DNA from: Sodaliphilus pleomorphus
GTDB lineage: Bacteria > Bacteroidota > Bacteroidia > Bacteroidales > Muribaculaceae
Assembly (NCBI RefSeq): GCF_009676955.1
Contig: NZ_CP045696.1
Span: forward strand, 2,053,001 to 2,117,000
Length of the DNA: 64,000 nt
Direction of reading: 5' to 3'
Below, piece after piece: positions 1-64,000 of this stretch; position 1 is the stretch's first letter, and each line of letters opens with the position of its first letter. A program made the position numbers and the translations under genes. The notes under the pieces were generated by a model that did no database searches, was not told the origin of the DNA, and was given only the letters and a program-made list of their open reading frames with translations.

Positions 1-7
1 ATAGCAA

Positions 8-15
8 TACCTTTG
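8..15 (+). promoter_or_regulatory. -7 promoter box of the tRNA-Lys gene
   Basis: TACCTTTG matches the Bacteroidetes -7 consensus TAnnTTTG and ends 15 bases before the mature tRNA. The -33 element would lie before the window start, so only half of the promoter can be seen. Confidence 0.5.
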
Positions 16-30
16 CATCGCTTTTACGGA

Positions 31-103
31 GAATCGCTAGCTCAGCTGGTAGAGCACAACACTTTTAATGTTGGGGTCATGGGTTCGAGCCCCATGCGGT
101 TCA
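31..103 (+). tRNA. tRNA-Lys (anticodon TTT)
   Basis: The sequence folds into a full cloverleaf. The acceptor stem GAATCGC pairs with GCGGTTC (one G-T pair), the D arm is GCTC/GAGC, the anticodon arm CAACA/TGTTG closes the loop CTTTTAA with anticodon TTT, and the T arm ATGGG/CCCAT holds TTCGAGC. The discriminator base is A. CCA is not encoded. A strong hairpin with a T-run follows 17 bases downstream, so this is the last or only gene of its transcript. Confidence 0.97.
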
Positions 104-119
104 CAACTACACAAATTGG

Positions 120-160
120 CGCAATGTATTGGTCTTCACAGTACATTGCGTTTTTCTTTT
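120..160 (+). terminator. Rho-independent terminator after tRNA-Lys
   Basis: CGCAATGTA (120-128) pairs with TACATTGCG (142-150) around a 13-base loop and is followed directly by a T-rich run (151-160). It separates the tRNA from the convergent metallophosphoesterase gene. Confidence 0.85.
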
Positions 161-225
161 ATGATTCCCTAAATATCTATTTCTTACCCCTTACCGGGGC
201 TTGGCGGCGGTGGGTCGCCCCCGTG

Positions 226-996
226 CTACACGTCGACAGTGGCTGCTCTGGTGTAGCCGGTCACCGGGCCGTGACTGCTGTAGGCCAGCTGGTTGCAGTG
301 CATGGTAGTGCCGCCCACGCGTGTGCCCTCGCCGGCGTTGTAGTGGGTGTGCCCATATATCCAGTGGTCGATGTGGTGCTGCTCGATGTAGCGGGTCATG
401 TCGACAACAAAGGCATCGCTCAGGCCGTTGGGCTTGTAGCGCGGGTCCTCGAGCAGCATGGGGCAGTGGTGGGTCACCACCACCTTGCAGCGGGCGGTAG
501 AGCGGCGCAGTGCCTCGTCGAGCCAGCGGGTGCAGTGCTCGTGCAGCAGGCTGTAGTCGCCTGCCTCGAGCAGGCGGCCGCCGCAGTCGATGTGCCGGCA
601 GTCGCTCATGCCCTCTTGCACCAGTGCGGCGTTTTGGGGTGCTATTCTGGTCCACATGGTGGTGAGCAGCACCTCGACATCGCCCAGCATCACGCTGCAG
701 TTGTTGCAGTAGTGCACGTTGGGTCGCAGAGCCAGGTCGTAGTCGCCCTGGAGGGTCGACAGCACGTCGCAGCCGCCGTAGTACTCATGGTTGCCGGGCA
801 CGATGAGCGTGAGGCGGTAGTTGCGGCTGCACCAGTCGATAAAGGGAGGCACCTGGGCGCTCTCGCCGGCCGGCAGGTGCATGATGTCGCCTGCCAGCAG
901 CAGCACCTCGCCCGCCACGGCGGGCATGTGGCCGGCGAACCACTGCGAGAGGGGGCGGTTCTCCAGGTGGAGGTCGCTGGCATATTGCAGCTTCAT
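226..996 (-). CDS. Calcineurin-like metallophosphoesterase
   Basis: A 256-residue cytoplasmic protein with the metallophosphoesterase motif set in order: SDLHLE near the N-terminus, LAGDIM, PGNHEYY, THHCP and GHTHYN. These supply the Asp, His and Asn ligands of a two-metal centre. The substrate is unknown; family members cleave phosphomonoesters, phosphodiesters or nucleic acids. The start MKLQYASDLHLE was chosen because the motif begins there and because its ATG overlaps the TGA of the upstream aminotransferase gene (TGATG), which suggests translational coupling. A longer N-terminal reading runs inside the aminotransferase gene and was rejected. A homologue with the same opening lies at the other end of the window (63613). 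Confidence 0.88.
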   Translation of the reverse strand: MKLQYASDLHLENRPLSQWFAGHMPAVAGEVLLLAGDIMHLPAGESAQVPPFIDWCSRNYRLTLIVPGNHEYYGGCDVLSTLQGDYDLALRPNVHYCNNCSVMLGDVEVLLTTMWTRIAPQNAALVQEGMSDCRHIDCGGRLLEAGDYSLLHEHCTRWLDEALRRSTARCKVVVTHHCPMLLEDPRYKPNGLSDAFVVDMTRYIEQHHIDHWIYGHTHYNAGEGTRVGGTTMHCNQLAYSSHGPVTGYTRAATVDV

Positions 997-2189
997 CACT
1001 GCAGGCGGCTCAAGGCAGTTGCAATTCTCGACACGGCACCCACGATATCCTTGTCGTCGGTGGCATAGCTCAGGCGCAGGTGGCCCGGGCAGGCAAAGGC
1101 ATCGCCACTCACAGTGGCCACGTGGGCCTCGTTGAGCAGGTAAAGGGCCAGGTCGGTGGCGTCGTTGATCACAGTATCTCCGCATTTCTTGCCCAGGAAG
1201 GCTTTCACGCTGGGAAACACGTAGAAGGCACCGTCGGGCACATTCACCTCGATGCCTGGAATGCCGCGCAGCAGACTCACAATGAGGTTGCGGCGGCGCT
1301 CAAAGGCTGCACGCATGGTCTCGACACACTCTTGCGAGCCCCTGTAGGCCGCCTCGGCAGCCTTTTGGGCTATCGACGAGGCGCCGCTGGTGTACTGGCC
1401 CTGGAGCTTGGTCACAGCCTTGGCCAGCCACAACGGGGCGGCCACATAGCCTATGCGCCAGCCCGTCATGGCATAGGCCTTCGACACGCCGTTGACGATG
1501 GCTACCCGGCCGGCCACCTGGGGAAATTGGGCAATCGACTCGTGGCCGCCCACATAGTTGATGTGCTCATATATCTCGTCGGCAAGCACCAGCACCTGGG
1601 GGTGAGCTCCCAGCACCTGGGCCAGCGCCTGCAATTCGCCCTTGCTGTAGACGGCGCCTGTGGGGTTGGAGGGCGAGCACAGTATGAGCAGCTTGGTCTT
1701 GGGCGTGATGGCGGCCTCGAGCTGCCGGGGCGTCATCTTGAAGCCTTGCTCCATCGAGCAGGGTACCTCTACGCAGGTGCCGCCGGCCAGTATCACCATC
1801 TGCATGTAGCTCACCCAGGCCGGCGTGGGTATCACCACCTCGTCGCCAGGGTTGATCATGCTCATCACCACATTGCACAACTCGTGCTTGGCACCGTTGC
1901 CCACCACGATTTGCTCGGGGGCGTAGTGCACGCCGTTTTCGTGTTGCAACTTGTCGCTTATGGCCTGGCGCAGCGACAGGTAGCCGCCCACGGGCGTGTA
2001 AAACGAGAAGTTGTTGTCGATAGCGCTTTTGGCGGCTTCCTTGATGTGCTTGGGAGTGGGAAAATCGGGCTCGCCTACCGAGAGGTTGATCACGTCGATG
2101 CCTTGTGCCTTGAGTTGACTGCTCTTCTGCGACATGGCCAGGGTGGCCGATGGTTGAAGAGCCATAATGCGGTCGGAGATTTGATTCAT
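996..2189 (-). CDS. aspC: Aspartate aminotransferase, PLP-dependent class I
   Basis: A 397-residue fold-type I aminotransferase of the bacterial Ib type. It swaps the amino group between aspartate and 2-oxoglutarate with pyridoxal phosphate. Seen are the SVGEPDFPTP substrate-loop motif (37-46), SNPTG (174-178), the DEIYEH segment (204-209) and the PLP-binding Lys237 in SKAYAMTGWR. The length is full for the family. It is the first gene of a two-gene transcript with the metallophosphoesterase and has a consensus promoter 37 to 67 bases upstream. Substrate range (aspartate, aromatic residues or prephenate) cannot be told from sequence. Confidence 0.93.
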   Translation of the reverse strand: MNQISDRIMALQPSATLAMSQKSSQLKAQGIDVINLSVGEPDFPTPKHIKEAAKSAIDNNFSFYTPVGGYLSLRQAISDKLQHENGVHYAPEQIVVGNGAKHELCNVVMSMINPGDEVVIPTPAWVSYMQMVILAGGTCVEVPCSMEQGFKMTPRQLEAAITPKTKLLILCSPSNPTGAVYSKGELQALAQVLGAHPQVLVLADEIYEHINYVGGHESIAQFPQVAGRVAIVNGVSKAYAMTGWRIGYVAAPLWLAKAVTKLQGQYTSGASSIAQKAAEAAYRGSQECVETMRAAFERRRNLIVSLLRGIPGIEVNVPDGAFYVFPSVKAFLGKKCGDTVINDATDLALYLLNEAHVATVSGDAFACPGHLRLSYATDDKDIVGAVSRIATALSRLQ

Positions 2190-2225
2190 TTTCTGTGTTG
2201 CTGTGTGTCAGTTTAAATTTCGGGG

Positions 2226-2256
2226 CAAAATTACGTAAAAACCGCCATGTGTCAAA
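2226..2256 (-). promoter_or_regulatory. Consensus Bacteroidetes promoter for aspC
   Basis: On the minus strand TTTG (2256-2253), a 19-base spacer and TAATTTTG (2233-2226) form an exact match to the Bacteroidetes housekeeping promoter. It lies just upstream of the aspC start at 2189. The rest of the 327-base gap to 2517 is AT-rich and shows no gene. Confidence 0.8.
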
Positions 2257-2471
2257 AATGTATTGCATTTTTTAGACTATTTTTTGCGATTGGCGTCATT
2301 TTGCCGCAATTTTGTTTCATATTGTAGAACGATGTCATATTTATGTGTTGCTTGGTTGCAGGTTGACTGCCGCCTTGGCCTGGCGAGCATTGGGAGGGAA
2401 AATTCGCCCGCTGGTGGGCACAAAAATCATTAATAGTCGATTGAATGTTAGAATATTTTAAACTTTTGGCC

Positions 2472-2479
2472 TAAATTTG
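2472..2479 (+). promoter_or_regulatory. -7 box upstream of the 2517 lipoprotein gene
   Basis: TAAATTTG fits TAnnTTTG and lies 37 bases before the start codon. No clear TTTG was found 19 to 20 bases upstream, so the promoter may be weak or need an activator. Confidence 0.45.
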
Positions 2480-2516
2480 CATCAATAAGGAAAAAGGACA
2501 CTAAATTTTTACAACA

Positions 2517-3341
2517 ATGAGACGCAATCTTTACATCATATCGGCCCTGGTGGCAATAGCCCTGAGTGCGGCATCGTGCAGTTTTCTCGTGAGCGATCCG
2601 GGATATGACGAAGTGGTGACCTATGGCAGCCCCTACTACTATGGCGGCGACACCTACTATGTGTACAACAACTACTACTACATGCCCTACTACGACGGCG
2701 GGCACTACCGCGTGCGCCGTGTCGACGCCCCGCCCCGTAGCGGCTACTATGGCCACAACGATCGCTATGGCAACGACGTGTACAGCAACCGCCCCTCTCG
2801 CCCCAGTGGCGACTATCGCAACAGCAACAACGGCCACTTGAATGGCCGCCGCCCGGGCATGGGAGGCGTGCAGGGATCGGTTACGCGCCCCGACAATGAG
2901 CGTCCCGGCGTGGACCGCCCCGACAGTCGCCGTCCGGGCATCTCGCACCCCGACGTGAGCCGCTCGGCCACCAGTATGCCCTCCAGCGTGAATAGCAGCG
3001 AGCGCAGCTATACCTCGATGCCTGCCACGACGAGCCGGCCGTCGACGACGGGCTCGGGCAGCAATGCCGGCGGCGGTCGCCGCCCTGGCTATGCAACAGG
3101 CAGCAGCACCGCGCCCAGAACCACCACTGCTCCCAGCAGCACCGTCACCCGGCCTGCAAGCGTGAACCGCTCGAGCGTGACCAGCCCCAGCGTGAACCGC
3201 TCAAGCTCGGTCACCACAGCCCCCACGCGCAGCTACACGCCGGCACCGGCCCAGTCGAGCCACTCGAGCTACAGCACGGGCAGTAGCAGCCACTCGGGCA
3301 CCAACTCGGGCACCAACGTGAGCGGCGGCCGCCGTCGTTGA
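2517..3341 (+). CDS. Low-complexity Tyr/Ser/Arg/Pro-rich lipoprotein
   Basis: A 274-residue protein of unknown function. The N-terminus is a lipoprotein signal (hydrophobic residues 5-18, lipobox SAASC with Cys21). Residues 30-75 are tyrosine- and glycine-rich with many YY pairs. The rest is a long, probably disordered tail rich in Ser, Thr, Arg and Pro with recurring short units such as RPG and VNRSS. It ends in GGRRR. No catalytic motif was seen. The composition suggests a surface-exposed or envelope-spanning linker. It stands alone between the aspC promoter region and a terminator shared with susD. Confidence 0.75.
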   Translation: MRRNLYIISALVAIALSAASCSFLVSDPGYDEVVTYGSPYYYGGDTYYVYNNYYYMPYYDGGHYRVRRVDAPPRSGYYGHNDRYGNDVYSNRPSRPSGDYRNSNNGHLNGRRPGMGGVQGSVTRPDNERPGVDRPDSRRPGISHPDVSRSATSMPSSVNSSERSYTSMPATTSRPSTTGSGSNAGGGRRPGYATGSSTAPRTTTAPSSTVTRPASVNRSSVTSPSVNRSSSVTTAPTRSYTPAPAQSSHSSYSTGSSSHSGTNSGTNVSGGRRR

Positions 3342-3381
3342 CGACGCCCCCCCCCTCGTCATGACTCCCGCACACAAGAGA

Positions 3382-3418
3382 GCGGGCTGTGCACACTACA
3401 CGCGGTGGCACAGCCCGC
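3382..3418. terminator. Bidirectional terminator between the 2517 gene and susD
   Basis: GCGGGCTGTGC (3382-3392) pairs with GCACAGCCCGC (3408-3418) around a 15-base loop. It sits between two convergent genes and probably ends both transcripts, though the T-runs are poor. Confidence 0.7.
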
Positions 3419-3478
3419 CCTTGCTTTGCTCGCAGGCTTGTGTGTCGTGGCTCATGGCCTGCTGCTTCACAACTGTAA

Positions 3479-5110
3479 TTAGTATCCTGGATTCTGCTTG
3501 CAGCCCGTGATGGCCAGGAAGTCGCCGGGCAGGGGGAAGCACGTGCTCCACCCGTTGGCCTCGTCGGGCAGCGGCGTGTGGTGGGTATAGGCGCGGGCAA
3601 ACTCGCCGAAGCGTATCAGGTCGTTGCGACGCCACCCCTCCCACGAGAGCTCGAGCATGCGCTCGTCGAGCAGCGTGGCCAGTGTGGCGTGGCGCGGAGA
3701 CTCGCCCACACGGCGGCGCACCATGGCCAGGTACTCGTCGCCGTTCTCGCCGTTGCGCACCATGGCTTCGGCGCGCATGAGCAGCACGTCGGCATAGCGG
3801 AAGAGCACAATGTCGTTGTCGCTCTGGTTGCCGTCTTTGGTGCCCGTGGGGTCTACTTCATATTTCTTCATGCGGGCCCCGGCTGTTTTTTCGTGTGGGT
3901 CGCCCGAGAGGTCGAGCTTCACGGCCATGGGGTAGTACTTGAGCGGCGTGCCGTCGTCGAGGGTCACCAAGCGCCCGTTCAGGTCGCGCACCTGGTCGCA
4001 ATAGTAGCTCATGGCCAGGCGTGCGTCGGCCGTGTCGGTGCCGTACCCGAAGGTCTTCATCGCCTCGACGGTGGCGCTCGAGCCGTTCTCGCCGTTTAAG
4101 CCAAGGGCTGCGGCGTGGTTGTAGTGGCGTGAGCGGAACAAGTACTTGAATTGGTTCTGGTACAGGTATTTGTCCATGGGAATGACAAAGATGTTTTCGC
4201 GCGACTTCTCGTTGTGTACGGCAAAGTTTGCCGTGTAGTCGTCTTCGAGCCGGTAGCCCATGCCGGCTATCAGGTCGCAGTAGTGCTCGGTGGCCTGCCA
4301 GGCGTTGAGCTGGCGGCCGTCGATGTTGAAGTAGATGTTGCTGCCGCTGGGCCTCACGCCGTCGGTCCAGTCGTCGTCGCTGTACACCTCGGCATTGAGC
4401 ATGAGCTTGGCGAGCAGGAAGTAGCAGGTGGCGGCGTTGATGCGGCCATAGTACTTGCCCTGCCAGTTGCTGCGCTCGCCGGTGAGGTGCGCGGCGCAGT
4501 CTTGCAGCTCGCCCACGATGTGCTTGTACACCGTCGAGCGCTCTTGCAGCTGCATCTGGGCCACGGTGGGATGGCTCGTGCTGTAGAGCGGCAGACGGCC
4601 GTAGAGGTCGATGGCATAGAAGTAGAACATTGCACGCAAGGCCCGTGCCTCGTAGCGCCAGTAGGCGGTGTTGTCGCTCTGACCGTGCGCCTTGGCATAG
4701 GCGTCGATGTGCTCCAGGGCGCTGTTGCACATGATGATCGACTTGAACAGGTACTTCCACGTGTCGCCTATGCAGTCGGTGCCGGTGCCCCAGCTGTGGC
4801 GAAACAGGTTCTGCCACAGCCCGCCGTCGTACCAGTCGGCTCCGCGCGTGGGCAGTATGGCCTCGTCGGTGGTAAACTCGTTCAGGTCATACACGCCGCG
4901 TGCCGTGCCCTGCAGGCCCTCGCTGTCGTTGTGGCCGCCCACGTTGTTGTAGAGCGCCGCCACAGCGTTGAGATAGAGCTCGGTCTCGTTTTTATAGGCT
5001 TCGTCCTCCTTGATTTGACTGCTGGGGTCTTCCTTCAGGAAGTCGTTGCACGAGGTGAGACACGCCGTCGCGGCAACTGCCAGCATGAGGTTGATGATGT
5101 ATCTTTTCAT
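3479..5110 (-). CDS. SusD/RagB-family nutrient-binding outer membrane lipoprotein
   Basis: A 543-residue SusD-family protein. It carries a lipoprotein signal (lipobox LTSC, Cys21) followed by NDFLKEDPSS, the usual opening of mature SusD proteins. The C-terminal part has the family feature WRRNDLIRFGEFA and closing LPLPGDFLAITGCKQNPGY-type residues. SusD proteins sit on the cell surface as a lid over a SusC transporter and bind glycans. Its partner susC normally lies immediately upstream. Here about 3 kb of foreign-looking sequence separates them, and susD has its own promoter (5159-5190). The glycan is unknown; the nearby GH97 enzyme suggests an alpha-linked sugar. Confidence 0.93.
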   Translation of the reverse strand: MKRYIINLMLAVAATACLTSCNDFLKEDPSSQIKEDEAYKNETELYLNAVAALYNNVGGHNDSEGLQGTARGVYDLNEFTTDEAILPTRGADWYDGGLWQNLFRHSWGTGTDCIGDTWKYLFKSIIMCNSALEHIDAYAKAHGQSDNTAYWRYEARALRAMFYFYAIDLYGRLPLYSTSHPTVAQMQLQERSTVYKHIVGELQDCAAHLTGERSNWQGKYYGRINAATCYFLLAKLMLNAEVYSDDDWTDGVRPSGSNIYFNIDGRQLNAWQATEHYCDLIAGMGYRLEDDYTANFAVHNEKSRENIFVIPMDKYLYQNQFKYLFRSRHYNHAAALGLNGENGSSATVEAMKTFGYGTDTADARLAMSYYCDQVRDLNGRLVTLDDGTPLKYYPMAVKLDLSGDPHEKTAGARMKKYEVDPTGTKDGNQSDNDIVLFRYADVLLMRAEAMVRNGENGDEYLAMVRRRVGESPRHATLATLLDERMLELSWEGWRRNDLIRFGEFARAYTHHTPLPDEANGWSTCFPLPGDFLAITGCKQNPGY

Positions 5111-5158
5111 TAGTCAATGTGTTTTTTTTCCTTTTTTAAGGTAAACCTTGGCCACTCC

Positions 5159-5190
5159 CAAAGTTACAATTAAATTTTTATTAACTCAAA
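5159..5190 (-). promoter_or_regulatory. Separate promoter for susD
   Basis: On the minus strand TTTG (5190-5187), a 20-base spacer and TAACTTTG (5166-5159) match the Bacteroidetes promoter. The box lies 49 bases before the susD start. In ordinary loci susD is read through from susC, so an own promoter matters here. From here to 5393 (just past the end of the next gene) the DNA is AT-rich and shows no gene. Confidence 0.65.
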
Positions 5191-5393
5191 ACAACTCAGC
5201 CAGTTTTAATCGCAACAAGCGATTTAATTTTAGGCTTTGGTTTGTGACAAATGTTTTGTTGTTTTTCTCGGCCGACAAGGCCTGCCATTGTTTGCTGCTG
5301 CTGTGATGGGTGTGATGCCCACTGAACCATGTCACAATCTACACTGCCGTCGACCTACAGCCGCACGTTTTATCACTACACATAGAGATTCCT

Positions 5394-6713
5394 TCAAAGG
5401 TTTAAGTTGCGCATGGCTACGTGCCGATAGATGGCTGCCGCGATCCATAGGCCAAGTATTAAAGCCAGTATCAAGTGTTTATATTCTATGAAATACATCA
5501 TCATGAAACTGATGCAGTTGTCGCTTGATTGCATGTAACTGAGCGCTTTGCTGCCGTTGAACATTTCATTTTCAAATTCACGCAGCGCTTTGCATATCTC
5601 AAAAGCGGTAAAGTGTCTTGCGTCGCGCCATTGCACTATTCTGTCACTATTTTTGGCATTGCCCACGCGTTGCATTGTCACCAGCGCCTCACCATCTATG
5701 TTGCTCCCGCGAGGATAGTACCTGAAGCTTATCAATTTCTTGCAGTTTCTTAGATAGTATTTGGCCGAATAGCAATGATAATTGCCGTAATAGGTCTCTG
5801 GCTTGAATATTTCATCATGCGGCACTGCCTTCCTGAATTGCGAGTTGTGCAGGTAGCACTGTTCAACCTTCGACTTGATGGCTGTGTCGCTGTCGGGCGA
5901 GGAGACCACATAGTGTATTTCATAACCGCCCATCTTTGAGAGCACAAATAGAATTATCCATGCTAAAAACATGAGAGGAAACAAATTTGGATTATTGTTA
6001 AGAAACTTCAATATCCCGTTTTCCCATAGGCTTGTTGCCTTATTTGTTGCATGCGTGTCAACCTCGTTTTGTGTGGCGGCACGTCGACACCTGCATCTAC
6101 AAAGAATAGCAATTGCTGTCCATAGTCCTAAAATGAGTCCAAGCAGAACCATCCTGTATTCTAAGAAGAAAATTATGACCAGAACATAAAGATTAGCCTT
6201 GTCTTCGACATAACTGATTTGGCTGTATTCACCGCCTAACATTTCCTTTTTAAATTCATTCGCCGCTTGGTATACATCTGTTGGTCTGAAATCTTGTGGC
6301 TCGTTCCAAGCAACAATTTTGTCGACATGCAACGAGTCTTTTATGCTTGTCAGCAAGAGAAATGGTTTTCGGGGAGTGTGCCCAGTTGTTGCTGGATAAT
6401 ACTTGAAATCTATATTTTTCTTGCATGTTTTGAGATAATAACTTCCTGAGAAATAGTCAGGTTCTTTGGAATTGCCGTAATGCGCGACTGGCTTGAATAT
6501 TTCATCGTGTGGCACTGCCTTTCTGAATTGCAAGTTGCGCAGGTAGCACTGTTCAACCTTCGACTTGATGGCTGTGTCGCAATTGGGCGATGTTATGTTG
6601 TAAGTCAGGTCACCACCTCCAGCCTTCGACAAGAAATATAGCATCAGCCATAGCCAAAAGCAAAGGCAGAATAGCCTTCTAACTCGGTTTAAGACAGGTT
6701 GACGTCCTTTCAT
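5394..6713 (-). CDS. Membrane protein built of two tandem homologous halves
   Basis: A 439-residue protein of unknown function. The two halves (about 1-230 and 231-439) are clear duplicates. The blocks DTAIKSKVEQCYL and QFRKAVPHDEIFKP occur in both, offset by exactly 690 bases in the DNA. Each half has a hydrophobic segment at its start (LFCLCFWLWLMLYFL; LFPLMFLAWIILFVL) and another at its end (LLGLILGLWTAIAIL; LILALILGLWIAAAI), so four membrane passes with two large extra-membrane domains are likely. The DNA is much poorer in GC than the PUL around it. It follows an RHS-core fragment with a 4-base overlap, so an immunity role is possible but unproven. Confidence 0.7.
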   Translation of the reverse strand: MKGRQPVLNRVRRLFCLCFWLWLMLYFLSKAGGGDLTYNITSPNCDTAIKSKVEQCYLRNLQFRKAVPHDEIFKPVAHYGNSKEPDYFSGSYYLKTCKKNIDFKYYPATTGHTPRKPFLLLTSIKDSLHVDKIVAWNEPQDFRPTDVYQAANEFKKEMLGGEYSQISYVEDKANLYVLVIIFFLEYRMVLLGLILGLWTAIAILCRCRCRRAATQNEVDTHATNKATSLWENGILKFLNNNPNLFPLMFLAWIILFVLSKMGGYEIHYVVSSPDSDTAIKSKVEQCYLHNSQFRKAVPHDEIFKPETYYGNYHCYSAKYYLRNCKKLISFRYYPRGSNIDGEALVTMQRVGNAKNSDRIVQWRDARHFTAFEICKALREFENEMFNGSKALSYMQSSDNCISFMMMYFIEYKHLILALILGLWIAAAIYRHVAMRNLNL

Positions 6714-7276
6714 TTTGTTACATTTTGAATGTATTTGAGTGTCCCCACGTTACTAAACAATGCATAGACTGCCATTGCCCATCTCACCTTGGAGGAAAAC
6801 ACGTTGAAATTGTTTTGCTTCATTACGAGGAACGCATTTGCAGATAGTAAAATGTCGGCTTTTTCTGTTTCTGGCTGCAAAATGACTCCCATGGGACCAT
6901 GTGCACCAACCTTGCCAGTGAACTTGCATGGCTGCACGCCGGCGGCTATGGCACTGGGGCCGTGCAGCATGCCGTAGGGGTAGTAGCTGTTCACCTCCTC
7001 CAGGGTGCCGTCGTCGGCCACCACGGCGCGCACGTTGCCCTGGTAGTCCTTCACATAGTAGCGGTAGCCCGTCGAGTCCCTGTAGCCCGCGTCGTTGACC
7101 AGGTGCTCCACCCGCAGCTTGCGCCCGTCGGCGTTAACGCAAATGCTTTTGTGTCTGTCTTTTAGTTGCACAAACTGTGATGGTCCGGGCATGTCACTTT
7201 TACAAATAAAGTTGAATTGTGTTGTTATTCTCACGTTTCTGTAGTTAATGAGCATTCCAATTATAATATTTGTCAA
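6710..7276 (-). pseudogene. Truncated RHS-repeat core fragment with unrelated ends
   Basis: A 188-codon frame. Only residues 48-122 (7135 to 6911) look like an RHS/YD-repeat core: NADGRKLRVEH, YYVKDYQGNVRAVV, EEVNSYYPYGML and a QPCKFTGK version of the usual PYKFNGKE. The hundreds of residues that normally precede this, and the LDWYDYGARFYDP-type block that should follow, are missing. The homologous part is GC-rich; both flanks are AT-rich and unlike RHS proteins. The N-terminal 47 codons overlap the end of the 7245-7973 gene by 32 bases. It is most likely the scar of an RHS polymorphic-toxin gene, not a working toxin. Confidence 0.65.
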
Positions 7277-7973
7277 TTAATTTAAGCACAGCTTCATTTG
7301 GTATCAATCCGTCATCTTTATCATGTTGTTCTTTAACCCATTCTAAAAATTTGCGATATATTTCTGGGCGCATTCTCTCTTGTGGAAGGAACTTTACCCC
7401 CACCTTTTTTAACACGATGCCATCAGGCAGAGTGGCCTGTGGGTGGACTGAAAATTCAAAATCCCTTATTCTCAAATTCCGGCAATTAGTGTTGACAAAT
7501 ATTGTATCTGAATTCTGTAAAAAAGGGAAAATCATATGGATGTTGGCACATTTCAGACTTCGATAGGGTGGCACTGTATAAGAATTGGAAAATGCCCTTG
7601 TAGAAGTGACACTGTCAACAATTATTTGCCTATGAGACTCTATGTCTTTAAACGAAGGACTTATCACATGGAAGTAAACAGTATCGCAAAACGACAATTG
7701 GGCATTTCTAAAAGCTTTGCTAACGTTATTTTTGATTATAAGTTGATCCTTTCCCAAGAAATTAATAGTCAAATTTCTTTTTGGAGAATCTCTGAAACAA
7801 TATTCATATGGAAAAAAACCATAGAATTGGAAAAAAGTCTCACTATAACGGTCAACGATATCATTACTGGCTTGACATTTTATGTTAGTGCAAAACAATA
7901 TATTTGACACCATTGATATAGCTGCCACGAATCTGTAAAAACACTTGCTATTTTTTATACCAATCATCACCAA
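7245..7973 (-). CDS. Unknown secreted protein in the RHS cassette
   Basis: A 242-residue protein that I do not recognise. The N-terminus (about residues 10-35) is hydrophobic and looks like a signal peptide or a single membrane anchor. The rest is mixed, with a probably beta-rich centre and a charged C-terminal part (EWVKEQHDKDDGL). It has no RHS, nuclease or protease motif that I can see. It is AT-rich and uses codons unlike the PUL genes around it. Its position directly before the RHS scar makes it a candidate remnant partner (immunity or accessory protein) of an RHS system. Confidence 0.6.
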   Translation of the reverse strand: MVMIGIKNSKCFYRFVAAISMVSNILFCTNIKCQASNDIVDRYSETFFQFYGFFPYEYCFRDSPKRNLTINFLGKDQLIIKNNVSKAFRNAQLSFCDTVYFHVISPSFKDIESHRQIIVDSVTSTRAFSNSYTVPPYRSLKCANIHMIFPFLQNSDTIFVNTNCRNLRIRDFEFSVHPQATLPDGIVLKKVGVKFLPQERMRPEIYRKFLEWVKEQHDKDDGLIPNEAVLKLIDKYYNWNAH

Positions 7974-8096
7974 AATCTCTATATAGATATCCTTTATTCT
8001 TCTGGAAAAGAAGTTTTAAATAATTTTTGTCGATTTGTTTAATTAATTTCGTACTAACTTGCACAAAGGTTTAATATGACGTTGCCACTAAGATAA

Positions 8097-8123
8097 TTAA
8101 TATTTTGAAATGCAAAATATTAA
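8097..8123. terminator. Perfect AT-rich palindrome after susC
   Basis: TTAATATTTTG (8097-8107) and CAAAATATTAA (8113-8123) form an 11-base-pair hairpin with loop AAATG, about 50 bases past the susC stop on the minus strand. It may end the susC transcript, which would leave susD dependent on its own promoter. A protein-binding site is the alternative. Confidence 0.5.
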
Positions 8124-8171
8124 GGCATGTTTTGCAACATAATATTTGAAGGGCCATTGTGGGGGCGGGGG

Positions 8172-10871
8172 TCAGAATGTGAGTTGCACGCCCAGGGTGT
8201 AGGTGCGGGCCAGGGGATACACGTTTTTGTCGTCGAGGCCCAGGGTGCTGCCCACAGTGCTGCTGTTGATCATGGGGGTGAGGCCCGAGTAGCTGGTGAT
8301 GGTGGCCAGGTTGTTGCACGTGAGGGCCACGCGCAGGCTCTTCACATATTTGCGTGCTGTCTCGCGCAGGGGCACGTTGATGCCTATGGTGAGGTAGTCG
8401 AAGTTCACATAGTCGCCTTTCTCGAGCCAGTAGTCGGTGGCCGTCTGGTCCATGATGTTGCTGGCTGGTGCCTTTGCCAGCACGTTGTAGCCGGGCAGCG
8501 AGTTCATGTTCATGTAGGTGAGTGCGGTGCCGTTGTAAATCTTGTGGCCGAAGGCGCCGTTCACCTGCAGCGAGATGTCGAGCAGCTTGTAGCGCAGCGA
8601 CACGTTGGTGCCCATGAGCACCTTGGGTATGGCCTGGCCGCACACGCGGCGGTCTTTGTCGTTGGAGATGTCGATGTTGTGGTCGCCGTCGAGATCGGCG
8701 ATTTCATAGGTGTAGCCGCCCTTGCCATTGCTCTTGAGCCCTGTGCAGTGGGGCAGGTAGAACACGCCCAGGGGCTGGCCCACGATTTGGTACACGATGT
8801 GGTTGTAGCCGCCGTGGAAGCCGGCGCCGTTGAGGCTGGCAATGTCTTTAAATGTCGGGCCCTCGATGTCGTAGTCGCCATACTTGCCGCTCAGGCTCAG
8901 CAACTTGGTTTGCTGAAATGTCCAGTTGGTGTTGATGTTGAGCTCCAGGTCGCGAGTGTGCACCGGTGTGAAGCCCAGCGAGAGCTCCAGGCCGCGGTTG
9001 CGCATGCTGCCCAGGTTGGCAAGCAGGTTCTTGTAGGGGAAGGGTGGGGTGCTCACGTCGTACATGTAGAGCATGTCGCACGTCTTGGAGTTGTAATAGG
9101 CCAGGGTGGCAATGATGCGGTTCTCGAGCAGGGCTGCCTCCAGACCCAGGTTCACGGTTTTGCGTGTTTCCCACTTCAAGTCGGGGTTGGCGTTGCGCAG
9201 CGAGGCCATCGACACGGCCGCCTCTTGCCCCACGGGTACCACGGCGCTGGGCTCCATGATGTTCATGCTCATGTAGTTGTCGATGCCGCCCTGGTTGCCC
9301 GACCATCCGTAGCCCACATTGAGCTTCAGGTTGGCGAGCCAGCTGGCGCAGCCCTGCATCCAGGGCTCGCGGGTCACGGCCCAGCTGGCCGATACCGAAG
9401 GGAAATAGCCCCACTTGTGGTTGTCGCCAAACTTCGACGACCCGTCGGCGCGCAGGGTGGCGGTGAGGTAGTAGCGGCTGGCGTAGTCGTAGCTGGCCTT
9501 GCCCATCACCGAGGCCATGGTGGGCTGGCTCTTGTAGCTGCCGGTGCCCTCCCACAAGGTGAGGGCGCCTGCTTGTATTGAGTTGTAGCCCAGTGTGTTG
9601 TCGCTGAAGTTGGTGGTAGTGGTGTGGAAGCCGGTGTAGGTGTCGCGCTGTGCCGAGGCCAGCGCGGTGAGGTTGATGTGATGCACGGTGGCCAGCAGCT
9701 TGTCGCAGTTGAGCACGATGTTGCCCATGAGTTGCTCGGCCTTGTCGGTGCCACGGTAGGCCTGGCCGTGGGCCCAAATGGTGGTGGGCAGGTATTGCGA
9801 GCGCTCGGTCTCGTTGTGGCTGTAGGCCCCGAAGATGTCGAGCTTGAGTCCCGGCAGGAGGTCGAACGTGAGCTTGGCGTGGGTGGTCATGTGGGTCGCC
9901 TTGTCGCTGGTGCGGCTGTCCATGAGCGCCAGCGGGTGGGTGATCTGGTTGGCATAGGTGAAGCCGTCGTAGCCGCCGCTTGCATTGCGGCCCTTGTAGT
10001 AGGTGGGATTCCACGTGGCGGCGCTGTAGAAGGTATTCTGCTGGTCGTAGACGGCGGTGGCGTTTTTCTGAATGTTGCCAAACATGCCCACGTCGATGTG
10101 CAGCAAGTTGTCGAACATCGACTGGTGCATGCTCATGTTGCTGGTGAAGTTGCGCATGCGCTCGTGCACAATCACGCCCTCGTGGTCGATATAGCCCAGG
10201 GCCACGCGGTAGCCGTTGCTGGTGTTGCCGCCCGAGAAGGCCACGTGGTGGTCGTGCTGGAAGCCGGTGTGCTCTATGGCCTTCTGCCAGTTGGTGTTGT
10301 AGCCCTTGTCGATGAGCATGAGGCCACGGCTGGTGCACGCCTCGCGATAGCCGTCGGCCCCGAGCATGTCGAGGTTTTTGTACACCGCGGTGATGCCTGT
10401 GGAGCCGTTGTAGCTCACGCGCGCTGCGCCGGCTGTGCCTTTCTTGGTGGTGACCTCGATCACGCCGCTGGCGCCGCGGCTGCCATACATGGCGGTCTCG
10501 GTGGCGTCGCTCAGTATCTTGAAGCTCTCGATGTCGGCCGGGTAGATGCTCGACAAGGTCGACAGGTTGCCCAGCACGCCGTCGATGATCACGAGCGGGT
10601 CGTTGCCGCCGGTGAGCGAGGTGGTGCCGCGCAGGCGCACGGCGCTCATGGCGGCCACGCCGTTGTTGCTCTTCTGAATGGTGAGGCCGGCCACACGGCC
10701 GTTGATGGCCTCGAGCGGGTTGGTCACCTGCTCGCGGTTCATGCCCCGCTCGGTGATGGTCTTGTTGTCGAGACTGTACTTGAGCGAGTCGCGCAGCGTG
10801 GTTTGTGCCTGGGCTGCCGTGCAGCACAGCGCAAGCCCAAGTGCGATGAGGGTGAGTCGAGAGGTTGACAT
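8172..10871 (-). CDS. SusC/RagA-family TonB-dependent outer membrane transporter
   Basis: An 899-residue TonB-dependent transporter. A signal peptide ends near QAQ (residues 21-23). The plug domain carries the family pattern INGRVAGLTIQ, DPLVIIDGV, IESFKILSDATETAMYGSRGASGVI and EVTTKKG. The long remainder fits a 22-strand barrel. It takes up glycan fragments captured by SusD using TonB energy. The usual N-terminal carboxypeptidase-regulatory-like domain is absent: the plug starts about 30 residues after the signal peptide. The gene follows the GH97 gene by 66 bases and probably shares its transcript. SusD, normally next, is displaced by about 3 kb. Confidence 0.95.
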   Translation of the reverse strand: MSTSRLTLIALGLALCCTAAQAQTTLRDSLKYSLDNKTITERGMNREQVTNPLEAINGRVAGLTIQKSNNGVAAMSAVRLRGTTSLTGGNDPLVIIDGVLGNLSTLSSIYPADIESFKILSDATETAMYGSRGASGVIEVTTKKGTAGAARVSYNGSTGITAVYKNLDMLGADGYREACTSRGLMLIDKGYNTNWQKAIEHTGFQHDHHVAFSGGNTSNGYRVALGYIDHEGVIVHERMRNFTSNMSMHQSMFDNLLHIDVGMFGNIQKNATAVYDQQNTFYSAATWNPTYYKGRNASGGYDGFTYANQITHPLALMDSRTSDKATHMTTHAKLTFDLLPGLKLDIFGAYSHNETERSQYLPTTIWAHGQAYRGTDKAEQLMGNIVLNCDKLLATVHHINLTALASAQRDTYTGFHTTTTNFSDNTLGYNSIQAGALTLWEGTGSYKSQPTMASVMGKASYDYASRYYLTATLRADGSSKFGDNHKWGYFPSVSASWAVTREPWMQGCASWLANLKLNVGYGWSGNQGGIDNYMSMNIMEPSAVVPVGQEAAVSMASLRNANPDLKWETRKTVNLGLEAALLENRIIATLAYYNSKTCDMLYMYDVSTPPFPYKNLLANLGSMRNRGLELSLGFTPVHTRDLELNINTNWTFQQTKLLSLSGKYGDYDIEGPTFKDIASLNGAGFHGGYNHIVYQIVGQPLGVFYLPHCTGLKSNGKGGYTYEIADLDGDHNIDISNDKDRRVCGQAIPKVLMGTNVSLRYKLLDISLQVNGAFGHKIYNGTALTYMNMNSLPGYNVLAKAPASNIMDQTATDYWLEKGDYVNFDYLTIGINVPLRETARKYVKSLRVALTCNNLATITSYSGLTPMINSSTVGSTLGLDDKNVYPLARTYTLGVQLTF

Positions 10872-10937
10872 GTTGTTGGTTTTTTTCTTCTTGGTTTAAT
10901 CGTTGCTGTGGGTGTAAAATGGCTGGACGGGGCGGCG

Positions 10938-12887
10938 TCACTCGACCACTGCGGCAAAGCCGCCGCCTGGGGCCAGGTGCAGCTTGAGCCGCGCAGGCAC
11001 CTTCATGCCCGTACGCATCACATAGTCGCTGGCGCTCTTGTCGCAGTTGATGCCGTCGCAGTACAGCGTCATGGTCTTGCCCTGCAGGAAGCCCAGGTCG
11101 ATGTCGATGTCGCGTGCCTGCCAGTTGGTGATGCCGCCTATGTACCAGGTGCTGCCCTTGCGGCAGGCCTCGATCACACACTCGCCCACCTTGGCCTCGA
11201 GCACGCGGCGCTCGTCCCAGGTCACGGGTATGCCGGCGATGAAGCGGGTGCACTCGGGGTTGGCCTCGTAGGCCGTGGGGGCGTCGCACAGCATGTTGAA
11301 CGGCGAGTCGAAGATGACATACAGGGCCAGCTGGCGGCAACGCGTGCCCTGGCTCATGGGCTCGCTGTAGACCGGCCTGTAGTTGCTGCGCGTGGCGTTG
11401 CGCATGGCGCCCTGGGTGTAGTCGAGGGGACCCACCACCTGGCGAATGAACGGCAGCAGGGTCTCGTGGCGCACTTCGTCAAATTGCTTCAGTGTCGACC
11501 ATTTCACCTGCTCCAGCCCGGCCACGGCCTCAAAGTTGAGCACGTTGGGGTAGGTGAGGGTGAAGCCGTTGGGCACGGGGGCGCCGTGGAAGTCGAGAAA
11601 CAGGTGATAGCGGGCCGCTGTGGTGGCCGCACGCTGCAAGAATCGCATCACCTGCTGGTCGTTGCGGTCCATGAAGTCGACCTTGAAGCCCTTGATGCCC
11701 ATCTCGCTGTAGGTCTTGCACACCTGCTCCATGTCGCGGTCGAAGGCCACATAGCCCGCCCAGAGCACGAGCCCCACGCCCTTTTGCTTGGCATAGTTGC
11801 ACAGCGCGGGCAGGTCGATTTCGGGCACCACCTGAAACAGGTCGGCCTTCTTGTTCACGGCCCATCCCTCGTCGAGAATCACATACTCGATGCCGTTGCG
11901 GGCGGCAAAGTCGATATAGTACTTGTAGGTCTCGTTGTTGACACCTGTCTTGAAGTTCACGCCCTTCAGGTTCCAGGCATTCCACCAGTCCCAGGCCACT
12001 TTGCCGGGTTTCACCCAGCTGTAGTCGCCCGTGGGCTTCTGGGCCAGGTCGCGGGTCACGGTCTGGGTGAGCAGGTCGCCGTCGTTGCGCGAGAGCAGCA
12101 TCATGCGCCAGGGCAGCGCGCGCTTGCCAGCCACCTTGGCAATGTAGGGCTGCCACTCGGTGGCCACGCGCTGCAGCATGTTGTGGCCGCCCTGGTGCTC
12201 GGTCTTGACCACGCGTGGAAACCAGAACTGCACTGTTGTACCCCCAGTGGGCACCACAAAGGTGCCGGGATAGTCGAGCACGTTGTACTCGCCCAGCAGC
12301 ATCTTCTTGCCGCCGTCGAGCTCGATGAGCATGGGCGCCAGCCCCAGGTGCTGGCTGTTGAGCCGCGACAGGTTGTCGTGGGTGTAGGTGTTCTCAAACG
12401 AGCACATGGCCTGCTTCTGGAACGAGGTGGCCTTGCTGTCGCGAGAGTTGGCCAGGGCCTCATAGGCCTTGTAGTCGCCAGCCAGCCTGAACTGTGCAAT
12501 CTCGTCGGCAATGATGAGCGAGTCGCTGCACTCGGTCTCTACACGGTAGGCCACCCCCATGTCGTAGAGGCGAAACACGACGCGGCACTGCGGCCACTGG
12601 GCGGTGAGCGTGTTGTAGGCCCCCTTGGCGTCCTTGGTAGTTTTCACGCTCTTGAGCTTGCGGGCGTCGACGGCCATCGTCTTGCCGCCTGCCAGCAGCA
12701 GGCCGGCATCGATGCGCTCCACGACGGTTGCCCCGTCGTAGTCAACGCTGTAGTATACCTTGCCATCGGTCTCGGCCATGGTCACTTTCACTTTTCCGTC
12801 GGGCGATGTGGCCCAGTATGGCTTCATCGCCTGGGCCTGGGTCGCGGCCAGCAGCAGGCACAACAGTGCTCTGAGTAGGTGTTTCAT
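10938..12887 (-). CDS. Glycoside hydrolase family 97 (alpha-glucosidase or alpha-galactosidase)
   Basis: A 649-residue secreted enzyme of the GH97 family, the family of SusB. The start MKHLLRALL gives a clean signal peptide ending near TQAQA; a frame extending 104 codons upstream overlaps the GNAT gene and is not used. The N-terminal beta-sandwich is followed by a TIM barrel with WDWWNAWNLKG, EYVILDEGW, LVLWAGYV and KVDFMDRNDQ. GH97 enzymes need calcium and act either with inversion (alpha-glucosidase) or retention (alpha-galactosidase); the Asp in KVDFMDR could be the nucleophile of the retaining type, but this needs an alignment. It lies just upstream of susC in the same direction. Confidence 0.93.
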   Translation of the reverse strand: MKHLLRALLCLLLAATQAQAMKPYWATSPDGKVKVTMAETDGKVYYSVDYDGATVVERIDAGLLLAGGKTMAVDARKLKSVKTTKDAKGAYNTLTAQWPQCRVVFRLYDMGVAYRVETECSDSLIIADEIAQFRLAGDYKAYEALANSRDSKATSFQKQAMCSFENTYTHDNLSRLNSQHLGLAPMLIELDGGKKMLLGEYNVLDYPGTFVVPTGGTTVQFWFPRVVKTEHQGGHNMLQRVATEWQPYIAKVAGKRALPWRMMLLSRNDGDLLTQTVTRDLAQKPTGDYSWVKPGKVAWDWWNAWNLKGVNFKTGVNNETYKYYIDFAARNGIEYVILDEGWAVNKKADLFQVVPEIDLPALCNYAKQKGVGLVLWAGYVAFDRDMEQVCKTYSEMGIKGFKVDFMDRNDQQVMRFLQRAATTAARYHLFLDFHGAPVPNGFTLTYPNVLNFEAVAGLEQVKWSTLKQFDEVRHETLLPFIRQVVGPLDYTQGAMRNATRSNYRPVYSEPMSQGTRCRQLALYVIFDSPFNMLCDAPTAYEANPECTRFIAGIPVTWDERRVLEAKVGECVIEACRKGSTWYIGGITNWQARDIDIDLGFLQGKTMTLYCDGINCDKSASDYVMRTGMKVPARLKLHLAPGGGFAAVVE

Positions 12888-12963
12888 GAGGTGGAATATT
12901 TTTATGTTGTTGATGGTTTGTTTCTTTTTCAATTTTTCCTGATGTTGCATGAGTAGAGTGGTG

Positions 12964-13488
12964 TCACAGCAACCTCTCATAGGCGATGCGCTCCCCGTCG
13001 GGAAGCTGCACCGTGCCGCAACGCTCGAAGCCCAGCTTGGGCAGGATGTGCAACATCTGCACGTTGTCGTGGTTGGTGTCGATGCGCATGCTCTCCAGCC
13101 CCATGCAACGGGCCGCGCGCATGGCCAGGGTGAGAAACGTGCTGGCCAGGCCGCGGCCCGTGAGCTGCGGGTCGATGCCCAGACGGTGCACCACGGCATA
13201 TCGGCAGTGGCCCGAGTCGCTCTCGGTGAGCCACCGGCCCTCGATGCTGTCGTAGCACTTGTCGCCTGTGGCGATGAGCGCGCAGTAGCCTGCGATGACG
13301 CCGTCGAGCAGCAGCACCCGGCCCACGCCGGCCGCCGTGTCGGCCGCCACTGTGGCAGGGTTGGGGTAGCCGTGCTGCCACTGGTCGCGCCCCTGGCGCC
13401 GCATGACCTGCACCTCGGCCTCGAGCAGGCGCCATATCGCGCCCTCGTCGGCCTCGACAGCCTTTCTAATCGTTGCTGTCGTCGCCAT
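12964..13488 (-). CDS. GNAT-family N-acetyltransferase
   Basis: A 174-residue GNAT protein with the acetyl-CoA binding segment LGIDPQLTGRGLASTFL and the closing strand LPKLGFERCGT. GNAT enzymes move an acetyl group from acetyl-CoA to an amine of a small molecule or protein; the substrate is not predictable. Its start overlaps the end of the DUF2007 gene by 23 bases, which suggests coupled translation. It ends 76 bases before the GH97 gene, so the four genes DUF2007, GNAT, GH97 and susC may form one transcript. Confidence 0.9.
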   Translation of the reverse strand: MATTATIRKAVEADEGAIWRLLEAEVQVMRRQGRDQWQHGYPNPATVAADTAAGVGRVLLLDGVIAGYCALIATGDKCYDSIEGRWLTESDSGHCRYAVVHRLGIDPQLTGRGLASTFLTLAMRAARCMGLESMRIDTNHDNVQMLHILPKLGFERCGTVQLPDGERIAYERLL

Positions 13489-13735
13489 TGCTCTCGCCCT
13501 CGCCGGCGGTCTCTATGGGGTTGGCAGCCATGATGGCCTTGGCCGTCTCCAGGTCGCGGCGCAGCACCACAACCTTGTAGTTGCCCTCGTTCATCATGTG
13601 AAACAGTGCGTTGGCTGTAGAGTCGCCCAGCACGCCTGCCGTGAGCCCGTTGTCTTCAAGCACGCCCTTCACAATGTTGGCGTCGATCTCGTTGCCATAC
13701 TCGGCAAACACGACCACATCGTTGTCTTTTTCCAT
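13466..13735 (-). CDS. DUF2007 (putative signal-transducing) protein
   Basis: An 89-residue cytoplasmic protein. The pattern VVVFAEYGNEIDANIVKGVL, EDNGLTAGV and YKVVVLRRDLETA fits the small DUF2007 domain, whose members are thought to bind a ligand or act in signalling but have no proven role. The last 12 residues are acidic and probably disordered. It is the first gene of the transcript leading into GNAT, GH97 and susC. Confidence 0.8.
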   Translation of the reverse strand: MEKDNDVVVFAEYGNEIDANIVKGVLEDNGLTAGVLGDSTANALFHMMNEGNYKVVVLRRDLETAKAIMAANPIETAGEGESNGDDSND

Positions 13736-13773
13736 GTCGCCTTGGTTTTTAATCCTTTTAATCTATTATTCTA

Positions 13774-13781
13774 CAAATATA
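13774..13781 (-). promoter_or_regulatory. -7 box before the DUF2007 gene
   Basis: On the minus strand TATATTTG fits TAnnTTTG and lies 39 bases upstream of the DUF2007 start. No good TTTG is found at the expected distance. It may drive DUF2007, GNAT, GH97 and susC. Confidence 0.45.
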
Positions 13782-13927
13782 CCTGTTTTTTTGAGATTTC
13801 TTGTCGTGTTTATGCTCAAAATATTACTTTTATTTCCACCAAAGCCTCACGAGGGCAGTTCTGGTCTCTCTTTTTTAAATGTAACATTCGTTTTTATTTT
13901 TTAATATATTTTTAAGACAATTACTCC

Positions 13928-13935
13928 TACCTTTG
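13928..13935 (+). promoter_or_regulatory. -7 box before the first GHL10 gene
   Basis: TACCTTTG fits TAnnTTTG, 55 bases before the start codon at 13991. The preceding 60 bases are AT-rich with no exact TTTG at 19 to 20 bases. Confidence 0.5.
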
Positions 13936-13990
13936 TGAATAATATCATTAGCGACAACTTAATATTTTTTACTACAGTTATACAGTTATA

Positions 13991-16597
13991 ATGAAGCACA
14001 TTTCTTTTGGCAATTGCTTGATGATAATAGCATTGCTTTTCTCGGCCCTCGCCTCGCAAGGTGCGGGCTACACAGTCCCGAAACGCGAGTTCCGCTCGGC
14101 GTGGATAGCCACCGTGTGGGCCCTCGACTGGCCGCGCGACGCCAATGGCAACGAGGCCAACAACATGGATGCCGCTACCCAGAAGGCATCGATGATACGC
14201 ATGCTCGACTCGTTGAAAAACAACAATTTCAATGCGGTCAACTTCCAGGTGCGTTCGATGTGCGATGCCATGTATGAGTCGAGCTACGAGCCCTGGTCGA
14301 GCTACCTCACCGGCACCCGCGGCAAGGCTCCGAGCTACGACCCGCTCAAGTTTGTGGTCGACGAGTGCCACAAGCGCGGCATGGAGTGCCACGCCTGGCT
14401 CAACCCTTACCGCTTCTCGAGCGGCTCCAACTGGAACACCGCTGCCGACCAGGCCGTGCGCAACGGCGGCCACCTGCTCACCTACGGCACCTACACTGTG
14501 CTCGACCCTGCCCAGCAGTGGACCATCGACCGCATTGTGGCCGTGGTGAAGGAAATCATCACCAAGTATGACGTCGACGGCGTGCTCTACGACGACTACT
14601 TCTATCCCAACGGCATCGAGACCAACGCCGATGCCGGCGACTACACCGAGTGGCAAGACAGCATTGCCGCCCGCGGCTCGTCGATGTCGCTGGCCGACTG
14701 GCGCCGCGACAACGTGAACCGCATGGTCAAGGCCGTGTACGACATGATACAGTCGACCAAGCCCTACATTCGCTTCGGCATCTCGCCAGCTGGAGTGGCT
14801 GCCACAAGCAGAGCCGTGGCCTCAAAGTATGGAGTGCCCACCTGCCCCGCCGGCAGCGACTGGCAGTACAACGGCATCTTCAGCGACCCCCTGGCGTGGA
14901 TATCGAGCAACACCATCGACTACATCTCGCCCCAGGTGTACTGGAAGATAGGCGCCAGCGCCGACTACAGCAAGATCACCCCGTGGTGGAACAAGGTGTC
15001 GGCCAAGTTTGGCCGTCAGTGCTACATCTCGCAAAACATCTATAGCTTCATCAAGGCTTCGAGCACAACAAGCGACTATGCCGAGGTGGCCAACGAGAGC
15101 GAGCTCAACCGCACCTCGAGCGTCGACGGCAACCCGGGCGCCATCTACTACTCGTGCAAGTACCTCTATGCCCTGGGCGCCAAGCAGAGCCTGGCCAACT
15201 ATCTCAAGAGCACCGTGTTTTCGCACCCGGCCTTGCCGCCGGCTCTGCCCTGGAAACAAGGCAATAACCCAGGCAAGGTGCAAGGCCTGACTTTGAATGG
15301 CAACACCCTGTCGTGGACGGGCTATGACGACGTGCGCTACAGCGTGTATGCTTTCCCCGTGACGATGAACACGGCCAACTTCACCAAGCAGGTCGACTAC
15401 CTGCAGGGCATGAGCTATGGCGAGAGCTTTGTGCTCGACGACTCCAAGGTGGGCGACGAGTGGCAGTATGCCGTGTGTGTGGTCGACCGCGTGGGCAACG
15501 AGTATGACCCCGTGTTCCTGGGCAATGCCCTCAAGCAGCTCGATGCCCCACGGCTCATTGCGCCTGCCGAGGCCGACTCGGCCAACGCACCATTCAACTT
15601 TGTGTGGAGCAAGGTGCCCGAAGCCACCAGCTACATCGTTGAGCTGAGCAACGACGCCTCCTTCTCGAGCGTGGCCGAGCGCTATACTACTGCCGACACC
15701 ACCCTGAGCGCGCTCAAGTTTACCAAGCTCGCTCATGCCAAGACCGTCTACTGGCGTGTGCAGTCGTGTGCCTCCAAGCACTACAGCGGCGTGAGCCAGG
15801 TGCGCTCGCTCGTGCCCATGCTGCTCACCGTCACCTACCCGGCCAACGGGCAGGAAGAGCTCTCGCCTGGCTTCACGGCCCAGTGGTACACGTGCGGCCA
15901 CGACGTGCCTGCCACCCTCGAGATCTCGGGCACGCCCGACTTTGCCCAGGTCGACTTCGCCGGCACCTCGGCCACTGGCAGCCTGGCCGTGCCAGCCGAC
16001 AAGCTCGAGACCGGCAACACCTACTACATGCGTGTGCGCATGACCGTCGACAATGTCGAGATGGTGAGCCCTGTGGTTTGCTTCACCCTTGCCCACGAGG
16101 CCACCCACTTTGTGAAGCCGCTCGACAAGGGCGTCATCACCCGTGGCACCCACATCACGCTCAAGCCCCAGTCGTGGGCCACGAGCTATGTTGTCGAGGT
16201 GTCGACCAGCCGCACCACCTGGGGACGCACCCGCTTTGTCGAGACGCTCAAAGACGGCACCGTGGCCACCACGCTGCCCTTCGACAGCATCAAGGTGGGC
16301 GGCAAGTATCCCGTCGACGGCACGACCTACTATGCCCGCACCAAGACCTCCTATGACGGCCTCGACGGCACCAGCCACACCACAGCCTACGGCGACGTCA
16401 TCTCCTTTGTCTACCGCGAGAGCTACACCAAGGGCGATGTCAATGGCGACGGCGTGGTGAATGTGACCGATGTCACCTCGCTCATCAATGCAATTCTGGG
16501 CCTGTCGCCCTATGCCGACGACGTGTGCGACCTCAACGCCGACGGCGAGGTCGACGTGAGCGACGTGAGCGTGCTCATCTCGATGATCAACAACTGA
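13991..16597 (+). CDS. GHL10-type glycoside hydrolase with C-terminal dockerin-like repeats
   Basis: An 868-residue secreted protein. After a signal peptide (cut near SQGAG) comes the GHL10/DUF187 barrel, beginning KREFRSAWIATVWALDWP and containing VNFQVRSMCDAMY, YEPWSSYLTG, LDPAQQWTIDRIV, DVDGVLYDDYFYP and YISPQVYWK. E. coli DigH of this family cuts peptidoglycan strands that lack stem peptides, so a cell-wall glycan substrate is plausible. Two to three fibronectin-like modules follow (about 420-800). The last 55 residues are two dockerin-type calcium loops (GDVNGDGVVNVTDV and DLNADGEVDVSDV). A strong terminator follows. A shorter paralogue lies at 42686. Confidence 0.9.
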   Translation: MKHISFGNCLMIIALLFSALASQGAGYTVPKREFRSAWIATVWALDWPRDANGNEANNMDAATQKASMIRMLDSLKNNNFNAVNFQVRSMCDAMYESSYEPWSSYLTGTRGKAPSYDPLKFVVDECHKRGMECHAWLNPYRFSSGSNWNTAADQAVRNGGHLLTYGTYTVLDPAQQWTIDRIVAVVKEIITKYDVDGVLYDDYFYPNGIETNADAGDYTEWQDSIAARGSSMSLADWRRDNVNRMVKAVYDMIQSTKPYIRFGISPAGVAATSRAVASKYGVPTCPAGSDWQYNGIFSDPLAWISSNTIDYISPQVYWKIGASADYSKITPWWNKVSAKFGRQCYISQNIYSFIKASSTTSDYAEVANESELNRTSSVDGNPGAIYYSCKYLYALGAKQSLANYLKSTVFSHPALPPALPWKQGNNPGKVQGLTLNGNTLSWTGYDDVRYSVYAFPVTMNTANFTKQVDYLQGMSYGESFVLDDSKVGDEWQYAVCVVDRVGNEYDPVFLGNALKQLDAPRLIAPAEADSANAPFNFVWSKVPEATSYIVELSNDASFSSVAERYTTADTTLSALKFTKLAHAKTVYWRVQSCASKHYSGVSQVRSLVPMLLTVTYPANGQEELSPGFTAQWYTCGHDVPATLEISGTPDFAQVDFAGTSATGSLAVPADKLETGNTYYMRVRMTVDNVEMVSPVVCFTLAHEATHFVKPLDKGVITRGTHITLKPQSWATSYVVEVSTSRTTWGRTRFVETLKDGTVATTLPFDSIKVGGKYPVDGTTYYARTKTSYDGLDGTSHTTAYGDVISFVYRESYTKGDVNGDGVVNVTDVTSLINAILGLSPYADDVCDLNADGEVDVSDVSVLISMINN

Positions 16598-16640
16598 GTC
16601 CTGGCTTAGCCTGGAAAACAGCATTTCTTCCCACCACTCT

Positions 16641-16694
16641 CGTGGAGACAGCTGCACTGTGTGCACGGTGCCCTGTCTCCACGATTGTTTTTTT
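16641..16694 (+). terminator. Rho-independent terminator after the first GHL10 gene
   Basis: CGTGGAGACAG (16641-16651) pairs with CTGTCTCCACG (16673-16683), followed by a run of seven T (16688-16694). This isolates the GHL10 gene from the next secreted-protein gene. Confidence 0.9.
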
Positions 16695-16758
16695 GTCATG
16701 CTTGTGACGTCCATGATGAAAATATGAAATAAATTGTGGCGGTTGTCGATATTTTTCT

Positions 16759-16766
16759 TAACTTTG
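16759..16766 (+). promoter_or_regulatory. -7 box far upstream of the 16929 gene
   Basis: TAACTTTG fits TAnnTTTG. If used, it leaves an untranslated leader of about 155 bases before the start at 16929. No strong hairpin was found in the leader by eye. Confidence 0.45.
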
Positions 16767-16928
16767 TGAATCCCTTTTGGTAAAAATTGGAAACATTTTG
16801 CCTTGAAATGGTGTTGGTTTCCTGTAGATGTACCGTGCTTACCGCTGTTTTGTTGCCCTGTGGCGCAGCGCATGAAAATAGAATGATAAATTTTTTTAAT
16901 GTATAACGAACTAAAAACCCCTTATCGC

Positions 16929-18494
16929 ATGATGAAAAAATTTTTACAATTTGCTTTACTTGCGGGCACGATGATGGCAGGCAACTGCCTCATGGCACAA
17001 ACCACAGTGCCGGCAACCCTCGACATCCCCGATGCCGCCACCATGGCCTCGTCGTGGACTGTGATCGACAACAATGCAGCCACCAGCCCCAATACCTGGA
17101 AGTATGGCAGCAAAGATGCCCAGTACTCCGAAGACCGCTATAGCGCTGCCGACGACTGGCTCATTTCCAGGGGCGTGCAGCTCAATGCCGGGAGCAGCTA
17201 CACCATCAAGTACTATGTGAAGAAGACTTCGTCTTTCTCTTCCGACTACTGCCGCTATGCCATCACCATAGGCACCGACACCACCATTGCGGCGCAGTCG
17301 ACCGTGCTGGCTCAGAACGAGAGCTTCAACGACAACCTGTACAGCGCCCAGGAGGTGACCTTTGCGCCCGGAACCTCGGGGGTGTACTACCTGGGTGTGC
17401 ACTGCTACAACGAGAAGTACAAAGGCGGCATGGGCTTCCAGAAGTTTGAAATCACCGAAAACGTGGTGCGCCCGCTTGCCGTGACCAATCTCACACTTGC
17501 CAATATCGACGGGCAGCCGCATTTAAGCTTCAGCGCGCCTGCCGCCAACACCGCCAATTTTCCCATCGACTCTACAGCGCTTGTTTACCGCATCGTGCGC
17601 CATCCCGGCGATGTTGAAGTAGCCAGCGGGCACAAGGGCAACACCTATGTCGACGTGGCCACGCTGCCGCTGGCCTGCTACACCTACACGGTCTACCCCG
17701 TGCTCAACGGCATTGAGGGCGAGGGCGCTACCAGCAACGGCGTGATATTTGGCGACGCCCTCTCGCTGCCCTATGAGACCCACATGAAGACGGCCGATGA
17801 GATGGCAGTGTGGACCATCGTCGATGCCAACGCCGACGGCAAGACGTGGAGCTACAATGCCAAAAATGCCAATATCGAGTACACCAGCTTCAACAAGGCC
17901 GACGACTGGGCCTTCACGCCCCCCTTCAGCACCGTGGCAGGCACCCACAGGCTCAAACTCAGCACCAAGGGCTACAACTACCGCTACAGCGATGCCTTCG
18001 ACGTGGTGCTTGTCACCTCTACGGCTGTCACCTCCACTGCCGACGGCAGTGCCCCGCGGCGCATCTCGCAGGTGGCTGGCCAAACGGTGATCAAGTCCTA
18101 TGCCGACAATGCCCTGGAGCGTGCCATGTATGACACCGACAGTGTCGACTTCATGATTCCAGCCAGTGGCACCTACTACATAGGCTTACACGACGTTTCG
18201 ACTTCGCCCTGGGGGCTCTATGTCAACGGTTTGCGCCTTGAGCTCATCGAGGCCACTCCGCCCACGGCCCTGCACCAGGTGAGTGGCGACGTGCCCGCAC
18301 GCTACGACCGTGCCGCCCAGCAGTTGCTGGTGGGTGCCGGCGCCCGCGTCATGGTCTACAACCTCAATGGCGCTCTTGTGACTGCCGCCGGCACCAGCGG
18401 CGAGGCCGTGAGCCTGTGCGAGCTTCCCCAGGGCGTGTATGTGGCCGTGGTCGAGTCGTCGCAAGGACAGCAGCGCATTAAGTTTGTGAAGTGA
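16929..18494 (+). CDS. Secreted protein with a type IX (Por) C-terminal sorting domain
   Basis: A protein of about 521 residues. The start is placed at the MMKKF of the signal peptide (cut after LMAQ), not at an ATG ten codons earlier. Two related jelly-roll modules of the choice-of-anchor-J kind are seen, each with a W, DN and ADDW pattern (SSWTVIDNNAAT and SAADDWLIS; WTIVDANADG and KADDWAFTP), separated by a fibronectin-like part. The C-terminal 70 residues (VMVYNLNGALV, LPQGVYVAVV, RIKFVK) are a type A sorting domain recognised by the type IX secretion system, so the protein is probably exported to the cell surface. Its ligand is unknown. Confidence 0.85.
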   Translation: MMKKFLQFALLAGTMMAGNCLMAQTTVPATLDIPDAATMASSWTVIDNNAATSPNTWKYGSKDAQYSEDRYSAADDWLISRGVQLNAGSSYTIKYYVKKTSSFSSDYCRYAITIGTDTTIAAQSTVLAQNESFNDNLYSAQEVTFAPGTSGVYYLGVHCYNEKYKGGMGFQKFEITENVVRPLAVTNLTLANIDGQPHLSFSAPAANTANFPIDSTALVYRIVRHPGDVEVASGHKGNTYVDVATLPLACYTYTVYPVLNGIEGEGATSNGVIFGDALSLPYETHMKTADEMAVWTIVDANADGKTWSYNAKNANIEYTSFNKADDWAFTPPFSTVAGTHRLKLSTKGYNYRYSDAFDVVLVTSTAVTSTADGSAPRRISQVAGQTVIKSYADNALERAMYDTDSVDFMIPASGTYYIGLHDVSTSPWGLYVNGLRLELIEATPPTALHQVSGDVPARYDRAAQQLLVGAGARVMVYNLNGALVTAAGTSGEAVSLCELPQGVYVAVVESSQGQQRIKFVK

Positions 18495-18542
18495 GCAACG
18501 TCAGGTTTTATATTCAAGCAAAATATTGATTTCTAAGTTTTC

Positions 18543-20816
18543 ATGAAGAAATACCTTCTCATTCTTGCGTCGCTTGCGGTAGCAGCGGCGGCAGTGGCTG
18601 TCGACATCGATACCATGCAGCCAGTGCACAACCCCCTGCAGGCACCCAGGGTCGAGCGCCCTGTGGTGGCTGCCCAGGCAGTGGCCACGCGCTTGCCGGC
18701 CCGGGCTCGGCGCCATGAACGCGATGGCGAGCCCGTGCAGGCCGATTTCACAGTGCAGGGCGCCGGCCAGTCGCGCACGGTGTGGACCGAGAATTTCGAC
18801 CAGGGCATGGGTGCCTGGGTGGTGACCCCCGACGAGAACAATGCCATCGAGTGGTCGCTCAAGAAGACCACGGGCACAGGCAAGGCCTTTGCCGAAATCG
18901 ATGCGGCCGACGTGCAATCGCTCTCGGTGAGCGGCCCCTACCAGGTGTATAAGCGCGGCATCTCGATGATCACCAGCGGTGTGGTCGAGGTGGGCGCCCA
19001 CAGCACCTTCAACGGCTACGTCTACTACAGCCAGAACATGAACGACTATGCCGTGCTCACGCTTCAGGTCGCCCTTGCCACCGCTGGCGACAATGCATGG
19101 ACCGATGTGTGGAACAGCACCCTCGAGACGGGCGACGGCAGCTCGCGCTGGCACAAGATAGCGGCCGACCTGAGCGCCTATGCCGGGCGCCAGGTGAAGT
19201 TCAGGTGGGTCTATGGCCCGGGCACCAGCGACTCGTTCAAGACGGGCGGCTACATGGCCGATTTTGTGATCGACGGCCTCAGTATCGACGAGTCGGCCTC
19301 GGTGCAGTCCATTACGGTCAAAACGGGCGACGAGGTGAGCTATGTCGACCTCTCTACGGGCAACCCCGTGTCGTGGCAGTGGACCCTCGACGGCGCCACG
19401 CCGGCCACCTCGACCGAGCAGTGCCCCAGCGTGCGCTACACGCGTGAGGGCGTTTATGATGTGGTGCTCACCGTCACCGATGCCGCCGGGCACACCAGCA
19501 CCGTCAAGCGCGCCTCGATGGTCACGGTCAAGGGCGAGGCCCCTGTGGCCCGCATCATCCCGCCGGCCACCTTCAGGTACTACGAGACCCACCTGCCCAT
19601 GGTGGCCCCACTGGTGCCGGTACAGTATCGCGACGGGTCGTCGGGCTACCCCAGCCAGTGGCAGTGGCGCTTCGGCGGCGCCACACCAGCCACCTCGGCC
19701 GAGTCCGACCCGTGGGTGTCCTACGACTTCATGCACCAGCAAGACGTGAGCCTGAGCGTGGCCAATGCCCACGGCACGTCGGCCGACTCGCTGAGCGTCT
19801 CGGCCGAGTATGAGGGCTACATCAACAACTTGCTGCCCACCGACGTGCCTGCCACCTTCAGCCTCGACGGCGAGGGTACCTTCCCGGGCGACAACAAGAT
19901 GGGCATCACCGAGTATGCCGAGCACTTCTCCAAGCCCTCGCGCCCGGCGATGGTGTATGGCGCCCTGGTCTACTTTGTCACCGCCAGCGCCAGCTCGGTG
20001 GCCGACCAGATTGCCAATGTGGGTGTGCACCTCTATACCGCCGACCATGGCCTGCCGGGCAAAAAGCTCGACTCGGCCTGGTGGCGCGTCTTTGAGCTCG
20101 AGACGGGCTCCTCGACCAAGCTCACGGGCACATGGTTTGAGTTCACCCCCAAGGTGGTCGACGACGACTTCTTTATCGTGGTCGACGGCATCCCCGAGCA
20201 CAACGACTCGGTCGACGTGTCGTTTGCCATGGCTAAGCTGCGCGAGAGCGGCAACACGGCTTTCTTCAAGAATGCCCAGGGCTGGCGCCCCGTGACCGGC
20301 TACTTCAGTGCCGACAAGGGGCACACCTCCTACTACATCTTCCCGCTCATTGCCCACTCGGCCATCACCCTGCTGCCTGTGGGCACCAGCGAGATTCATG
20401 TGCCCGCCGCGGCCGGCACCGTCGACCAGCAGCTGTTCTCCATCTTCGGCTACAAGACACCGGTCGAGAGCGACGCCTCGTGGTGCACCGTCGAGGGCAA
20501 GCCCAACGGTCTCACGCTCGACACGCTGCACATCGCCTATGGGCAGCTCCCGCAGGGCGTGAGCCAGCGCGTAGCCACCCTCAAGTTTACCGATGGCATG
20601 GATACCATTCAGCTCAGGGTGGTGCAGGATGCAACGGGCCTCATGGGCGATGTGAACCGCGACGGCCTCGTCAATGTGGGCGATGTGACCGAGCTCATCA
20701 ACATGATACTCGGCCAGCGCGATGTTGATGCCGCCGTGGCCGACCTCGACGGCAACGGCCAGGTGAACGTGACCGACGTCACCGCCCTGGTCTCGCTCAT
20801 CGTGCAACAACAGTGA
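18543..20816 (+). CDS. Secreted multi-domain protein with PKD module and dockerin-like C-terminus
   Basis: A 757-residue secreted protein. A signal peptide (residues 1-20) leads into a jelly-roll module (TVWTENFDQGMGAW onwards, about 75-250), then PKD-like modules with SWQWTLDGATPAT and SQWQWRFGGATPAT, then a region of unknown fold. The last 55 residues hold two dockerin-type loops (GDVNRDGLVNVGDV and DLDGNGQVNVTDV). No catalytic domain is obvious; such proteins are often peptidases, adhesins or carbohydrate binders. It starts 48 bases after the previous gene, so they may be co-transcribed. A strong terminator follows. Confidence 0.85.
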   Translation: MKKYLLILASLAVAAAAVAVDIDTMQPVHNPLQAPRVERPVVAAQAVATRLPARARRHERDGEPVQADFTVQGAGQSRTVWTENFDQGMGAWVVTPDENNAIEWSLKKTTGTGKAFAEIDAADVQSLSVSGPYQVYKRGISMITSGVVEVGAHSTFNGYVYYSQNMNDYAVLTLQVALATAGDNAWTDVWNSTLETGDGSSRWHKIAADLSAYAGRQVKFRWVYGPGTSDSFKTGGYMADFVIDGLSIDESASVQSITVKTGDEVSYVDLSTGNPVSWQWTLDGATPATSTEQCPSVRYTREGVYDVVLTVTDAAGHTSTVKRASMVTVKGEAPVARIIPPATFRYYETHLPMVAPLVPVQYRDGSSGYPSQWQWRFGGATPATSAESDPWVSYDFMHQQDVSLSVANAHGTSADSLSVSAEYEGYINNLLPTDVPATFSLDGEGTFPGDNKMGITEYAEHFSKPSRPAMVYGALVYFVTASASSVADQIANVGVHLYTADHGLPGKKLDSAWWRVFELETGSSTKLTGTWFEFTPKVVDDDFFIVVDGIPEHNDSVDVSFAMAKLRESGNTAFFKNAQGWRPVTGYFSADKGHTSYYIFPLIAHSAITLLPVGTSEIHVPAAAGTVDQQLFSIFGYKTPVESDASWCTVEGKPNGLTLDTLHIAYGQLPQGVSQRVATLKFTDGMDTIQLRVVQDATGLMGDVNRDGLVNVGDVTELINMILGQRDVDAAVADLDGNGQVNVTDVTALVSLIVQQQ

Positions 20817-20864
20817 CACGCACCCCGTAGCCTGCCCTCGCGGTGCAGGCACCGCAACACTGGC

Positions 20865-20936
20865 GAAGAGAACGCATGGCAGCCCCCCCGATGGCAGCCC
20901 CCGCGTTCTCTTCCCAGTTGTTGCTGTTTTTTTTTT
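20865..20936 (+). terminator. Rho-independent terminator after the PKD/dockerin gene
   Basis: GAAGAGAACGC (20865-20875) pairs with GCGTTCTCTTC (20903-20913); a run of ten T follows at 20927-20936. The loop holds a direct repeat of ATGGCAGCCCCC. Confidence 0.85.
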
Positions 20937-20999
20937 ATTACATATTTTTTGCTTGTTATGTAATTAAATATGTTTACTCGGGTACGGCAACCATTTATT

Positions 21000-21286
21000 C
21001 TATAGCTGCTGGGCATTGCGACAGTTTAGAGGCAACAGTATTGCTTAGGTTTGAATCGAAACGCCCTGGCATCATCGGCGGTCAACCGATTTATATCCAG
21101 TCGGCTAATGGAGAATTTTCTGGGAGATTACAGTCGTTGTCTTTTGTGCGAGACACTTTGATGCGGCAAGAGGCTGTGTGCCGGTTTAAAACTGCCGAAA
21201 TAAAATCGGTTGAGAATCAAAATGTGGATTTTACAATAATACAGGCGTCTGGCAATCTGCTTCAAAAAATGTTGGGCGGTTTATAG
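21000..21286 (+). pseudogene. Possible gene remnant of unknown family
   Basis: An open frame of about 95 codons ends at 21286 in the 595-base gap before spoT. Its protein-like part reads ESKRPGIIGG, QPIYIQSANGEFSGRLQ and so on. Extension upstream runs through the T-run of the terminator and gives a nonsense N-terminus, and no convincing start was found. The pattern GQPIYIQ followed by GRLQSLS faintly recalls the end of HlyD-type adaptor proteins. It may be the decayed end of such a gene or not a gene at all. Confidence 0.25.
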
Positions 21287-21379
21287 TAGCATGCCCTGCT
21301 CTTTTCCTGTAGCGTGGCTGTGGGCGAGGGGTTGTGCAAAAAAGATGGGCTTGATGGCGGTTGTCTCAGGATTTATTTG

Positions 21380-21387
21380 TAAGTTTG
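21380..21387 (+). promoter_or_regulatory. -7 box before spoT
   Basis: TAAGTTTG fits TAnnTTTG, 24 bases before the spoT start codon. A TTG lies further upstream than the usual 19 to 20 bases, so the match is partial. Confidence 0.45.
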
Positions 21388-21411
21388 TAAACTGGATTAT
21401 TGGGAATTGAA

Positions 21412-23658
21412 ATGACAGAGGCAACTAACGAGAGCCCTCAGCGTGAGGAGCAGATGATTGAGGCGGCCTATCAGAATCTTTTAAACGGCTACTTGTCAAG
21501 CAATCATCGCAAGAAAGTGGAAATCATTGAGAAGGCATTCCGGTTTGCGAAAGAGGCCCACAAGGGCATACGTCGCCGCTCGGGAGAGCCCTACATCATG
21601 CACCCCATAGCCGTGGCCACGATTGTGAGCCAGGAGATTGGGTTGGGGTCCACCTCGATATGCGCCGCGCTGCTTCACGACGTGGTAGAGGACACCGACT
21701 ACACCATCGAGGACATCGAGGCCCAGTTTGGCAAGAAGATAGCCCAGATCGTGGAGGGACTCACCAAGATATCGGGTGGCATCTTCGGCACCCATGCCTC
21801 GGCGCAGGCCGAGAACTTCAGGAAGCTGCTGCTCACGATGAGCTCCGACATACGCGTGATACTCATCAAGATGGCCGACCGCCTGCACAACATGCGCACC
21901 TTGGCCTCGATGCCGCCCAACAAGCAGTACAAGATAGCCGGCGAGACACTCTACATCTACGCCCCGCTGGCCCACCGCCTGGGCCTGTTTGCCATCAAGA
22001 CCGAGCTCGAGGACTTGAGCTTCAAGTATGAGCACCCCGAGGCCTACAAGGCCATCGACGAGCAAATCGAGAAATCGGCGCCCCACAACCAGGAGGTGTT
22101 TGCCCGCTTTGCCGCGCCCATTCGCGAGCGTCTCGACAAGATGGGCCTCAAGTATGAGTTCAAGGCCAGGGTCAAAAACCGCTACTCGATATGGAAGAAG
22201 ATGGAGACCAAGCACATCCCCTTCAGCGAGGTCTACGACTTCTATGCCGCGCGCATCGTCTTTGAGTGCCCCAACGAGGCCGACGAGAAACGCATATGCT
22301 GGAACATCTACAGCGAGATCACCGACCTCTACCGCCTGCACCCCGACCGCACCCGCGACTGGATAAGCACCCCCAAGGCCAACGGCTACCGCGCCCTGCA
22401 CATCACGGTGATGGGCCCCGACGGCAACTGGGTGGAGGTGCAGATACGCAGTCGCCGCATGGACGACATCGCCGAGCGCGGCTTTGCAGCCCACTGGAAG
22501 TACAAGATAGGCGAGGGCGAGGAGGAAAGCGAGCTCCAGGCCTGGCTGCAGACCATCGAGGACATCTTGAAGAATCCCGAGCCCAATGCCGTCGACTTTC
22601 TCGACACCATCAAGCTCAACCTCTTTGCCCGCGAGATAGTGGTGTTCACCCCCAAGGGCGAGCTCATCACCCTGCCCAACGACTCCACCGTGCTCGATCT
22701 GGCCTTCACCCTGCACACCGAGATAGGCACTCATTGCATTGCCGGCAAAATCAACCACAAGCTCGTGCCCCTGTCCTACAAGCTGCAGAGCGGCGATCAG
22801 GTGGAGGTGCTCACCAGCAAGAGCCAGCAACCCAGCCCCGAGTGGGAGAAATACCTGGTCACGGCCAAGGGCAAGACACGCCTGCGGGCAGCCTTGCGCC
22901 ACAACCGCCGCAAGGTGATCGACAAGGGCCAGGCCCAGCTCACGGCCTTCCTCGAGCAAAACAACGTGCCCGTGACCAACGAGACGATGACCCGCATCGT
23001 GGGCAGCGAGCGCGTGCCCAACAAGGAGGAGCTCTTCTACATGATAGGCAACAACGAGATTGCGCTCTCGCCGCAGATACTCAAAGCCTTGCGACCGGCC
23101 AGCCACGGCATTCTCAACCGCCTGATGCGCCCCTTTGGCAACCGCTCCAAGCAGGCACACGACACCGCTGCCCCCGAGCCTGCAACATTGGCAGCCCACG
23201 ACATCGACTACAAAAAGGTGTATGAGCTCAAGACCGTCGACGGCAAGCCCAACTACAAGCTGGCCCCCTGCTGCCACCCTATACCGGGCGACGACGTGCT
23301 GGGCTTTGTCAACGACAACAACGAGGTGGTGGTGCACAAGATGGACTGCGAGACGGCCAACCGCCTCAAGGCCAGCTTCGGGCCCCGCATCGTGCAGTGC
23401 AGGTGGGAGACCAAGAGCGCCACTTTCATGGCAACCATCGCCATCGAGGGCATCGACCGCATGGGCATCTTGCAGGAAATCATCTACTTGATATCGACCA
23501 ACCTGGCCATCAATATACGCCGTCTCGACGTGAGCGCCGACGAGGGCGTGTTTCACTGCGAGCTCGATGTGCTCATCGAGGACACCGAGGTCGTGACCAA
23601 CTTGTGCAAGCGCCTGAAGAAAGTGAAGGGCGTGAACTCGGCCTCGCGCGTGAGTTGA
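21412..23658 (+). CDS. Bifunctional (p)ppGpp synthetase/hydrolase, RelA/SpoT family
   Basis: A 748-residue long RSH protein. Domains in order: HD hydrolase with HPIAVA and HDVVED (89-94), synthetase with YSIWKKM, STPKANGYRALH and VEVQIRS, TGS (about 395-455), a helical region, and a C-terminal ACT domain from about 660. Hydrolase and synthetase residues both look intact, so it should make and break the alarmone. The ATG at 21412 is used; a TTG four codons earlier is less likely. The PgpH-type gene follows after 84 bases. Confidence 0.93.
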   Translation: MTEATNESPQREEQMIEAAYQNLLNGYLSSNHRKKVEIIEKAFRFAKEAHKGIRRRSGEPYIMHPIAVATIVSQEIGLGSTSICAALLHDVVEDTDYTIEDIEAQFGKKIAQIVEGLTKISGGIFGTHASAQAENFRKLLLTMSSDIRVILIKMADRLHNMRTLASMPPNKQYKIAGETLYIYAPLAHRLGLFAIKTELEDLSFKYEHPEAYKAIDEQIEKSAPHNQEVFARFAAPIRERLDKMGLKYEFKARVKNRYSIWKKMETKHIPFSEVYDFYAARIVFECPNEADEKRICWNIYSEITDLYRLHPDRTRDWISTPKANGYRALHITVMGPDGNWVEVQIRSRRMDDIAERGFAAHWKYKIGEGEEESELQAWLQTIEDILKNPEPNAVDFLDTIKLNLFAREIVVFTPKGELITLPNDSTVLDLAFTLHTEIGTHCIAGKINHKLVPLSYKLQSGDQVEVLTSKSQQPSPEWEKYLVTAKGKTRLRAALRHNRRKVIDKGQAQLTAFLEQNNVPVTNETMTRIVGSERVPNKEELFYMIGNNEIALSPQILKALRPASHGILNRLMRPFGNRSKQAHDTAAPEPATLAAHDIDYKKVYELKTVDGKPNYKLAPCCHPIPGDDVLGFVNDNNEVVVHKMDCETANRLKASFGPRIVQCRWETKSATFMATIAIEGIDRMGILQEIIYLISTNLAINIRRLDVSADEGVFHCELDVLIEDTEVVTNLCKRLKKVKGVNSASRVS

Positions 23659-23742
23659 GACGCGTGCCCGGCGCGTGCGAGTTGCGTGATATAAAAAAAA
23701 CGAGACAAGCAACAGTTTTCAATTATATTGAGACAAAAACAC

Positions 23743-25836
23743 ATGGAAAAGTCAAAACGCGACAATCTCCTCATCATAGCCATGCTGGTCGTGGCCACGG
23801 CACTCATCACCTTCTGCCTGCCCAGCAAGAACTTCCGCAACCTCGACTACCGCCAGGGCAAGCCGTGGTCCTATCCCATGCTCAAGGCACCGTTCGACAT
23901 CCCCATCGAGTATGACACCATCACTAAGCACCGCATCATCGACAGCATCAATGTCAACTTTGTGAAAATATACCGCACCGACTACCGTGTGGTCAACAAG
24001 CAGCTCAATGCCCTGAGCAGGGCTCTTGCCATCCAGCCCGAGACAAGCCCCGCGATGCGCCAGGCCATCGTGAGCGCCGTGAGCCGCATCTACGACAACG
24101 GCATCGTCGACAACGACACCTACGACCAGATATCGCGCAACCAGCTGCCGCAGGTGCGCATGCTCACCAACAAGGTGGCCGACCTGGTATCGACCGAGCA
24201 CATGGCCTCGGTGCGCGAGGCCTATGCCGACCTCGACACCCTGCTGCCAGGCTCGCAATACCGCTCGGTGCTGTCGTCGATATCGATTGCCAACTATCTG
24301 GAGCCTAATGTGCTCTACGACTCGGTCGAGACCAAGAAACTGCTCGACGACGCCTATCAGAGAGCCCTGGCCCCGCGCGGAGTGGTGCAGACGGGCGAGA
24401 GCATCATCTTCCCCGGCAACCTGGTCACCCCGCAGAAGTACATGATATTGCAGACCTATGAGCGCATGATGCGCGAGCGCGAGATGCACCCCAACGGCAT
24501 CAACTATGGCATACTGGGGCAGCTCACATTTGTGTCGATCATCATGATTGTGTTCTACATCTTCATGAAGCTCATGCGCCCCCGCACGTTTGCCAACTTG
24601 CGCAAGATGGTGTTTCTCATCTCCTTCGACACGCTTTTTGTGGTCATGGTAGAGATCGTGGTGGCCTTCCGCCCGTCCTATCTGGGCATCATCCCCTTTG
24701 CCTTGGTGCCCATCATTGTCACCACCTTCTGCGACACGCGCACATCGTTTTTCATCAACATGATTGTGGTGATACTGTGCTCGCTGGTGGCCGACAATCA
24801 GGCCGAGTTTATCGTGATGCAGTTTCTGGCCGGCAACATTGCCATCGTCTCGATCAAGGAGCTGTCGCGGCGCTCGCAACTGGCGCGCTGCGCGGCCTAT
24901 ATCTTCCTGGTCTACAGCCTGTGCTTCATTTCCTTCCAAGTCATGCACGAGGGCAACCTCGACAGTGTGTTTGCCAACAACAACTGGCACCCGTTCCTCA
25001 AGTTTGCCATCAACTGCGCCGTGCTCTCGTTTGCCTACATCCTGATTTTCCTCATCGAGAAGCTGTTTGGCTTCACCTCGACGGTGACCCTGGTCGAGCT
25101 TTCCGACATCAACACCCCGGTGCTGCGAGAGCTCTCCGAGGCCTGCCCGGGCACCTTCCAGCACTCGCTGCAGGTGGCCAACCTGGCCGCCGAGGCTGCC
25201 CACGAGATAGGTGCCAACCCGCAGTTGGCCCGTGCCGGCGCCCTTTATCACGACATAGGCAAGATCGACAACCCGGCGTTTTTCACCGAGAATCAGAATG
25301 GCGTCAACCCCCACGACAGCCTCACCCCCGACCAGAGCGCCCGCATCGTGATCAATCATGTGGCCGACGGCCTCAAGCGCGCCGACAAGGCCAAGCTGCC
25401 CCAGGTGATCAAGGACTTCATCTCGCAGCATCACGGCAAGGGCCGCACCCGCTACTTCTACACCATGGCCTGCAAGGCTCATCCAGGCGAGGTGGTTGAC
25501 CCTGCGCCCTATACCTATCCCGGTCCCAACCCGCGCACCAAGGAGACGGCCATCTTGATGATGGCCGACTCCTGCGAGGCCGCCGCCCGCTCGCTCAAGA
25601 ACCCCGACGAGAAAGACATTGCCAATGTGGTCAACAACATCATCGACACGCAGATGCGAGAGGGCCTGCTCAACGACTCGCCCATCAGCTTCAATGACAT
25701 AGGCGTGATCAAGGCCACCTTTGTCGAGCGGCTGCGCACGTTCTACCACATGCGCGTGGCCTATCCCGAGGAAATCAAGCCCGTGGTGCGCCCCGATGTC
25801 GATGTCGATGCCGACGACGACATGCAGCTCTCGTGA
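23743..25836 (+). CDS. 7TM-HD (PgpH-type) cyclic-di-AMP phosphodiesterase
   Basis: A 697-residue membrane protein. One N-terminal membrane segment (LLIIAMLVVATALITF) precedes an extracytoplasmic 7TMR-HDED domain, then about seven membrane segments (about 260-430), then a cytoplasmic HD domain with TFQHSLQVANLAAEAA, YHDIGK and SQHHGKG. In Listeria the protein PgpH with this layout breaks cyclic di-AMP. The start is placed at MEKSKRDN because it leads directly into the membrane segment. The gene lies 84 bases after the SpoT-type gene and is probably co-transcribed with it. Confidence 0.9.
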   Translation: MEKSKRDNLLIIAMLVVATALITFCLPSKNFRNLDYRQGKPWSYPMLKAPFDIPIEYDTITKHRIIDSINVNFVKIYRTDYRVVNKQLNALSRALAIQPETSPAMRQAIVSAVSRIYDNGIVDNDTYDQISRNQLPQVRMLTNKVADLVSTEHMASVREAYADLDTLLPGSQYRSVLSSISIANYLEPNVLYDSVETKKLLDDAYQRALAPRGVVQTGESIIFPGNLVTPQKYMILQTYERMMREREMHPNGINYGILGQLTFVSIIMIVFYIFMKLMRPRTFANLRKMVFLISFDTLFVVMVEIVVAFRPSYLGIIPFALVPIIVTTFCDTRTSFFINMIVVILCSLVADNQAEFIVMQFLAGNIAIVSIKELSRRSQLARCAAYIFLVYSLCFISFQVMHEGNLDSVFANNNWHPFLKFAINCAVLSFAYILIFLIEKLFGFTSTVTLVELSDINTPVLRELSEACPGTFQHSLQVANLAAEAAHEIGANPQLARAGALYHDIGKIDNPAFFTENQNGVNPHDSLTPDQSARIVINHVADGLKRADKAKLPQVIKDFISQHHGKGRTRYFYTMACKAHPGEVVDPAPYTYPGPNPRTKETAILMMADSCEAAARSLKNPDEKDIANVVNNIIDTQMREGLLNDSPISFNDIGVIKATFVERLRTFYHMRVAYPEEIKPVVRPDVDVDADDDMQLS

Positions 25837-25946
25837 CGGGCTCGGGCGCAGCCCCGGCTGGCAACAAGGTGCCCCCCGGGGCGCGTGTGCTAACTTATCT
25901 TAACGACAACAATAAATCACGCCCCGGCGTGTTACTGTATAATGTA

Positions 25947-26456
25947 ATGATTCTGTCTACGACATTTCTCATCCTGGCCATTGTGGCCCTCGCCCTCGCT
26001 GTGGTGTTGCTCATCAAGCCCTGGTGGGTGGCTGCCGTGCCGGCCGCAGCCGCCCTGCTGCTGCTCATAGGCGGCAACTACATCACCTACATGCCCGTGT
26101 GGAAAACGGCCCTTTGGGTGGCTGCCGCCCTGGTGGTCGCTGTGCTGCGCCGCCTGCTGCCCGCGGGCGAGCCCGACGGCCGCAACACGAGCAACCTCTA
26201 TATCGGTCTCTCGGCCCTGGCCGGCGCCCTGCTGGGCATGGCCATGGGCAGCAACTACATCTTGCTGGGCACCATTGTGGGAGCCTTCATCGGCATGATG
26301 GCCTACAGCCGCACCCCCGCCGGCGCGTGGGTGAAATCGGGCTATGTGAAATACTTCGCCCACAAGTGCCTGCCGGCCATCGTAGCCGCCGCCCTGGTGG
26401 GCACTTGCGTGGAAGGCATCATTTTTTATTTCAACACTGTTTACAACTATTTATAA
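25947..26456 (+). CDS. Small integral membrane protein with glycine-rich helices
   Basis: A 169-residue protein of unknown function. The start MILSTTFLILAIV was chosen because it begins the first membrane segment; a longer frame overlapping the PgpH-type stop adds a non-hydrophobic N-terminus. About five membrane segments are seen, including a glycine-rich helix pair (ALAGALLGMAMGSN, LLGTIVGAFIGMM). Its stop overlaps the next start (TAATG), so the two are likely translated together. Confidence 0.7.
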   Translation: MILSTTFLILAIVALALAVVLLIKPWWVAAVPAAAALLLLIGGNYITYMPVWKTALWVAAALVVAVLRRLLPAGEPDGRNTSNLYIGLSALAGALLGMAMGSNYILLGTIVGAFIGMMAYSRTPAGAWVKSGYVKYFAHKCLPAIVAAALVGTCVEGIIFYFNTVYNYL

Positions 26457-27166
26457 TGCGCAAATTTTTCAACTACACACTCGTTGTCATGCTGCTTGCC
26501 CTCTTCACGGTGCCCGTGCTGTGGGCCGAGCGCAAGGTCGAGCTCAAGCCGGTCGACTTCGACCGCGTCAAGAAGGTGAGCCAGGACCCCCGGTCGCGCT
26601 ACTACTTCCCGCGGCTCGAGAAGCTGTACCGCAGCAACACCGACACCACGATGAATCTCGAGGACTTCCGCAACCTCTACTACGGCTACATGTTCCAGGA
26701 GGACTACAACCCCTACCGCGAGTCGCAGTACAGCAACAAGGTGGAGCAGCTCTACTACAAGAAGCCTCACTCGCGTGCCGAGTGCGACAGCATCGAGAAG
26801 TATGCCCGCCTCTCGCTCGACGACAACATCTTCGACTTCGACCAGATGCAGTTCTACATCTACATCCTCAAGGAGAAAAAGAAATATGCCAGCGCCGCCG
26901 TGCGCAGCAACAAGCTCGAGCGCCTCATCGCCGCCATCATCTCCTCGGGCAAGGGCACCAAAGAGGAGCCTTGGGTGGTGATATGCCCGGCCCACGAGTA
27001 CAACATTGTCAACTTCCTGGGCTTTGTGGCCACCAATCACCAGGAGGTGGACGGCTGCCTCGACTACATCACTGTCGAGCACAAGGAAGGCAGCAAGGTG
27101 CAAGGCTTCTATTTCGACATCGGCCACATGCTGCAAGAGGCCAAGCGCAAGGGCTACGACAATTGA
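26456..27166 (+). CDS. DUF4919-type secreted protein
   Basis: A 236-residue protein. A signal peptide (MRKFFNYTLVVMLLALFT, cut near LWA) is followed by a mostly helical domain with FDRVKKV, YYGYMFQEDYNPY and LDYITVEHK, which fits DUF4919 proteins of Bacteroidetes. The function is unknown. It is probably periplasmic. The start overlaps the stop of the upstream membrane-protein gene by one base. Confidence 0.75.
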   Translation: MRKFFNYTLVVMLLALFTVPVLWAERKVELKPVDFDRVKKVSQDPRSRYYFPRLEKLYRSNTDTTMNLEDFRNLYYGYMFQEDYNPYRESQYSNKVEQLYYKKPHSRAECDSIEKYARLSLDDNIFDFDQMQFYIYILKEKKKYASAAVRSNKLERLIAAIISSGKGTKEEPWVVICPAHEYNIVNFLGFVATNHQEVDGCLDYITVEHKEGSKVQGFYFDIGHMLQEAKRKGYDN

Positions 27167-27212
27167 TCGCCGCGCCCGTGTGCCGCCAGTATTTATTGTT
27201 TTTATTAGAATT

Positions 27213-28445
27213 ATGACACTGAAAGAGAAAGTACAAAATCTGAAGATAACCGACTACAACTATCCCTTGCCCGACGAGCGCATCGCCAAGCACCCCCTGC
27301 ACGAGCGGGAGCAGTGCAAGCTGCTGGAGTTCACGCCCGCGCAGGGCATGAGCGAGCACCGCTTCTACGAGGTGCCGGCATTGCTGCCACAGGGCACGAT
27401 GCTTGTCTACAACAACACGCGCGTCATCAACGCCCGCCTGCGTTTCCGCAAGGACACCGGCTCCACAATCGAAATCTTCTGTCTCGAGCCAGTGCTGCCG
27501 CGCGACTACGAGCAGATATTCCAGACCACCGGCGCCTGCACCTGGCTGTGCCTGGTGGGCAACAGCAAGCGCTGGAAGCAGGGTGCGCTCTCGCAGGTGG
27601 TCGAGGTCGACGGCCGCAAGCTCACACTCACGGCTACGCGCGGCGAGCGTCGCGGCAACTCGTGGGAAATTGCCTTTGCCTGGGATGGCGACCAGGTGAC
27701 CTTTGCCTCGCTGCTCGATGCCATAGGCGAGATACCCATTCCGCCCTACTTGAACCGCAAGACCGAGCAGAGCGATGCCACCGACTACCAGACGGTGTAC
27801 AGCCACATCGACGGCAGCGTGGCTGCCCCCACGGCCGGCTTGCACTTCACCAGCGAGGTGCTTGCCGAGTGTGACCGCCGCGGCATTGCACGCCGCGAGC
27901 TCACACTGCACGTGGGCGCCGGCACTTTCCAGCCGGTCAAGAGCGAGAACATAGGCGGCCACGAGATGCACTATGAGTTTATCTCGGTGCAGCGCAGCCT
28001 GCTCGTCGACCTCATCAATGCCCAGGGCCCCGTTGTGGCCGTGGGCACGACCAGCGTGCGCACGCTCGAGAGCCTCTACTACATAGGGCAGGTGCTCGAG
28101 ACGCACCCCGATGCCGACGAGGATCAACTCACCGTGACGCAGTGGATGCCCTACGACACCCCCTGCACGATCTCGACCCAGAAGGCGCTGCGCAACATCG
28201 TCGACTATCTCGACCGGCATCATGCCGAGTGCTACATGGGCAGCACACAGCTCATGATAGCCCCCGGCTTCAAGTACCGCATCATCGACGGCATGATCAC
28301 CAATTTTCACCAGCCCCAGAGCACACTGCTGCTGCTCGTGTCGGCCTTTGTGGGCAACGACAACTGGCGCCCCATCTACGACTACGCCCTCGGTCACGGC
28401 TTCCGCTTCTTGAGCTACGGCGACGCCTGCCTCTTCTTGAAGTGA
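27213..28445 (+). CDS. queA: S-adenosylmethionine:tRNA ribosyltransferase-isomerase
   Basis: A 410-residue QueA protein. It moves the ribosyl part of S-adenosylmethionine onto preQ1 in tRNA to make epoxyqueuosine. Motifs seen include DYNYPLPDERIAKHPL, VYNNTRVINARL, IPIPPYLNR, SVAAPTAGLHFT, VGAGTFQPV and ITNFHQPQSTLL. The length is somewhat above the E. coli enzyme. The start MTLKEKVQ gives the normal N-terminus; the open frame upstream overlaps the DUF4919 gene. It lies 46 bases after that gene. Confidence 0.95.
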   Translation: MTLKEKVQNLKITDYNYPLPDERIAKHPLHEREQCKLLEFTPAQGMSEHRFYEVPALLPQGTMLVYNNTRVINARLRFRKDTGSTIEIFCLEPVLPRDYEQIFQTTGACTWLCLVGNSKRWKQGALSQVVEVDGRKLTLTATRGERRGNSWEIAFAWDGDQVTFASLLDAIGEIPIPPYLNRKTEQSDATDYQTVYSHIDGSVAAPTAGLHFTSEVLAECDRRGIARRELTLHVGAGTFQPVKSENIGGHEMHYEFISVQRSLLVDLINAQGPVVAVGTTSVRTLESLYYIGQVLETHPDADEDQLTVTQWMPYDTPCTISTQKALRNIVDYLDRHHAECYMGSTQLMIAPGFKYRIIDGMITNFHQPQSTLLLLVSAFVGNDNWRPIYDYALGHGFRFLSYGDACLFLK

Positions 28446-28506
28446 AAAGCGCGAGCCCATGTGTGTGCCCCCGACGTGAAAAAACTGTGAAGCGCGCCCT
28501 TTTCAT

Positions 28507-28537
28507 TTTGCAATGCGGCCTTTTTGCAGTATTTTTG
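28507..28537 (+). promoter_or_regulatory. Consensus promoter for the 28567 operon
   Basis: TTTG (28507-28510), a 19-base spacer and TATTTTTG (28530-28537) match the Bacteroidetes promoter exactly. It lies 29 bases before the first lipoprotein gene and probably drives the genes up to polyprenyl synthase and beyond. Confidence 0.8.
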
Positions 28538-28566
28538 CATTATTGTTAAATATGTGACCGACCGCA

Positions 28567-28866
28567 ATGAGGAAATTGTTGTTATCTGTCGTGATGATTG
28601 CAGCCCTGCTGGGCACAGCGGGATGCAAGAAAACGTCGCCCTACAGCGACGATGCCAAGATGCGTGCCATGAAGGCGGCCTATGAGTTGCTGCACATCGA
28701 TCCCACCGATACCTTTGCCATGCAGCAGTGCATCGTCAAGGCTGCTGCCGTGCGCAGCCGCTACAAGCTCATGGGCGACACCCTGGCCGTGGCCGACTTC
28801 AACCGTGCCTATCAGGCCACGATAGAGAAGAGAAATGCGCGTTTGGCCAAAGATATCTTTAAGTGA
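28567..28866 (+). CDS. Small lipoprotein of unknown function
   Basis: A 99-residue protein with a lipoprotein signal (lipobox GTAGC, Cys20) and a short helical mature part. No family recognised. The stop overlaps the start of the next lipoprotein gene (TGATG), so both are probably made together and may act as partners in the envelope. Confidence 0.7.
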   Translation: MRKLLLSVVMIAALLGTAGCKKTSPYSDDAKMRAMKAAYELLHIDPTDTFAMQQCIVKAAAVRSRYKLMGDTLAVADFNRAYQATIEKRNARLAKDIFK

Positions 28867-29522
28867 TGAAACACCATCTTGCCTGCACATGGGTGCTGTT
28901 GTGTGTAGTCGCCTTGCTCAGTGCTTGCGGCCCGCGTGAGAAGTCGATGCAGCTGGCCGCCGAGACTGCCGACCGCTTTGTGGCCGCGTGGCACTGCGAT
29001 GCCCGCAGCGCCAGCGAGGCCGACAGCGTGCTCGAGGCGGGGCTCGCCACCGCGACCGATCCCCATGACTTCATTGCCGCTTTCTTGCAGAACGTGGAGA
29101 CCCGGGGCAACGACACGGCCACCCTGGCTGCCCAAGTGCTGGTCCTGCCGCCACGCCGCCTGGCCCAGGTTGTGGCACAACCCATCGTGAGGGGACTCTC
29201 GGCCGGCACGCTCGACCGCCAGCAGGCGCGCGAGCGCATCGCACTCATCGTGCAGGTGGGCGCCCTCTTGAAGACCCCCCACCAAATCAGGGCCGTGAGC
29301 GACGGCCTGCAACAGGCTGTCGACCACCTCGACCTGCGCGCCCAGATGAAGGTGTATGCCGCCAGCAGCACCCCGGCACGGCTGGGCGAGGCGTTGCGCA
29401 ACGACCGCAATGCTCCCGATGCCGACCTCGGCTTGATCGACAAGCAGGTCGAGGCCCTGCGCTCGATCTACAACGATGGGCAGATGGCCGAGTTCCTCAA
29501 AACTTATAATCAGGCAAATTGA
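28866..29522 (+). CDS. Lipoprotein of unknown function
   Basis: A 218-residue protein with lipobox LLSAC and a mostly helical mature domain rich in Ala, Asp and Gln. No motif recognised. The ATG at 28866 is used, overlapping the previous stop. It ends 20 bases before the polyprenyl synthase gene. Confidence 0.7.
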   Translation: MKHHLACTWVLLCVVALLSACGPREKSMQLAAETADRFVAAWHCDARSASEADSVLEAGLATATDPHDFIAAFLQNVETRGNDTATLAAQVLVLPPRRLAQVVAQPIVRGLSAGTLDRQQARERIALIVQVGALLKTPHQIRAVSDGLQQAVDHLDLRAQMKVYAASSTPARLGEALRNDRNAPDADLGLIDKQVEALRSIYNDGQMAEFLKTYNQAN

Positions 29523-29542
29523 AATAACACATACAATACATC

Positions 29543-30517
29543 ATGCTCAGTTTTAATGAATATCGCAATTTGGTGAATGACGCTATCCTGGCCATTCCCT
29601 ATCCCAAGCAACCCGAGAACCTGTATGAACCCATTCGCTACACGATGGGCATGGGGGGCAAGCGCATCAGGCCCGTGCTCGTGCTCATGGCCTGCGAGGC
29701 CATGGGCGGCGATGTGAACAAGGCTGTTGAGCCCGCTGTGGGCCTGGAGCTGTACCACAACTTCACCTTGCTGCACGACGATGTAATGGACAAGGCCGAC
29801 GTGCGCCGCGGCATGCCCACCGTGCACCGCCGCTGGGGCGACAATGCAGCCATCTTGAGCGGCGACACCATGCTCAGCATGGCCGCCCGCCACATGAGCC
29901 ACGTCGACGACGACAAGCTGCCTGCAGTGATGCGCCTCTTCAACGACACGGCCATCGAGGTGTGCGAGGGGCAGCAGTACGACATGGACTACGAGCTGCT
30001 GGCCAATGTGAGCGTGGCCGACTACATGGAGATGATACGCCTCAAGACCTCGGTGCTGCTGGGCTGTGCCTGCAAGCTGGGCGCCATCGTGGCCGGTACC
30101 GGCGAGCAGGATGCCAGCAATCTCTACACCGTGGGTCTCAACCTTGGTCTCGCCTTCCAGCTGCAAGACGACCTGCTCGACGTGTGGGGCGACGAGGCTA
30201 CCTTCGGCAAGGAGATAGGCGGCGACATCATGAACGGCAAGAAAACTTTCTTGCTGGTCAACGCCCTGGCCATGGCCAGCGACGACCAGCTCGCCGAGCT
30301 GCGGCGCTGGCTCAACGACGAGTATGCCGTCAAGCAGGAAAAGGTGGCCGCCGTCACGGCCATCTATGAGCAAATGGGTCTCAAGCAGCTCACCGAGAAA
30401 GAAATAGTGGCCTATAGCCAGAAGGCGCTCGAGGCCCTCGACAAGGTGAAAATGCCCGACGAGGCCAAGCAGCAGTTTGCTACGTTTATCCAAGACCTGG
30501 TGGGCCGCGACAAGTAA
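29543..30517 (+). CDS. Trans-isoprenyl diphosphate synthase
   Basis: A 324-residue polyprenyl synthetase. The first Asp-rich motif is DDVMD (79-83) with ADVRRG after it; the second is DDLLD (209-213). MGGKRIRP (37-44) binds isopentenyl diphosphate. It builds a linear isoprenoid, probably for quinones or as geranylgeranyl diphosphate. Chain length depends on residues just before the first motif (YHNFTLLHDD), which I cannot assign with certainty. Confidence 0.92.
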   Translation: MLSFNEYRNLVNDAILAIPYPKQPENLYEPIRYTMGMGGKRIRPVLVLMACEAMGGDVNKAVEPAVGLELYHNFTLLHDDVMDKADVRRGMPTVHRRWGDNAAILSGDTMLSMAARHMSHVDDDKLPAVMRLFNDTAIEVCEGQQYDMDYELLANVSVADYMEMIRLKTSVLLGCACKLGAIVAGTGEQDASNLYTVGLNLGLAFQLQDDLLDVWGDEATFGKEIGGDIMNGKKTFLLVNALAMASDDQLAELRRWLNDEYAVKQEKVAAVTAIYEQMGLKQLTEKEIVAYSQKALEALDKVKMPDEAKQQFATFIQDLVGRDK

Positions 30518-30524
30518 AAAAGCG

Positions 30525-31337
30525 ATGATCGACAGCCACTCGCACATCTACAGCGCCGAGTTTGACGCCGACCGCGACCAGGTAGTGCGCCGGGCCCGGG
30601 AGGCTGGTGTGACCCACGTGATACTGCCCAACGAGAACCTGGCGAGCCTGGAGCGCCTTGCTGCCATGCACGAGCGCTGGCCGGGCTATGTGTCGATGAC
30701 CATAGGCCTGCACCCCGAGGAGATAGGCCCCGACTATGAGCACGAGCTCGAGGCAATGCACCGCAAGCTACTGGCTGCCGCCGCCTGCCGCTATGTGGCC
30801 GTGGGCGAGATAGGCATTGACCTGTACTGGGACGCCTCTCGCCGCGACGAGCAGATGCAGGCGCTCGACACGCAGCTGCACTGGTGCAAGGAGGCTGGCA
30901 TCCCCTTCATCATGCACTGCCGCAAGGGCCTCGACGAGTGCCTGGCCGTGCTCGACAACTTCGGCGAGCCGCTGCCCCGCGGCGTGTTTCACAGCTTCAC
31001 CGGCACGGCGGCCCAGGTCGAGGCTGTGCGGCGGCGCGGCGACTTTTACTTTGGCGTCAATGGCATTGTCACGTTCAAGAAGAGCGATGTGCCAGCCCTG
31101 CTGCCCGTGATAGGCCTCGAGCGCATCTTGCTGGAGACCGACTCACCCTATCTGGCCCCTGTGCCCAAACGCGGCACGCGCAACGAGAGCTGCAATATTC
31201 CTCTTGTGGCGGCCTGTGTGGCGCGGCACCTGGGAGTGAGTGTCGACGAGGTGGAGCGCGCGACCGATGCCGGCGTCCGCGATTTGTTTTTCAATCGCCG
31301 CGAGGTGCCGCATTACGCTGGCGGCCACGACGATTGA
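30525..31337 (+). CDS. TatD-family metal-dependent hydrolase
   Basis: A 270-residue TatD-type protein. It starts MIDSHSHIY, giving the metal-binding HxH, and has GEIGIDLYWD, FIMHCRKG, GVFHSFTG and LLETDSPYLAP. TatD proteins are metal-dependent nucleases with roles in DNA repair. The ATG is 7 bases after the polyprenyl synthase stop, so the genes are coupled. A frame extending upstream overlaps that gene and is not used. Confidence 0.92.
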   Translation: MIDSHSHIYSAEFDADRDQVVRRAREAGVTHVILPNENLASLERLAAMHERWPGYVSMTIGLHPEEIGPDYEHELEAMHRKLLAAAACRYVAVGEIGIDLYWDASRRDEQMQALDTQLHWCKEAGIPFIMHCRKGLDECLAVLDNFGEPLPRGVFHSFTGTAAQVEAVRRRGDFYFGVNGIVTFKKSDVPALLPVIGLERILLETDSPYLAPVPKRGTRNESCNIPLVAACVARHLGVSVDEVERATDAGVRDLFFNRREVPHYAGGHDD

Positions 31338-31371
31338 CTTTAATTGATTGAAAAGTATATACACACACACT

Positions 31372-32451
31372 ATGGTAAAAGTGAATGATATCGTGCGCTT
31401 CCTCAACGATGTGGGAGGCGGCACAGTGACCCGTGTCGACGGCGGCACGGTATATGTGGAAGATGAAGACGGCTTTGAGCGCCCTGTGCCCAGCCGCGAG
31501 GTTGTGGTCGTGGACCAGGCCCAGGCCAAGCCCAGTGTCTATGAGCGCCCCATCGAGGTCAAGAGCAAGCTCGTGGAGCCCGATGTGCCTGCCGCGCGAC
31601 CCAAGAGCGAGGCGCCTGCCGCGCCTGTGGTTGAGACCGAGGAGGGCAACAAACTCAACATCGTGCTGGCCTTTGAGCCCCGCGAAATCAAGCATCTCAA
31701 CACCACCACCTTCTACAGCGTGCTGGTAAACGACAGCAACTACTTCCTGAGCGTGGCCTACATGAGCCGTGCCGATGGCGACGACGCCTGGCACACACGC
31801 TACACCGGCCTGGTGGAGCCCAACATGCAGGTCGACCTCGACGAGTTTGGCTACAACGACCTCAACGACCTCGAGCACGTGGCGCTCGAGTATATCGCCT
31901 TCAAGCAGGACAAGGGCTTCAAACTGAAAAACCCGGCTCTGGTCGAGCTGCGTGTCGACGCCACCAAGTTCTACAAGCTGCACAGCTTCCACGCCACCGA
32001 GTATTTCGACGACCCGGTCATCCAGCTCGACATCACGCGCAACGACATGCCTGCCCGACCCCTGCGCATCGACAGTAGCGCCCTGGAGCGCGCCATGCGA
32101 CAGAAGCGTGGTGCCGACGAGCGCCCCCGTTCGCGCCAGGTGCAGCACCACGAGCACAAGAAGGGCGACATCGTCGTGCAAGACCTGCACATTGCCGAGC
32201 TGCTCGACAACATCAACGGCCTGTCGAGTGCCGACATGCTCAACTACCAACTCGACAAGTTTCGCGAGGTGATGCGTGCCCACCAGAACCAGCCCGGGCA
32301 GAAGATCGTGTTTATTCACGGCAAGGGCGAGGGTGTGTTGCGCCATGCCATCCTCGACGAGCTCAAGCGCAAGTGGCCGCGCTGCACCGCTCAGGACGCC
32401 AGCTTCCAGGAGTACGGCTTCGGGGCTACCCAAGTCACGATACACCGGTAG
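31372..32451 (+). CDS. DUF2027 protein with C-terminal Smr domain
   Basis: A 359-residue Bacteroidetes-specific protein. The N-terminal part opens VKVNDIVRFL and is a small beta domain, followed by a DUF2027 region. The last 80 residues form an Smr domain with the conserved HGKGEGVLR segment (after VFIHG). Smr domains can bind or nick DNA or RNA, as in MutS2, so a nucleic-acid role is possible. The start MVKVND is preferred over an ATG eight codons upstream. Confidence 0.88.
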   Translation: MVKVNDIVRFLNDVGGGTVTRVDGGTVYVEDEDGFERPVPSREVVVVDQAQAKPSVYERPIEVKSKLVEPDVPAARPKSEAPAAPVVETEEGNKLNIVLAFEPREIKHLNTTTFYSVLVNDSNYFLSVAYMSRADGDDAWHTRYTGLVEPNMQVDLDEFGYNDLNDLEHVALEYIAFKQDKGFKLKNPALVELRVDATKFYKLHSFHATEYFDDPVIQLDITRNDMPARPLRIDSSALERAMRQKRGADERPRSRQVQHHEHKKGDIVVQDLHIAELLDNINGLSSADMLNYQLDKFREVMRAHQNQPGQKIVFIHGKGEGVLRHAILDELKRKWPRCTAQDASFQEYGFGATQVTIHR

Positions 32452-32498
32452 GGCAGGGTAGCAGCAGTGATGTTTTTTTGTCGTTTATAATATAGATT

Positions 32499-33269
32499 AT
32501 GATATTTTATTTCACAGGCACAGGCAATAGCGGCCATGTGGCCAGCGAGTTGGGCACCAAGCTCAACGACCGCCTCGTGCCCATGGGCGCCGCCCTGGTC
32601 GAGGGCAACACCTGCTATGAGCTGAAGCCCGGCGAGCGTGTGGGCTTCGTTTTTCCCACCTACTGCTGGGGCGTGCCTCCTGTGGTGGCCGATTTCATCG
32701 CCCGGCTCGACTTGCAAGGCTATCGCAGCGAGTGCAACTTTGTGTACATGGTCGCCACCTGCGGCGACGATGTGGGTCAGCTTGTCGACATGATGCGCCG
32801 CTTGCTTGCCCGCAGGCAGCTTGAGCTGCAGGCCGCCTACAGCGTGTCGATGCCCAACACCTACGTCAACATGCGGGGCTTCGACGTCGACCCCGACCTG
32901 GTGCGCGACGCCAAGCTGCATGCTGCCGAGGGGCGCATTGCCGAGCTGGCTCAAAGCATTGCCGAGGGCCGCGTCACTACCGACGTGTGCCGGGGCTCGT
33001 GGCCCTGGCTCAAGACCCGCGTGGTGTATCCCTGGTTCAGGCGCCATGCCATGAGCGACAAGAAGTTTCACGTCGAGCCTGGCCGTTGCACCCATTGCGG
33101 GGCCTGCGTGAAGAATTGCCCCCTGGGCAACATCACGCTCAACGCCCAGGGCGAGCCCCAGTGGCACGGCCGTTGCACTATGTGCGAGAGTTGCCTGCAC
33201 CGCTGCCCGGCCCGTGCCATCCAGTACGGCAAGGCCACCCAGGGCAAAGGCCGCTACTATTTCAAGTAG
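32499..33269 (+). CDS. EFR1-family ferredoxin (flavodoxin-like plus two 4Fe-4S clusters)
   Basis: A 256-residue protein. The N-terminal half is flavodoxin-like, opening FYFTGTGNSG to bind the FMN phosphate. The C-terminal part has two complete 4Fe-4S motifs, CTHCGACVKNC (197-207) and CTMCESCLHRC (226-236). It should move electrons in the cytoplasm; partners are unknown. A hairpin follows the gene. Confidence 0.92.
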   Translation: MIFYFTGTGNSGHVASELGTKLNDRLVPMGAALVEGNTCYELKPGERVGFVFPTYCWGVPPVVADFIARLDLQGYRSECNFVYMVATCGDDVGQLVDMMRRLLARRQLELQAAYSVSMPNTYVNMRGFDVDPDLVRDAKLHAAEGRIAELAQSIAEGRVTTDVCRGSWPWLKTRVVYPWFRRHAMSDKKFHVEPGRCTHCGACVKNCPLGNITLNAQGEPQWHGRCTMCESCLHRCPARAIQYGKATQGKGRYYFK

Positions 33270-33290
33270 AGTATTTACTGTAAAGACACT

Positions 33291-33333
33291 TTTCACCCCC
33301 TGCCGCGCTCACTTGGGGCAGCAGGGGGTGAAA
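33291..33333. terminator. Bidirectional hairpin between the ferredoxin and Spy-like genes
   Basis: TTTCACCCCCTGC (33291-33303) pairs perfectly with GCAGGGGGTGAAA (33321-33333) over 13 base pairs. The A/T ends of the stem can act as a short U-run in both directions. Confidence 0.75.
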
Positions 33334-33361
33334 TGTGTCGTGGTGTAGAGGGGTGCAGCGG

Positions 33362-33865
33362 CTACTTGGTGTTGCACTGCCCTGTGCCTGTGTGATTGGC
33401 GCCGAGCCTTCCTTGCCGTCGGCCGCACTGGCGGCCTTTCTTCTGGCCCAGGCGTTTCATCATGCCGCGCTCGAGCTCGTAGACGCGTGCTATCTGCTTC
33501 TGGGTGAGGAAGCGGCTGTACTGCTTGTAGTACTTCTCGCGCAGGGCCAGTATCTTCTGGCTGCGCTCAAAGCGGCTGTTGATGGCCTGCTGGGCATCGG
33601 CATCGGTTGTGTATTTTCCCTTGCCCCTCATGTGCGGTTTTATGGCCCACATCTCCTTCTGCGCGTTGCAGTAGGTGGCGACAAACTGGGCTGCCGTCTG
33701 GTCGTCGAGGGCCAGCTGGCGGGCGATGTAGTGTGCTTGTGCCTCGGCCAGCTGTTCGCGGCTCTTCTTCTGCTGCTGCTGTTGCGAGGCGTTTTGTGCG
33801 CTGGCCGAGAGACCCAGCAGTGCGGTCATGAGCACGGTGAGTGCAATTTTCAGGATATTCTTCAT
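33362..33865 (-). CDS. Spy/CpxP-like periplasmic protein
   Basis: A 167-residue protein with a signal peptide (cut after SASAQ), a Gln-rich linker and a helical body with KILALREKYYKQYSRFLTQ and QIARVYELE. The layout resembles small periplasmic stress proteins such as Spy and CpxP, though the LTxxQ pattern is only partly present. It is the last gene of the sigma/anti-sigma run, 32 bases after the anti-sigma gene, which fits an envelope-stress role. The last 20 residues are basic and look disordered. Confidence 0.65.
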   Translation of the reverse strand: MKNILKIALTVLMTALLGLSASAQNASQQQQQKKSREQLAEAQAHYIARQLALDDQTAAQFVATYCNAQKEMWAIKPHMRGKGKYTTDADAQQAINSRFERSQKILALREKYYKQYSRFLTQKQIARVYELERGMMKRLGQKKGRQCGRRQGRLGANHTGTGQCNTK

Positions 33866-33897
33866 TGTGTTGTTTCCTTTCTTTGTGTTACTTGTTG

Positions 33898-34257
33898 CTA
33901 TTGATTGAGAAACGGGTCGTCTTGATAGGCATCTACGAGAAATTGCTGGTCGGCGGCATCGAGGTTGTCGAAGGCCTGCTCCACCTGGCCATAGGTGCCT
34001 GCCGGCGCGGTTTGCCTGCCAGCGAAGCGGGGCACGAGGAGCAGAATTGCGATTGCCGCGGCTGCCACTGCCGAGAGGGGCACCAGGCGTCTGAACCAGG
34101 TGCTGTGCAGCACTCTGGCTTTGGCCTGCCGGGGCTGTGCGGGCGTGCTTGCCTGCACCTCGTGCATCACGCGCTCCTCGAGTTGCTGGAAGAAATCCTG
34201 GGGCACCTCATAGGGCATGCGCTTGCCCACCTTGTTGAAATCGAATTGCTCTTTCAT
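33898..34257 (-). CDS. Putative anti-sigma factor, single membrane span
   Basis: A 119-residue protein. The cytoplasmic N-terminal part (1-55) opens MKEQFDFNKVGKRMPYEVPQ and leads to one membrane helix (about 59-75, LVPLSAVAAAAIAILLLV) and a short acidic periplasmic tail. This topology and its position 9 bases after an ECF sigma gene indicate an anti-sigma factor, although no zinc-binding motif is present. Confidence 0.7.
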   Translation of the reverse strand: MKEQFDFNKVGKRMPYEVPQDFFQQLEERVMHEVQASTPAQPRQAKARVLHSTWFRRLVPLSAVAAAAIAILLLVPRFAGRQTAPAGTYGQVEQAFDNLDAADQQFLVDAYQDDPFLNQ

Positions 34258-34266
34258 GATGACGTC

Positions 34267-34812
34267 TCAATCGTGTTGGTTCATATATTGCGTTATTTTC
34301 TCTTTGGCCACGTGGTAGTTGGCCTTGGCTGCCGCCGCAGTCGAGCCTGTGACCTCGGCAATCTCGGCATAGGAAAGCTCGTCGTAGTACCTGAGGTTGA
34401 ACGTGACTTGCTGCTTGGCCGGCAACGTGTGTATGGCTTGCTGCAGCTTCACGGCGATGGTGTCGCTGCTGTCGAGCCACTGGTCGGGGGCCGCGAGCGA
34501 GAGCACCTGGGCGGTAGCCTCGTCGAGCGACACTGTGGCTCTGCCGGCGCGCCGTGCCAGCAGCCGCAGTGCCTCGCGGGTGGCGATGGTGAACACCCAA
34601 GCCGTGAGTGAGCGCTTGGCGTCGTACTGGTCGAACGACTTGTATATCCTCACCAGGGCCTCCTGGGTGGCGTCTTCGGCATCGTCGTGACTGCCCACCA
34701 GGCGGCGTGTGTGCCAGTACATGGGCTGCATGTAGGCAGCCACGAGCAGCTTGAAGCCCTGCTGGGGATTCTTGCGCATGGCCTCTACTATTTTCTGGTC
34801 GTTGGGTGTCAT
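34267..34812 (-). CDS. ECF-type RNA polymerase sigma factor
   Basis: A 181-residue sigma-70 family factor with region 2 (HDDAEDATQEALVRIYKS, then SLTAWVFTIATREALR) and region 4 (LPAKQQVTFNLRYYDELSYAEIAEV). It should direct polymerase to a stress or surface regulon. It is followed by the putative anti-sigma factor and a Spy-like protein in the same direction. A small secreted-protein gene lies 34 bases upstream. Confidence 0.92.
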   Translation of the reverse strand: MTPNDQKIVEAMRKNPQQGFKLLVAAYMQPMYWHTRRLVGSHDDAEDATQEALVRIYKSFDQYDAKRSLTAWVFTIATREALRLLARRAGRATVSLDEATAQVLSLAAPDQWLDSSDTIAVKLQQAIHTLPAKQQVTFNLRYYDELSYAEIAEVTGSTAAAAKANYHVAKEKITQYMNQHD

Positions 34813-34846
34813 GACGATGGCTGTGGCTCTTTTGCGGGGTAGTGTG

Positions 34847-35101
34847 CTACCGGCCCGTGACGGGCTTGACGGCCACGGTGCGGCCGTTCACTTTTTTCAC
34901 TACGACGGTCTTGCCGCCTTTCTTTTTTATCACGATGGTCTGGACTCGGCAGGGAGCCTTTCTCGCTGGCACGACTCGCACTGGTGGTGCCGGAGGACGG
35001 TGGCAGTAGTGGCGCTGGTGCGGGTGTGCTGCGGCCATGCAGCTTGTGGCCAGCAGCAACGTGGCCAGCACGATGCCTTTGATTGCTTTGTTTGCCTTCA
35101 T
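34847..35101 (-). CDS. Small basic secreted protein
   Basis: An 84-residue protein with a signal sequence (LATLLLATSCMAAAH; a lipobox at TSC is possible) and a short, very basic mature part with His/Pro-rich and VVVKKVNGR segments. No family recognised. It lies 34 bases upstream of the ECF sigma gene and may be the first gene of that transcript. Confidence 0.55.
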   Translation of the reverse strand: MKANKAIKGIVLATLLLATSCMAAAHPHQRHYCHRPPAPPVRVVPARKAPCRVQTIVIKKKGGKTVVVKKVNGRTVAVKPVTGR

Positions 35102-35265
35102 TGTTTGTCTGTTTTTGAGTGTTTCACATTGTGTGGCGATTCAGTCGTGAGCTCACCGGCTGTGTCGCGCTTTCTACAATCAATACCCGCCTGGTGGACA
35201 AAAGTAAAACTGTGAAGGCAAAAAAAAGCGCGTGTTGATAAAAAATTTTCCCCCCTCCTCCTGTC

Positions 35266-36177
35266 TCAGTTCTCGCGGTAGGCCTTGGGGGTCATGCCGG
35301 TGAGTTTCTTGAAAAAGCGGGAGAAGTGCTGCGGGTACTGAAATCCCAGCTGGTCGGCCACTTGCGTGATGCTTTGGCTCTGGTCGAGCAGCATCTGCTT
35401 GCTCAGAGCCAGAATGTGCTGCTGGATGTAGAGCTTGGCCGAGAGGCCGGTCTCCTTGCGTATCATGTCGCCGAAGTAGCCGGGCGAGAGGCAAGCCTTG
35501 TCGGCAAAGTAGGCCACCGAGGGCAGCCCGCTTTGCATGGCTGTGCCCTGCTCGAAGTAGTCCTTGATGTTGCGCTCAAAGGCGGCCAGTGTGTCGCTGT
35601 TCTCCTTGTGGCGGGTGATGAACTGGCGGTCGTAGAAGCGCTGGCAGTAGTCGAGTATGAGCTTGATGCGGTCGGTGAGTATCGTCTGCGAGTGCTTGTC
35701 GACGGGCATTTCCATCTCCTGCGCTATCGAGTGCAGCGTGTCGGTTATCAGGGCGCGCTCGCGCTCGCTCAAGTGGAGCGACTCGGCCGAGTCGTAGTCG
35801 AAGAAGTGGTAGGTGGTGATGGCCTTGCCCAGCGGGGTTCCGGCCAGAAGATCGGGGTGGAAAAGCAGTCCCAGGGTGTGAATGGGCGTGCTCAGCTGCT
35901 CGTCGGTCATGTCGACACGCACCACCTGTCCCGGGGCGAAGCTCACGATGGTGCCCTCCTGGTAGTCGTAGGTGCGGCGGCCGTAGTGCAACGTGCATTG
36001 CAGCCCGTTTTTGAGCCACAGGGCATACACATCGTAGCGGAATGTCGCGTGGTTGACTTGGTGCTTGGCTTGTGCCAGGTCGACCACGCTCACCAGCGGG
36101 TGCAGGGTCTCAAAGCCATAGAGCTTGTTGTAGGCGTCGATGTTGTCGATCGCTATCAAGTTGCAGGAGTCGTTCAT
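35266..36177 (-). CDS. AraC-family transcriptional regulator
   Basis: A 303-residue regulator. The N-terminal part (about 20-170) is a cupin-like ligand domain with a FAPGQVVRVD strand. The C-terminal part (about 200-303) has two helix-turn-helix units: FADKACLSPGYFGDMIRKE and VADQLGFQYPQHFSRFFKK, ending TGMTPKAYREN. The target genes and ligand are unknown. It stands alone between the sigma-factor run and the accessory block. Confidence 0.92.
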   Translation of the reverse strand: MNDSCNLIAIDNIDAYNKLYGFETLHPLVSVVDLAQAKHQVNHATFRYDVYALWLKNGLQCTLHYGRRTYDYQEGTIVSFAPGQVVRVDMTDEQLSTPIHTLGLLFHPDLLAGTPLGKAITTYHFFDYDSAESLHLSERERALITDTLHSIAQEMEMPVDKHSQTILTDRIKLILDYCQRFYDRQFITRHKENSDTLAAFERNIKDYFEQGTAMQSGLPSVAYFADKACLSPGYFGDMIRKETGLSAKLYIQQHILALSKQMLLDQSQSITQVADQLGFQYPQHFSRFFKKLTGMTPKAYREN

Positions 36178-36285
36178 TGTGTGTCGATTTTCTTGTGTTG
36201 TTGCTTTGGTTGCAAAGCTATCTCATTTTCTTGGCTTGTGCAACTGGCGGGCCACTTTTTCCACAATCGGGGGCACAGCTTCCTC

Positions 36286-36296
36286 AATCGGGGTAG
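36286..36296. repeat. Left copy of an 11-base direct repeat flanking the accessory block
   Basis: AATCGGGGTAG occurs here and again at 39800-39810, on either side of the low-GC block with the HNH and methyltransferase genes. A shorter AATCGGGG also occurs at about 36264. It may be a target duplication or recombination scar. Confidence 0.35.
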
Positions 36297-36340
36297 CTGC
36301 CAGGCTGCCACCGCATGAATTTCACAAATCTTCCCCATGT

Positions 36341-36760
36341 TCAGTCAAAGTTTACATCATATTTTATATTTTTATAATCTTTCTCACGCAACCACTGCCA
36401 AAAGGTAATGTCTTTGTCTGTCGCATGTATTTGGCGCAGGTTCTTGTGCAGCACCTCTGACAGGGACATTGCATATATGCCTTCTGTGTGGTGCGTGCCA
36501 TCGGAATCGACACTAATAGGTCTACCAAACTGGTATTCATTGTAGCACACGCGCATTAGGAAGAGCTTGAGGTCGTTGTCTTTTTCTGAGAGAATGAGGT
36601 CGCCTTGCGTCGTCCATTTATCCTCTTCCTTGCGCTGCATGTTGTCGAAGAAGATTCTCTCATTTTCTGACACGTAGTGGCCTTTCATCGAGTTGAACAG
36701 CTCTATGTCCTCTTGTGGCATAGTCTCATTGGCTATGTCGTCAATGTTTTGATTTTCCAT
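36341..36760 (-). CDS. Unknown small acidic cytoplasmic protein
   Basis: A 139-residue protein without signal peptide or membrane segment. It is rich in Asp, Glu and Asn and uses AT-rich codons unlike the backbone. Features seen are ENERIFFDNMQRKEEDKW in the middle and a DITFWQWLREKDYKN end. No family recognised. It lies inside the accessory block downstream of the DUF262-HNH gene but is separated from it by a terminator and 337 bases, in which no other gene is supported. Confidence 0.6.
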   Translation of the reverse strand: MENQNIDDIANETMPQEDIELFNSMKGHYVSENERIFFDNMQRKEEDKWTTQGDLILSEKDNDLKLFLMRVCYNEYQFGRPISVDSDGTHHTEGIYAMSLSEVLHKNLRQIHATDKDITFWQWLREKDYKNIKYDVNFD

Positions 36761-37050
36761 ATTTTCTTAAATTTTGATTTTTTGACGTGTAATATTTAAC
36801 AGGTACTCTCGGATTAAAATCCAGCGGGAATCCATATACGAGAAGGTTGAGCGGATGTTTCTCTTCGACAAGCCGTTCAATGGCCAATCTGGTAATAAGT
36901 TTGTCCTCTTTATGTTTCCCTATTACCGCATTGCTTATTGCGACATTACTGTGTTGCGGTATTCCGAGAAGAAGGTAAATAGATCTTATTTAGAAACAAA
37001 TATAGAAAAAAATTGTGATTATGGCAAGGCGGTTCACCAACAATAAAATC

Positions 37051-37088
37051 AAACATGCCACACATTCATTGAAATGTGTGGCATGTTT
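37051..37088 (-). terminator. Strong terminator after the DUF262-HNH gene
   Basis: A perfect 16-base-pair stem (37051-37066 with 37073-37088) closes a 6-base loop, 9 bases past the stop codon. On the minus strand it continues TTTGATTTTATT, a fair U-run. It is one of the longest perfect hairpins in the window. Confidence 0.88.
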
Positions 37089-37097
37089 GGGTAGCTA

Positions 37098-38258
37098 TTA
37101 TCGATTCCCTTTCGCCCTGTTGTGCGTCTTGCAAAGCATCTGACAGTTGCTTATGTCGGTGCTTCCGCCCCGGCTCCATGCCGTTACATGGTCGGCATCC
37201 ATCTCGGTGAGCTTCCAGATACGGCTGTGGTTAGGGCCGGAGCTCATGGCACAGTAGGGGCAGTTGGAGATGCCTTTTGCCTTTGCCTCCGCCGTCTGCC
37301 GCTCATACACGGTCTTGATGGTATGCTTGTCAAAGAGCCGAATATTGAGCAGCTTCGGGTCGGTGCAGCCGCCGAGGACGTACTCGAAGATGCCGCGCTT
37401 GTCGTTCACGGCATCGTCCTGCATCAGCTCAGAGACCCGGCGGTCAACCTCGTCGGGGTTGTAGGGCGTGTTGTGGTACTTCTCATAGAGCGTGCCCCAC
37501 GGCAGTCCTTTCTGCTCGCTGTGGGGCGTTGGGAAGGTGGCACTCACCCAGTCGATGACGCTGTCGAAACAGGTGGTTACGGGCGTTATATCCGCGTCCT
37601 GGCGGTGCGCGGCCATATAGCCCTCAGTGTCGCCGTGGCTCGCCCAGTCGAGGGCTGTGGCGAGCACCTCCTGGCGCTTAGGATCGCCCTTCACGTAGGT
37701 GCCCCACTTCTGCTGCATCGGGTTCAGGGAGTTGCTGTAGACAGCCTTCAGCGCGGTGACAAACGGACCGCTGTAGATGGCGTTGTACATCTCCTGGTTG
37801 TTGAGCGGCACGCCGGCGATGTTGATTATCTTGAACCATTTCTTTATCTCCTCTTCCGTGCCCTCGCAGATGTAGATTGTCAGAGGGGTATCGGAGAACA
37901 GCTGCTGCAGCTCCGCGTTGAGCGAGTAATACTTCTGCTCGCGCCCGTCATAGCGCACCGTGAGCTTGTTGGTGAGGAAGCGGCCGAGGGAAGTGATGCG
38001 CTGCTGTCCGTCGAGCACCTCAAGCTGCCCGTCGGGACGGCGGTTAAGGTAGATAAGGCCCAGTGGATAGCCGTGCAGCACCGAGTCGATGACCGCCACG
38101 TCCTTGCGCCCGTCGTTGTAGATGTAGTTGCGCTGGTACTCCGGCTGGATTATCAGCTGTCCGTTCATGCCGAAGAGTCCCTTGCCCTCCTGCTCGTTGT
38201 AGACGAATCCCTTGCAGATGTCGCCGATGGTGATGTCGGTATGCAGTTCTGTATTCAT
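37098..38258 (-). CDS. DUF262 (ParB/GmrS-like) protein with C-terminal HNH nuclease
   Basis: A 386-residue two-domain protein. The N-terminal DUF262 domain has the PEYQRNYIY box and DGQQR (83-87), the nucleotide-dependent motif seen in GmrS, SspE and other defence proteins. The C-terminal domain (about 330-386) is an HNH nuclease: CPYC, DADHVTAWSRGG, then NCQMLCKTHNRAKGN. Such fusions cut foreign DNA, often sensing base modification. It follows the EcoRI-family methyltransferase gene in the same direction after a 174-base gap and probably forms a two-gene system with it. Codon use is AT-shifted relative to the backbone. Confidence 0.88.
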   Translation of the reverse strand: MNTELHTDITIGDICKGFVYNEQEGKGLFGMNGQLIIQPEYQRNYIYNDGRKDVAVIDSVLHGYPLGLIYLNRRPDGQLEVLDGQQRITSLGRFLTNKLTVRYDGREQKYYSLNAELQQLFSDTPLTIYICEGTEEEIKKWFKIINIAGVPLNNQEMYNAIYSGPFVTALKAVYSNSLNPMQQKWGTYVKGDPKRQEVLATALDWASHGDTEGYMAAHRQDADITPVTTCFDSVIDWVSATFPTPHSEQKGLPWGTLYEKYHNTPYNPDEVDRRVSELMQDDAVNDKRGIFEYVLGGCTDPKLLNIRLFDKHTIKTVYERQTAEAKAKGISNCPYCAMSSGPNHSRIWKLTEMDADHVTAWSRGGSTDISNCQMLCKTHNRAKGNR

Positions 38259-38307
38259 AAATTTTTCGTTTTTTATTTCTCTGACTAATGAATGATGTTT
38301 TTCTACG

Positions 38308-38341
38308 TAGCGTTCAATCCTTCGCTGCTTAGCGTTTAATC
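38308..38341. repeat. Pair of 12-base direct repeats between methyltransferase and HNH genes
   Basis: TAGCGTTCAATC (38308-38319) and TAGCGTTTAATC (38330-38341) differ at one base and are spaced 22 bases apart. They lie upstream of the HNH start, where an operator would act. Confidence 0.4.
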
Positions 38342-38401
38342 TTTTTCTATAGCATTACAACATCGGGAGAGGCCTTTTCGCCCCTTGATTGTTGGCTTTT
38401 C

Positions 38402-38442
38402 ACCCCATGAGAACGGCGTTCTAACCCCATGATTAGGGCGTT
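38402..38442. repeat. Pair of 19-base imperfect direct repeats at the end of the methyltransferase gene
   Basis: ACCCCATGAGAACGGCGTT (38402-38420) and ACCCCATGATTAGGGCGTT (38424-38442) match at 16 of 19 positions and again have a 22-base period. The second copy covers the methyltransferase stop codon. Confidence 0.4.
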
Positions 38443-39560
38443 GTGATCTTCTGAATGAGGATGCGTGCATAAGTGGATTTAAGCTCGCCATCAACCATTA
38501 TCGCACCACGACGGTTCAAATCGCCAAAGTGCGGAGTATCTTCGGGGGTATATTCCCTTGTCTTAATGCCGTATTCATTACCACGGTCGGTAATTCCTAA
38601 CAATCGGAACTGCTCCGGGCAATACTTGTCGAGGAAGGAGATGGGCACGCCCATCGGGCCAGTGTAGTCGGAGGGTATGGCATCGGTATAAGGCACCTCT
38701 ATGGCATCATAGTTGTCGTAGTGCTGGTACTCCTTCCGCAGGCGCAAGTCCTTGTGCCGGCTGAACTTCAGGTTGTCCGCCATCGTCATCAATGGCAACG
38801 GCTCGTGGCGCTTGCCCAATTCTATGTTGGTAAACCAACAGCAGTTGCGGAACTTCACAAGCCCGTCATCCTGCAGCACTCCTTCGCCATACTTCTGAGC
38901 GTTAGGTGTGGCAAAGAAGGCATTGCCCGCAGTAAAGCCGTTGCCCAGCCAAATCTTATTGTCCTTGAGCAGCGGAAACACCTCCTTGTAGGTTATCGCG
39001 TTCATGTTGCCGATGACGGAGAACCGTTTGCCACCGTCGATGATCCATTTCAGGAACTCGCGGAAGAGGGAGAACGGCGGATTGGTGATGATGAAGTCGG
39101 CCTCGTTACGCAACTGCGTAATCTCACGCGAGCGGAAGTCGCCGTCGCCGTCAAGGTACTCCCAGCGGAGGTCGTCGATGTCGATGCGGTTGTCGCCATT
39201 GATATCACGGTCGAGAACGAAGATACGCCCGTGGGTTTGCCACTTGTCGCGGTCGAACTTCGGGTCCTGCTCGTCCCCGGGGAAAAGTGAGGGCATTACC
39301 CCGTACTTTGCCGCCTTTGCGTCAGGAGCGTAGCTCGTGGAGATGAGCTTTTTGATACCAAACAATTGGAAGTTAAGGGCGAAATATCGTGTAAAATTGC
39401 TCCATTCCGGGTCGTCGCACGGCATGAGTATCGTCTTGTCGCGGAACACGTCGGGGTCGTAGTCCACATACGCCTGCATCTCATGCTCAATGTCGGGCAG
39501 CTGTGTGTAGAACTCATCGTTCTTGGCTGTTTTCGCGTTTCCTAAGTTTTTATTTGCCAT
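38433..39560 (-). CDS. EcoRI-family adenine-specific DNA methyltransferase
   Basis: A 375-residue protein of the EcoRI methyltransferase family, which puts a methyl group on adenine N6 in DNA using S-adenosylmethionine. The N-terminal AKNDEFYTQLPDIE and ILMPCDDPEWSNF are family hallmarks; the catalytic motif is NPPF (160-163). A loop DINGDNRIDIDD (119-130) looks like an EF-hand/dockerin calcium site, followed by DGDGDFRS. The neighbouring downstream gene is a DUF262-HNH nuclease instead of an EcoRI-type enzyme. Three operator-like repeats lie upstream of its start. Confidence 0.9.
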   Translation of the reverse strand: MANKNLGNAKTAKNDEFYTQLPDIEHEMQAYVDYDPDVFRDKTILMPCDDPEWSNFTRYFALNFQLFGIKKLISTSYAPDAKAAKYGVMPSLFPGDEQDPKFDRDKWQTHGRIFVLDRDINGDNRIDIDDLRWEYLDGDGDFRSREITQLRNEADFIITNPPFSLFREFLKWIIDGGKRFSVIGNMNAITYKEVFPLLKDNKIWLGNGFTAGNAFFATPNAQKYGEGVLQDDGLVKFRNCCWFTNIELGKRHEPLPLMTMADNLKFSRHKDLRLRKEYQHYDNYDAIEVPYTDAIPSDYTGPMGVPISFLDKYCPEQFRLLGITDRGNEYGIKTREYTPEDTPHFGDLNRRGAIMVDGELKSTYARILIQKITTP

Positions 39561-39590
39561 CTACCAAGTTATTTAGTTCATAACCATATT

Positions 39591-39638
39591 GTGATATTTT
39601 TCGTCGTGATATTTTTCACAAATATAGTGATATTCCTG
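39591..39638. repeat. Iterated operator-like repeats upstream of the methyltransferase gene
   Basis: GTGATATTTTTC occurs twice exactly (39591-39602 and 39606-39617, 15-base period), with a partial third copy GTGATATT at 39627-39634. They flank the candidate -7 box at 39619-39626, so a protein bound there could block transcription. The methyltransferase itself or an unlinked controller might bind. Confidence 0.6.
39619..39626 (-). promoter_or_regulatory. -7 box for the methyltransferase gene
   Basis: On the minus strand TATATTTG fits TAnnTTTG and lies 59 bases upstream of the start codon. The -33 element is weak. The rest of the 390-base gap up to 39950 holds the repeats described, the right direct repeat and a terminator, with no supported gene. 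Confidence 0.6.
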
Positions 39639-39799
39639 TTGCAAGAAAAATCTATTTTGCCTTTACTGCAAATTTCCTGAAAAGTTGACAAAAATGGAGT
39701 AAATCGGAAATGGAAAAATTGCTTAGTCCTTTGTTTGTAAATCTTTATCGATTGTTGTGATGTAATAAGGACGCCCTGGCTTGAGGTAGGATCTGTTTT

Positions 39800-39810
39800 A
39801 ATCGGGGTAG
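39800..39810. repeat. Right copy of the 11-base direct repeat flanking the accessory block
   Basis: AATCGGGGTAG, identical to 36286-36296 and in the same orientation. Bases beyond the 11 do not match, so it is short for an attachment site. Confidence 0.35.
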
Positions 39811-39874
39811 TGGCGGCATGGCAAGCATCTTCAGGCGCAGCTTGTAGCGCACACTTCCACAAGAGAAACACTGG

Positions 39875-39902
39875 GGGCAGGCGACTCACGGGTCGCCTGC
39901 CC
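39875..39902 (-). terminator. Terminator after the 39951 gene
   Basis: GGGCAGGCGAC (39875-39885) pairs with GTCGCCTGCCC (39892-39902) around a 6-base loop, 48 bases past the stop of the minus-strand gene at 39951. The U-run is poor. Confidence 0.6.
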
Positions 39903-39950
39903 TCAGCTCGATTGGTGTGCCTTGTATGGCTCGTTTTTCCCCTAAGGGCA

Positions 39951-40550
39951 CTACTCGGGCATCTCGTCCCAGTGAATGGGCACGTTGTTGAGCACGAGCA
40001 GCCCGGTGTCGTCGTAGCTGGTGCTTATGCCCAGTTGCAGCTGCTTGATGGTGGTGGCCGTCTTCTTGACGTCGGCAAACTCGTTGGTCTCCTTCAGCTG
40101 CACTTTCATGTATACGCCCTCGGTCACGTCGTAGGTGTACCACCCTGTGCCCACTTTCATCTTGTAGGCATTGTCGTCCTGGTCGACCATGATGGCCGGA
40201 TAGCTGCTGTTGCCGCCCAGGCGCAGCTGGGTGAGATTGGCGATCATTTTCACTTTAAACACCAGGGTCACCACGCCATAGTTGGTCGAGGTGCTTTTGC
40301 CATAGGCTCCCACGAGCTGCACGTCGACAATCGAGGCGAGCGGGTTGCGCAGTGTGCCGCCGCCCTCGACTGCTGTGACGGTGCCTTTCTTGCCGGCCGC
40401 CTGGGCAGTTGCAGCCACGGCTGTCTTGCTCTCGGTGGTGAGTATTTGTTTTGCTTTTTTGATGAGGCCTCCCAGGCCCTGGGCGCTTGCTGGTGCCGCT
40501 GCCAGGCTGAGCATGGCGCAGACGGCGATTGCGATACGGTTGAGTTTCAT
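39951..40550 (-). CDS. Secreted protein of unknown function
   Basis: A 199-residue protein with a signal peptide (cut near ASAQG). The mature part starts with a helix (GLGGLIKKAKQIL) and is then mainly beta (VVTLVFKVKMIAN, YPAIMVDQDDNAYKM, VYMKVQLKE). No known family recognised. It lies 30 bases downstream of the lipoprotein gene at 40581 and the two share features (both describe a predicted beta domain with VVTLVF/ITLKLN strands), so they may work together. Confidence 0.7.
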   Translation of the reverse strand: MKLNRIAIAVCAMLSLAAAPASAQGLGGLIKKAKQILTTESKTAVAATAQAAGKKGTVTAVEGGGTLRNPLASIVDVQLVGAYGKSTSTNYGVVTLVFKVKMIANLTQLRLGGNSSYPAIMVDQDDNAYKMKVGTGWYTYDVTEGVYMKVQLKETNEFADVKKTATTIKQLQLGISTSYDDTGLLVLNNVPIHWDEMPE

Positions 40551-40580
40551 GTCTTGATGATGTTTGTGTGTGATAAAGTT

Positions 40581-41276
40581 TTATTTCTTGGGTTCTTTGG
40601 CCTTGGCCTGCTTGTCGGCTTGCTCGGCCTCCTTGCACAGCGAGGAGTTGCTGTTGGCAATGGTGATCGACTTCATGCTGGCCATCTTCTCGGCCTCCCA
40701 GGGTTCGATGCTCAGGTTGAGTTTTAGCGTGATGCTGTCGCCCTTCTTCACCACCGTGTTGCCTATGGCCCCAGGATGGAGCGCGATAATGCCGCGGGGG
40801 TGGAAGGCGTTGCCCTCGGCGTCGGTCACCACATAGCGCAGCTCATAGAAGCGCATGGCGCCTTTGCCGGGCACGTGTCCCCAGTCGTCGAGCAGCACGG
40901 CAGCGGTCTCCATCCTCACAGTGCCCCCTGACGTGACGGTGGTCACGGTGAGCGGTTGCGAGAGTTGCAGCGGCACGTCTTGGGCCACGTGGGCTGGCAC
41001 TTGCTTGCCCGTGAGCAGCTGGCCGACTTGGGCAATTTTATCCTTGATTTCCTTTTGCTTTGCAGCCCACTGGGTGAGCTGCTCTTTCATTTTAGACTCA
41101 TCGTCTTTGGCCTGGTACAGGCCGCTCTTCAGGCTCTCTTCGGCCTCCTCTTGCTCGATGACCAGGCCGGGGAGCTCTCCCAGCGGCCCGCTGGCGGGCA
41201 CGTGCTTGCTCTCGCACGCCACGAGTGCGGCCAGGGCCAGTAGCCACACCGTTGTAGTAGTAAGGGTTGTTTTCAT
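40581..41276 (-). CDS. Lipoprotein with coiled-coil N-terminus
   Basis: A 231-residue lipoprotein (lipobox LVAC, Cys21). A helical segment with high coiled-coil character follows (about 40-95, EEAEESLKSGLYQ, KMKEQLTQWAAKQKEIKDK), then a beta domain with MRFYELRYVV and DSITLKLNLS. No family recognised. The start MKTTLTTTT gives a normal signal; a 31-codon upstream extension does not. Confidence 0.7.
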   Translation of the reverse strand: MKTTLTTTTVWLLALAALVACESKHVPASGPLGELPGLVIEQEEAEESLKSGLYQAKDDESKMKEQLTQWAAKQKEIKDKIAQVGQLLTGKQVPAHVAQDVPLQLSQPLTVTTVTSGGTVRMETAAVLLDDWGHVPGKGAMRFYELRYVVTDAEGNAFHPRGIIALHPGAIGNTVVKKGDSITLKLNLSIEPWEAEKMASMKSITIANSNSSLCKEAEQADKQAKAKEPKK

Positions 41277-41421
41277 GCTGTTTTGGTAGTATAATTTTGG
41301 GTGAGTAAGTGCGAGTGTCGTGTTGCGGTTGCAAAAGTAAAAGCCGTAGCCACTCACCCGCAAGAGCAAGTGGTCAATTGTATCGGTTGGAACTCAGTTT
41401 TTTATCGATTGACGCGTCGAT

Positions 41422-42495
41422 TTACCGATTGACGCCTGCCGCCCGGCAGCAGGCAGGGGTCGTGCCCGTAGCTTTCTTGAAATAGCGTCTGAAGCTGCTC
41501 AGCGAGTTGAACCCCGACTGGCTGGCAACATCCTCAAGCGGTAGCGTGGTGGTGGCCAGCAGTTGGCGGGCGTGTTTCACCCGCCAGCCGTTCACATACT
41601 CGTAGAAGCTCGTGTGCAGCTCCTGGTTCAGGTAGTTGGACAGGTAGGTGCGGTTGGTGCCCAGTTCCTGTGCCAGCCCGTTGATGTTGAGGGTGGGGTT
41701 GAGGTAGATGCGGCCGTGCTCAAAGGTGTCGTGCAGGGCCTGGGCAAAGTGGTAGCTGTCCTGCCGCCCTCCCGCCGGCTTGGGAGCAAGTGTGCCGGTC
41801 GTGGGCTCGCCCGCGCCGCGGCCGAGGGCCTCGAGCATGTCGTCCTGGCGGTACACAAAGTAGCACAGCAGGGCAAAGATGACCGAGCACACCATGTTGT
41901 AGACGGCGGCTGTGACGTTGCTGTCGACCTTGGTGGCGACAAACCACGTTGCGGCCAGTGCCAGGTAGAAGAGCAGCAACAGCCAAGTCCACCTGAGCGA
42001 CAAGTGCTCGTCGGTCGAGAAGCAGGCCGCCAGTTGCTGGTTGAAGCGCCGCACGGCCACAAAGCCGTAGATCACGATGCCCGCCGAGTGGAGCAGTGCG
42101 GCAGCGAGGATGCAGTCGTACACCACGGGCGAGCCGCTCGTCATGTACACGGCCAGCGCCACCCAGTAGGGCGCCAGGTTCAGTGTGGCCGCCAGGGGCT
42201 TCATGCCGTGGGTGTGGGTGAGCCGGTAGAGCAGCATCAGGGCCAGTGGCACCACCGTGACCTGCATGATGTTGGTCACAGGCTTGAGCATCGCGCCCAA
42301 GAAGTTGTCGATGAAGAACAGGTAAAACTCCACCATGCTTATGCCCAGCAGGTAGAGCATGAAGTAGAAGGCCGAGCGCTGCAACTGGTGGTGCCGCCCC
42401 TTGGCATAGAGTGCTGCGGTGCCCAGCAGCTGAAACATAAAGAAGAGACCGCATGAGAAATCTCGCAGCCGTGAGGTGAAGTCGGGGTCGATCAT
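41422..42495 (-). CDS. Membrane-anchored AraC-family regulator
   Basis: A 357-residue protein. The N-terminal half has about six to seven membrane helices (for example FYFMLYLLGISMVEFYLFFI and LLLLFYLALAATWFV). The C-terminal part (about 255-350) is an AraC DNA-binding domain: INGLAQELGTNRTYLSNYLN and VASQSGFNSLSSFRRYFKKATGTTP. Regulators of this layout are frequent in Bacteroidetes and sense envelope or external signals. The start MIDPDF is preferred to an ATG 35 codons upstream, which adds Cys-rich sequence from the opposite gene's control region. It is divergent from the GHL10 gene at 42686 and may control it. Confidence 0.88.
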   Translation of the reverse strand: MIDPDFTSRLRDFSCGLFFMFQLLGTAALYAKGRHHQLQRSAFYFMLYLLGISMVEFYLFFIDNFLGAMLKPVTNIMQVTVVPLALMLLYRLTHTHGMKPLAATLNLAPYWVALAVYMTSGSPVVYDCILAAALLHSAGIVIYGFVAVRRFNQQLAACFSTDEHLSLRWTWLLLLFYLALAATWFVATKVDSNVTAAVYNMVCSVIFALLCYFVYRQDDMLEALGRGAGEPTTGTLAPKPAGGRQDSYHFAQALHDTFEHGRIYLNPTLNINGLAQELGTNRTYLSNYLNQELHTSFYEYVNGWRVKHARQLLATTTLPLEDVASQSGFNSLSSFRRYFKKATGTTPACCRAAGVNR

Positions 42496-42660
42496 TGTCG
42501 TTTTCTTGGTGCGTTTAGATAGCAAAGATACAAAAAAGTCTTCGGCTCCGCAACACGTGTCTTCACCCTGTGCCGCGCATCGCGCTGCCCCCAGGGGCAT
42601 TCTCGTCGAGGGAGGGGGCTTATTCCTGAGTCAGTGTAAACGGGTTTCTGCTTTTTTTTG

Positions 42661-42668
42661 TAATTTTG
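42661..42668 (+). promoter_or_regulatory. -7 box before the second GHL10 gene
   Basis: TAATTTTG fits TAnnTTTG, 18 bases before the first ATG, so the leader is short. A T-run precedes it and no clean TTTG lies at 19 to 20 bases. Confidence 0.5.
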
Positions 42669-42685
42669 CATCTCAATATGTTGAG

Positions 42686-44191
42686 ATGATGAAGAAATAC
42701 ATCCTTTATATCGTGTTGTGCCTGGCTCTGGCATCAGGGCTGCAGGCACAACCCTATACCACGCCCAAGCGCGAGCTGCGCGCGGCGTGGGTGTCGACCG
42801 TGTATGGCATCGACTGGCCCAACGCCGGTGCCAGCCCTGCCCGGCAGCGGGCGGCTCTCACGCGCATCGTCGACTCGCTGGCCCGCAACAACTTCAACGC
42901 CGTGTGCTTCCAGGTGCGCTCGATGAGCGACGCCATGTATAGGTCGGCCTATGAGCCGTGGTCGAGCTACCTCACGGGCACCCGCGGCAAGGATCCGGGC
43001 TACGACCCGCTGGCCTACTGCGTGAGCGAGTGCCACCGCCTGGGCTTGGAGTGCTGGGCGTGGATCAATCCCTACCGCTTCTCGACGGGAGCCTTGTGGA
43101 GCACCAGCCAGGACATGGAGGCGAGGCAGCACCTGCTCTCGTGGGGCAAGAAGAAAATACTCGACCCTGCCCAGCAGTGGACCGTCGACCGCATCGTCGA
43201 CGTGTGCCGTGATGTGGTGAAGCACTACGACATCGACGGGGTGATCTATGACGACTATTTCTACCCCGACAACATCCCCACAACCAGCGCTGCCGGCGAC
43301 TATGGCGAGTGGAAGGCCTCGGGCACGCAGCTCAGCCTGGCCGACTGGCGGCGGGCCAACGTGAACCGCATGGTCAAGGCCGTGTACCAGATGATACAGA
43401 CCGAGAAGCCCTATGTGCGCTTCGGCATCTCGCCAGCCGGGGTGGCCTGCACCGATGCCGACCTGGCCGCCCGCTACGGCATCGACCCCTGTCCCAGCGG
43501 CAGCGACTGGCAGTATGGCACCATCTTCAGCGACCCGGTGTCGTGGCTCAAGGAGCACGATCTCGACTTTGTGTCGCCCCAGGTGTATTGGAAACGCGGC
43601 TTCAAGCGGGCCGACTTCTCGCTCATTGCCCCGTGGTGGTGCAAGGTGGCTCCCACGATGGGCCGCCAGGTCTACATCTCGTCGAGCATCGAGCGGCTGG
43701 CACTGGCGAGCGAGTTCCCTGAGTATGCCGCCCAAGTGCAGCTCACGCGCGACAGCAGCCCCGAGGGCGCGGGTGGCACCATCTTCTGGTCGGTGACCAA
43801 CCTGTACCGCCGCTCCGGCCTCGCCCGGCAACTGTGCAGCTACCTGCGCAGCACCGTCTACCGCTATCCGGCCCTGCTGCCCCAGCTGCCGTGGCGCAAC
43901 CACAAGGCCGCCCGCGAGCTCAAGGTCGAGACCCCCGTGCGGGGCAACGGCCAGCTGCTGTGGCACCCGGTCGAGGGGGTGCGCTACACCGTCTATGCCG
44001 TGCCTGCAGGCGTGAGCGAGAGCCAGTGGCAGGGCCAGGTTCAGTACTTGCTGGGCATGGCCTACAACCCCGACGATGCTGCCGACGATGTGGTCTACGA
44101 CCTGCCGCGCGACAAGCAGCAGGGCTACAAGTGGGCCGTGTGCGTGCTCGACCGCTACGGCAACGAGTACGCCCCCGTGTGGGTGCATTGA
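42686..44191 (+). CDS. GHL10-type glycoside hydrolase (short form)
   Basis: A 501-residue secreted protein. A signal peptide (MMKKYILYIVLCLALASG, cut after LQAQ) is followed by a GHL10 barrel with KRELRAAWVSTVYGIDWP, VCFQVRSMSDAMY, LDPAQQWTVDRIV, DIDGVIYDDYFYP and FVSPQVYWKRG. One fibronectin-like module ends it; unlike the paralogue at 13991 there is no dockerin-like tail. By analogy with DigH it may cut denuded peptidoglycan strands. Confidence 0.9.
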   Translation: MMKKYILYIVLCLALASGLQAQPYTTPKRELRAAWVSTVYGIDWPNAGASPARQRAALTRIVDSLARNNFNAVCFQVRSMSDAMYRSAYEPWSSYLTGTRGKDPGYDPLAYCVSECHRLGLECWAWINPYRFSTGALWSTSQDMEARQHLLSWGKKKILDPAQQWTVDRIVDVCRDVVKHYDIDGVIYDDYFYPDNIPTTSAAGDYGEWKASGTQLSLADWRRANVNRMVKAVYQMIQTEKPYVRFGISPAGVACTDADLAARYGIDPCPSGSDWQYGTIFSDPVSWLKEHDLDFVSPQVYWKRGFKRADFSLIAPWWCKVAPTMGRQVYISSSIERLALASEFPEYAAQVQLTRDSSPEGAGGTIFWSVTNLYRRSGLARQLCSYLRSTVYRYPALLPQLPWRNHKAARELKVETPVRGNGQLLWHPVEGVRYTVYAVPAGVSESQWQGQVQYLLGMAYNPDDAADDVVYDLPRDKQQGYKWAVCVLDRYGNEYAPVWVH

Positions 44192-44321
44192 TGCGCCAGT
44201 GGGCCACGGGGCATACAATAATTGAGCTACTGTCGCGTTTTTTCTATGAGTCGCGGGCGGCACAGCCGCTGCCGCGTGCCACCCTCGCCCAGGAGGCTGG
44301 CAGCAATCGAGTTGACAACCG

Positions 44322-46811
44322 ATGAAGAAAACGTTATACTACATAGTCGTTGCAATCGTCGCGGCCGCATGCCTGGCCACGAGCCTGCAGTCGTGCAAGA
44401 GTGTGAAGATGCGCGACGGCGACGACACCTATGCCCGCGGCGAGTACTACAACGCGGCCGGGCTGTATCGCAAGCTCTACAACAAGTACAAGAAAAAGGA
44501 AGACCGCCCCGTGCGCGGCGAGGCCGCCTTCAAGATGGGCCTGTGCTACCGCAAGCTCAACCAGAGCAGCCGCGCCGTGGGCGCGTTTCAGAATGCCCTG
44601 CGCTATGAGTACCCCGACAGCACCGCGCTGCTCTACCTGGCCCAGGCCCAGCACATGGAGGGCCTGTGGGCCGCTGCCGAGAAAAACTACAAGGCCTATC
44701 TGGAGCTGGTGCCTGGCGACTGGCAGGCCAAGCAGGGGTTGCGGGCGTGCCGCATGGCACCCAAGTGGCGCGAGCAGGGCAGCCGCTACATCGTGAAGAG
44801 CGCCAAGCTCTTCAACTCGCGGCGTGCCGACTACTGCCCCATGTTTCTCGATGTGAACGCCGACCAGCTCTACTTCACCTCGAGCAACGAGAAAGCCACC
44901 GGCACGGTCAAGAGCGAGATCACCGGCACCAAGAACAGCGACATTTTCTTCTCCAAGAAAAACGACAAGGGCAAGTGGCAGCGTCCCGAGCCTGCCGAGG
45001 GCGAGCTCAACACCGAGTTTGACGAGGGCATCACCTCGTTCACCCCCGACGGCTCTACCATGTACCTGGCCAAGGCCATTCGCAAGGCCGACGCCCCCAC
45101 AGGCGTGAGCATCTACACCTCGCAGCGCAGCGAGGCCAAGTGGAGCGCCCCCACACCCTTCGAAATCACGGCCGACACCCTGTCGAGCTACGGCGACCCC
45201 TGCGTGAGTCCCGACGGCGTGTGGCTCTACTTCACCAGCGACATGCCGGGCGGCCAGGGCGGCCTCGACCTGTGGCGCATCAACATCAAGGACAAGCGCG
45301 GCACCCTCGAGAACCTGGGCGACCAGATCAACACCCCCGGCGACGAGCGCTTCCCCTACATGCGCACCGACAGCATCCTCTACTTTGCCTCCAACGGCCA
45401 TGCGGGCTTCGGCGGCCTCGACATCTTCAAGGCCACCATGCAACCCTCGGGGCGCTGGTTTATCGAGAACATGGGCTCGCCCGTCAACTCCAGCGGCGAC
45501 GACTTCGGCATCACCTTCGGCAAGGGCGAGAGCGGCTTCTTCTCGAGCAACCGCAAGGACGGCCGCGGCTACGACCACATCTACAGCTTTGAGAAACCCG
45601 ACCTCAAGGTGTGGATATCGGGCACCGTGCTCGACAAGGACGAGGAGCCCGTGCCCAATGCCACCATTCGCATCGTGGGCAACGACGGCAGCAACCAGAA
45701 GCAGGCCGTGAAGCCCGACGGCACCTTCCGCTTCGACCTGCAGCGCGGCGTGAGCTATGTGATGCTGGCCAGCGCCAGCGGCTATCTCAACGCCCGCCAG
45801 GAGTTTACCAGCGATTCGGCCGAGGAGGATGCCGAGTATGGCGTCGACTTTGTGCTCGCCGCCATGCACAAGCCCCAGGTGGTGGAAAACATCTTCTACG
45901 ACTTCGACAAGGCCTCGTTGCGTCCCGCCTCCAAGAAGGCCCTCGACGAGCTGGTGAAGACCCTCAAAGACAACCCCTACATCACCATCGAGCTCAGCGC
46001 CCACACCGACCGCGTGGGCACCGATGCCTACAACAACAAGCTGAGCTACCGCCGCGCCAAGAGCGTGGTCGACTACCTCATCGCCCACGGCGTCGACTCG
46101 CTCAGGCTCAAGCCCGCCGGCTACGGCAAGACACGGCCCAAGGTGGTGACCAAACGCATACACCGCCTCTACCCGCAATTTCCGCTGGGCGACACCCTCA
46201 CGGTGGCCTATATCGACACTCTGTCGAAGGCCAACCAGGCTGCCGCCGACCAAATCAACCGCCGCACCGAGTTCCAGGTGCTCAGCACCAATTTCCAGCC
46301 CTTTGCCGACGACTTGAAGAAGATGCAGGAGCTTGAGGCTGCCCGCCACGAGGCCGAGCAGCAAGCCAAGATCGAGGCCGAGCAGGCCGGCATTGCCAAG
46401 GCTCGCGCCGAGGCCCAGGAAAAGGCCCGTGCACAGGCTCAGGCCAAGGCTGCCGCCGAGAAGAAAAAACGCGACGACGCCATGAAGGCTGCCCGCCAGG
46501 AAGCCGCCAGCGAGAAGGCCGCGAAAAAGGCTAAGCAACAGGAAAAACGCGACAAGGAGAAGGCCAAGCGCGACAAGAAGCGCGCCGAGGCCCAAGCCAA
46601 GCGCGAGAAGGAGCGGCTCAAGGCGCAGGAGAAGCGCGACAAGGAAAAGGCCAAGCGCGAGGCCCAAAAACTCAAGGAGCAGGAAAAACGCGCCAAGCAC
46701 GAGGCCGAGCAAGAAGCCAAGCGCAAGGCCAAGCAGAAAAAAGAAGCGCAGAAGAAGGCCGAGGCCCGCAACGGCGACGACAAGCCCGCCCGCTCGGTGC
46801 GCGGCAAGTGA
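44322..46811 (+). CDS. PorE-like lipoprotein: TPR, beta-propeller, CRD and OmpA domains, charged tail
   Basis: An 829-residue lipoprotein (lipobox SLQSC, Cys25). Domains in order: TPR (about 35-145), PD40/WD40-like propeller (about 170-425) with DGSTMYLAKA, DGVWLYFTSD and SILYFASNGH repeats, a carboxypeptidase-regulatory-like domain (about 430-520), and an OmpA peptidoglycan-binding domain (about 525-660, YDFDKASLRP and AHTDRVGTD). This is the layout of PorE, which ties the type IX secretion machine to peptidoglycan. The last 160 residues are an added Lys/Glu/Ala/Arg coiled tail. It fits the type IX cargo at 16929. Confidence 0.88.
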   Translation: MKKTLYYIVVAIVAAACLATSLQSCKSVKMRDGDDTYARGEYYNAAGLYRKLYNKYKKKEDRPVRGEAAFKMGLCYRKLNQSSRAVGAFQNALRYEYPDSTALLYLAQAQHMEGLWAAAEKNYKAYLELVPGDWQAKQGLRACRMAPKWREQGSRYIVKSAKLFNSRRADYCPMFLDVNADQLYFTSSNEKATGTVKSEITGTKNSDIFFSKKNDKGKWQRPEPAEGELNTEFDEGITSFTPDGSTMYLAKAIRKADAPTGVSIYTSQRSEAKWSAPTPFEITADTLSSYGDPCVSPDGVWLYFTSDMPGGQGGLDLWRINIKDKRGTLENLGDQINTPGDERFPYMRTDSILYFASNGHAGFGGLDIFKATMQPSGRWFIENMGSPVNSSGDDFGITFGKGESGFFSSNRKDGRGYDHIYSFEKPDLKVWISGTVLDKDEEPVPNATIRIVGNDGSNQKQAVKPDGTFRFDLQRGVSYVMLASASGYLNARQEFTSDSAEEDAEYGVDFVLAAMHKPQVVENIFYDFDKASLRPASKKALDELVKTLKDNPYITIELSAHTDRVGTDAYNNKLSYRRAKSVVDYLIAHGVDSLRLKPAGYGKTRPKVVTKRIHRLYPQFPLGDTLTVAYIDTLSKANQAAADQINRRTEFQVLSTNFQPFADDLKKMQELEAARHEAEQQAKIEAEQAGIAKARAEAQEKARAQAQAKAAAEKKKRDDAMKAARQEAASEKAAKKAKQQEKRDKEKAKRDKKRAEAQAKREKERLKAQEKRDKEKAKREAQKLKEQEKRAKHEAEQEAKRKAKQKKEAQKKAEARNGDDKPARSVRGK

Positions 46812-46857
46812 GCCGCTCGCCGCGAGGCTGCAACACAAAAAAGCTGACGGTACAACA

Positions 46858-47385
46858 ATGAAAAAAATAGGAATCATAAGCGACACCCACTCTTATTGGG
46901 ACCCTCGATATGTCGAGCATTTTAAAGACTGCGACGAGATATGGCACGCCGGCGACATAGGCAACGAGCAGGTTGCCCTGCGCCTGGCTCAGCTCGTGCC
47001 CACGTTCAGGGCCGTGTATGGCAATGCCGACGGCGGCCTGCTGCGCCGCGACTACAAGGCGCTGGAAATATTTGAAACCGAGGGCGTGAAGGTGGTGATG
47101 ACCCACATAGGCGGCTACCCTGGCCGCTACGCTCCAGGCATCAAGAGCCGCCTCGAGCTCTCGCGGCCCAAAATCTTTGTGTGCGGCCACAGCCACATTC
47201 TCAAGGTCATCCCCGACCGCCAGCTGGGCGTGCTCACCATCAATCCCGGCGCGGCCGGCAAGCAAGGCTGGCAGCGCGTGCGCACACTTGTCACCCTTGA
47301 GCTCGACGCCGGCAACATCGCTGGCTGCCAGGTGATAGAGCTGGCCGACGACCGCGACCACCCCCTGGGCGAGATACTGGGCTGA
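46858..47385 (+). CDS. YfcE-type metallophosphoesterase
   Basis: A 175-residue phosphodiesterase with IISDTHSY, WHAGDIGN, VYGNAD, MTHIGGYP and CGHSHILKV in the expected order, which supply the two-metal site. YfcE-family enzymes act on phosphodiesters; the natural substrate is unknown. It starts 46 bases after the PorE-like gene. Confidence 0.92.
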   Translation: MKKIGIISDTHSYWDPRYVEHFKDCDEIWHAGDIGNEQVALRLAQLVPTFRAVYGNADGGLLRRDYKALEIFETEGVKVVMTHIGGYPGRYAPGIKSRLELSRPKIFVCGHSHILKVIPDRQLGVLTINPGAAGKQGWQRVRTLVTLELDAGNIAGCQVIELADDRDHPLGEILG

Positions 47386-47457
47386 GCGCGGCGCAGGCGC
47401 CTGGCTCACTCTGGAAACGATACATCATTGTTTTATCATAATATCATAACACGTGTG

Positions 47458-47952
47458 ATGAAAAATATAGTTTTATTGCTGGCAGTGCTCGCCGCCATTC
47501 TGGGTCTGGCGAGCTGCCACACCACCGAGGCCAACTATAAGGCGGCCTATGACAAGGCTGTGGAGAAGACCCGCGAAAACATGGGCGAGGACAACTATGC
47601 CCACATGCAGGCTGCACGCATGGCCTATACCGAGGTTGTGAACGGCGACAGCGTGCGCCTGCTGCGCTCCTTCTGCAACATCGTCGACGGCAAGCCGACC
47701 GACGTGAAGAAATACAGCATCGTGGTGGCCATGTTCGACCAGGTGATCAACGCCCGCAGCTACCGCGACCGTCTGCACACCAAGGAGGGTTTCGACTCCT
47801 ATATCGTCTACACTGCCAAAGACAAGAAATATTGCGTCGTGGCCCAGGGCTACGACAACAAGGGCCAGGCAGCGGCCTTTGTGACCCACATCGACGAGTA
47901 CATGCACATGCGCGTGCTCGTGCCCCGCGCCTGGATTCTCGAGAAGCTGTGA
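47458..47952 (+). CDS. SPOR-domain lipoprotein
   Basis: A 164-residue lipoprotein (lipobox GLASC, Cys20 or so). The mature part has a helical linker and a SPOR-like domain (KYSIVVAMFDQVINARSYRD, DSYIVYTAKDKKYCVVAQGY, HIDEYM). SPOR domains bind peptidoglycan without stem peptides, as found at division sites. The start MKNIVLLLAV was chosen over one ten codons earlier. DigH-like GHL10 enzymes cut the same kind of glycan, and one is encoded at 42686. Confidence 0.8.
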   Translation: MKNIVLLLAVLAAILGLASCHTTEANYKAAYDKAVEKTRENMGEDNYAHMQAARMAYTEVVNGDSVRLLRSFCNIVDGKPTDVKKYSIVVAMFDQVINARSYRDRLHTKEGFDSYIVYTAKDKKYCVVAQGYDNKGQAAAFVTHIDEYMHMRVLVPRAWILEKL

Positions 47953-48006
47953 AACGCGGTGAGGCATGGCTCGGCCTTGTCTTGCTATAGTAAAATGTGA
48001 TGAGAT

Positions 48007-49185
48007 ATGACGACGAACTACGATTTCGACAAGATAGTCGACCGCAGCCGCACGGCGACTGTGAAACACGACGCCTTGCAAGAGGAATTTGGCCGCAGCG
48101 ACCTGCTGCCCTTGTGGGTAGCCGACATGGACTTTGAGGTGTGCCCGACCATCACCCAGGCCCTGAGCCGTCGCATTGAGGGCAATCACATCTATGGCTA
48201 CACTGTGCCTTCGCCAGGCTACTGGCAGTCGATCATCGACTGGCAGGCACGCCGCAACGGCTTCGGCTTCACCCGCGACGAGCTCACCTTCATCCCCGGC
48301 GTTGTCACCGGTTTCGGCCTGGCCTTGAACTTCTTTACCCGCCCGGGCGACAAGGTTGTGATACAAGAGCCTGTATACCACCCCTTCAGGAGGCTCATCG
48401 CCGGCAACGGCCGCCGCGTGGTCAACAACGCGCTGCTCAATCGCGGCAACGGCTGCTACGAGATGGACCTGGAGGGCCTGGAACGCATCTTCAAGCAAGA
48501 AGAACCCCGCATGATGGTGCTGTGCAACCCCCACAATCCCATAGGTATTGCCTGGCCTGCCAGCGTGCTACGTCAGGTGGCCAGCCTGGCCCGCAAGCAC
48601 GGCGTCATCGTCTTCGACGACGAGATACACAGCGACCTCATGCTCTATGGGCACAAGCATGCCGCCTTTGCCGCCGTGAGCGACGATGCCGCTGCGGTGG
48701 CCCTCACCCTGGGCGCGCCCACCAAGACGTTCAATATCGCCGGGCTCGAGTCGTCGTGGTGCGTGGTCAAGAACCCCGACTTGCGCAAGCCCTTCTACAA
48801 CTGGCTTGGCACCAACGAGCTCAACTCGCCCACCATGGTGGCCACGCTGGCCACCGAGGCTGCCTACACCTGTGGCGAGCCCTGGCTGGAACAGTGCCTG
48901 CACTACATCGAGGCCAATGTCGACTATGTTGCCGCCTATTGCCGCCAGCACCTCGACGGCATCGTCGCCGTCAAGCCACAGGCCTCCTATCTGGTGTGGC
49001 TCGATTGCACCGCGCTGGGCTTGAGCCACGAGCAGCTGGTGTCGCTCTTTGTCGACAAGGCGCACCTGGCGCTCAACGACGGCGCCATGTTTGGCCGCGG
49101 CGGCGAGGGCCACATGCGCCTCAACTGCGCCACCCCGCGCAGCAATTTGGTCGAGGCAATGCGCCGCTTGACCGATGCAATTTAG
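48007..49185 (+). CDS. MalY/PatB-type aminotransferase (C-S lyase)
   Basis: A 392-residue PLP enzyme of the MalY/PatB family. Features: LPLWVADMDFEVCPTI near the N-terminus, YGYTVPSPGYW, NPHNPIGIAW, FDDEIHSDLM and the PLP lysine in LGAPTKTFNIAGLE. Members break C-S bonds such as cystathionine to homocysteine, releasing pyruvate and ammonia, and can act as aminotransferases. It stands as a single gene. Confidence 0.92.
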   Translation: MTTNYDFDKIVDRSRTATVKHDALQEEFGRSDLLPLWVADMDFEVCPTITQALSRRIEGNHIYGYTVPSPGYWQSIIDWQARRNGFGFTRDELTFIPGVVTGFGLALNFFTRPGDKVVIQEPVYHPFRRLIAGNGRRVVNNALLNRGNGCYEMDLEGLERIFKQEEPRMMVLCNPHNPIGIAWPASVLRQVASLARKHGVIVFDDEIHSDLMLYGHKHAAFAAVSDDAAAVALTLGAPTKTFNIAGLESSWCVVKNPDLRKPFYNWLGTNELNSPTMVATLATEAAYTCGEPWLEQCLHYIEANVDYVAAYCRQHLDGIVAVKPQASYLVWLDCTALGLSHEQLVSLFVDKAHLALNDGAMFGRGGEGHMRLNCATPRSNLVEAMRRLTDAI

Positions 49186-49247
49186 TCGTTTGACGACACA
49201 TTGCCGTTTTACACCCGGCAAAACAATGACAGTTGAAATTTATTGTG

Positions 49248-49255
49248 TATCTTTG
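49248..49255 (+). promoter_or_regulatory. -7 box before mtgA
   Basis: TATCTTTG fits TAnnTTTG, 27 bases upstream of the mtgA start. A TTG is present upstream but at shorter than usual spacing. Confidence 0.5.
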
Positions 49256-49282
49256 CTTGCGATAAATAAGGTATAAAGGAAA

Positions 49283-49975
49283 ATGATTTTTAGACATGTA
49301 GGACGCTGGTTGGCCTATCTGCTCATCTTCTTCTTCACCTCGACCATACTGGCCGTGGTGGCGTTCAAGTACATTCCAGTCTACTACACGCCGCTCATGG
49401 TGTTGCGTTGCATGGAGCAGATTGCCGACGGCCGCACGCCCAAAATCGACCACCAGTGGGTGCCCCTGAGCCAAATGTCGCACAACCTGCCCCAGGCTGT
49501 CGTGGCCAGCGAAGACAACCGTTTTCTCGAGCACCACGGCTTCGACACCGAGGAGATTGCCCGCGCCTATCTCGAGAGCCGCCGCGGCGGCAGGGAGCGC
49601 GGCGCCAGCACCATCAGCCAGCAGACGGCCAAGAACGTGTTTCTGTGGCCGGGACACAGCTGGGTGCGCAAGGGCTTTGAGGCCTATTTCACAGTGCTCA
49701 TCGAGAATATATGGGGCAAGGAGCGCATCATGGAGGTCTACCTCAACAGCATCGAGATGGGCGACGGCATCTATGGCGTGAAAGCAGCCTGCCGCCACAG
49801 CTTCGACAAGGATTGCGGCGATGTGACCAAGCACGAGGCAGCCTTGATTGCCGCCTCGCTTCCAGCCCCGCTGGAGCGCGACTCCAAGCACCCGTCGGGG
49901 CGCATGCTCAATCGCGCAGGCAAGGTGGTCGACCTCATGGGCAAGATCGAGACCATGCCCTGGGGCAGGCGCTGA
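49283..49975 (+). CDS. mtgA: Monofunctional peptidoglycan glycosyltransferase
   Basis: A 230-residue GT51 enzyme. An N-terminal membrane helix (WLAYLLIFFFTSTILAVVAF) anchors it. Catalytic motifs are ASEDNRFLEHHG with the active Glu, RGASTISQQTAKN, KERIMEVYLN and HEAALIAASLP. It joins lipid II units into glycan strands in the periplasm. It has no transpeptidase domain. Confidence 0.94.
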   Translation: MIFRHVGRWLAYLLIFFFTSTILAVVAFKYIPVYYTPLMVLRCMEQIADGRTPKIDHQWVPLSQMSHNLPQAVVASEDNRFLEHHGFDTEEIARAYLESRRGGRERGASTISQQTAKNVFLWPGHSWVRKGFEAYFTVLIENIWGKERIMEVYLNSIEMGDGIYGVKAACRHSFDKDCGDVTKHEAALIAASLPAPLERDSKHPSGRMLNRAGKVVDLMGKIETMPWGRR

Positions 49976-50028
49976 CGGCTGGCCCCCGGGGGGGCGAAAA
50001 GTGGTTGCCGCAAGAACCACCGGCACAG

Positions 50029-50086
50029 TGGTCAAAAAAAGATCGCCACACGGTTTTTCCTCAGGTGTTTTTTCATTTTTTGACCA
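50029..50086. other. Inverted repeat in the intergenic region before the efflux operon
   Basis: TGGTCAAAAAA (50029-50039) and TTTTTTGACCA (50076-50086) are exact inverted copies spaced by 36 bases. They could form the mtgA terminator or bind a regulator of the downstream pump. The 358-base gap shows no gene; a shorter hairpin GTGGTT/AACCAC lies at 50001-50020. Confidence 0.4.
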
Positions 50087-50181
50087 AATGAGACTTTAGT
50101 TATCTATGATTTTTACAGTTTTATGGTAATTTGGACAAGATTAGGTCAGAATTGTATAAATCCTACCAAAATTAATATTGC

Positions 50182-50189
50182 TAATTTTG
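50182..50189 (+). promoter_or_regulatory. -7 box of the RND efflux operon
   Basis: TAATTTTG fits TAnnTTTG and would leave a leader of about 140 bases before the adaptor gene at 50334. No -33 TTTG at the usual distance, which fits a regulated promoter. Confidence 0.45.
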
Positions 50190-50333
50190 CCGCCGATTAC
50201 AAAATCTAAGATAAAGTCGTGACAAATAATGTGATGTGTGCAGCTCAGGAACTGCATGGGAGCACTTCTTGGCAGCCACGGTCTGAAAGTATATAAGAAC
50301 TATTATTTAACAATATAATAACATCGATAAATT

Positions 50334-51608
50334 ATGTTTGAGAAAATGAAGTTAAAAAGAGTGTCGCAAGCAATGTTGACACTTGGTGCTATCGCACTCT
50401 TGACCGGTTGCAAAGGGAAAACCGACCCCATGGCCGGCATGCAGGGTCAGAATGCGGCAGCAGTTGCCACCTACACGGTGACCTCGGGCGACCTGAGCCT
50501 GGACAACGAGTATCCCGCCACCATCAAGGGCAAGATGGATATTGCTGTGCGGCCCATGATCTCGGGCACCATCACCCGGGTGTGTGTCGACGAGGGTCAG
50601 CGTGTGACCAAGGGCCAGCTGCTCTTCCTGATCGACGACGTGCAATACCAGGCCGCCGTGCGCAGTGCCGAGGCTGGCGTGGCCAGCGCCAAGGCCGCCG
50701 TGGCCAGCGCCGAGTCGCAAGTGACCACTATCCAGTCGAGCGTGGCTACCGCCCGTCTCACGGCTACCAACCAGAAGAAACTGCTCGACAAGGGCATCAT
50801 CAGCAACTATCAGTATCAAACGGCCGACCTCAACCTCAAGTCGGCTCAGTCGCAGCTCAATGCAGCACGCCAGGCCGTGGGCCAGTCGCGTGCAGCACTG
50901 GCACAGGCCCAGCAACAGGTGGTCAACGCCCGCAAAAACCTGTCCTACTCGCGCGTTGTGGCACCTTGCGACGGCGTGGTGGGCGAGATTCCCAACCGCG
51001 AGGGGTCGCTCGCAAGCCCCAGCGGAACACCACTCACTACCATAAGCGACAACAGCCAGGTATATGCCTATTTCTCTTTCAACGAGAAGCAGGTGCTTGC
51101 CCTCACCAAGAACGGCAGCGTGAGCCTGCAAGCCGCCATCTCGCAATTGCCGCAAGTGAAGCTCAAGCTCTCCAATGGCGAAATCTACGGCCAGGTGGGC
51201 CGCGTCTCGACCGTGAGCGGTGTGCTCGACCAGAGCACGGGCAGCGCCCAGGTGCGTGCCCTGTTCCCCAACGTGAACGGCATGCTGCGCAGCGGCTCTA
51301 CCGGCTCGGTGCTCATCCCGGCCACCACTGGCCGTTGCCTGATTATCCCGCAGAAGGCTACCTATGAGGTGCAAGACCAGAAATATGTGTATGTCGTGGG
51401 ACCTGGCCGCAAGGCCACCTCGCGTGCCATCACCGTCATGGACCAGAACGACGGCCAGAACTATGCCGTGACCAGCGGCTTGAGCGTGGGCGACGTGATT
51501 GTGGTCGAGGGTGTGGGCACCCAGGTGAAGGAAGGCACCACCATTCTCACCAAGGCACAGGCCTCAGCTGCCATGAAGGCCATGGCTGCCGGCGCCAAGA
51601 AGAAGTAA
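50334..51608 (+). CDS. RND efflux periplasmic adaptor (AcrA/MexA family)
   Basis: A 424-residue lipoprotein-like adaptor (lipobox LLTGC). It has the lipoyl half-motifs (MDIAVRPMISGTITRV, VAPCDGVVGEI), an alpha-helical hairpin between them (about 110-205, rich in Ala, Gln and Ser), and the beta-barrel and membrane-proximal domains. It links the inner membrane pump to the outer membrane channel. First gene of a three-gene operon. Confidence 0.94.
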   Translation: MFEKMKLKRVSQAMLTLGAIALLTGCKGKTDPMAGMQGQNAAAVATYTVTSGDLSLDNEYPATIKGKMDIAVRPMISGTITRVCVDEGQRVTKGQLLFLIDDVQYQAAVRSAEAGVASAKAAVASAESQVTTIQSSVATARLTATNQKKLLDKGIISNYQYQTADLNLKSAQSQLNAARQAVGQSRAALAQAQQQVVNARKNLSYSRVVAPCDGVVGEIPNREGSLASPSGTPLTTISDNSQVYAYFSFNEKQVLALTKNGSVSLQAAISQLPQVKLKLSNGEIYGQVGRVSTVSGVLDQSTGSAQVRALFPNVNGMLRSGSTGSVLIPATTGRCLIIPQKATYEVQDQKYVYVVGPGRKATSRAITVMDQNDGQNYAVTSGLSVGDVIVVEGVGTQVKEGTTILTKAQASAAMKAMAAGAKKK

Positions 51609-51672
51609 ACCGAGAGATAGTGACTTACACAGCTCTCAATACAAGACACATATCGACAAAGTATAAAGCGTA

Positions 51673-54600
51673 ATGAATCTAAAGTTATTTATAAATCGTC
51701 CTGTGCTCTCAACGGTGATCTCGATTTTCATCGTCATTCTGGGCGCAATCGGACTCTCAAGCCTGCCGCTGGAGCAATATCCAAGCATCGCTCCTCCCAC
51801 GGTCATGGTGGATGCCACCTATACTGGTGCCAATGCTCAGACCGTGATGAACGCTGTGATTGAGCCTCTTGAAGAGCAAATCAACGGTGTGGAAGGCATG
51901 GACTACATGACGTCGACCGCAGCCGCCGGTTCGGCCAGTATCACTGTCACCTTCAAGCCTGGCACCAACCCCGACATGGATGCCGTCAACGTGCAAAACC
52001 GCGTGAGCCAGGCTCAGGGCCTGCTGCCCTCTGAGGTGACCCGCGTGGGTGTGACTACCATAAAGAGCCAAACCTCGATGCTCATGGCTATATCGCTGGT
52101 CGACACCACCGATACCTACTCGTCGCAGTTCCTCGACGGTTACATGAGCATCAATGTGCTGCCCGAAATCAAGCGTGTGACCGGTGTGGGCGAGACCTTC
52201 CAGACGGCTTCCGACTACTCGATGCGCATCTGGCTGCAGCCCGACAAAATGGCTCAGTACAACCTCATGCCAAGCGACATCACTGCTGCCTTGAGCGACC
52301 AGAACATCGAGGCTGCCCCAGGCAGCTTCGGCGAGAACGGTCACCAGAGCTTCGAGTATGACCTGCGCTACAAGGGCCGCTTGTCGACGCCCCAGCAATT
52401 CGATAGCATCGTGGTGCGCACCGACGGCGACAATGTGCTCTACCTCACCGACGTGGCCAAGGTCGAGCTCGGTAGCTTGATGTACAGCTTCAAGTCGACG
52501 GCCAACGGCCACCCGGGAAGCTCCATGATGATCATGCAGTCGGCTGGCAGCAACGCCTTCGACGTGATCAACAATATCCTGGCCAAGATGGACCAGATGA
52601 AGAAAGAACTGCCCAAGGGCATGACCTTTGTGGTGCCTATGAACACCAACGTGTTCCTCAGCGCCTCGATCCACGAGGTGGAGAAGACGCTCATCGAGGC
52701 CTTCATCCTCGTGTTCCTGGTGGTGTATATCTTCCTGCAAGACTTGCGCTCCACCATCATCCCCGCCATTGCTATCCCGGTGGCCCTGATCGGTACGTTC
52801 GCCTTGCTCTACCTGCTCGACTTCTCCATCAACCTGCTCACCCTCTCGGCACTGGTGCTGGCCATTGCTATCGTGGTCGACGATGCCATTGTGGTGGTCG
52901 AGGCGGTGCACGCCAAGCTCGACGAGGGCTATCACAGTGCCCGCCAGGCCGCTATCGATGCCATGGCCGAGATAGGCTCGGCCATCATCTCCATCACCCT
53001 GGTCATGATGCTGGTGTTTATCCCCGTGTCGTTCATGCCTGGAGTTGAGGGCACCTTCTACAAGCAGTTTGGTCTCACTATGGCCTTTGCTATCGGCATC
53101 TCGGCCATCAATGCCTTGACGCTGTCGCCGGCCTTGTGCGCAGTGTTCCTCAAGCCTCACAAGAAAGAAGACGATGAGCTCGACGAGGACGGCAAGCCCA
53201 AGCGCTCGCGCCGCCCATCGCTGGTGAGCCGTTTTCACGACGGTTTCAACAAGAACTACGACAAGCTGCTGGGCGTGTATCGCCGTTGCGTGCAATTCTT
53301 CATTCGCACCAAGTGGCTGGCTCTGGGCATTGTGGCTGTGGTGATTGCCGTGCTCATCTTCTTGATGAATACTACCTCGACTGGTTTTGTGCCCAATGAG
53401 GACACGGGTACCGTCATGATATCGATGTCGCTGCCCCCGGCAAGCGGCCAGGACCGCACCATCGCCGTGGCCGACGCTGTCGACAAGATTGTGGGCCAGT
53501 TGCCCGAGGTCGACAGCCGCATGACGGTGCAGGGCTACTCGCTGCTGGGCGACCAGGGCAACAACCAGGCCACGTGCATCGTCAAGCTCAAGCCTTGGGA
53601 CGAGCGTGAACGCCGCAGCGACGAGATCATCAAGACCCTCTACATGCAGACGGGTATGGCCGTCAAGGATGGTACAGTCATGATCTTCGCACCGCCCATG
53701 GTGGCAGGTTACGGCGCATCGAGCGGTTTCACTGTCGAGCTGCAAGACAAGACGGGCGGCGACATCAACAAGCTGTTCCAGATCGAGCAGCAGTTCTGCG
53801 CCGAGCTCATGAAGCATCCCGAGGTGCAAATGGCCTACTCGGCCTTCAACCCCTCTTACCCGCAATACATGGTCAACGTCGACGAGGCCAAGGCTGCCCG
53901 CGCCGGTCTGGGCACGTCGGGTGTGCTCGCGACACTGCAGGGCTACTACGGCGGCATGTATGTGTCCAACTTCAACCGCTTCGGCAAGATCTACCGAGTG
54001 ATGTTGCAGGCCGACCCGGCTGCTCGTGTCAGCCCCGAGACGCTCAACCAGATCAAGGTGCGCACCGCCACGGGCATGACGCCCATCACCGACTTCGTGT
54101 CGCTCAGCCGCGTCTATGCTCCGCAGTCGCTCTCACGCTTCAACATGTATTCCAACATCGAGGTCACCGGTACGGTCAACCAGGGCTACTCTTCGGGCCA
54201 GGCCCTGAAGGTGGTGGAGGAAGTGGCCAGCAAGGTGCTGCCCACTGGCTACGGCTACGAGTACTCGGGCCTGTCGCGTGAGGAGGCCAAGTCGACCAAC
54301 TCCACGACCACCATCTTCATCCTGTGCTTGCTCTTTGTGTACCTCATCCTGAGCGCCCTCTACGAGAGCTACATTCTGCCTCTGGCCGTGATTCTCTCGG
54401 TTCCAATGGGATTGTTTGGCTCCTTTGTGTTTGCCAACATCTTTGGGGTTGAAAACAACATCTACCTCAAGATTTCGCTCATCATGCTTATCGGTCTGCT
54501 TGCCAAGAACGCCATCCTCATCATCCAGTTCTCGCTCGAGCGCCGTCGCACCGGCATGAGCATCGTGGGGTCGGCCGTGGCAGGTGCACAAGCCCGCTTG

Positions 54601-54900
54601 CGTCCTATCTTGATGACCTCGCTGGCCATGATCATCGGTCTGTTGCCCCTCATGCTTGCCAACGGCGTGGGCGCCAACGGCAACCGCTCGCTGGGCACCG
54701 GCGCTGTGGGCGGCATGCTCATCGGCACAATTCTGCAGGTGCTCATCGTCCCCACCTTGTTTGTCATCTTCCAAAGCGCGCAAGAGAAGATCAAGCCCTT
54801 GCGCTGGAAGGACAAGGACAACTCTGAGATTGAGCGTGAGATAAGGCAGTACACGCCCGATAAAATTACTTACAATAAAGACGAAGACGAAGAACAGTAA
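51673..54900 (+). CDS. RND efflux inner membrane transporter (AcrB/HAE1 family)
   Basis: A 1075-residue transporter of normal family length with twelve predicted membrane helices and two large periplasmic loops. The proton-relay Asp pair lies in AIAIVVDDAIVVVEAV and the Lys in MLIGLLAKNAILI. It expels drugs, bile acids or other amphiphiles using the proton gradient. A cytoplasmic insert rich in charge (KKEDDELDEDGKPKRSRR, about 500-517) is slightly longer than in AcrB. The stop overlaps the next start. Confidence 0.96.
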   Translation: MNLKLFINRPVLSTVISIFIVILGAIGLSSLPLEQYPSIAPPTVMVDATYTGANAQTVMNAVIEPLEEQINGVEGMDYMTSTAAAGSASITVTFKPGTNPDMDAVNVQNRVSQAQGLLPSEVTRVGVTTIKSQTSMLMAISLVDTTDTYSSQFLDGYMSINVLPEIKRVTGVGETFQTASDYSMRIWLQPDKMAQYNLMPSDITAALSDQNIEAAPGSFGENGHQSFEYDLRYKGRLSTPQQFDSIVVRTDGDNVLYLTDVAKVELGSLMYSFKSTANGHPGSSMMIMQSAGSNAFDVINNILAKMDQMKKELPKGMTFVVPMNTNVFLSASIHEVEKTLIEAFILVFLVVYIFLQDLRSTIIPAIAIPVALIGTFALLYLLDFSINLLTLSALVLAIAIVVDDAIVVVEAVHAKLDEGYHSARQAAIDAMAEIGSAIISITLVMMLVFIPVSFMPGVEGTFYKQFGLTMAFAIGISAINALTLSPALCAVFLKPHKKEDDELDEDGKPKRSRRPSLVSRFHDGFNKNYDKLLGVYRRCVQFFIRTKWLALGIVAVVIAVLIFLMNTTSTGFVPNEDTGTVMISMSLPPASGQDRTIAVADAVDKIVGQLPEVDSRMTVQGYSLLGDQGNNQATCIVKLKPWDERERRSDEIIKTLYMQTGMAVKDGTVMIFAPPMVAGYGASSGFTVELQDKTGGDINKLFQIEQQFCAELMKHPEVQMAYSAFNPSYPQYMVNVDEAKAARAGLGTSGVLATLQGYYGGMYVSNFNRFGKIYRVMLQADPAARVSPETLNQIKVRTATGMTPITDFVSLSRVYAPQSLSRFNMYSNIEVTGTVNQGYSSGQALKVVEEVASKVLPTGYGYEYSGLSREEAKSTNSTTTIFILCLLFVYLILSALYESYILPLAVILSVPMGLFGSFVFANIFGVENNIYLKISLIMLIGLLAKNAILIIQFSLERRRTGMSIVGSAVAGAQARLRPILMTSLAMIIGLLPLMLANGVGANGNRSLGTGAVGGMLIGTILQVLIVPTLFVIFQSAQEKIKPLRWKDKDNSEIEREIRQYTPDKITYNKDEDEEQ

Positions 54901-56288
54901 TGATGAAACGTAAATATATATCCTTAGCAGTCGTCATGGTGGCCCTGGCCACCATGATGGGCGGCTGCAAAATGTACAAGGAGTACACCACTCCTACCGA
55001 TGTGCCCATCATCGACGAGTATGCCCGGGTGAAAGACGCTCCGCAAGACAGCACCTCGCTGGGCAACCTGGGCTGGCGACAGGTGTTCACCGACCCGTTG
55101 CTGCAGAGCTACATCGAGCGCGCGCTGGCCAACAACACCAGCCTCAAGAATACCAAGCTCAACGTCGACATTGCCGAGGCCAGGCTGCAAGGCGCCAAGT
55201 TGTCCTACCTGCCCAGCCTCACCTTCTCGCCCAATGGCGCTGGCGTGAAACTGGGCGACAACAGCATGGACTGGGGCTGGCAGCTCCCGCTCACCCTGAG
55301 TTGGCAAACCGACATCTACGGCCAAATCACCAACAACAAGCGCAGCGCCGAGAGCGCAGTGCGCTATGCGCAATACTACAACCAGGCCGTGCAGTCGCAG
55401 CTCATCGCCAGCGTGGCTACCTGCTACTACAACCTGGTGTCGCTCAACAACCAGTTGAAAATCTACAACGAGAATGCCCAGCTGGCCAAGGAGACCAACA
55501 AGACGATGAAGGACATGAAGGAGAGCGCCCGCGCCGGCTACACCGAGGTGGCCGTGGTGCAGAGCGAGGCTCAATACCAGAGCATCCTGGGCACCATCCC
55601 CAATATCGAGCTCAGCATCGCACAGCTCAACAACACGCTCTCGCTGCTCATGAACGAGAAGCCGCAGCAGTGGCCCGTCAACCAGGGTTCTGAGCTTGCC
55701 CTGCCGGCACAGTTCACCGGCGGCGTGCCCATCACCTACCTGGCTGCCCGCCCCGACGTGCGCGAGAGCGAGGAAAACTTCGCCCAGGCCTACTATGCCA
55801 CCAACATTGCCCGGGCCAACTTCTACCCGCAACTGTCGATCACTGCCACCGGCGCCTATGGCACCCTCATGGGCAGCAGTGTCATCGACCCTGCCAAGTG
55901 GCTTGTGAACCTGGCTGGCTCGCTCGTGGCGCCCCTCTTCGACAAGGGGCAGAACATGGCTACCCTCAAGGCTGCCAAGGCCCGCCAGGAGCAGGCACTC
56001 AACAACTTCCAATACTCGATATTGAGTGCCAGCGCCGACGTGTCGAACGCCCTGGCCAACATTCAGGCCTATCGCACTCAGCAGGCCAACGTCGAGCAGC
56101 AAGAGGCCGCTCTGGCCAAGGCTGTGAGCTACAACAAAGACCTGTTGAGTCTCTACACCACTACCTATCTTGATGTGATCAGCGCACAGCAGTCGCTGCT
56201 CGCAGCACAGATTTCTCTCGAGAATGTGAAACTTAACGAAAACCTGGGCGTCATCACCCTCTACCAAGCCCTTGGCGGAGGCCGTTGA
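54900..56288 (+). CDS. TolC/OprM-family outer membrane efflux channel
   Basis: A 462-residue outer membrane factor, probably a lipoprotein (MMGGCK). Two repeats of long helical segments are seen, with the usual TDIYGQITN, ARAGYTEVAVVQSEAQ, RPDVRESEENFAQAYY and YLDVISAQQSLLAAQ. It forms the exit channel of the pump encoded by the two preceding genes. The start codon overlaps the last base of the AcrB-type stop. Confidence 0.94.
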   Translation: MMKRKYISLAVVMVALATMMGGCKMYKEYTTPTDVPIIDEYARVKDAPQDSTSLGNLGWRQVFTDPLLQSYIERALANNTSLKNTKLNVDIAEARLQGAKLSYLPSLTFSPNGAGVKLGDNSMDWGWQLPLTLSWQTDIYGQITNNKRSAESAVRYAQYYNQAVQSQLIASVATCYYNLVSLNNQLKIYNENAQLAKETNKTMKDMKESARAGYTEVAVVQSEAQYQSILGTIPNIELSIAQLNNTLSLLMNEKPQQWPVNQGSELALPAQFTGGVPITYLAARPDVRESEENFAQAYYATNIARANFYPQLSITATGAYGTLMGSSVIDPAKWLVNLAGSLVAPLFDKGQNMATLKAAKARQEQALNNFQYSILSASADVSNALANIQAYRTQQANVEQQEAALAKAVSYNKDLLSLYTTTYLDVISAQQSLLAAQISLENVKLNENLGVITLYQALGGGR

Positions 56289-56357
56289 CGACGTTGCCGG
56301 CCTGCCGCCACACCAGCGGCGGCAGGCCGCCCCATTTAAACAAAAAAATGATATACT

Positions 56358-57158
56358 ATGGGTATGATTAGTCAGTTAGCGCACGTCGACCCCGATGCCA
56401 AAATCGGGAAAGATGTCACGATACACCCATTTGCTTTCATCAGCAAGAATACCGAGATTGGTGACGGGTGCACCATTTATCCCTTTGTGAGCATCCTCAA
56501 CGGTGCCCGCATTGGCAAGAATACTAAAATCTACAACGGCTCGATCATCGCCGCCGAGCCGCAAGATTTCCACTGGCACGGCGAGCCGTCGTTCTGCTAC
56601 ATAGGCGACAACTGCATCATTCGTGAGGGCTCCATCATCAATCGTGGCAGCCAGAGCACCGGCGGTACCCGCGTGGGCAACGATTGCTTCATCATGGCCG
56701 AGGTGCACATCAGCCACGATGCCCAGCTCAGCAGCAAGTGCGTGATAGGCAACGGCGTGCAAATCGCAGGCCGCAGCCGGGTGCACAGCTATGTCATCTT
56801 GTCGTCGGGCGCGATGCTGCACGCCGGCAGCGAGGTGGGGCGCTTTGCCATGGTCAAGGGCGGATGCCGCATCAGCGGCAATGTGCCCCCCTATGTGGTC
56901 ATGGCTCACAACCCCGCGCAATATGTGGGCATCAATGCCGTCACCATGCGCTATGTGGGCATCAGCGAGGATGCTATCGATGACGTGGCCAAGTGCTACC
57001 GTCACGTCTATGAGTGCTCGACCACGGTGTTCAACGCCGTGAAGCGCATCGAGGCCGACATCGAGCCTTGTAAGGAGAAGGACTTGATATTGAAATTCAT
57101 CAAGGAGCACGACTTGCACATCGTGGGTGCTGTGAGCCATGCCGACGAGGAGTTTTAG
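56358..57158 (+). CDS. LpxA-family acyl-ACP:UDP-GlcNAc acyltransferase
   Basis: A 266-residue left-handed beta-helix acyltransferase. Hexapeptide repeats cover residues 5-190; the catalytic His is in AEVHISHDAQL, and the C-terminal helical domain closes it (CYRHVYECSTTVFNAVKRIE). LpxA makes the first acylated precursor of lipid A. Bacteroidales often encode an LpxA next to a fused LpxC-FabZ; this gene stands outside such a cluster, so it may be a second copy. Function at the lipid A step is therefore not certain. Confidence 0.82.
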   Translation: MGMISQLAHVDPDAKIGKDVTIHPFAFISKNTEIGDGCTIYPFVSILNGARIGKNTKIYNGSIIAAEPQDFHWHGEPSFCYIGDNCIIREGSIINRGSQSTGGTRVGNDCFIMAEVHISHDAQLSSKCVIGNGVQIAGRSRVHSYVILSSGAMLHAGSEVGRFAMVKGGCRISGNVPPYVVMAHNPAQYVGINAVTMRYVGISEDAIDDVAKCYRHVYECSTTVFNAVKRIEADIEPCKEKDLILKFIKEHDLHIVGAVSHADEEF

Positions 57159-57173
57159 CCCCGCTCTTGTGTT

Positions 57174-57198
57174 GCAGCGGCAGGCAGTCTGCCGCTGC
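57174..57198 (+). terminator. Terminator after the LpxA-family gene
   Basis: GCAGCGGCAG (57174-57183) pairs with CTGCCGCTGC (57189-57198) around a 5-base loop. The following U-run is weak. A second imperfect GC-rich hairpin lies at about 57271-57308 and may serve the convergent rnc gene. Confidence 0.65.
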
Positions 57199-57401
57199 AG
57201 CTCTTTCTCATGACGGGGAAGTTTTACACAGCAACTTCATTTTCCATATACCTTTCGTGAAAGACACACCAAGATCGGTCGGGCCGCTCCCCAGTGGGGC
57301 GGCCCGATCTGTGTGTTCTCGCTGCGGGAGAGGCAGGGGAGAAGCTGCCACATGCATTGTGCTTTTGACTCATGCTGCATGACACACGGCTGGCGGCGTG
57401 G

Positions 57402-58190
57402 CTACTGGTTGAAGCCGTCGGTCGTGGGTGCTGTCGAGAGCACCTGCTCGCGGAAGAGTGTGTCGCTGGCCACGCGGTCGAGCGCCTTCTTAGAGGCCCC
57501 CTGGTGCGATTCTTTCTTGCTGTAGCCTGTGGCATCGGCGGCAAAGATGCCGCCCAGCAGAATGGCTGTTTTGAAAATGGGGTTGTTGTCGGCGTCGCTG
57601 TAGGTGTCGATAAGCTCAAACTCGATGCTCACGTGGTACTTTTGCGTCCACTCGATGAGTCGCGACTTGAAATTTTTCTCGGTATTGACAAGGTCTTCAA
57701 GTTTGATGTTCTCGTCGATAATCTTGCGGCATATGAAGCGCTGGGCCACTTTGTAGCCGCGGTCGAGATAGATGGCGCCCACAAGGGCCTCGACGGCGTT
57801 GCCGCTGATATAGCTGTTGTGCGACGACGAGTGGGCCGAGGCCTTCACATGCGACTCGAGGTGAAAAACGCGCCCTATGCGGTTCAGACTCTCGCGCTGC
57901 ACTATCTTGGCCCGGGTCGAGGTGAGGAATCCCTCGTGCTGCTCGGGATACTTGTCGTAGAGGTAGGCTGCCACCACCAGGTCGAGCACGGCGTCGCCCA
58001 GATACTCGAGCCGCTCGTTGTTCACCCACTTGCCGCTTGCCGTCTTCACGGGCATGGAGCGGTGCACGAAGGCCAGCTTGTAGAGTGCGATGTTGCGCGG
58101 GTAGAAGCCTGTGATGCCATGTATAAAAACGTAAAGCTCCTTATCCTTGGAGAAAAGGAGCTTTACGAGTGATATGATTTTGTTAAACAC
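57402..58190 (-). CDS. rnc: Ribonuclease III
   Basis: A 262-residue RNase III. The nuclease signature NERLEYLGDAVLD is present with a second acidic segment GNAVEALVGAIYLD. The C-terminal part is a double-stranded RNA-binding domain (LIEWTQKYHVSIEFEL to KKALDRVASD). It cuts double-stranded RNA in rRNA and mRNA processing. It is the third gene of acpP, fabF, rnc, an order common in Bacteroidetes. Confidence 0.95.
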   Translation of the reverse strand: MFNKIISLVKLLFSKDKELYVFIHGITGFYPRNIALYKLAFVHRSMPVKTASGKWVNNERLEYLGDAVLDLVVAAYLYDKYPEQHEGFLTSTRAKIVQRESLNRIGRVFHLESHVKASAHSSSHNSYISGNAVEALVGAIYLDRGYKVAQRFICRKIIDENIKLEDLVNTEKNFKSRLIEWTQKYHVSIEFELIDTYSDADNNPIFKTAILLGGIFAADATGYSKKESHQGASKKALDRVASDTLFREQVLSTAPTTDGFNQ

Positions 58191-58214
58191 CGTTGTGTGT
58201 CGACACAGTTACGT

Positions 58215-59498
<1,284 letters not shown>

Positions 59499-59525
59499 GT
59501 TATGGTGATATCGGAAATTAAAAGT

Positions 59526-59765
59526 TTATTCTGCCTTTGCAGCCTCGATATACTTGATGGCGTCGCCCACAGTTTGAATGGTCTCGGCCTTCTCGTCGGG
59601 AATCTGGATGCCGAACTCCTTCTCAAATTCCATGATCAGCTCCACGGTGTCGAGTGAATCGGCGCCCAGGTCCTGTTGGAATGTTGCTTCTGGTGTTACT
59701 TCCGACTCGCTGACGCCAAGCTTGTCAACGATGATAGCTGTTACTCTTTTTGCGATTTCAGACAT
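59526..59765 (-). CDS. acpP: Acyl carrier protein
   Basis: A 79-residue acidic protein. Ser37 in [10 protein letters not shown] is the site for the phosphopantetheine arm. It carries growing acyl chains for fatty-acid and lipid A synthesis. First gene of the acpP-fabF-rnc run. Confidence 0.96.
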
Positions 59766-59990
59766 AATAATTTTAATTTAATGTGTTATTTGTGATTTGT
59801 TTCCTGTTTTTTTGGTGGTGCAAAGTAAGTAATTATTTGCCAAATAGTCAAGTAAAAAGGTTCCAAAATGCCCATTGTTGCACTTTTTTAGTGCAAACGT
59901 GCATGTTCGGAATTATTTTTTACAATTATTAAAGCTATTTGACACTGTGCCTTGTTAAATATTGTAATTTTTTCAACTTTTTCACTTTCG

Positions 59991-61484
59991 TCAGCGAGGC
60001 TCGTTGGCAATGGGGCGTGCCTTGGCCTTGTCCATGTAGTACACGACCATGATGGTGCCCTTGGCATAGCCTATGGCCACAGCCGTGCCCGTAGCGCTGG
60101 CAAAGACGTTGCCGCCAGTCTCGACAAAGCCGGCCTTGCCCATGTTCTGCGCCATGATGTCGACAACCTGCTGCTCGGTGTCGTTGGGGTAGATGCTCAC
60201 GTCGGCAGTGGCCATCACAGCCTGCACGGGGGTCTTGAGGTTGAAGCTGTAGCCGCCGGCCACCTTGCTCACGATGGGCCCGTCGAAGACCACGTTGCCC
60301 ATCTGGGTCACAAGCACGTTGTTGCCGTTGTACTGCTCGGGGTGCACCCCGTCGAGCATCTGGTAGAAGGTGGCCACGTCGGCCCCCTTGGCAATGCCGG
60401 CATATCCACGCTCGTCGATGGGCATCATCAGGCGGGCCGCCACATTGGCCGGGTCTACCTTGCCTATCACGGCATTGGTGCCCGGCGTGCCATTGACGTG
60501 CACAATCTTGGCCTTGCCCACGGGTTTGCCCTGGTCGTCGACGAGCCTGTAATAGTTGTCACCCTTCTTGGCGGCCAGCAGGCGGTTGCTGGCTATGTCG
60601 CGCAGGTCGGCATACTTGAGGGGCAGCAGCTGCTGCCCGCTGTGGTCGACCAGACCGGCCAGGCCGTCCTTGATCACGATATAGCTCTTGCCCACGGCCT
60701 TGGCTGCGTCATAGCTCTTGAGTATCTTGTCGGGCACCTGAGCCGGGTCGGGCACCTCCTTGCCCTCGGGGTTGAGGCACACCAGCGTGTCGCGCTTCTG
60801 CACCTTGAGCACGTCGCGCTTAAACACAGGACCGGGCTTGTACATGGTGCTGTTGCTCGAGAAGGTCTCCTTGCCCGTGCGGTCGATAAAGCTGAAGTCG
60901 ACATAGGCCGTGTCCTGCTGGTTCATCGCCACGGTGTGGTCGCAGTACTGGAATGGCGCCACCTGGTCATATTGCATGGGTATCGCCACCTTGCCCTGCT
61001 TGTCGACAAAGCCCTGCTTGCCCTGCGCGTTGCCGGCCACGGCCAGGCCGCGGTCAAACATCGAGCATTGCACAATGCTGTCGCCCAGGTCGGCCACCGT
61101 CTTGCACGTCTTGTCGATGACCTGCAGGTTGCCGCCCTTGCGGCTGGCCACGGCCAGGCCGTCGGTCGAAAACTCGGTGCCGCTGGCATAGGGCTCCTTG
61201 TTCACCGGGTGCTTTGGGTCGCTCATGCTGTAGTAGTAGATGCCGCCCTTGTCGCCGGGCACATAGAACATGTCGTCGACGATGGCCGACGGTGCCTGCT
61301 TGAAGGCATCCTTGGCCACCACCTCGCCGGTCTCGATGTCGAGAATGCTCCACCGCGTCGAGCCCTGGAGCACGACGGGCAGGTATCGCGTCGAGTAGGG
61401 ATAGTCTTCCTTGTCCTGATTGCTGCAGCTTGCAGCCATGGCCACAACAGCCAGCACAAGAGCAGCCTTGATTACGTTTTTCAT
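59991..61484 (-). CDS. WG-repeat lipoprotein
   Basis: A 497-residue lipoprotein (lipobox AASC, Cys20). The mature part consists of repeated WG-like beta units such as QGKQGFVDKQGKVAIPMQYDQ, AGLVDHSGQQLLPLKYADL and VDFSFIDRTGKE, interspersed with a DKILKSYDAAKAVG segment. WG-repeat proteins are common in Bacteroidetes; function is unknown and a binding role is likely. The start MKNVIKAALV is used because the upstream 28 codons are not signal-like. Confidence 0.82.
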   Translation of the reverse strand: MKNVIKAALVLAVVAMAASCSNQDKEDYPYSTRYLPVVLQGSTRWSILDIETGEVVAKDAFKQAPSAIVDDMFYVPGDKGGIYYYSMSDPKHPVNKEPYASGTEFSTDGLAVASRKGGNLQVIDKTCKTVADLGDSIVQCSMFDRGLAVAGNAQGKQGFVDKQGKVAIPMQYDQVAPFQYCDHTVAMNQQDTAYVDFSFIDRTGKETFSSNSTMYKPGPVFKRDVLKVQKRDTLVCLNPEGKEVPDPAQVPDKILKSYDAAKAVGKSYIVIKDGLAGLVDHSGQQLLPLKYADLRDIASNRLLAAKKGDNYYRLVDDQGKPVGKAKIVHVNGTPGTNAVIGKVDPANVAARLMMPIDERGYAGIAKGADVATFYQMLDGVHPEQYNGNNVLVTQMGNVVFDGPIVSKVAGGYSFNLKTPVQAVMATADVSIYPNDTEQQVVDIMAQNMGKAGFVETGGNVFASATGTAVAIGYAKGTIMVVYYMDKAKARPIANEPR

Positions 61485-61821
61485 CTTCTTCTTGTTGTGT
61501 TGTAAAAATGTGCAGTTTTTCTTTCCGGCCTCGGCCCCTGGGCTGCACACAGCCAGCCCGAGACCCAAACCAAAATGCGAATTTACAAATAATTTTCCTT
61601 ACTCCCGCAACACTTCCCCCATTTTCTTTCTCACTCACGGCACCTCGCGTCCCAAACCTGAATAATTCATACTGTATTAAGACAGTGCCTCGTTTCTATA
61701 CAAACGAAGCTGTTGGTGATAACCGGACGGTTGGAGTATGAATGACTTTTATCGTTATTACAGAGGTGGTGAACTTTTGTTATTAAATTTGCTCTTAAAA
61801 GTAAATTCATTGCCATAAAGT
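61485..61821. other. Gene-free stretch at the edge of the right-hand accessory block
   Basis: GC falls sharply here compared with the WG-repeat gene. No supported gene, hairpin with U-run or tRNA was seen. The first 80 bases hold the control region of the WG-repeat gene; the last part leads into the promoter at 61822. Confidence 0.5.
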
Positions 61822-61852
61822 TTTGATATTTAATATATAATCTTTATCTTTG
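61822..61852 (+). promoter_or_regulatory. Consensus promoter for the AbiE-like operon
   Basis: TTTG (61822-61825), a 19-base spacer and TATCTTTG (61845-61852) match the Bacteroidetes promoter exactly. It lies 23 bases before the start at 61876. One transcript would cover the three overlapping genes. Confidence 0.8.
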
Positions 61853-61875
61853 CACAAAATCATTGATGTGTGATT

Positions 61876-62853
61876 ATGAGCAAAAATAATGATTACATCT
61901 TGACAACCATGGAATATCTTCAGAATTTAGGTATAGCGGTTGATAACTTAGGGCAGCTTCCTGAGGAAGCTGTCCACAAGCTACCTATAGCATTCAGTCA
62001 TGCCTTTCTATTGTATTTCGTGAAATTACTGGGAAATGATGTTGTCCTGGCAATAGACAAGAACAAAGCATACACACCGGCTAAGGCTGCTAAGGTATTG
62101 CGAGTAATATCCGACCGACTGTCTTCTCCTGTCATATTAGTCTGTTCTGATGAACCATCATACAACATCCGTCGCCTGATAGCAAATAAAGTTGATTTTA
62201 TTGTACCAGGCAAGCAGATGTTCCTTCCCTCTATGATGATCGACTTGAAGAAGCCAAAGATTAATAATGCTGATATAAAAGATGCAGCACCTACTATAAC
62301 TCAAGTCCTGTTATTATGGCATATGGAAAAGGGGGATCTTAATGGCATGACTATGAAAGAACTTGCCAAGATGTTCATGACATCCTATGCTACAGTAAAC
62401 AGAGCTGTAAGATGGATGGAGGGCAATGGCTTAGTTAATCTGACAAATAATAGAGAAAAGAAAATCAACTTTATTGCCTCTGGCAAGGGGCTATGGGAAA
62501 AATCCAAGGACTACCTTGCCACTCCAATAGAGAAAACTTTATATACGGATGATAAGCCGATAGGATTATTGGAATGTGGCATTAATGCACTGTCGGAGTA
62601 CACTATGATAAACAGAGAGGATACAAATAGTTTTGCTGTTACACGTAAATATTTACGGGAAACAAACATCGCTACGGATGAAAGTTTCGGTACTACAAAA
62701 TTGGAGATATGGCGGTATTCACCAGAATTATTGTCTACAAATAAAGTCGTTGACCCTCTTTCACTCTACCTGTCGTTAAGAGGTAACAACGATGAGCGAA
62801 TTAAAATAGAATTAGACAGCTTAATAGAACATATAAAATGGTCAGAGGAATAG
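61876..62853 (+). CDS. Winged-helix regulator, AbiEi-like antitoxin candidate
   Basis: A 325-residue protein. Residues 1-135 form an alpha/beta domain ending in VDFIVPGKQMFLPSMMIDL. Residues about 150-215 are a winged helix with MTMKELAKMFMTSYATVNRAVRWMEGNG split as recognition and support helices, followed by a wing. The C-terminal part (about 215-325) includes LLECGINALSEY and resembles the second domain of AbiEi-type antitoxins. It directly precedes a nucleotidyltransferase gene with a 16-base overlap, as type IV AbiE antitoxins do. The N-terminal domain is larger than in classic AbiEi. Confidence 0.65.
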   Translation: MSKNNDYILTTMEYLQNLGIAVDNLGQLPEEAVHKLPIAFSHAFLLYFVKLLGNDVVLAIDKNKAYTPAKAAKVLRVISDRLSSPVILVCSDEPSYNIRRLIANKVDFIVPGKQMFLPSMMIDLKKPKINNADIKDAAPTITQVLLLWHMEKGDLNGMTMKELAKMFMTSYATVNRAVRWMEGNGLVNLTNNREKKINFIASGKGLWEKSKDYLATPIEKTLYTDDKPIGLLECGINALSEYTMINREDTNSFAVTRKYLRETNIATDESFGTTKLEIWRYSPELLSTNKVVDPLSLYLSLRGNNDERIKIELDSLIEHIKWSEE

Positions 62854-63620
62854 ATATATTCAGAGATTACTTCAAGGGGTTTGAAAACAACTATATCATT
62901 ATCGGTGGTACGGCCTGTGAATTTCACGAGGAGCAGTATGCGCAAGTTCCAAGAGCGACCAAGGACATAGACATTATATTGAATATCGAAGCTCTGTCAC
63001 ATAATTTTATCGAACGTTTTTGGTCATTTGTCAAGCAAGGTCAATATCAGCAGAGGGAGAAAGGAGCGGGGGGCATAGGTAGCGTACGTCATGAATACTA
63101 TCGATTCATGAGGCCACAGACTTCTGGTTATCCAATGCAGATAGAACTTTTCTCCCGCAATCTCGGACTACTTGACTTCCCTGAGGATGCTGCAATTACG
63201 CCCATACCTACAGACGAGGATCTTTCCAGCTTGTCGGCTATACTTATGGATGACGACTATTACAATTTTACGATTCAGCACAGCACTCTTATGGATGGTG
63301 TCCACATAGCTGATATAGAGAGTCTTATATGTCTGAAAAGTAAGGCCTTTGTCGATTTAACAAGGCAGAAGCAGAATGGTGAGCATGTTGACAGTCGTAA
63401 TATTTTGAAGCATAAAAAGGATGTGTTTCGTCTGGCTGCCATGCTAACCCCCGAGAACCATTATGATTTACCCAAGCAGCTTTCTGAAGATGTCGAGAAG
63501 TTTTGCTATCTTGCAGAAGAAGACCTTCCCAATGATGACTTCTTCAAGGCAGCGGGACTACCCGGACTAAATCCCGAAGAAATACTTTCTCAACTAAGAA
63601 AATCCTTCATCCATGCTTAA
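62838..63620 (+). CDS. AbiEii-like nucleotidyltransferase toxin candidate
   Basis: A 260-residue cytoplasmic protein. The nucleotidyltransferase core has IIGGTACEF (21-29) and ATKDIDIIL (40-48), giving the GG and DxD metal site of the AbiEii/DUF1814 superfamily. The later part includes IADIESLICLKSKAFVDL, also seen in that family, and a helical end. AbiEii toxins transfer nucleotides to tRNA or other targets and stop growth. The start overlaps the upstream antitoxin-like gene by 16 bases and the stop overlaps the next gene by 8 bases. Confidence 0.7.
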   Translation: MVRGIDIFRDYFKGFENNYIIIGGTACEFHEEQYAQVPRATKDIDIILNIEALSHNFIERFWSFVKQGQYQQREKGAGGIGSVRHEYYRFMRPQTSGYPMQIELFSRNLGLLDFPEDAAITPIPTDEDLSSLSAILMDDDYYNFTIQHSTLMDGVHIADIESLICLKSKAFVDLTRQKQNGEHVDSRNILKHKKDVFRLAAMLTPENHYDLPKQLSEDVEKFCYLAEEDLPNDDFFKAAGLPGLNPEEILSQLRKSFIHA

Positions 63621-64000
63621 AATACAATACGCATCGGACCTTCATCTTGAATTTGCGGAAAACGCTCAATTTATAAAATCCAATTCTCTACAGCCTGTAG
63701 GAGATATACTTATTCTGGCCGGCGATACTGGTTATTTGGGTGATGAGAACTTCTACACTCACCCTTTCTGGGACTGGGCATCTCAGAACTTCGAGCAAGT
63801 GATCGTGTGTCTTGGCAATCATGAATTTTACAGGTATTATGATATTGCCACTTTGAGAGATGGAACAGAATTTGCCATCCGCTCTAATGTCCACTATTAT
63901 TACAATAAAGTGATCAACATTGATGACATAGATATTATCGTATCTACGCTTTGGTCACATATAGATCAAAAGAATGCTTTTATGACAGAGTGCAGTGTAT
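63613..64000 (+). CDS. Metallophosphoesterase, cut by the window end
   Basis: The first 129 codons of a calcineurin-like phosphoesterase, opening MLKIQYASDLHLEF with LAGDTGY and CLGNHEFYRYY. The C-terminal motifs lie beyond the window. It overlaps the AbiEii-like gene by 8 bases and is AT-rich like it, so it is likely part of the same accessory transcript. It is homologous to the backbone gene at 226-996. Confidence 0.88.
   Translation, partial: MLKIQYASDLHLEFAENAQFIKSNSLQPVGDILILAGDTGYLGDENFYTHPFWDWASQNFEQVIVCLGNHEFYRYYDIATLRDGTEFAIRSNVHYYYNKVINIDDIDIIVSTLWSHIDQKNAFMTECSV

Follow-up and report, generated by a model that had tools for sequence, protein, structure and literature searches.

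A DUF262-HNH protein beside an EcoRI-family methyltransferase: a candidate restriction-modification pair with two exchangeable, putative target-recognition segments

In Type III restriction-modification systems, Mod holds the variable recognition part, and the helicase-nuclease Res needs Mod. The accessible parts of the sources describe the products of these two genes as a hetero-oligomer and mod as often phase-variable, and they describe recombination or frameshifting that alters the recognition domain of Type I hsdS and of Helicobacter Type IIG enzymes while the nuclease part is kept. Type I systems have a separate specificity subunit, and Type IIG enzymes carry nuclease and methylase in one chain. 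The nuclease of the EcoRI system has the PD-(D/E)XK fold. In the available portion of one account, it recognises GAATTC alone, in another way than M.EcoRI (PMC4081073). In the Type IV enzymes GmrSD and BrxU, a DUF262 (GmrSD_N) domain that bears the motifs QR, DGQQR and FxxxN precedes a nuclease of the His-Me-finger type, DUF1524, and in the descriptions accessible these enzymes cut modified-cytosine DNA on their own. In SspABCD-SspE, a DUF262 effector with a DUF1524 nickase is coupled to several modification proteins that place a phosphorothioate mark; within the accessible text, SspE arrests growth without its modification system and has an NTPase that is triggered by the mark (PMC10952713, PMC11411939).

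Here we describe a locus in a 64,000-nucleotide stretch of DNA (the window) that shares something with each of these systems. Like M.EcoRI, its methyltransferase, M, is a PF13651 protein over its full length; unlike in the EcoRI system, the partner is a DUF262-HNH protein, R, which does not vary with the variable segments of M (V1 and V2). R shares the DUF262 domain, its three motifs and a following nuclease of the same type with GmrSD and BrxU, but it has a PF01844 HNH domain and a fixed methyltransferase partner. As in the Ssp system, we propose a DUF262 effector coupled to modification, though here the mark would be a methyl group. The likeness to Type III extends to sequence variation only, R being constant while V1 and V2 of M change; R is small and not a helicase-nuclease like Res, and M is an EcoRI-family enzyme. 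The locus differs from Type I and Type IIG systems in that the nuclease stands as a protein of its own and that switching, in the relatives that show it, affects the methyltransferase. PADLOC already models both M and R as Type II enzymes. We found no description of the pair in the literature covered, which was mostly open-access, nor in the accessible parts of two papers on DUF262 proteins (PMC7785942, PMC7848895).

The M-R locus and its proteins

M is followed on the minus strand by R and then by an intrinsic terminator; gene limits are those of the ORF list.

38433-39560, minus: M gene, 375 aa, EcoRI-family N6-adenine DNA methyltransferase
39072-39083, minus: catalytic motif NPPF of M, aa 160-163
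38835-38939, minus: hypervariable segment V1 of M, aa 208-242, proposed exchangeable target-recognition module
38472-38588, minus: hypervariable segment V2 of M, about aa 325-363, proposed exchangeable target-recognition module
38259-38432, minus: M-R spacer, 174 nt
37098-38258, minus: R gene, 386 aa, DUF262(GmrSD_N)-HNH protein, predicted NTP-gated nuclease
37773-38174, minus: DUF262/GmrSD_N domain of R, aa 29-162, with QR (42-43), DGQQR (83-87) and FxxxN (142-146)
37101-37262, minus: C-terminal HNH domain of R, aa 333-386, with D356, H357, N371 and N380
37050-37089, minus: intrinsic terminator 3' of R, 18-pair stem, 4-nt loop, T-rich tail
36286-36296, plus: left copy of AATCGGGGTAG, a direct repeat of 11 bp, at one edge of the low-GC block
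39800-39810, plus: right copy of AATCGGGGTAG, at the other edge

A sequence-only reading of the window had placed an EcoRI-type methyltransferase, a DUF262-HNH gene and a strong terminator in a low-GC block, and the ORFs, Pfam matches, base composition and stem all agree with it. The GC content of 36286-39810 is 0.502, against 0.602 (30000-36285) and 0.616 (39811-46000) in the flanks, and the terminator stem is the longest among the 7 terminator-like sites listed (shuffled sequence gives a mean of 4.9 sites). Allowing up to one mismatch, AATCGGGGTAG occurs only twice in the window, and the outer ends of its copies coincide exactly with 36286 and 39810, the limits that the reading had given to the block. 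Past the R terminator there is one more low-GC ORF, at 36341-36760 (139 aa); it has no family match at E<=0.05 and no tblastn match at E<=1e-5 across 80 related loci. In a search for an empty site, which would have shown insertion or loss at this locus, the protein of ORF 39951-40550 had no match in the other 40 genomes of the genus.

M matches EcoRI_methylase (PF13651) with 405 bits (cut-off 26.4) over residues 5-371, and PADLOC MTase_II (PDLC03297) at E 3.9e-83. With a full-length match above the curated cut-off and the NPPF motif, M is an EcoRI-family methyltransferase. Among solved structures, M had no match in a sequence search, and a profile search gave a dehydrogenase at E 0.14.

R matches GmrSD_N (PF03235) with 74.2 bits (cut-off 33.2) over residues 29-162, HNH (PF01844) with 35 bits over residues 333-386, and PADLOC REase_II (PDLC03418) at E 8.1e-86 over residues 20-385. 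PF03235 and DGQQR together make it a GmrSD_N/DUF262 protein. DUF1524 is absent among its listed Pfam matches at E<=1, the C-terminus being the PF01844 HNH domain, and Pfam gives the GmrSD_N and HNH families only, with no helicase domain. The family is large: at least 8000 proteins match R at E<=1e-3, with identities of 61-95% among the 120 matches listed.

The NPPF, DGQQR and HNH motifs, which the earlier reading had called intact, are also invariant or nearly so in 146 aligned pairs. QR and DGQQR are present in all 146, the four NPPF positions in 146, 144, 146 and 146, and D356, H357, N371 and N380 are likewise invariant or nearly so. By analogy with HNH enzymes, we take these last four residues to be catalytic, and C333, C336, C376 and H379 to be the likely zinc ligands. 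Because the nucleotide-site motifs of DUF262 and the HNH residues are conserved, it is fair to infer that R uses NTP. Against solved structures, a sequence search with R returned three 'Surface protein' chains (E 0.5-0.7), and a profile search returned the DUF262 protein 7p9k, presumably BrxU, at E 0.46 over 24 residues. We rejected a profile match to a lysozyme-titled chain (E 0.0003) as one of composition, its three stretches each scoring below 9 bits.

Occurrence of M and R together

From 122 relatives we kept 80 loci. In 78 of these, M or a piece of M lies upstream of R; the remaining two are cut off there by a contig end. A sample of 395 genomes of the phylum had R in 16 and M in 20, and all 16 genomes with R were within the M set, which favours this particular M family, over any m6A enzyme, as the partner. 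The two genes overlap by 4 nt in 29 of 95 measured loci (the window's locus is counted twice in the 95). Separation of the two genes elsewhere would have spoken against the earlier proposal that they are a pair; instead, these counts identify them as one unit. The tie of R to M also argues against partner-free Type IV cutting of modified-cytosine DNA.

A role in anti-phage defence is possible; the signs of it are the PADLOC profile matches and the occurrence of the pair on plasmids and phages. Of 204 plasmid records with a match we examined 24, and 20 carry a complete M beside R; M is in pieces in three (L269, L291, L293), and in L276 M is absent and R truncated. A Flavobacterium phage also encodes the pair, and Pseudarthrobacter psychrotolerans YJ56 has two pairs, on two plasmids. 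M without an adjoining R was found in three genomes (G149, G323, G327) and at one locus each in G255 and G437.

Exchange of V1 and V2 beside a constant R

A comparison of 150 unique M-R pairs shows hypervariable segments in M and none in R: there are two, V1 and V2, and they are swapped as modules. Where R is at least 95% identical (37 pairs), V1 or V2 falls below 35% identity in 34 and both do in 27, with the M core at 0.88; where R is 90-95% identical (67 pairs), V1 or V2 is below 35% in 65. When R is clustered at 90% identity or above, two or more V1/V2 combinations are present in 10 of 12 clusters, for example 10 in a cluster of 12 loci and 10 in one of 10 loci. In 20-aa windows over pairs with R at least 90% identical, V1 and V2 drop to 0.16-0.23, and the lowest window of R is 0.83. 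Distances in R correlate with those in the M core (0.40; 127 loci) but hardly with those in V1 (0.04) or V2 (0.07), and V1 and V2 are nearly independent of each other (0.02); the R-V2 value is small yet nonzero (permutation p 0.007), and that of core and V2 is 0.17. Two loci, L190 and L191, illustrate the exchange: apart from the stretches of V1 and V2 that were replaced, their DNA is mostly 95-100% identical (0.88-0.90 between V1 and V2), and their R proteins differ at one residue of 390. Between the isolates Prevotella oulorum JCM 14966 and Bacteroidales bacterium KA00344, R is 88% and the core 89% identical, against 21% for V1 and 4% for V2. Conversely, unlike M backgrounds share modules: with the core below 0.75, V1 exceeds 0.7 in 78 pairs and V2 in 41 (85 loci).

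A Type II control was attempted with the DpnII family (PF04556), which was found in 14 of the 395 genomes, strongly in 2, the protein of one having no relative on a viral contig. With no control by the same method, the argument rests on R, M core, V1 and V2 compared within the same loci.

A minority of related loci also carry devices that switch V2. In L164, L190 and L191, inverted silent V2 cassettes lie at repeated sites, and a tyrosine recombinase gene follows R at a distance of about 50 nt; L164 and L191, as we read them, share one set of three V2 types and differ in the type expressed. Repeat tracts with alternative V2 ends are present in L052, L055, L069 and L167, at some loci each of three reading frames gives a different V2 end, and poly-G tracts are another such device in some. 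A single R may also be accompanied by several Ms (L163, L186, L236, L297).

Broken genes occur on both sides. Five loci have an intact R whose M is broken or out of frame (L009, L025, L126, L132, L293), and four have an intact M with a broken R (L054, L114, L123, L238). Most loci come from metagenome assemblies, which can misstate the length of a repeat tract or introduce a frameshift, and the loci are a non-random set, most of them chosen for a good match to R. The stop that interrupts the gene in L025 and in L123 is close to its start. The M of L205 is a single open frame and stands outside the broken-M count, and L269 and L291 (both genes broken) and L276 are in neither count.

Possible division of labour between M and R

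Their modularity and switching lead us to infer that V1 and V2 are target-recognition parts that read DNA, and the swaps and switches beside a constant R suggest that the specificity of R comes from M. R would then probably take its target from M and not read DNA itself. We favour, with modest confidence, a two-gene restriction-modification system in which specificity resides in M alone and R is a general effector acting with M. M would pick a short DNA site through V1 and V2 and methylate an adenine there on host DNA. The DUF262 domain of R would bind and hydrolyse nucleotide, gating the C-terminal HNH nuclease, and R would work solely with its own M, the two most likely forming a complex with Type III-like logic. 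M on an unmethylated site, presumably of phage DNA, would recruit or license R to cut. A swap, inversion or frameshift in V1 or V2 would change mark and restriction together and, as R would lack a site of its own, would be non-lethal.

The earlier reading had left two ways for R to act. Coupling to M, by a complex or through the mark, fits a constant R beside changing V1 and V2; independent cutting at a site of its own is hard to reconcile with them. The latter is the ordinary Type II arrangement, with R as an HNH endonuclease recognising a single fixed short site unaided and M protecting that site. PADLOC REase_II and MTase_II do match nearly the full length of both proteins, and lone Ms and an intact M beside a broken R exist, as expected of an M that is harmless alone; yet with four R-broken and five M-broken loci there is no asymmetry, and we rejected this one-sided pattern. 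V1 or V2 is replaced in 34 of the 37 pairs with nearly identical R, and inverting, frame-switching or multiple Ms adjoin one R. Beside an enzyme with a fixed site such switching should kill the cell, as should an R left intact when its M is broken or out of frame, and we regard a Type II arrangement as improbable. Still less probable, in our view, is that specificity is constant and V1 and V2 are exposed loops escaping phage-encoded inhibitors or host proteases. The case for recognition is made from modularity and switching, and the devices could also serve escape. But the modules fall into distinct types, each conserved internally, that reappear in M backgrounds unlike one another; V1 and V2 assort almost independently of each other, as recognition domains do; and in the accessible parts of the sources it is specificity that Type I and Type IIG systems alter by recombination and frameshift devices.

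The main rival to an M-R complex is mark sensing of the SspE kind. M would write m6A at a site set by V1 and V2, and R, without contacting M, would sense m6A in any context through DUF262, which would switch NTPase and HNH so that unmarked foreign DNA is cut. The swaps and switches fit this equally well, DGQQR is invariant in R, and the characterised DUF262 relatives GmrSD, BrxU and SspE sense modified DNA, as the accessible text of the sources has it (PMC10952713, PMC11411939). An R of this kind should suit any m6A methyltransferase, however, yet it keeps to one family in all 16 genomes and in 78 of 80 upstream positions, and it has a plain HNH domain, not the DUF1524 of those three relatives. 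We consider mark sensing possible but unlikely, and keep to an R that acts with M.

On balance, we are inclined to see here an unclassified restriction-modification type of about 760 aa in two proteins, in which two independent modules of M would program a constant, nucleotide-gated R, and which some lineages would rewrite by a recombinase cassette shuffle or a three-frame repeat switch. If so, a common gene pair filed as Type II follows another logic, with the methyltransferase as guide and the nuclease as fixed effector, and the annotation of such pairs would be corrected. It would show two segments of 35-40 residues setting a methylation motif and a DUF262 protein coupling nucleotide use to a guide, and would offer a small cutter that could be retargeted by exchanging two segments in the partner protein. 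Through the natural cassette shuffles, methylation patterns and the set of phages blocked would vary reversibly within a population.

The window's copy itself is one fixed V1/V2 combination without a switching device nearby: no silent V2 cassette was detected in the M-R spacer or anywhere in 30001-46000 on either strand, and M has no long repeat tract. Its V1 type is found in 15 other of the 150 pairs (60% single linkage). Its V2 stands alone under a stricter 60% column clustering, but by BLAST, with flank and tail, it is 65% identical to the V2 that L164 expresses, and on visual comparison it resembles a silent inverted cassette of L191.

The methyltransferase and DUF262-HNH gene pair

The window encodes an EcoRI-family adenine methyltransferase, M, and a DUF262-HNH partner, R (we use the same letters for their relatives). 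R lies downstream of M after a gap of 174 nt:

38433-39560, minus strand: M, 375 aa, EcoRI methylase family match over its length
37098-38258, minus strand: R, 386 aa, GmrSD_N (DUF262) at residues 29-162 and HNH at residues 333-386

An 18-pair-stem terminator lies 3' of R, and the GC content of the block is 0.502, versus about 0.61 for its surroundings. Reading frames, Pfam families, stem and composition thus bear out the order proposed in the sequence-only reading, M then R then a terminator in a low-GC block. PADLOC models for a Type II methyltransferase and a restriction enzyme of the same type cover M and R nearly end to end, so databases already list the pair as predicted Type II. In plasmid records, such genes are annotated as 'adenine-specific methyltransferase EcoRI family protein' and 'DUF262 domain-containing protein'.

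The NPPF, DGQQR and HNH motifs, earlier described as intact, proved invariant or nearly so across 146 aligned M-R pairs. In R, Q42 R43, D83-R87 (DGQQR), N146 and the HNH residues D356, H357 and N371 are kept in all 146, F142 in 145 and the HNH residue N380 in 142. Residues that probably bind zinc are more variable (C336 in 140, C376 in 142, H379 in 126). In M, NPPF is kept at N in 146, P in 144, P in 146 and F in 146. PMC11411939 and PMC4619093 describe QR, DGQQR and FxxxN as motifs of the DUF262 domain, with DGQQR as its nucleotide site. Because R keeps all three, it is predicted from its sequence that R is likely NTP-dependent.

A search for the same two-gene order in many genomes, suggested by the sequence-only reading, found it repeatedly. 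Scanning GTDB contigs with R gave 122 relatives, of which 80 were kept (58-64% identity, mostly metagenome assemblies), with record titles naming Bacteroidales, Clostridia, Treponema, Fibrobacter, Alphaproteobacteria, Gammaproteobacteria, Bifidobacteriaceae and candidate phyla. Upstream of R, M is matched in 78 of the 80 loci; in the other two (L018, L056) the contig ends 161 and 125 nt away. Six of the 78 hold a short M piece, at a contig end in L034, L049, L050, L069 and L076, and broken in L009. Of 395 genomes sampled across the phylum, 20 have M and 16 have R (E<=1e-30), the 16 being a subset of the 20; R is missing from four of the M genomes, G149, G323, G327 and G247, of which G247 has an M remnant only. 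Within the window's genus the distribution is patchy, with a full-length R match in 10 of 25 genomes, its own included.

Spacing was measured in 95 loci, with the window's own locus entered twice (L001, L087), and M and R share a strand in all of them. They overlap or abut in 39, most frequently by 4 nt (29/95), lie within 30 nt in 36 more and within 300 nt in 11, and are farther apart in 9, some of which have intervening genes. Extra genes between M and R are seen at 3127-3978 in L190 (a Bro-N protein) and 2469-3320 in L191, and gaps with extra genes also in L053, L068 and L073.

Among 24 plasmid records fetched from 204 matching, a complete M adjoins R in 20, M is in pieces in 3 and absent in 1; a Flavobacterium phage also bears the pair. 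Four large Enterococcus faecium plasmids of different origin (L085, L270-L272) carry the pair with identical protein accessions, in one case beside optrA and erm(A).

Variation and switching of the M segments

We aligned 103 loci and scored conservation over the closer 85. M has hypervariable stretches at about residues 208-242 (V1) and 325-363 (V2), each flanked by conserved parts, which we propose to be exchangeable target-recognition modules; R has no hypervariable stretch over the same 85 loci. All loci pooled gave 185, reduced to 150 unique pairs, with heavily broken or cut genes left out and L025, which has a stop near the M start, included. In 37 non-independent comparisons of loci with R at least 95% identical, mean identity is 0.88 in the M core (the remainder of M), 0.36 in V1 and 0.16 in V2; V1 or V2 falls below 0.35 in 34, both do so in 27, and both exceed 0.7 in 3. 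At 90-95% R identity (67 comparisons), the corresponding counts are 65 and 55, with both segments kept in 2. Such comparisons being non-independent, loci were also counted by clusters of R at least 90% identical, and 10 of 12 hold more than one V1/V2 combination.

Grouping at 60% identity sorts the 150 pairs into 44 types of V1 and 104 of V2, in 133 combinations. Types recur across unlike M cores: among the 85 loci, 78 pairs have core identity below 0.75 yet V1 above 0.7, and 41 pairs do so for V2. Over 127 loci, distance correlations (permutation p) are 0.396 for R-core (0.0005), 0.037 for R-V1 (0.09), 0.073 for R-V2 (0.007), 0.020 for V1-V2 (0.15), 0.012 for core-V1 (0.36) and 0.166 for core-V2 (0.0005). 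The clearest pair is L190 and L191, whose R proteins differ at 1 residue of 390 and whose DNA is mostly 95-100% identical over R, the flanking sequence and the 5' portion of M; identity drops to 0.43-0.57 in V1 and 0.33-0.52 in V2 and the stretch after it, with 0.88-0.90 between. Two genomes of the window's genus (L089, L090) have identities of 0.91 in R, 0.88 in the core, 0.28 in V1 and 0.03 in V2.

Switching devices acting on V2 occur in a minority of loci, and none was found within 30001-46000 of the window. In the first kind, inversion, L164, L190 and L191 each have two reverse-oriented V2 cassettes between M and R, and every cassette opens with the sequence preceding V2 in M, copied in inverted orientation (best arms 18, 22 and 25 nt, 91-100% complementary). 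By eye, the translations give the same three V2 types in L164 and L191 (cassette identities 73-85%), and the type that is expressed differs between these two loci; one of the three resembles the V2 of the window. A tyrosine recombinase starts about 50 nt past R in L164, L184 (where M is cut off), L190 and L191, and belongs to PF00589 in L190 and L191. A survey seeking relatives of that one enzyme found them at four distinct loci, out of 152 R loci that extend 1 kb or more past R; L288 is a second entry of the L191 record. At plasmid locus L297, an annotated tyrosine recombinase adjoins R. Viral contigs L280 and L281 carry close relatives of the cassette-associated enzyme (85% and 74%); neither M nor R is present in the retrieved part of these contigs, and the two enzymes may shuffle something else.

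Repeat tracts lie inside one V2 type:

L055: ACAG, 12 copies
L069: GACA, 14 copies to the contig end, M body not seen
L052: GACA, 3 copies
L167: GA, 6 copies

Past the tract, the DNA of L052, L055 and L069 is open in three frames with a different tail each; in L167 two frames are open with different tails, and the third, the present frame, stops. A poly-G run immediately 5' of V2 occurs in genomes of two families, with three M genes of G9 in frame, two of G10 out of frame, and R intact in all. L236 has one G9 and one G8 in frame and another G8 out of frame, so across genes the frame depends on more than run length. Several Ms accompany a single R in some loci, two in L163, L186 and L297 and three in L236, where two share an almost identical V1 and differ in V2, the third being out of frame. 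Isolated C-terminal M pieces in G437:C121 and G437:C21 (L243, L244) stop at contig edges. Where a genome has many copies, its assembly seems to be interrupted within M, and such breaks may hide more cassettes.

Source of the target of R

R could be an ordinary Type II enzyme that reads a fixed site of its own, as the nearly end-to-end match of both proteins to PADLOC Type II models would favour; Type II R and M are described as independent enzymes, each reading the site, in PMC13076061 and PMC4081073. However, an R with its own fixed site would leave the chromosome exposed to it whenever the recognition parts of M were replaced or flipped in a growing cell. Because these parts are replaced while R stays constant, and because an intact R stands beside a broken or out-of-frame M in five loci (one a finished plasmid, L293; some of these Ms are possibly assembly errors), the sequences suggest that the target of R most likely comes from M.

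M could in turn direct R through a complex of the two, as in Type III systems, or through its methylation mark, as with SspE. m6A enzymes of other kinds are common in bacteria, yet R keeps to this single methyltransferase family, and for this reason we favour the complex over the mark. The earlier proposal of a restriction-modification variant with an HNH enzyme tied to methylation therefore stands in part: the target of R most likely comes via M, whereas an R with its own fixed site is disfavoured by the V1/V2 swaps.

Related behaviour is described for several systems. In Helicobacter Type IIG systems, specificity is switched by frameshift, with nuclease and methylase in one chain (PMC3936762); in Type I systems, hsdS recognition domains are recombined (PMC13076061); and DUF262 effectors that sense modification are already known (PMC10952713). 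A literature search, with most subscription papers, preprints and REBASE outside its range, found nothing that describes an EcoRI-family M whose modules are exchangeable and whose DUF262-HNH partner stays constant. The M-R pair is possibly a restriction-modification type of its own.

Surroundings of the pair in the window

The low-GC block is bounded by two exact copies of AATCGGGGTAG, at 36286-36296 and 39800-39810. These are the only copies in the 64 kb, and 14 of 100 shuffles contained two or more matches when one mismatch was tolerated; the copies are possibly the scar of an insertion. Past the R terminator lies a 139-aa open reading frame (36341-36760, minus strand, GC 0.436), with no family match at E<=0.05 and no match among the 80 related loci. 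The window is mostly about 60% GC, and two further low-GC stretches, 5001-8000 (0.39-0.44) and 61001-64000 (0.39-0.50), are possibly other acquired islands.
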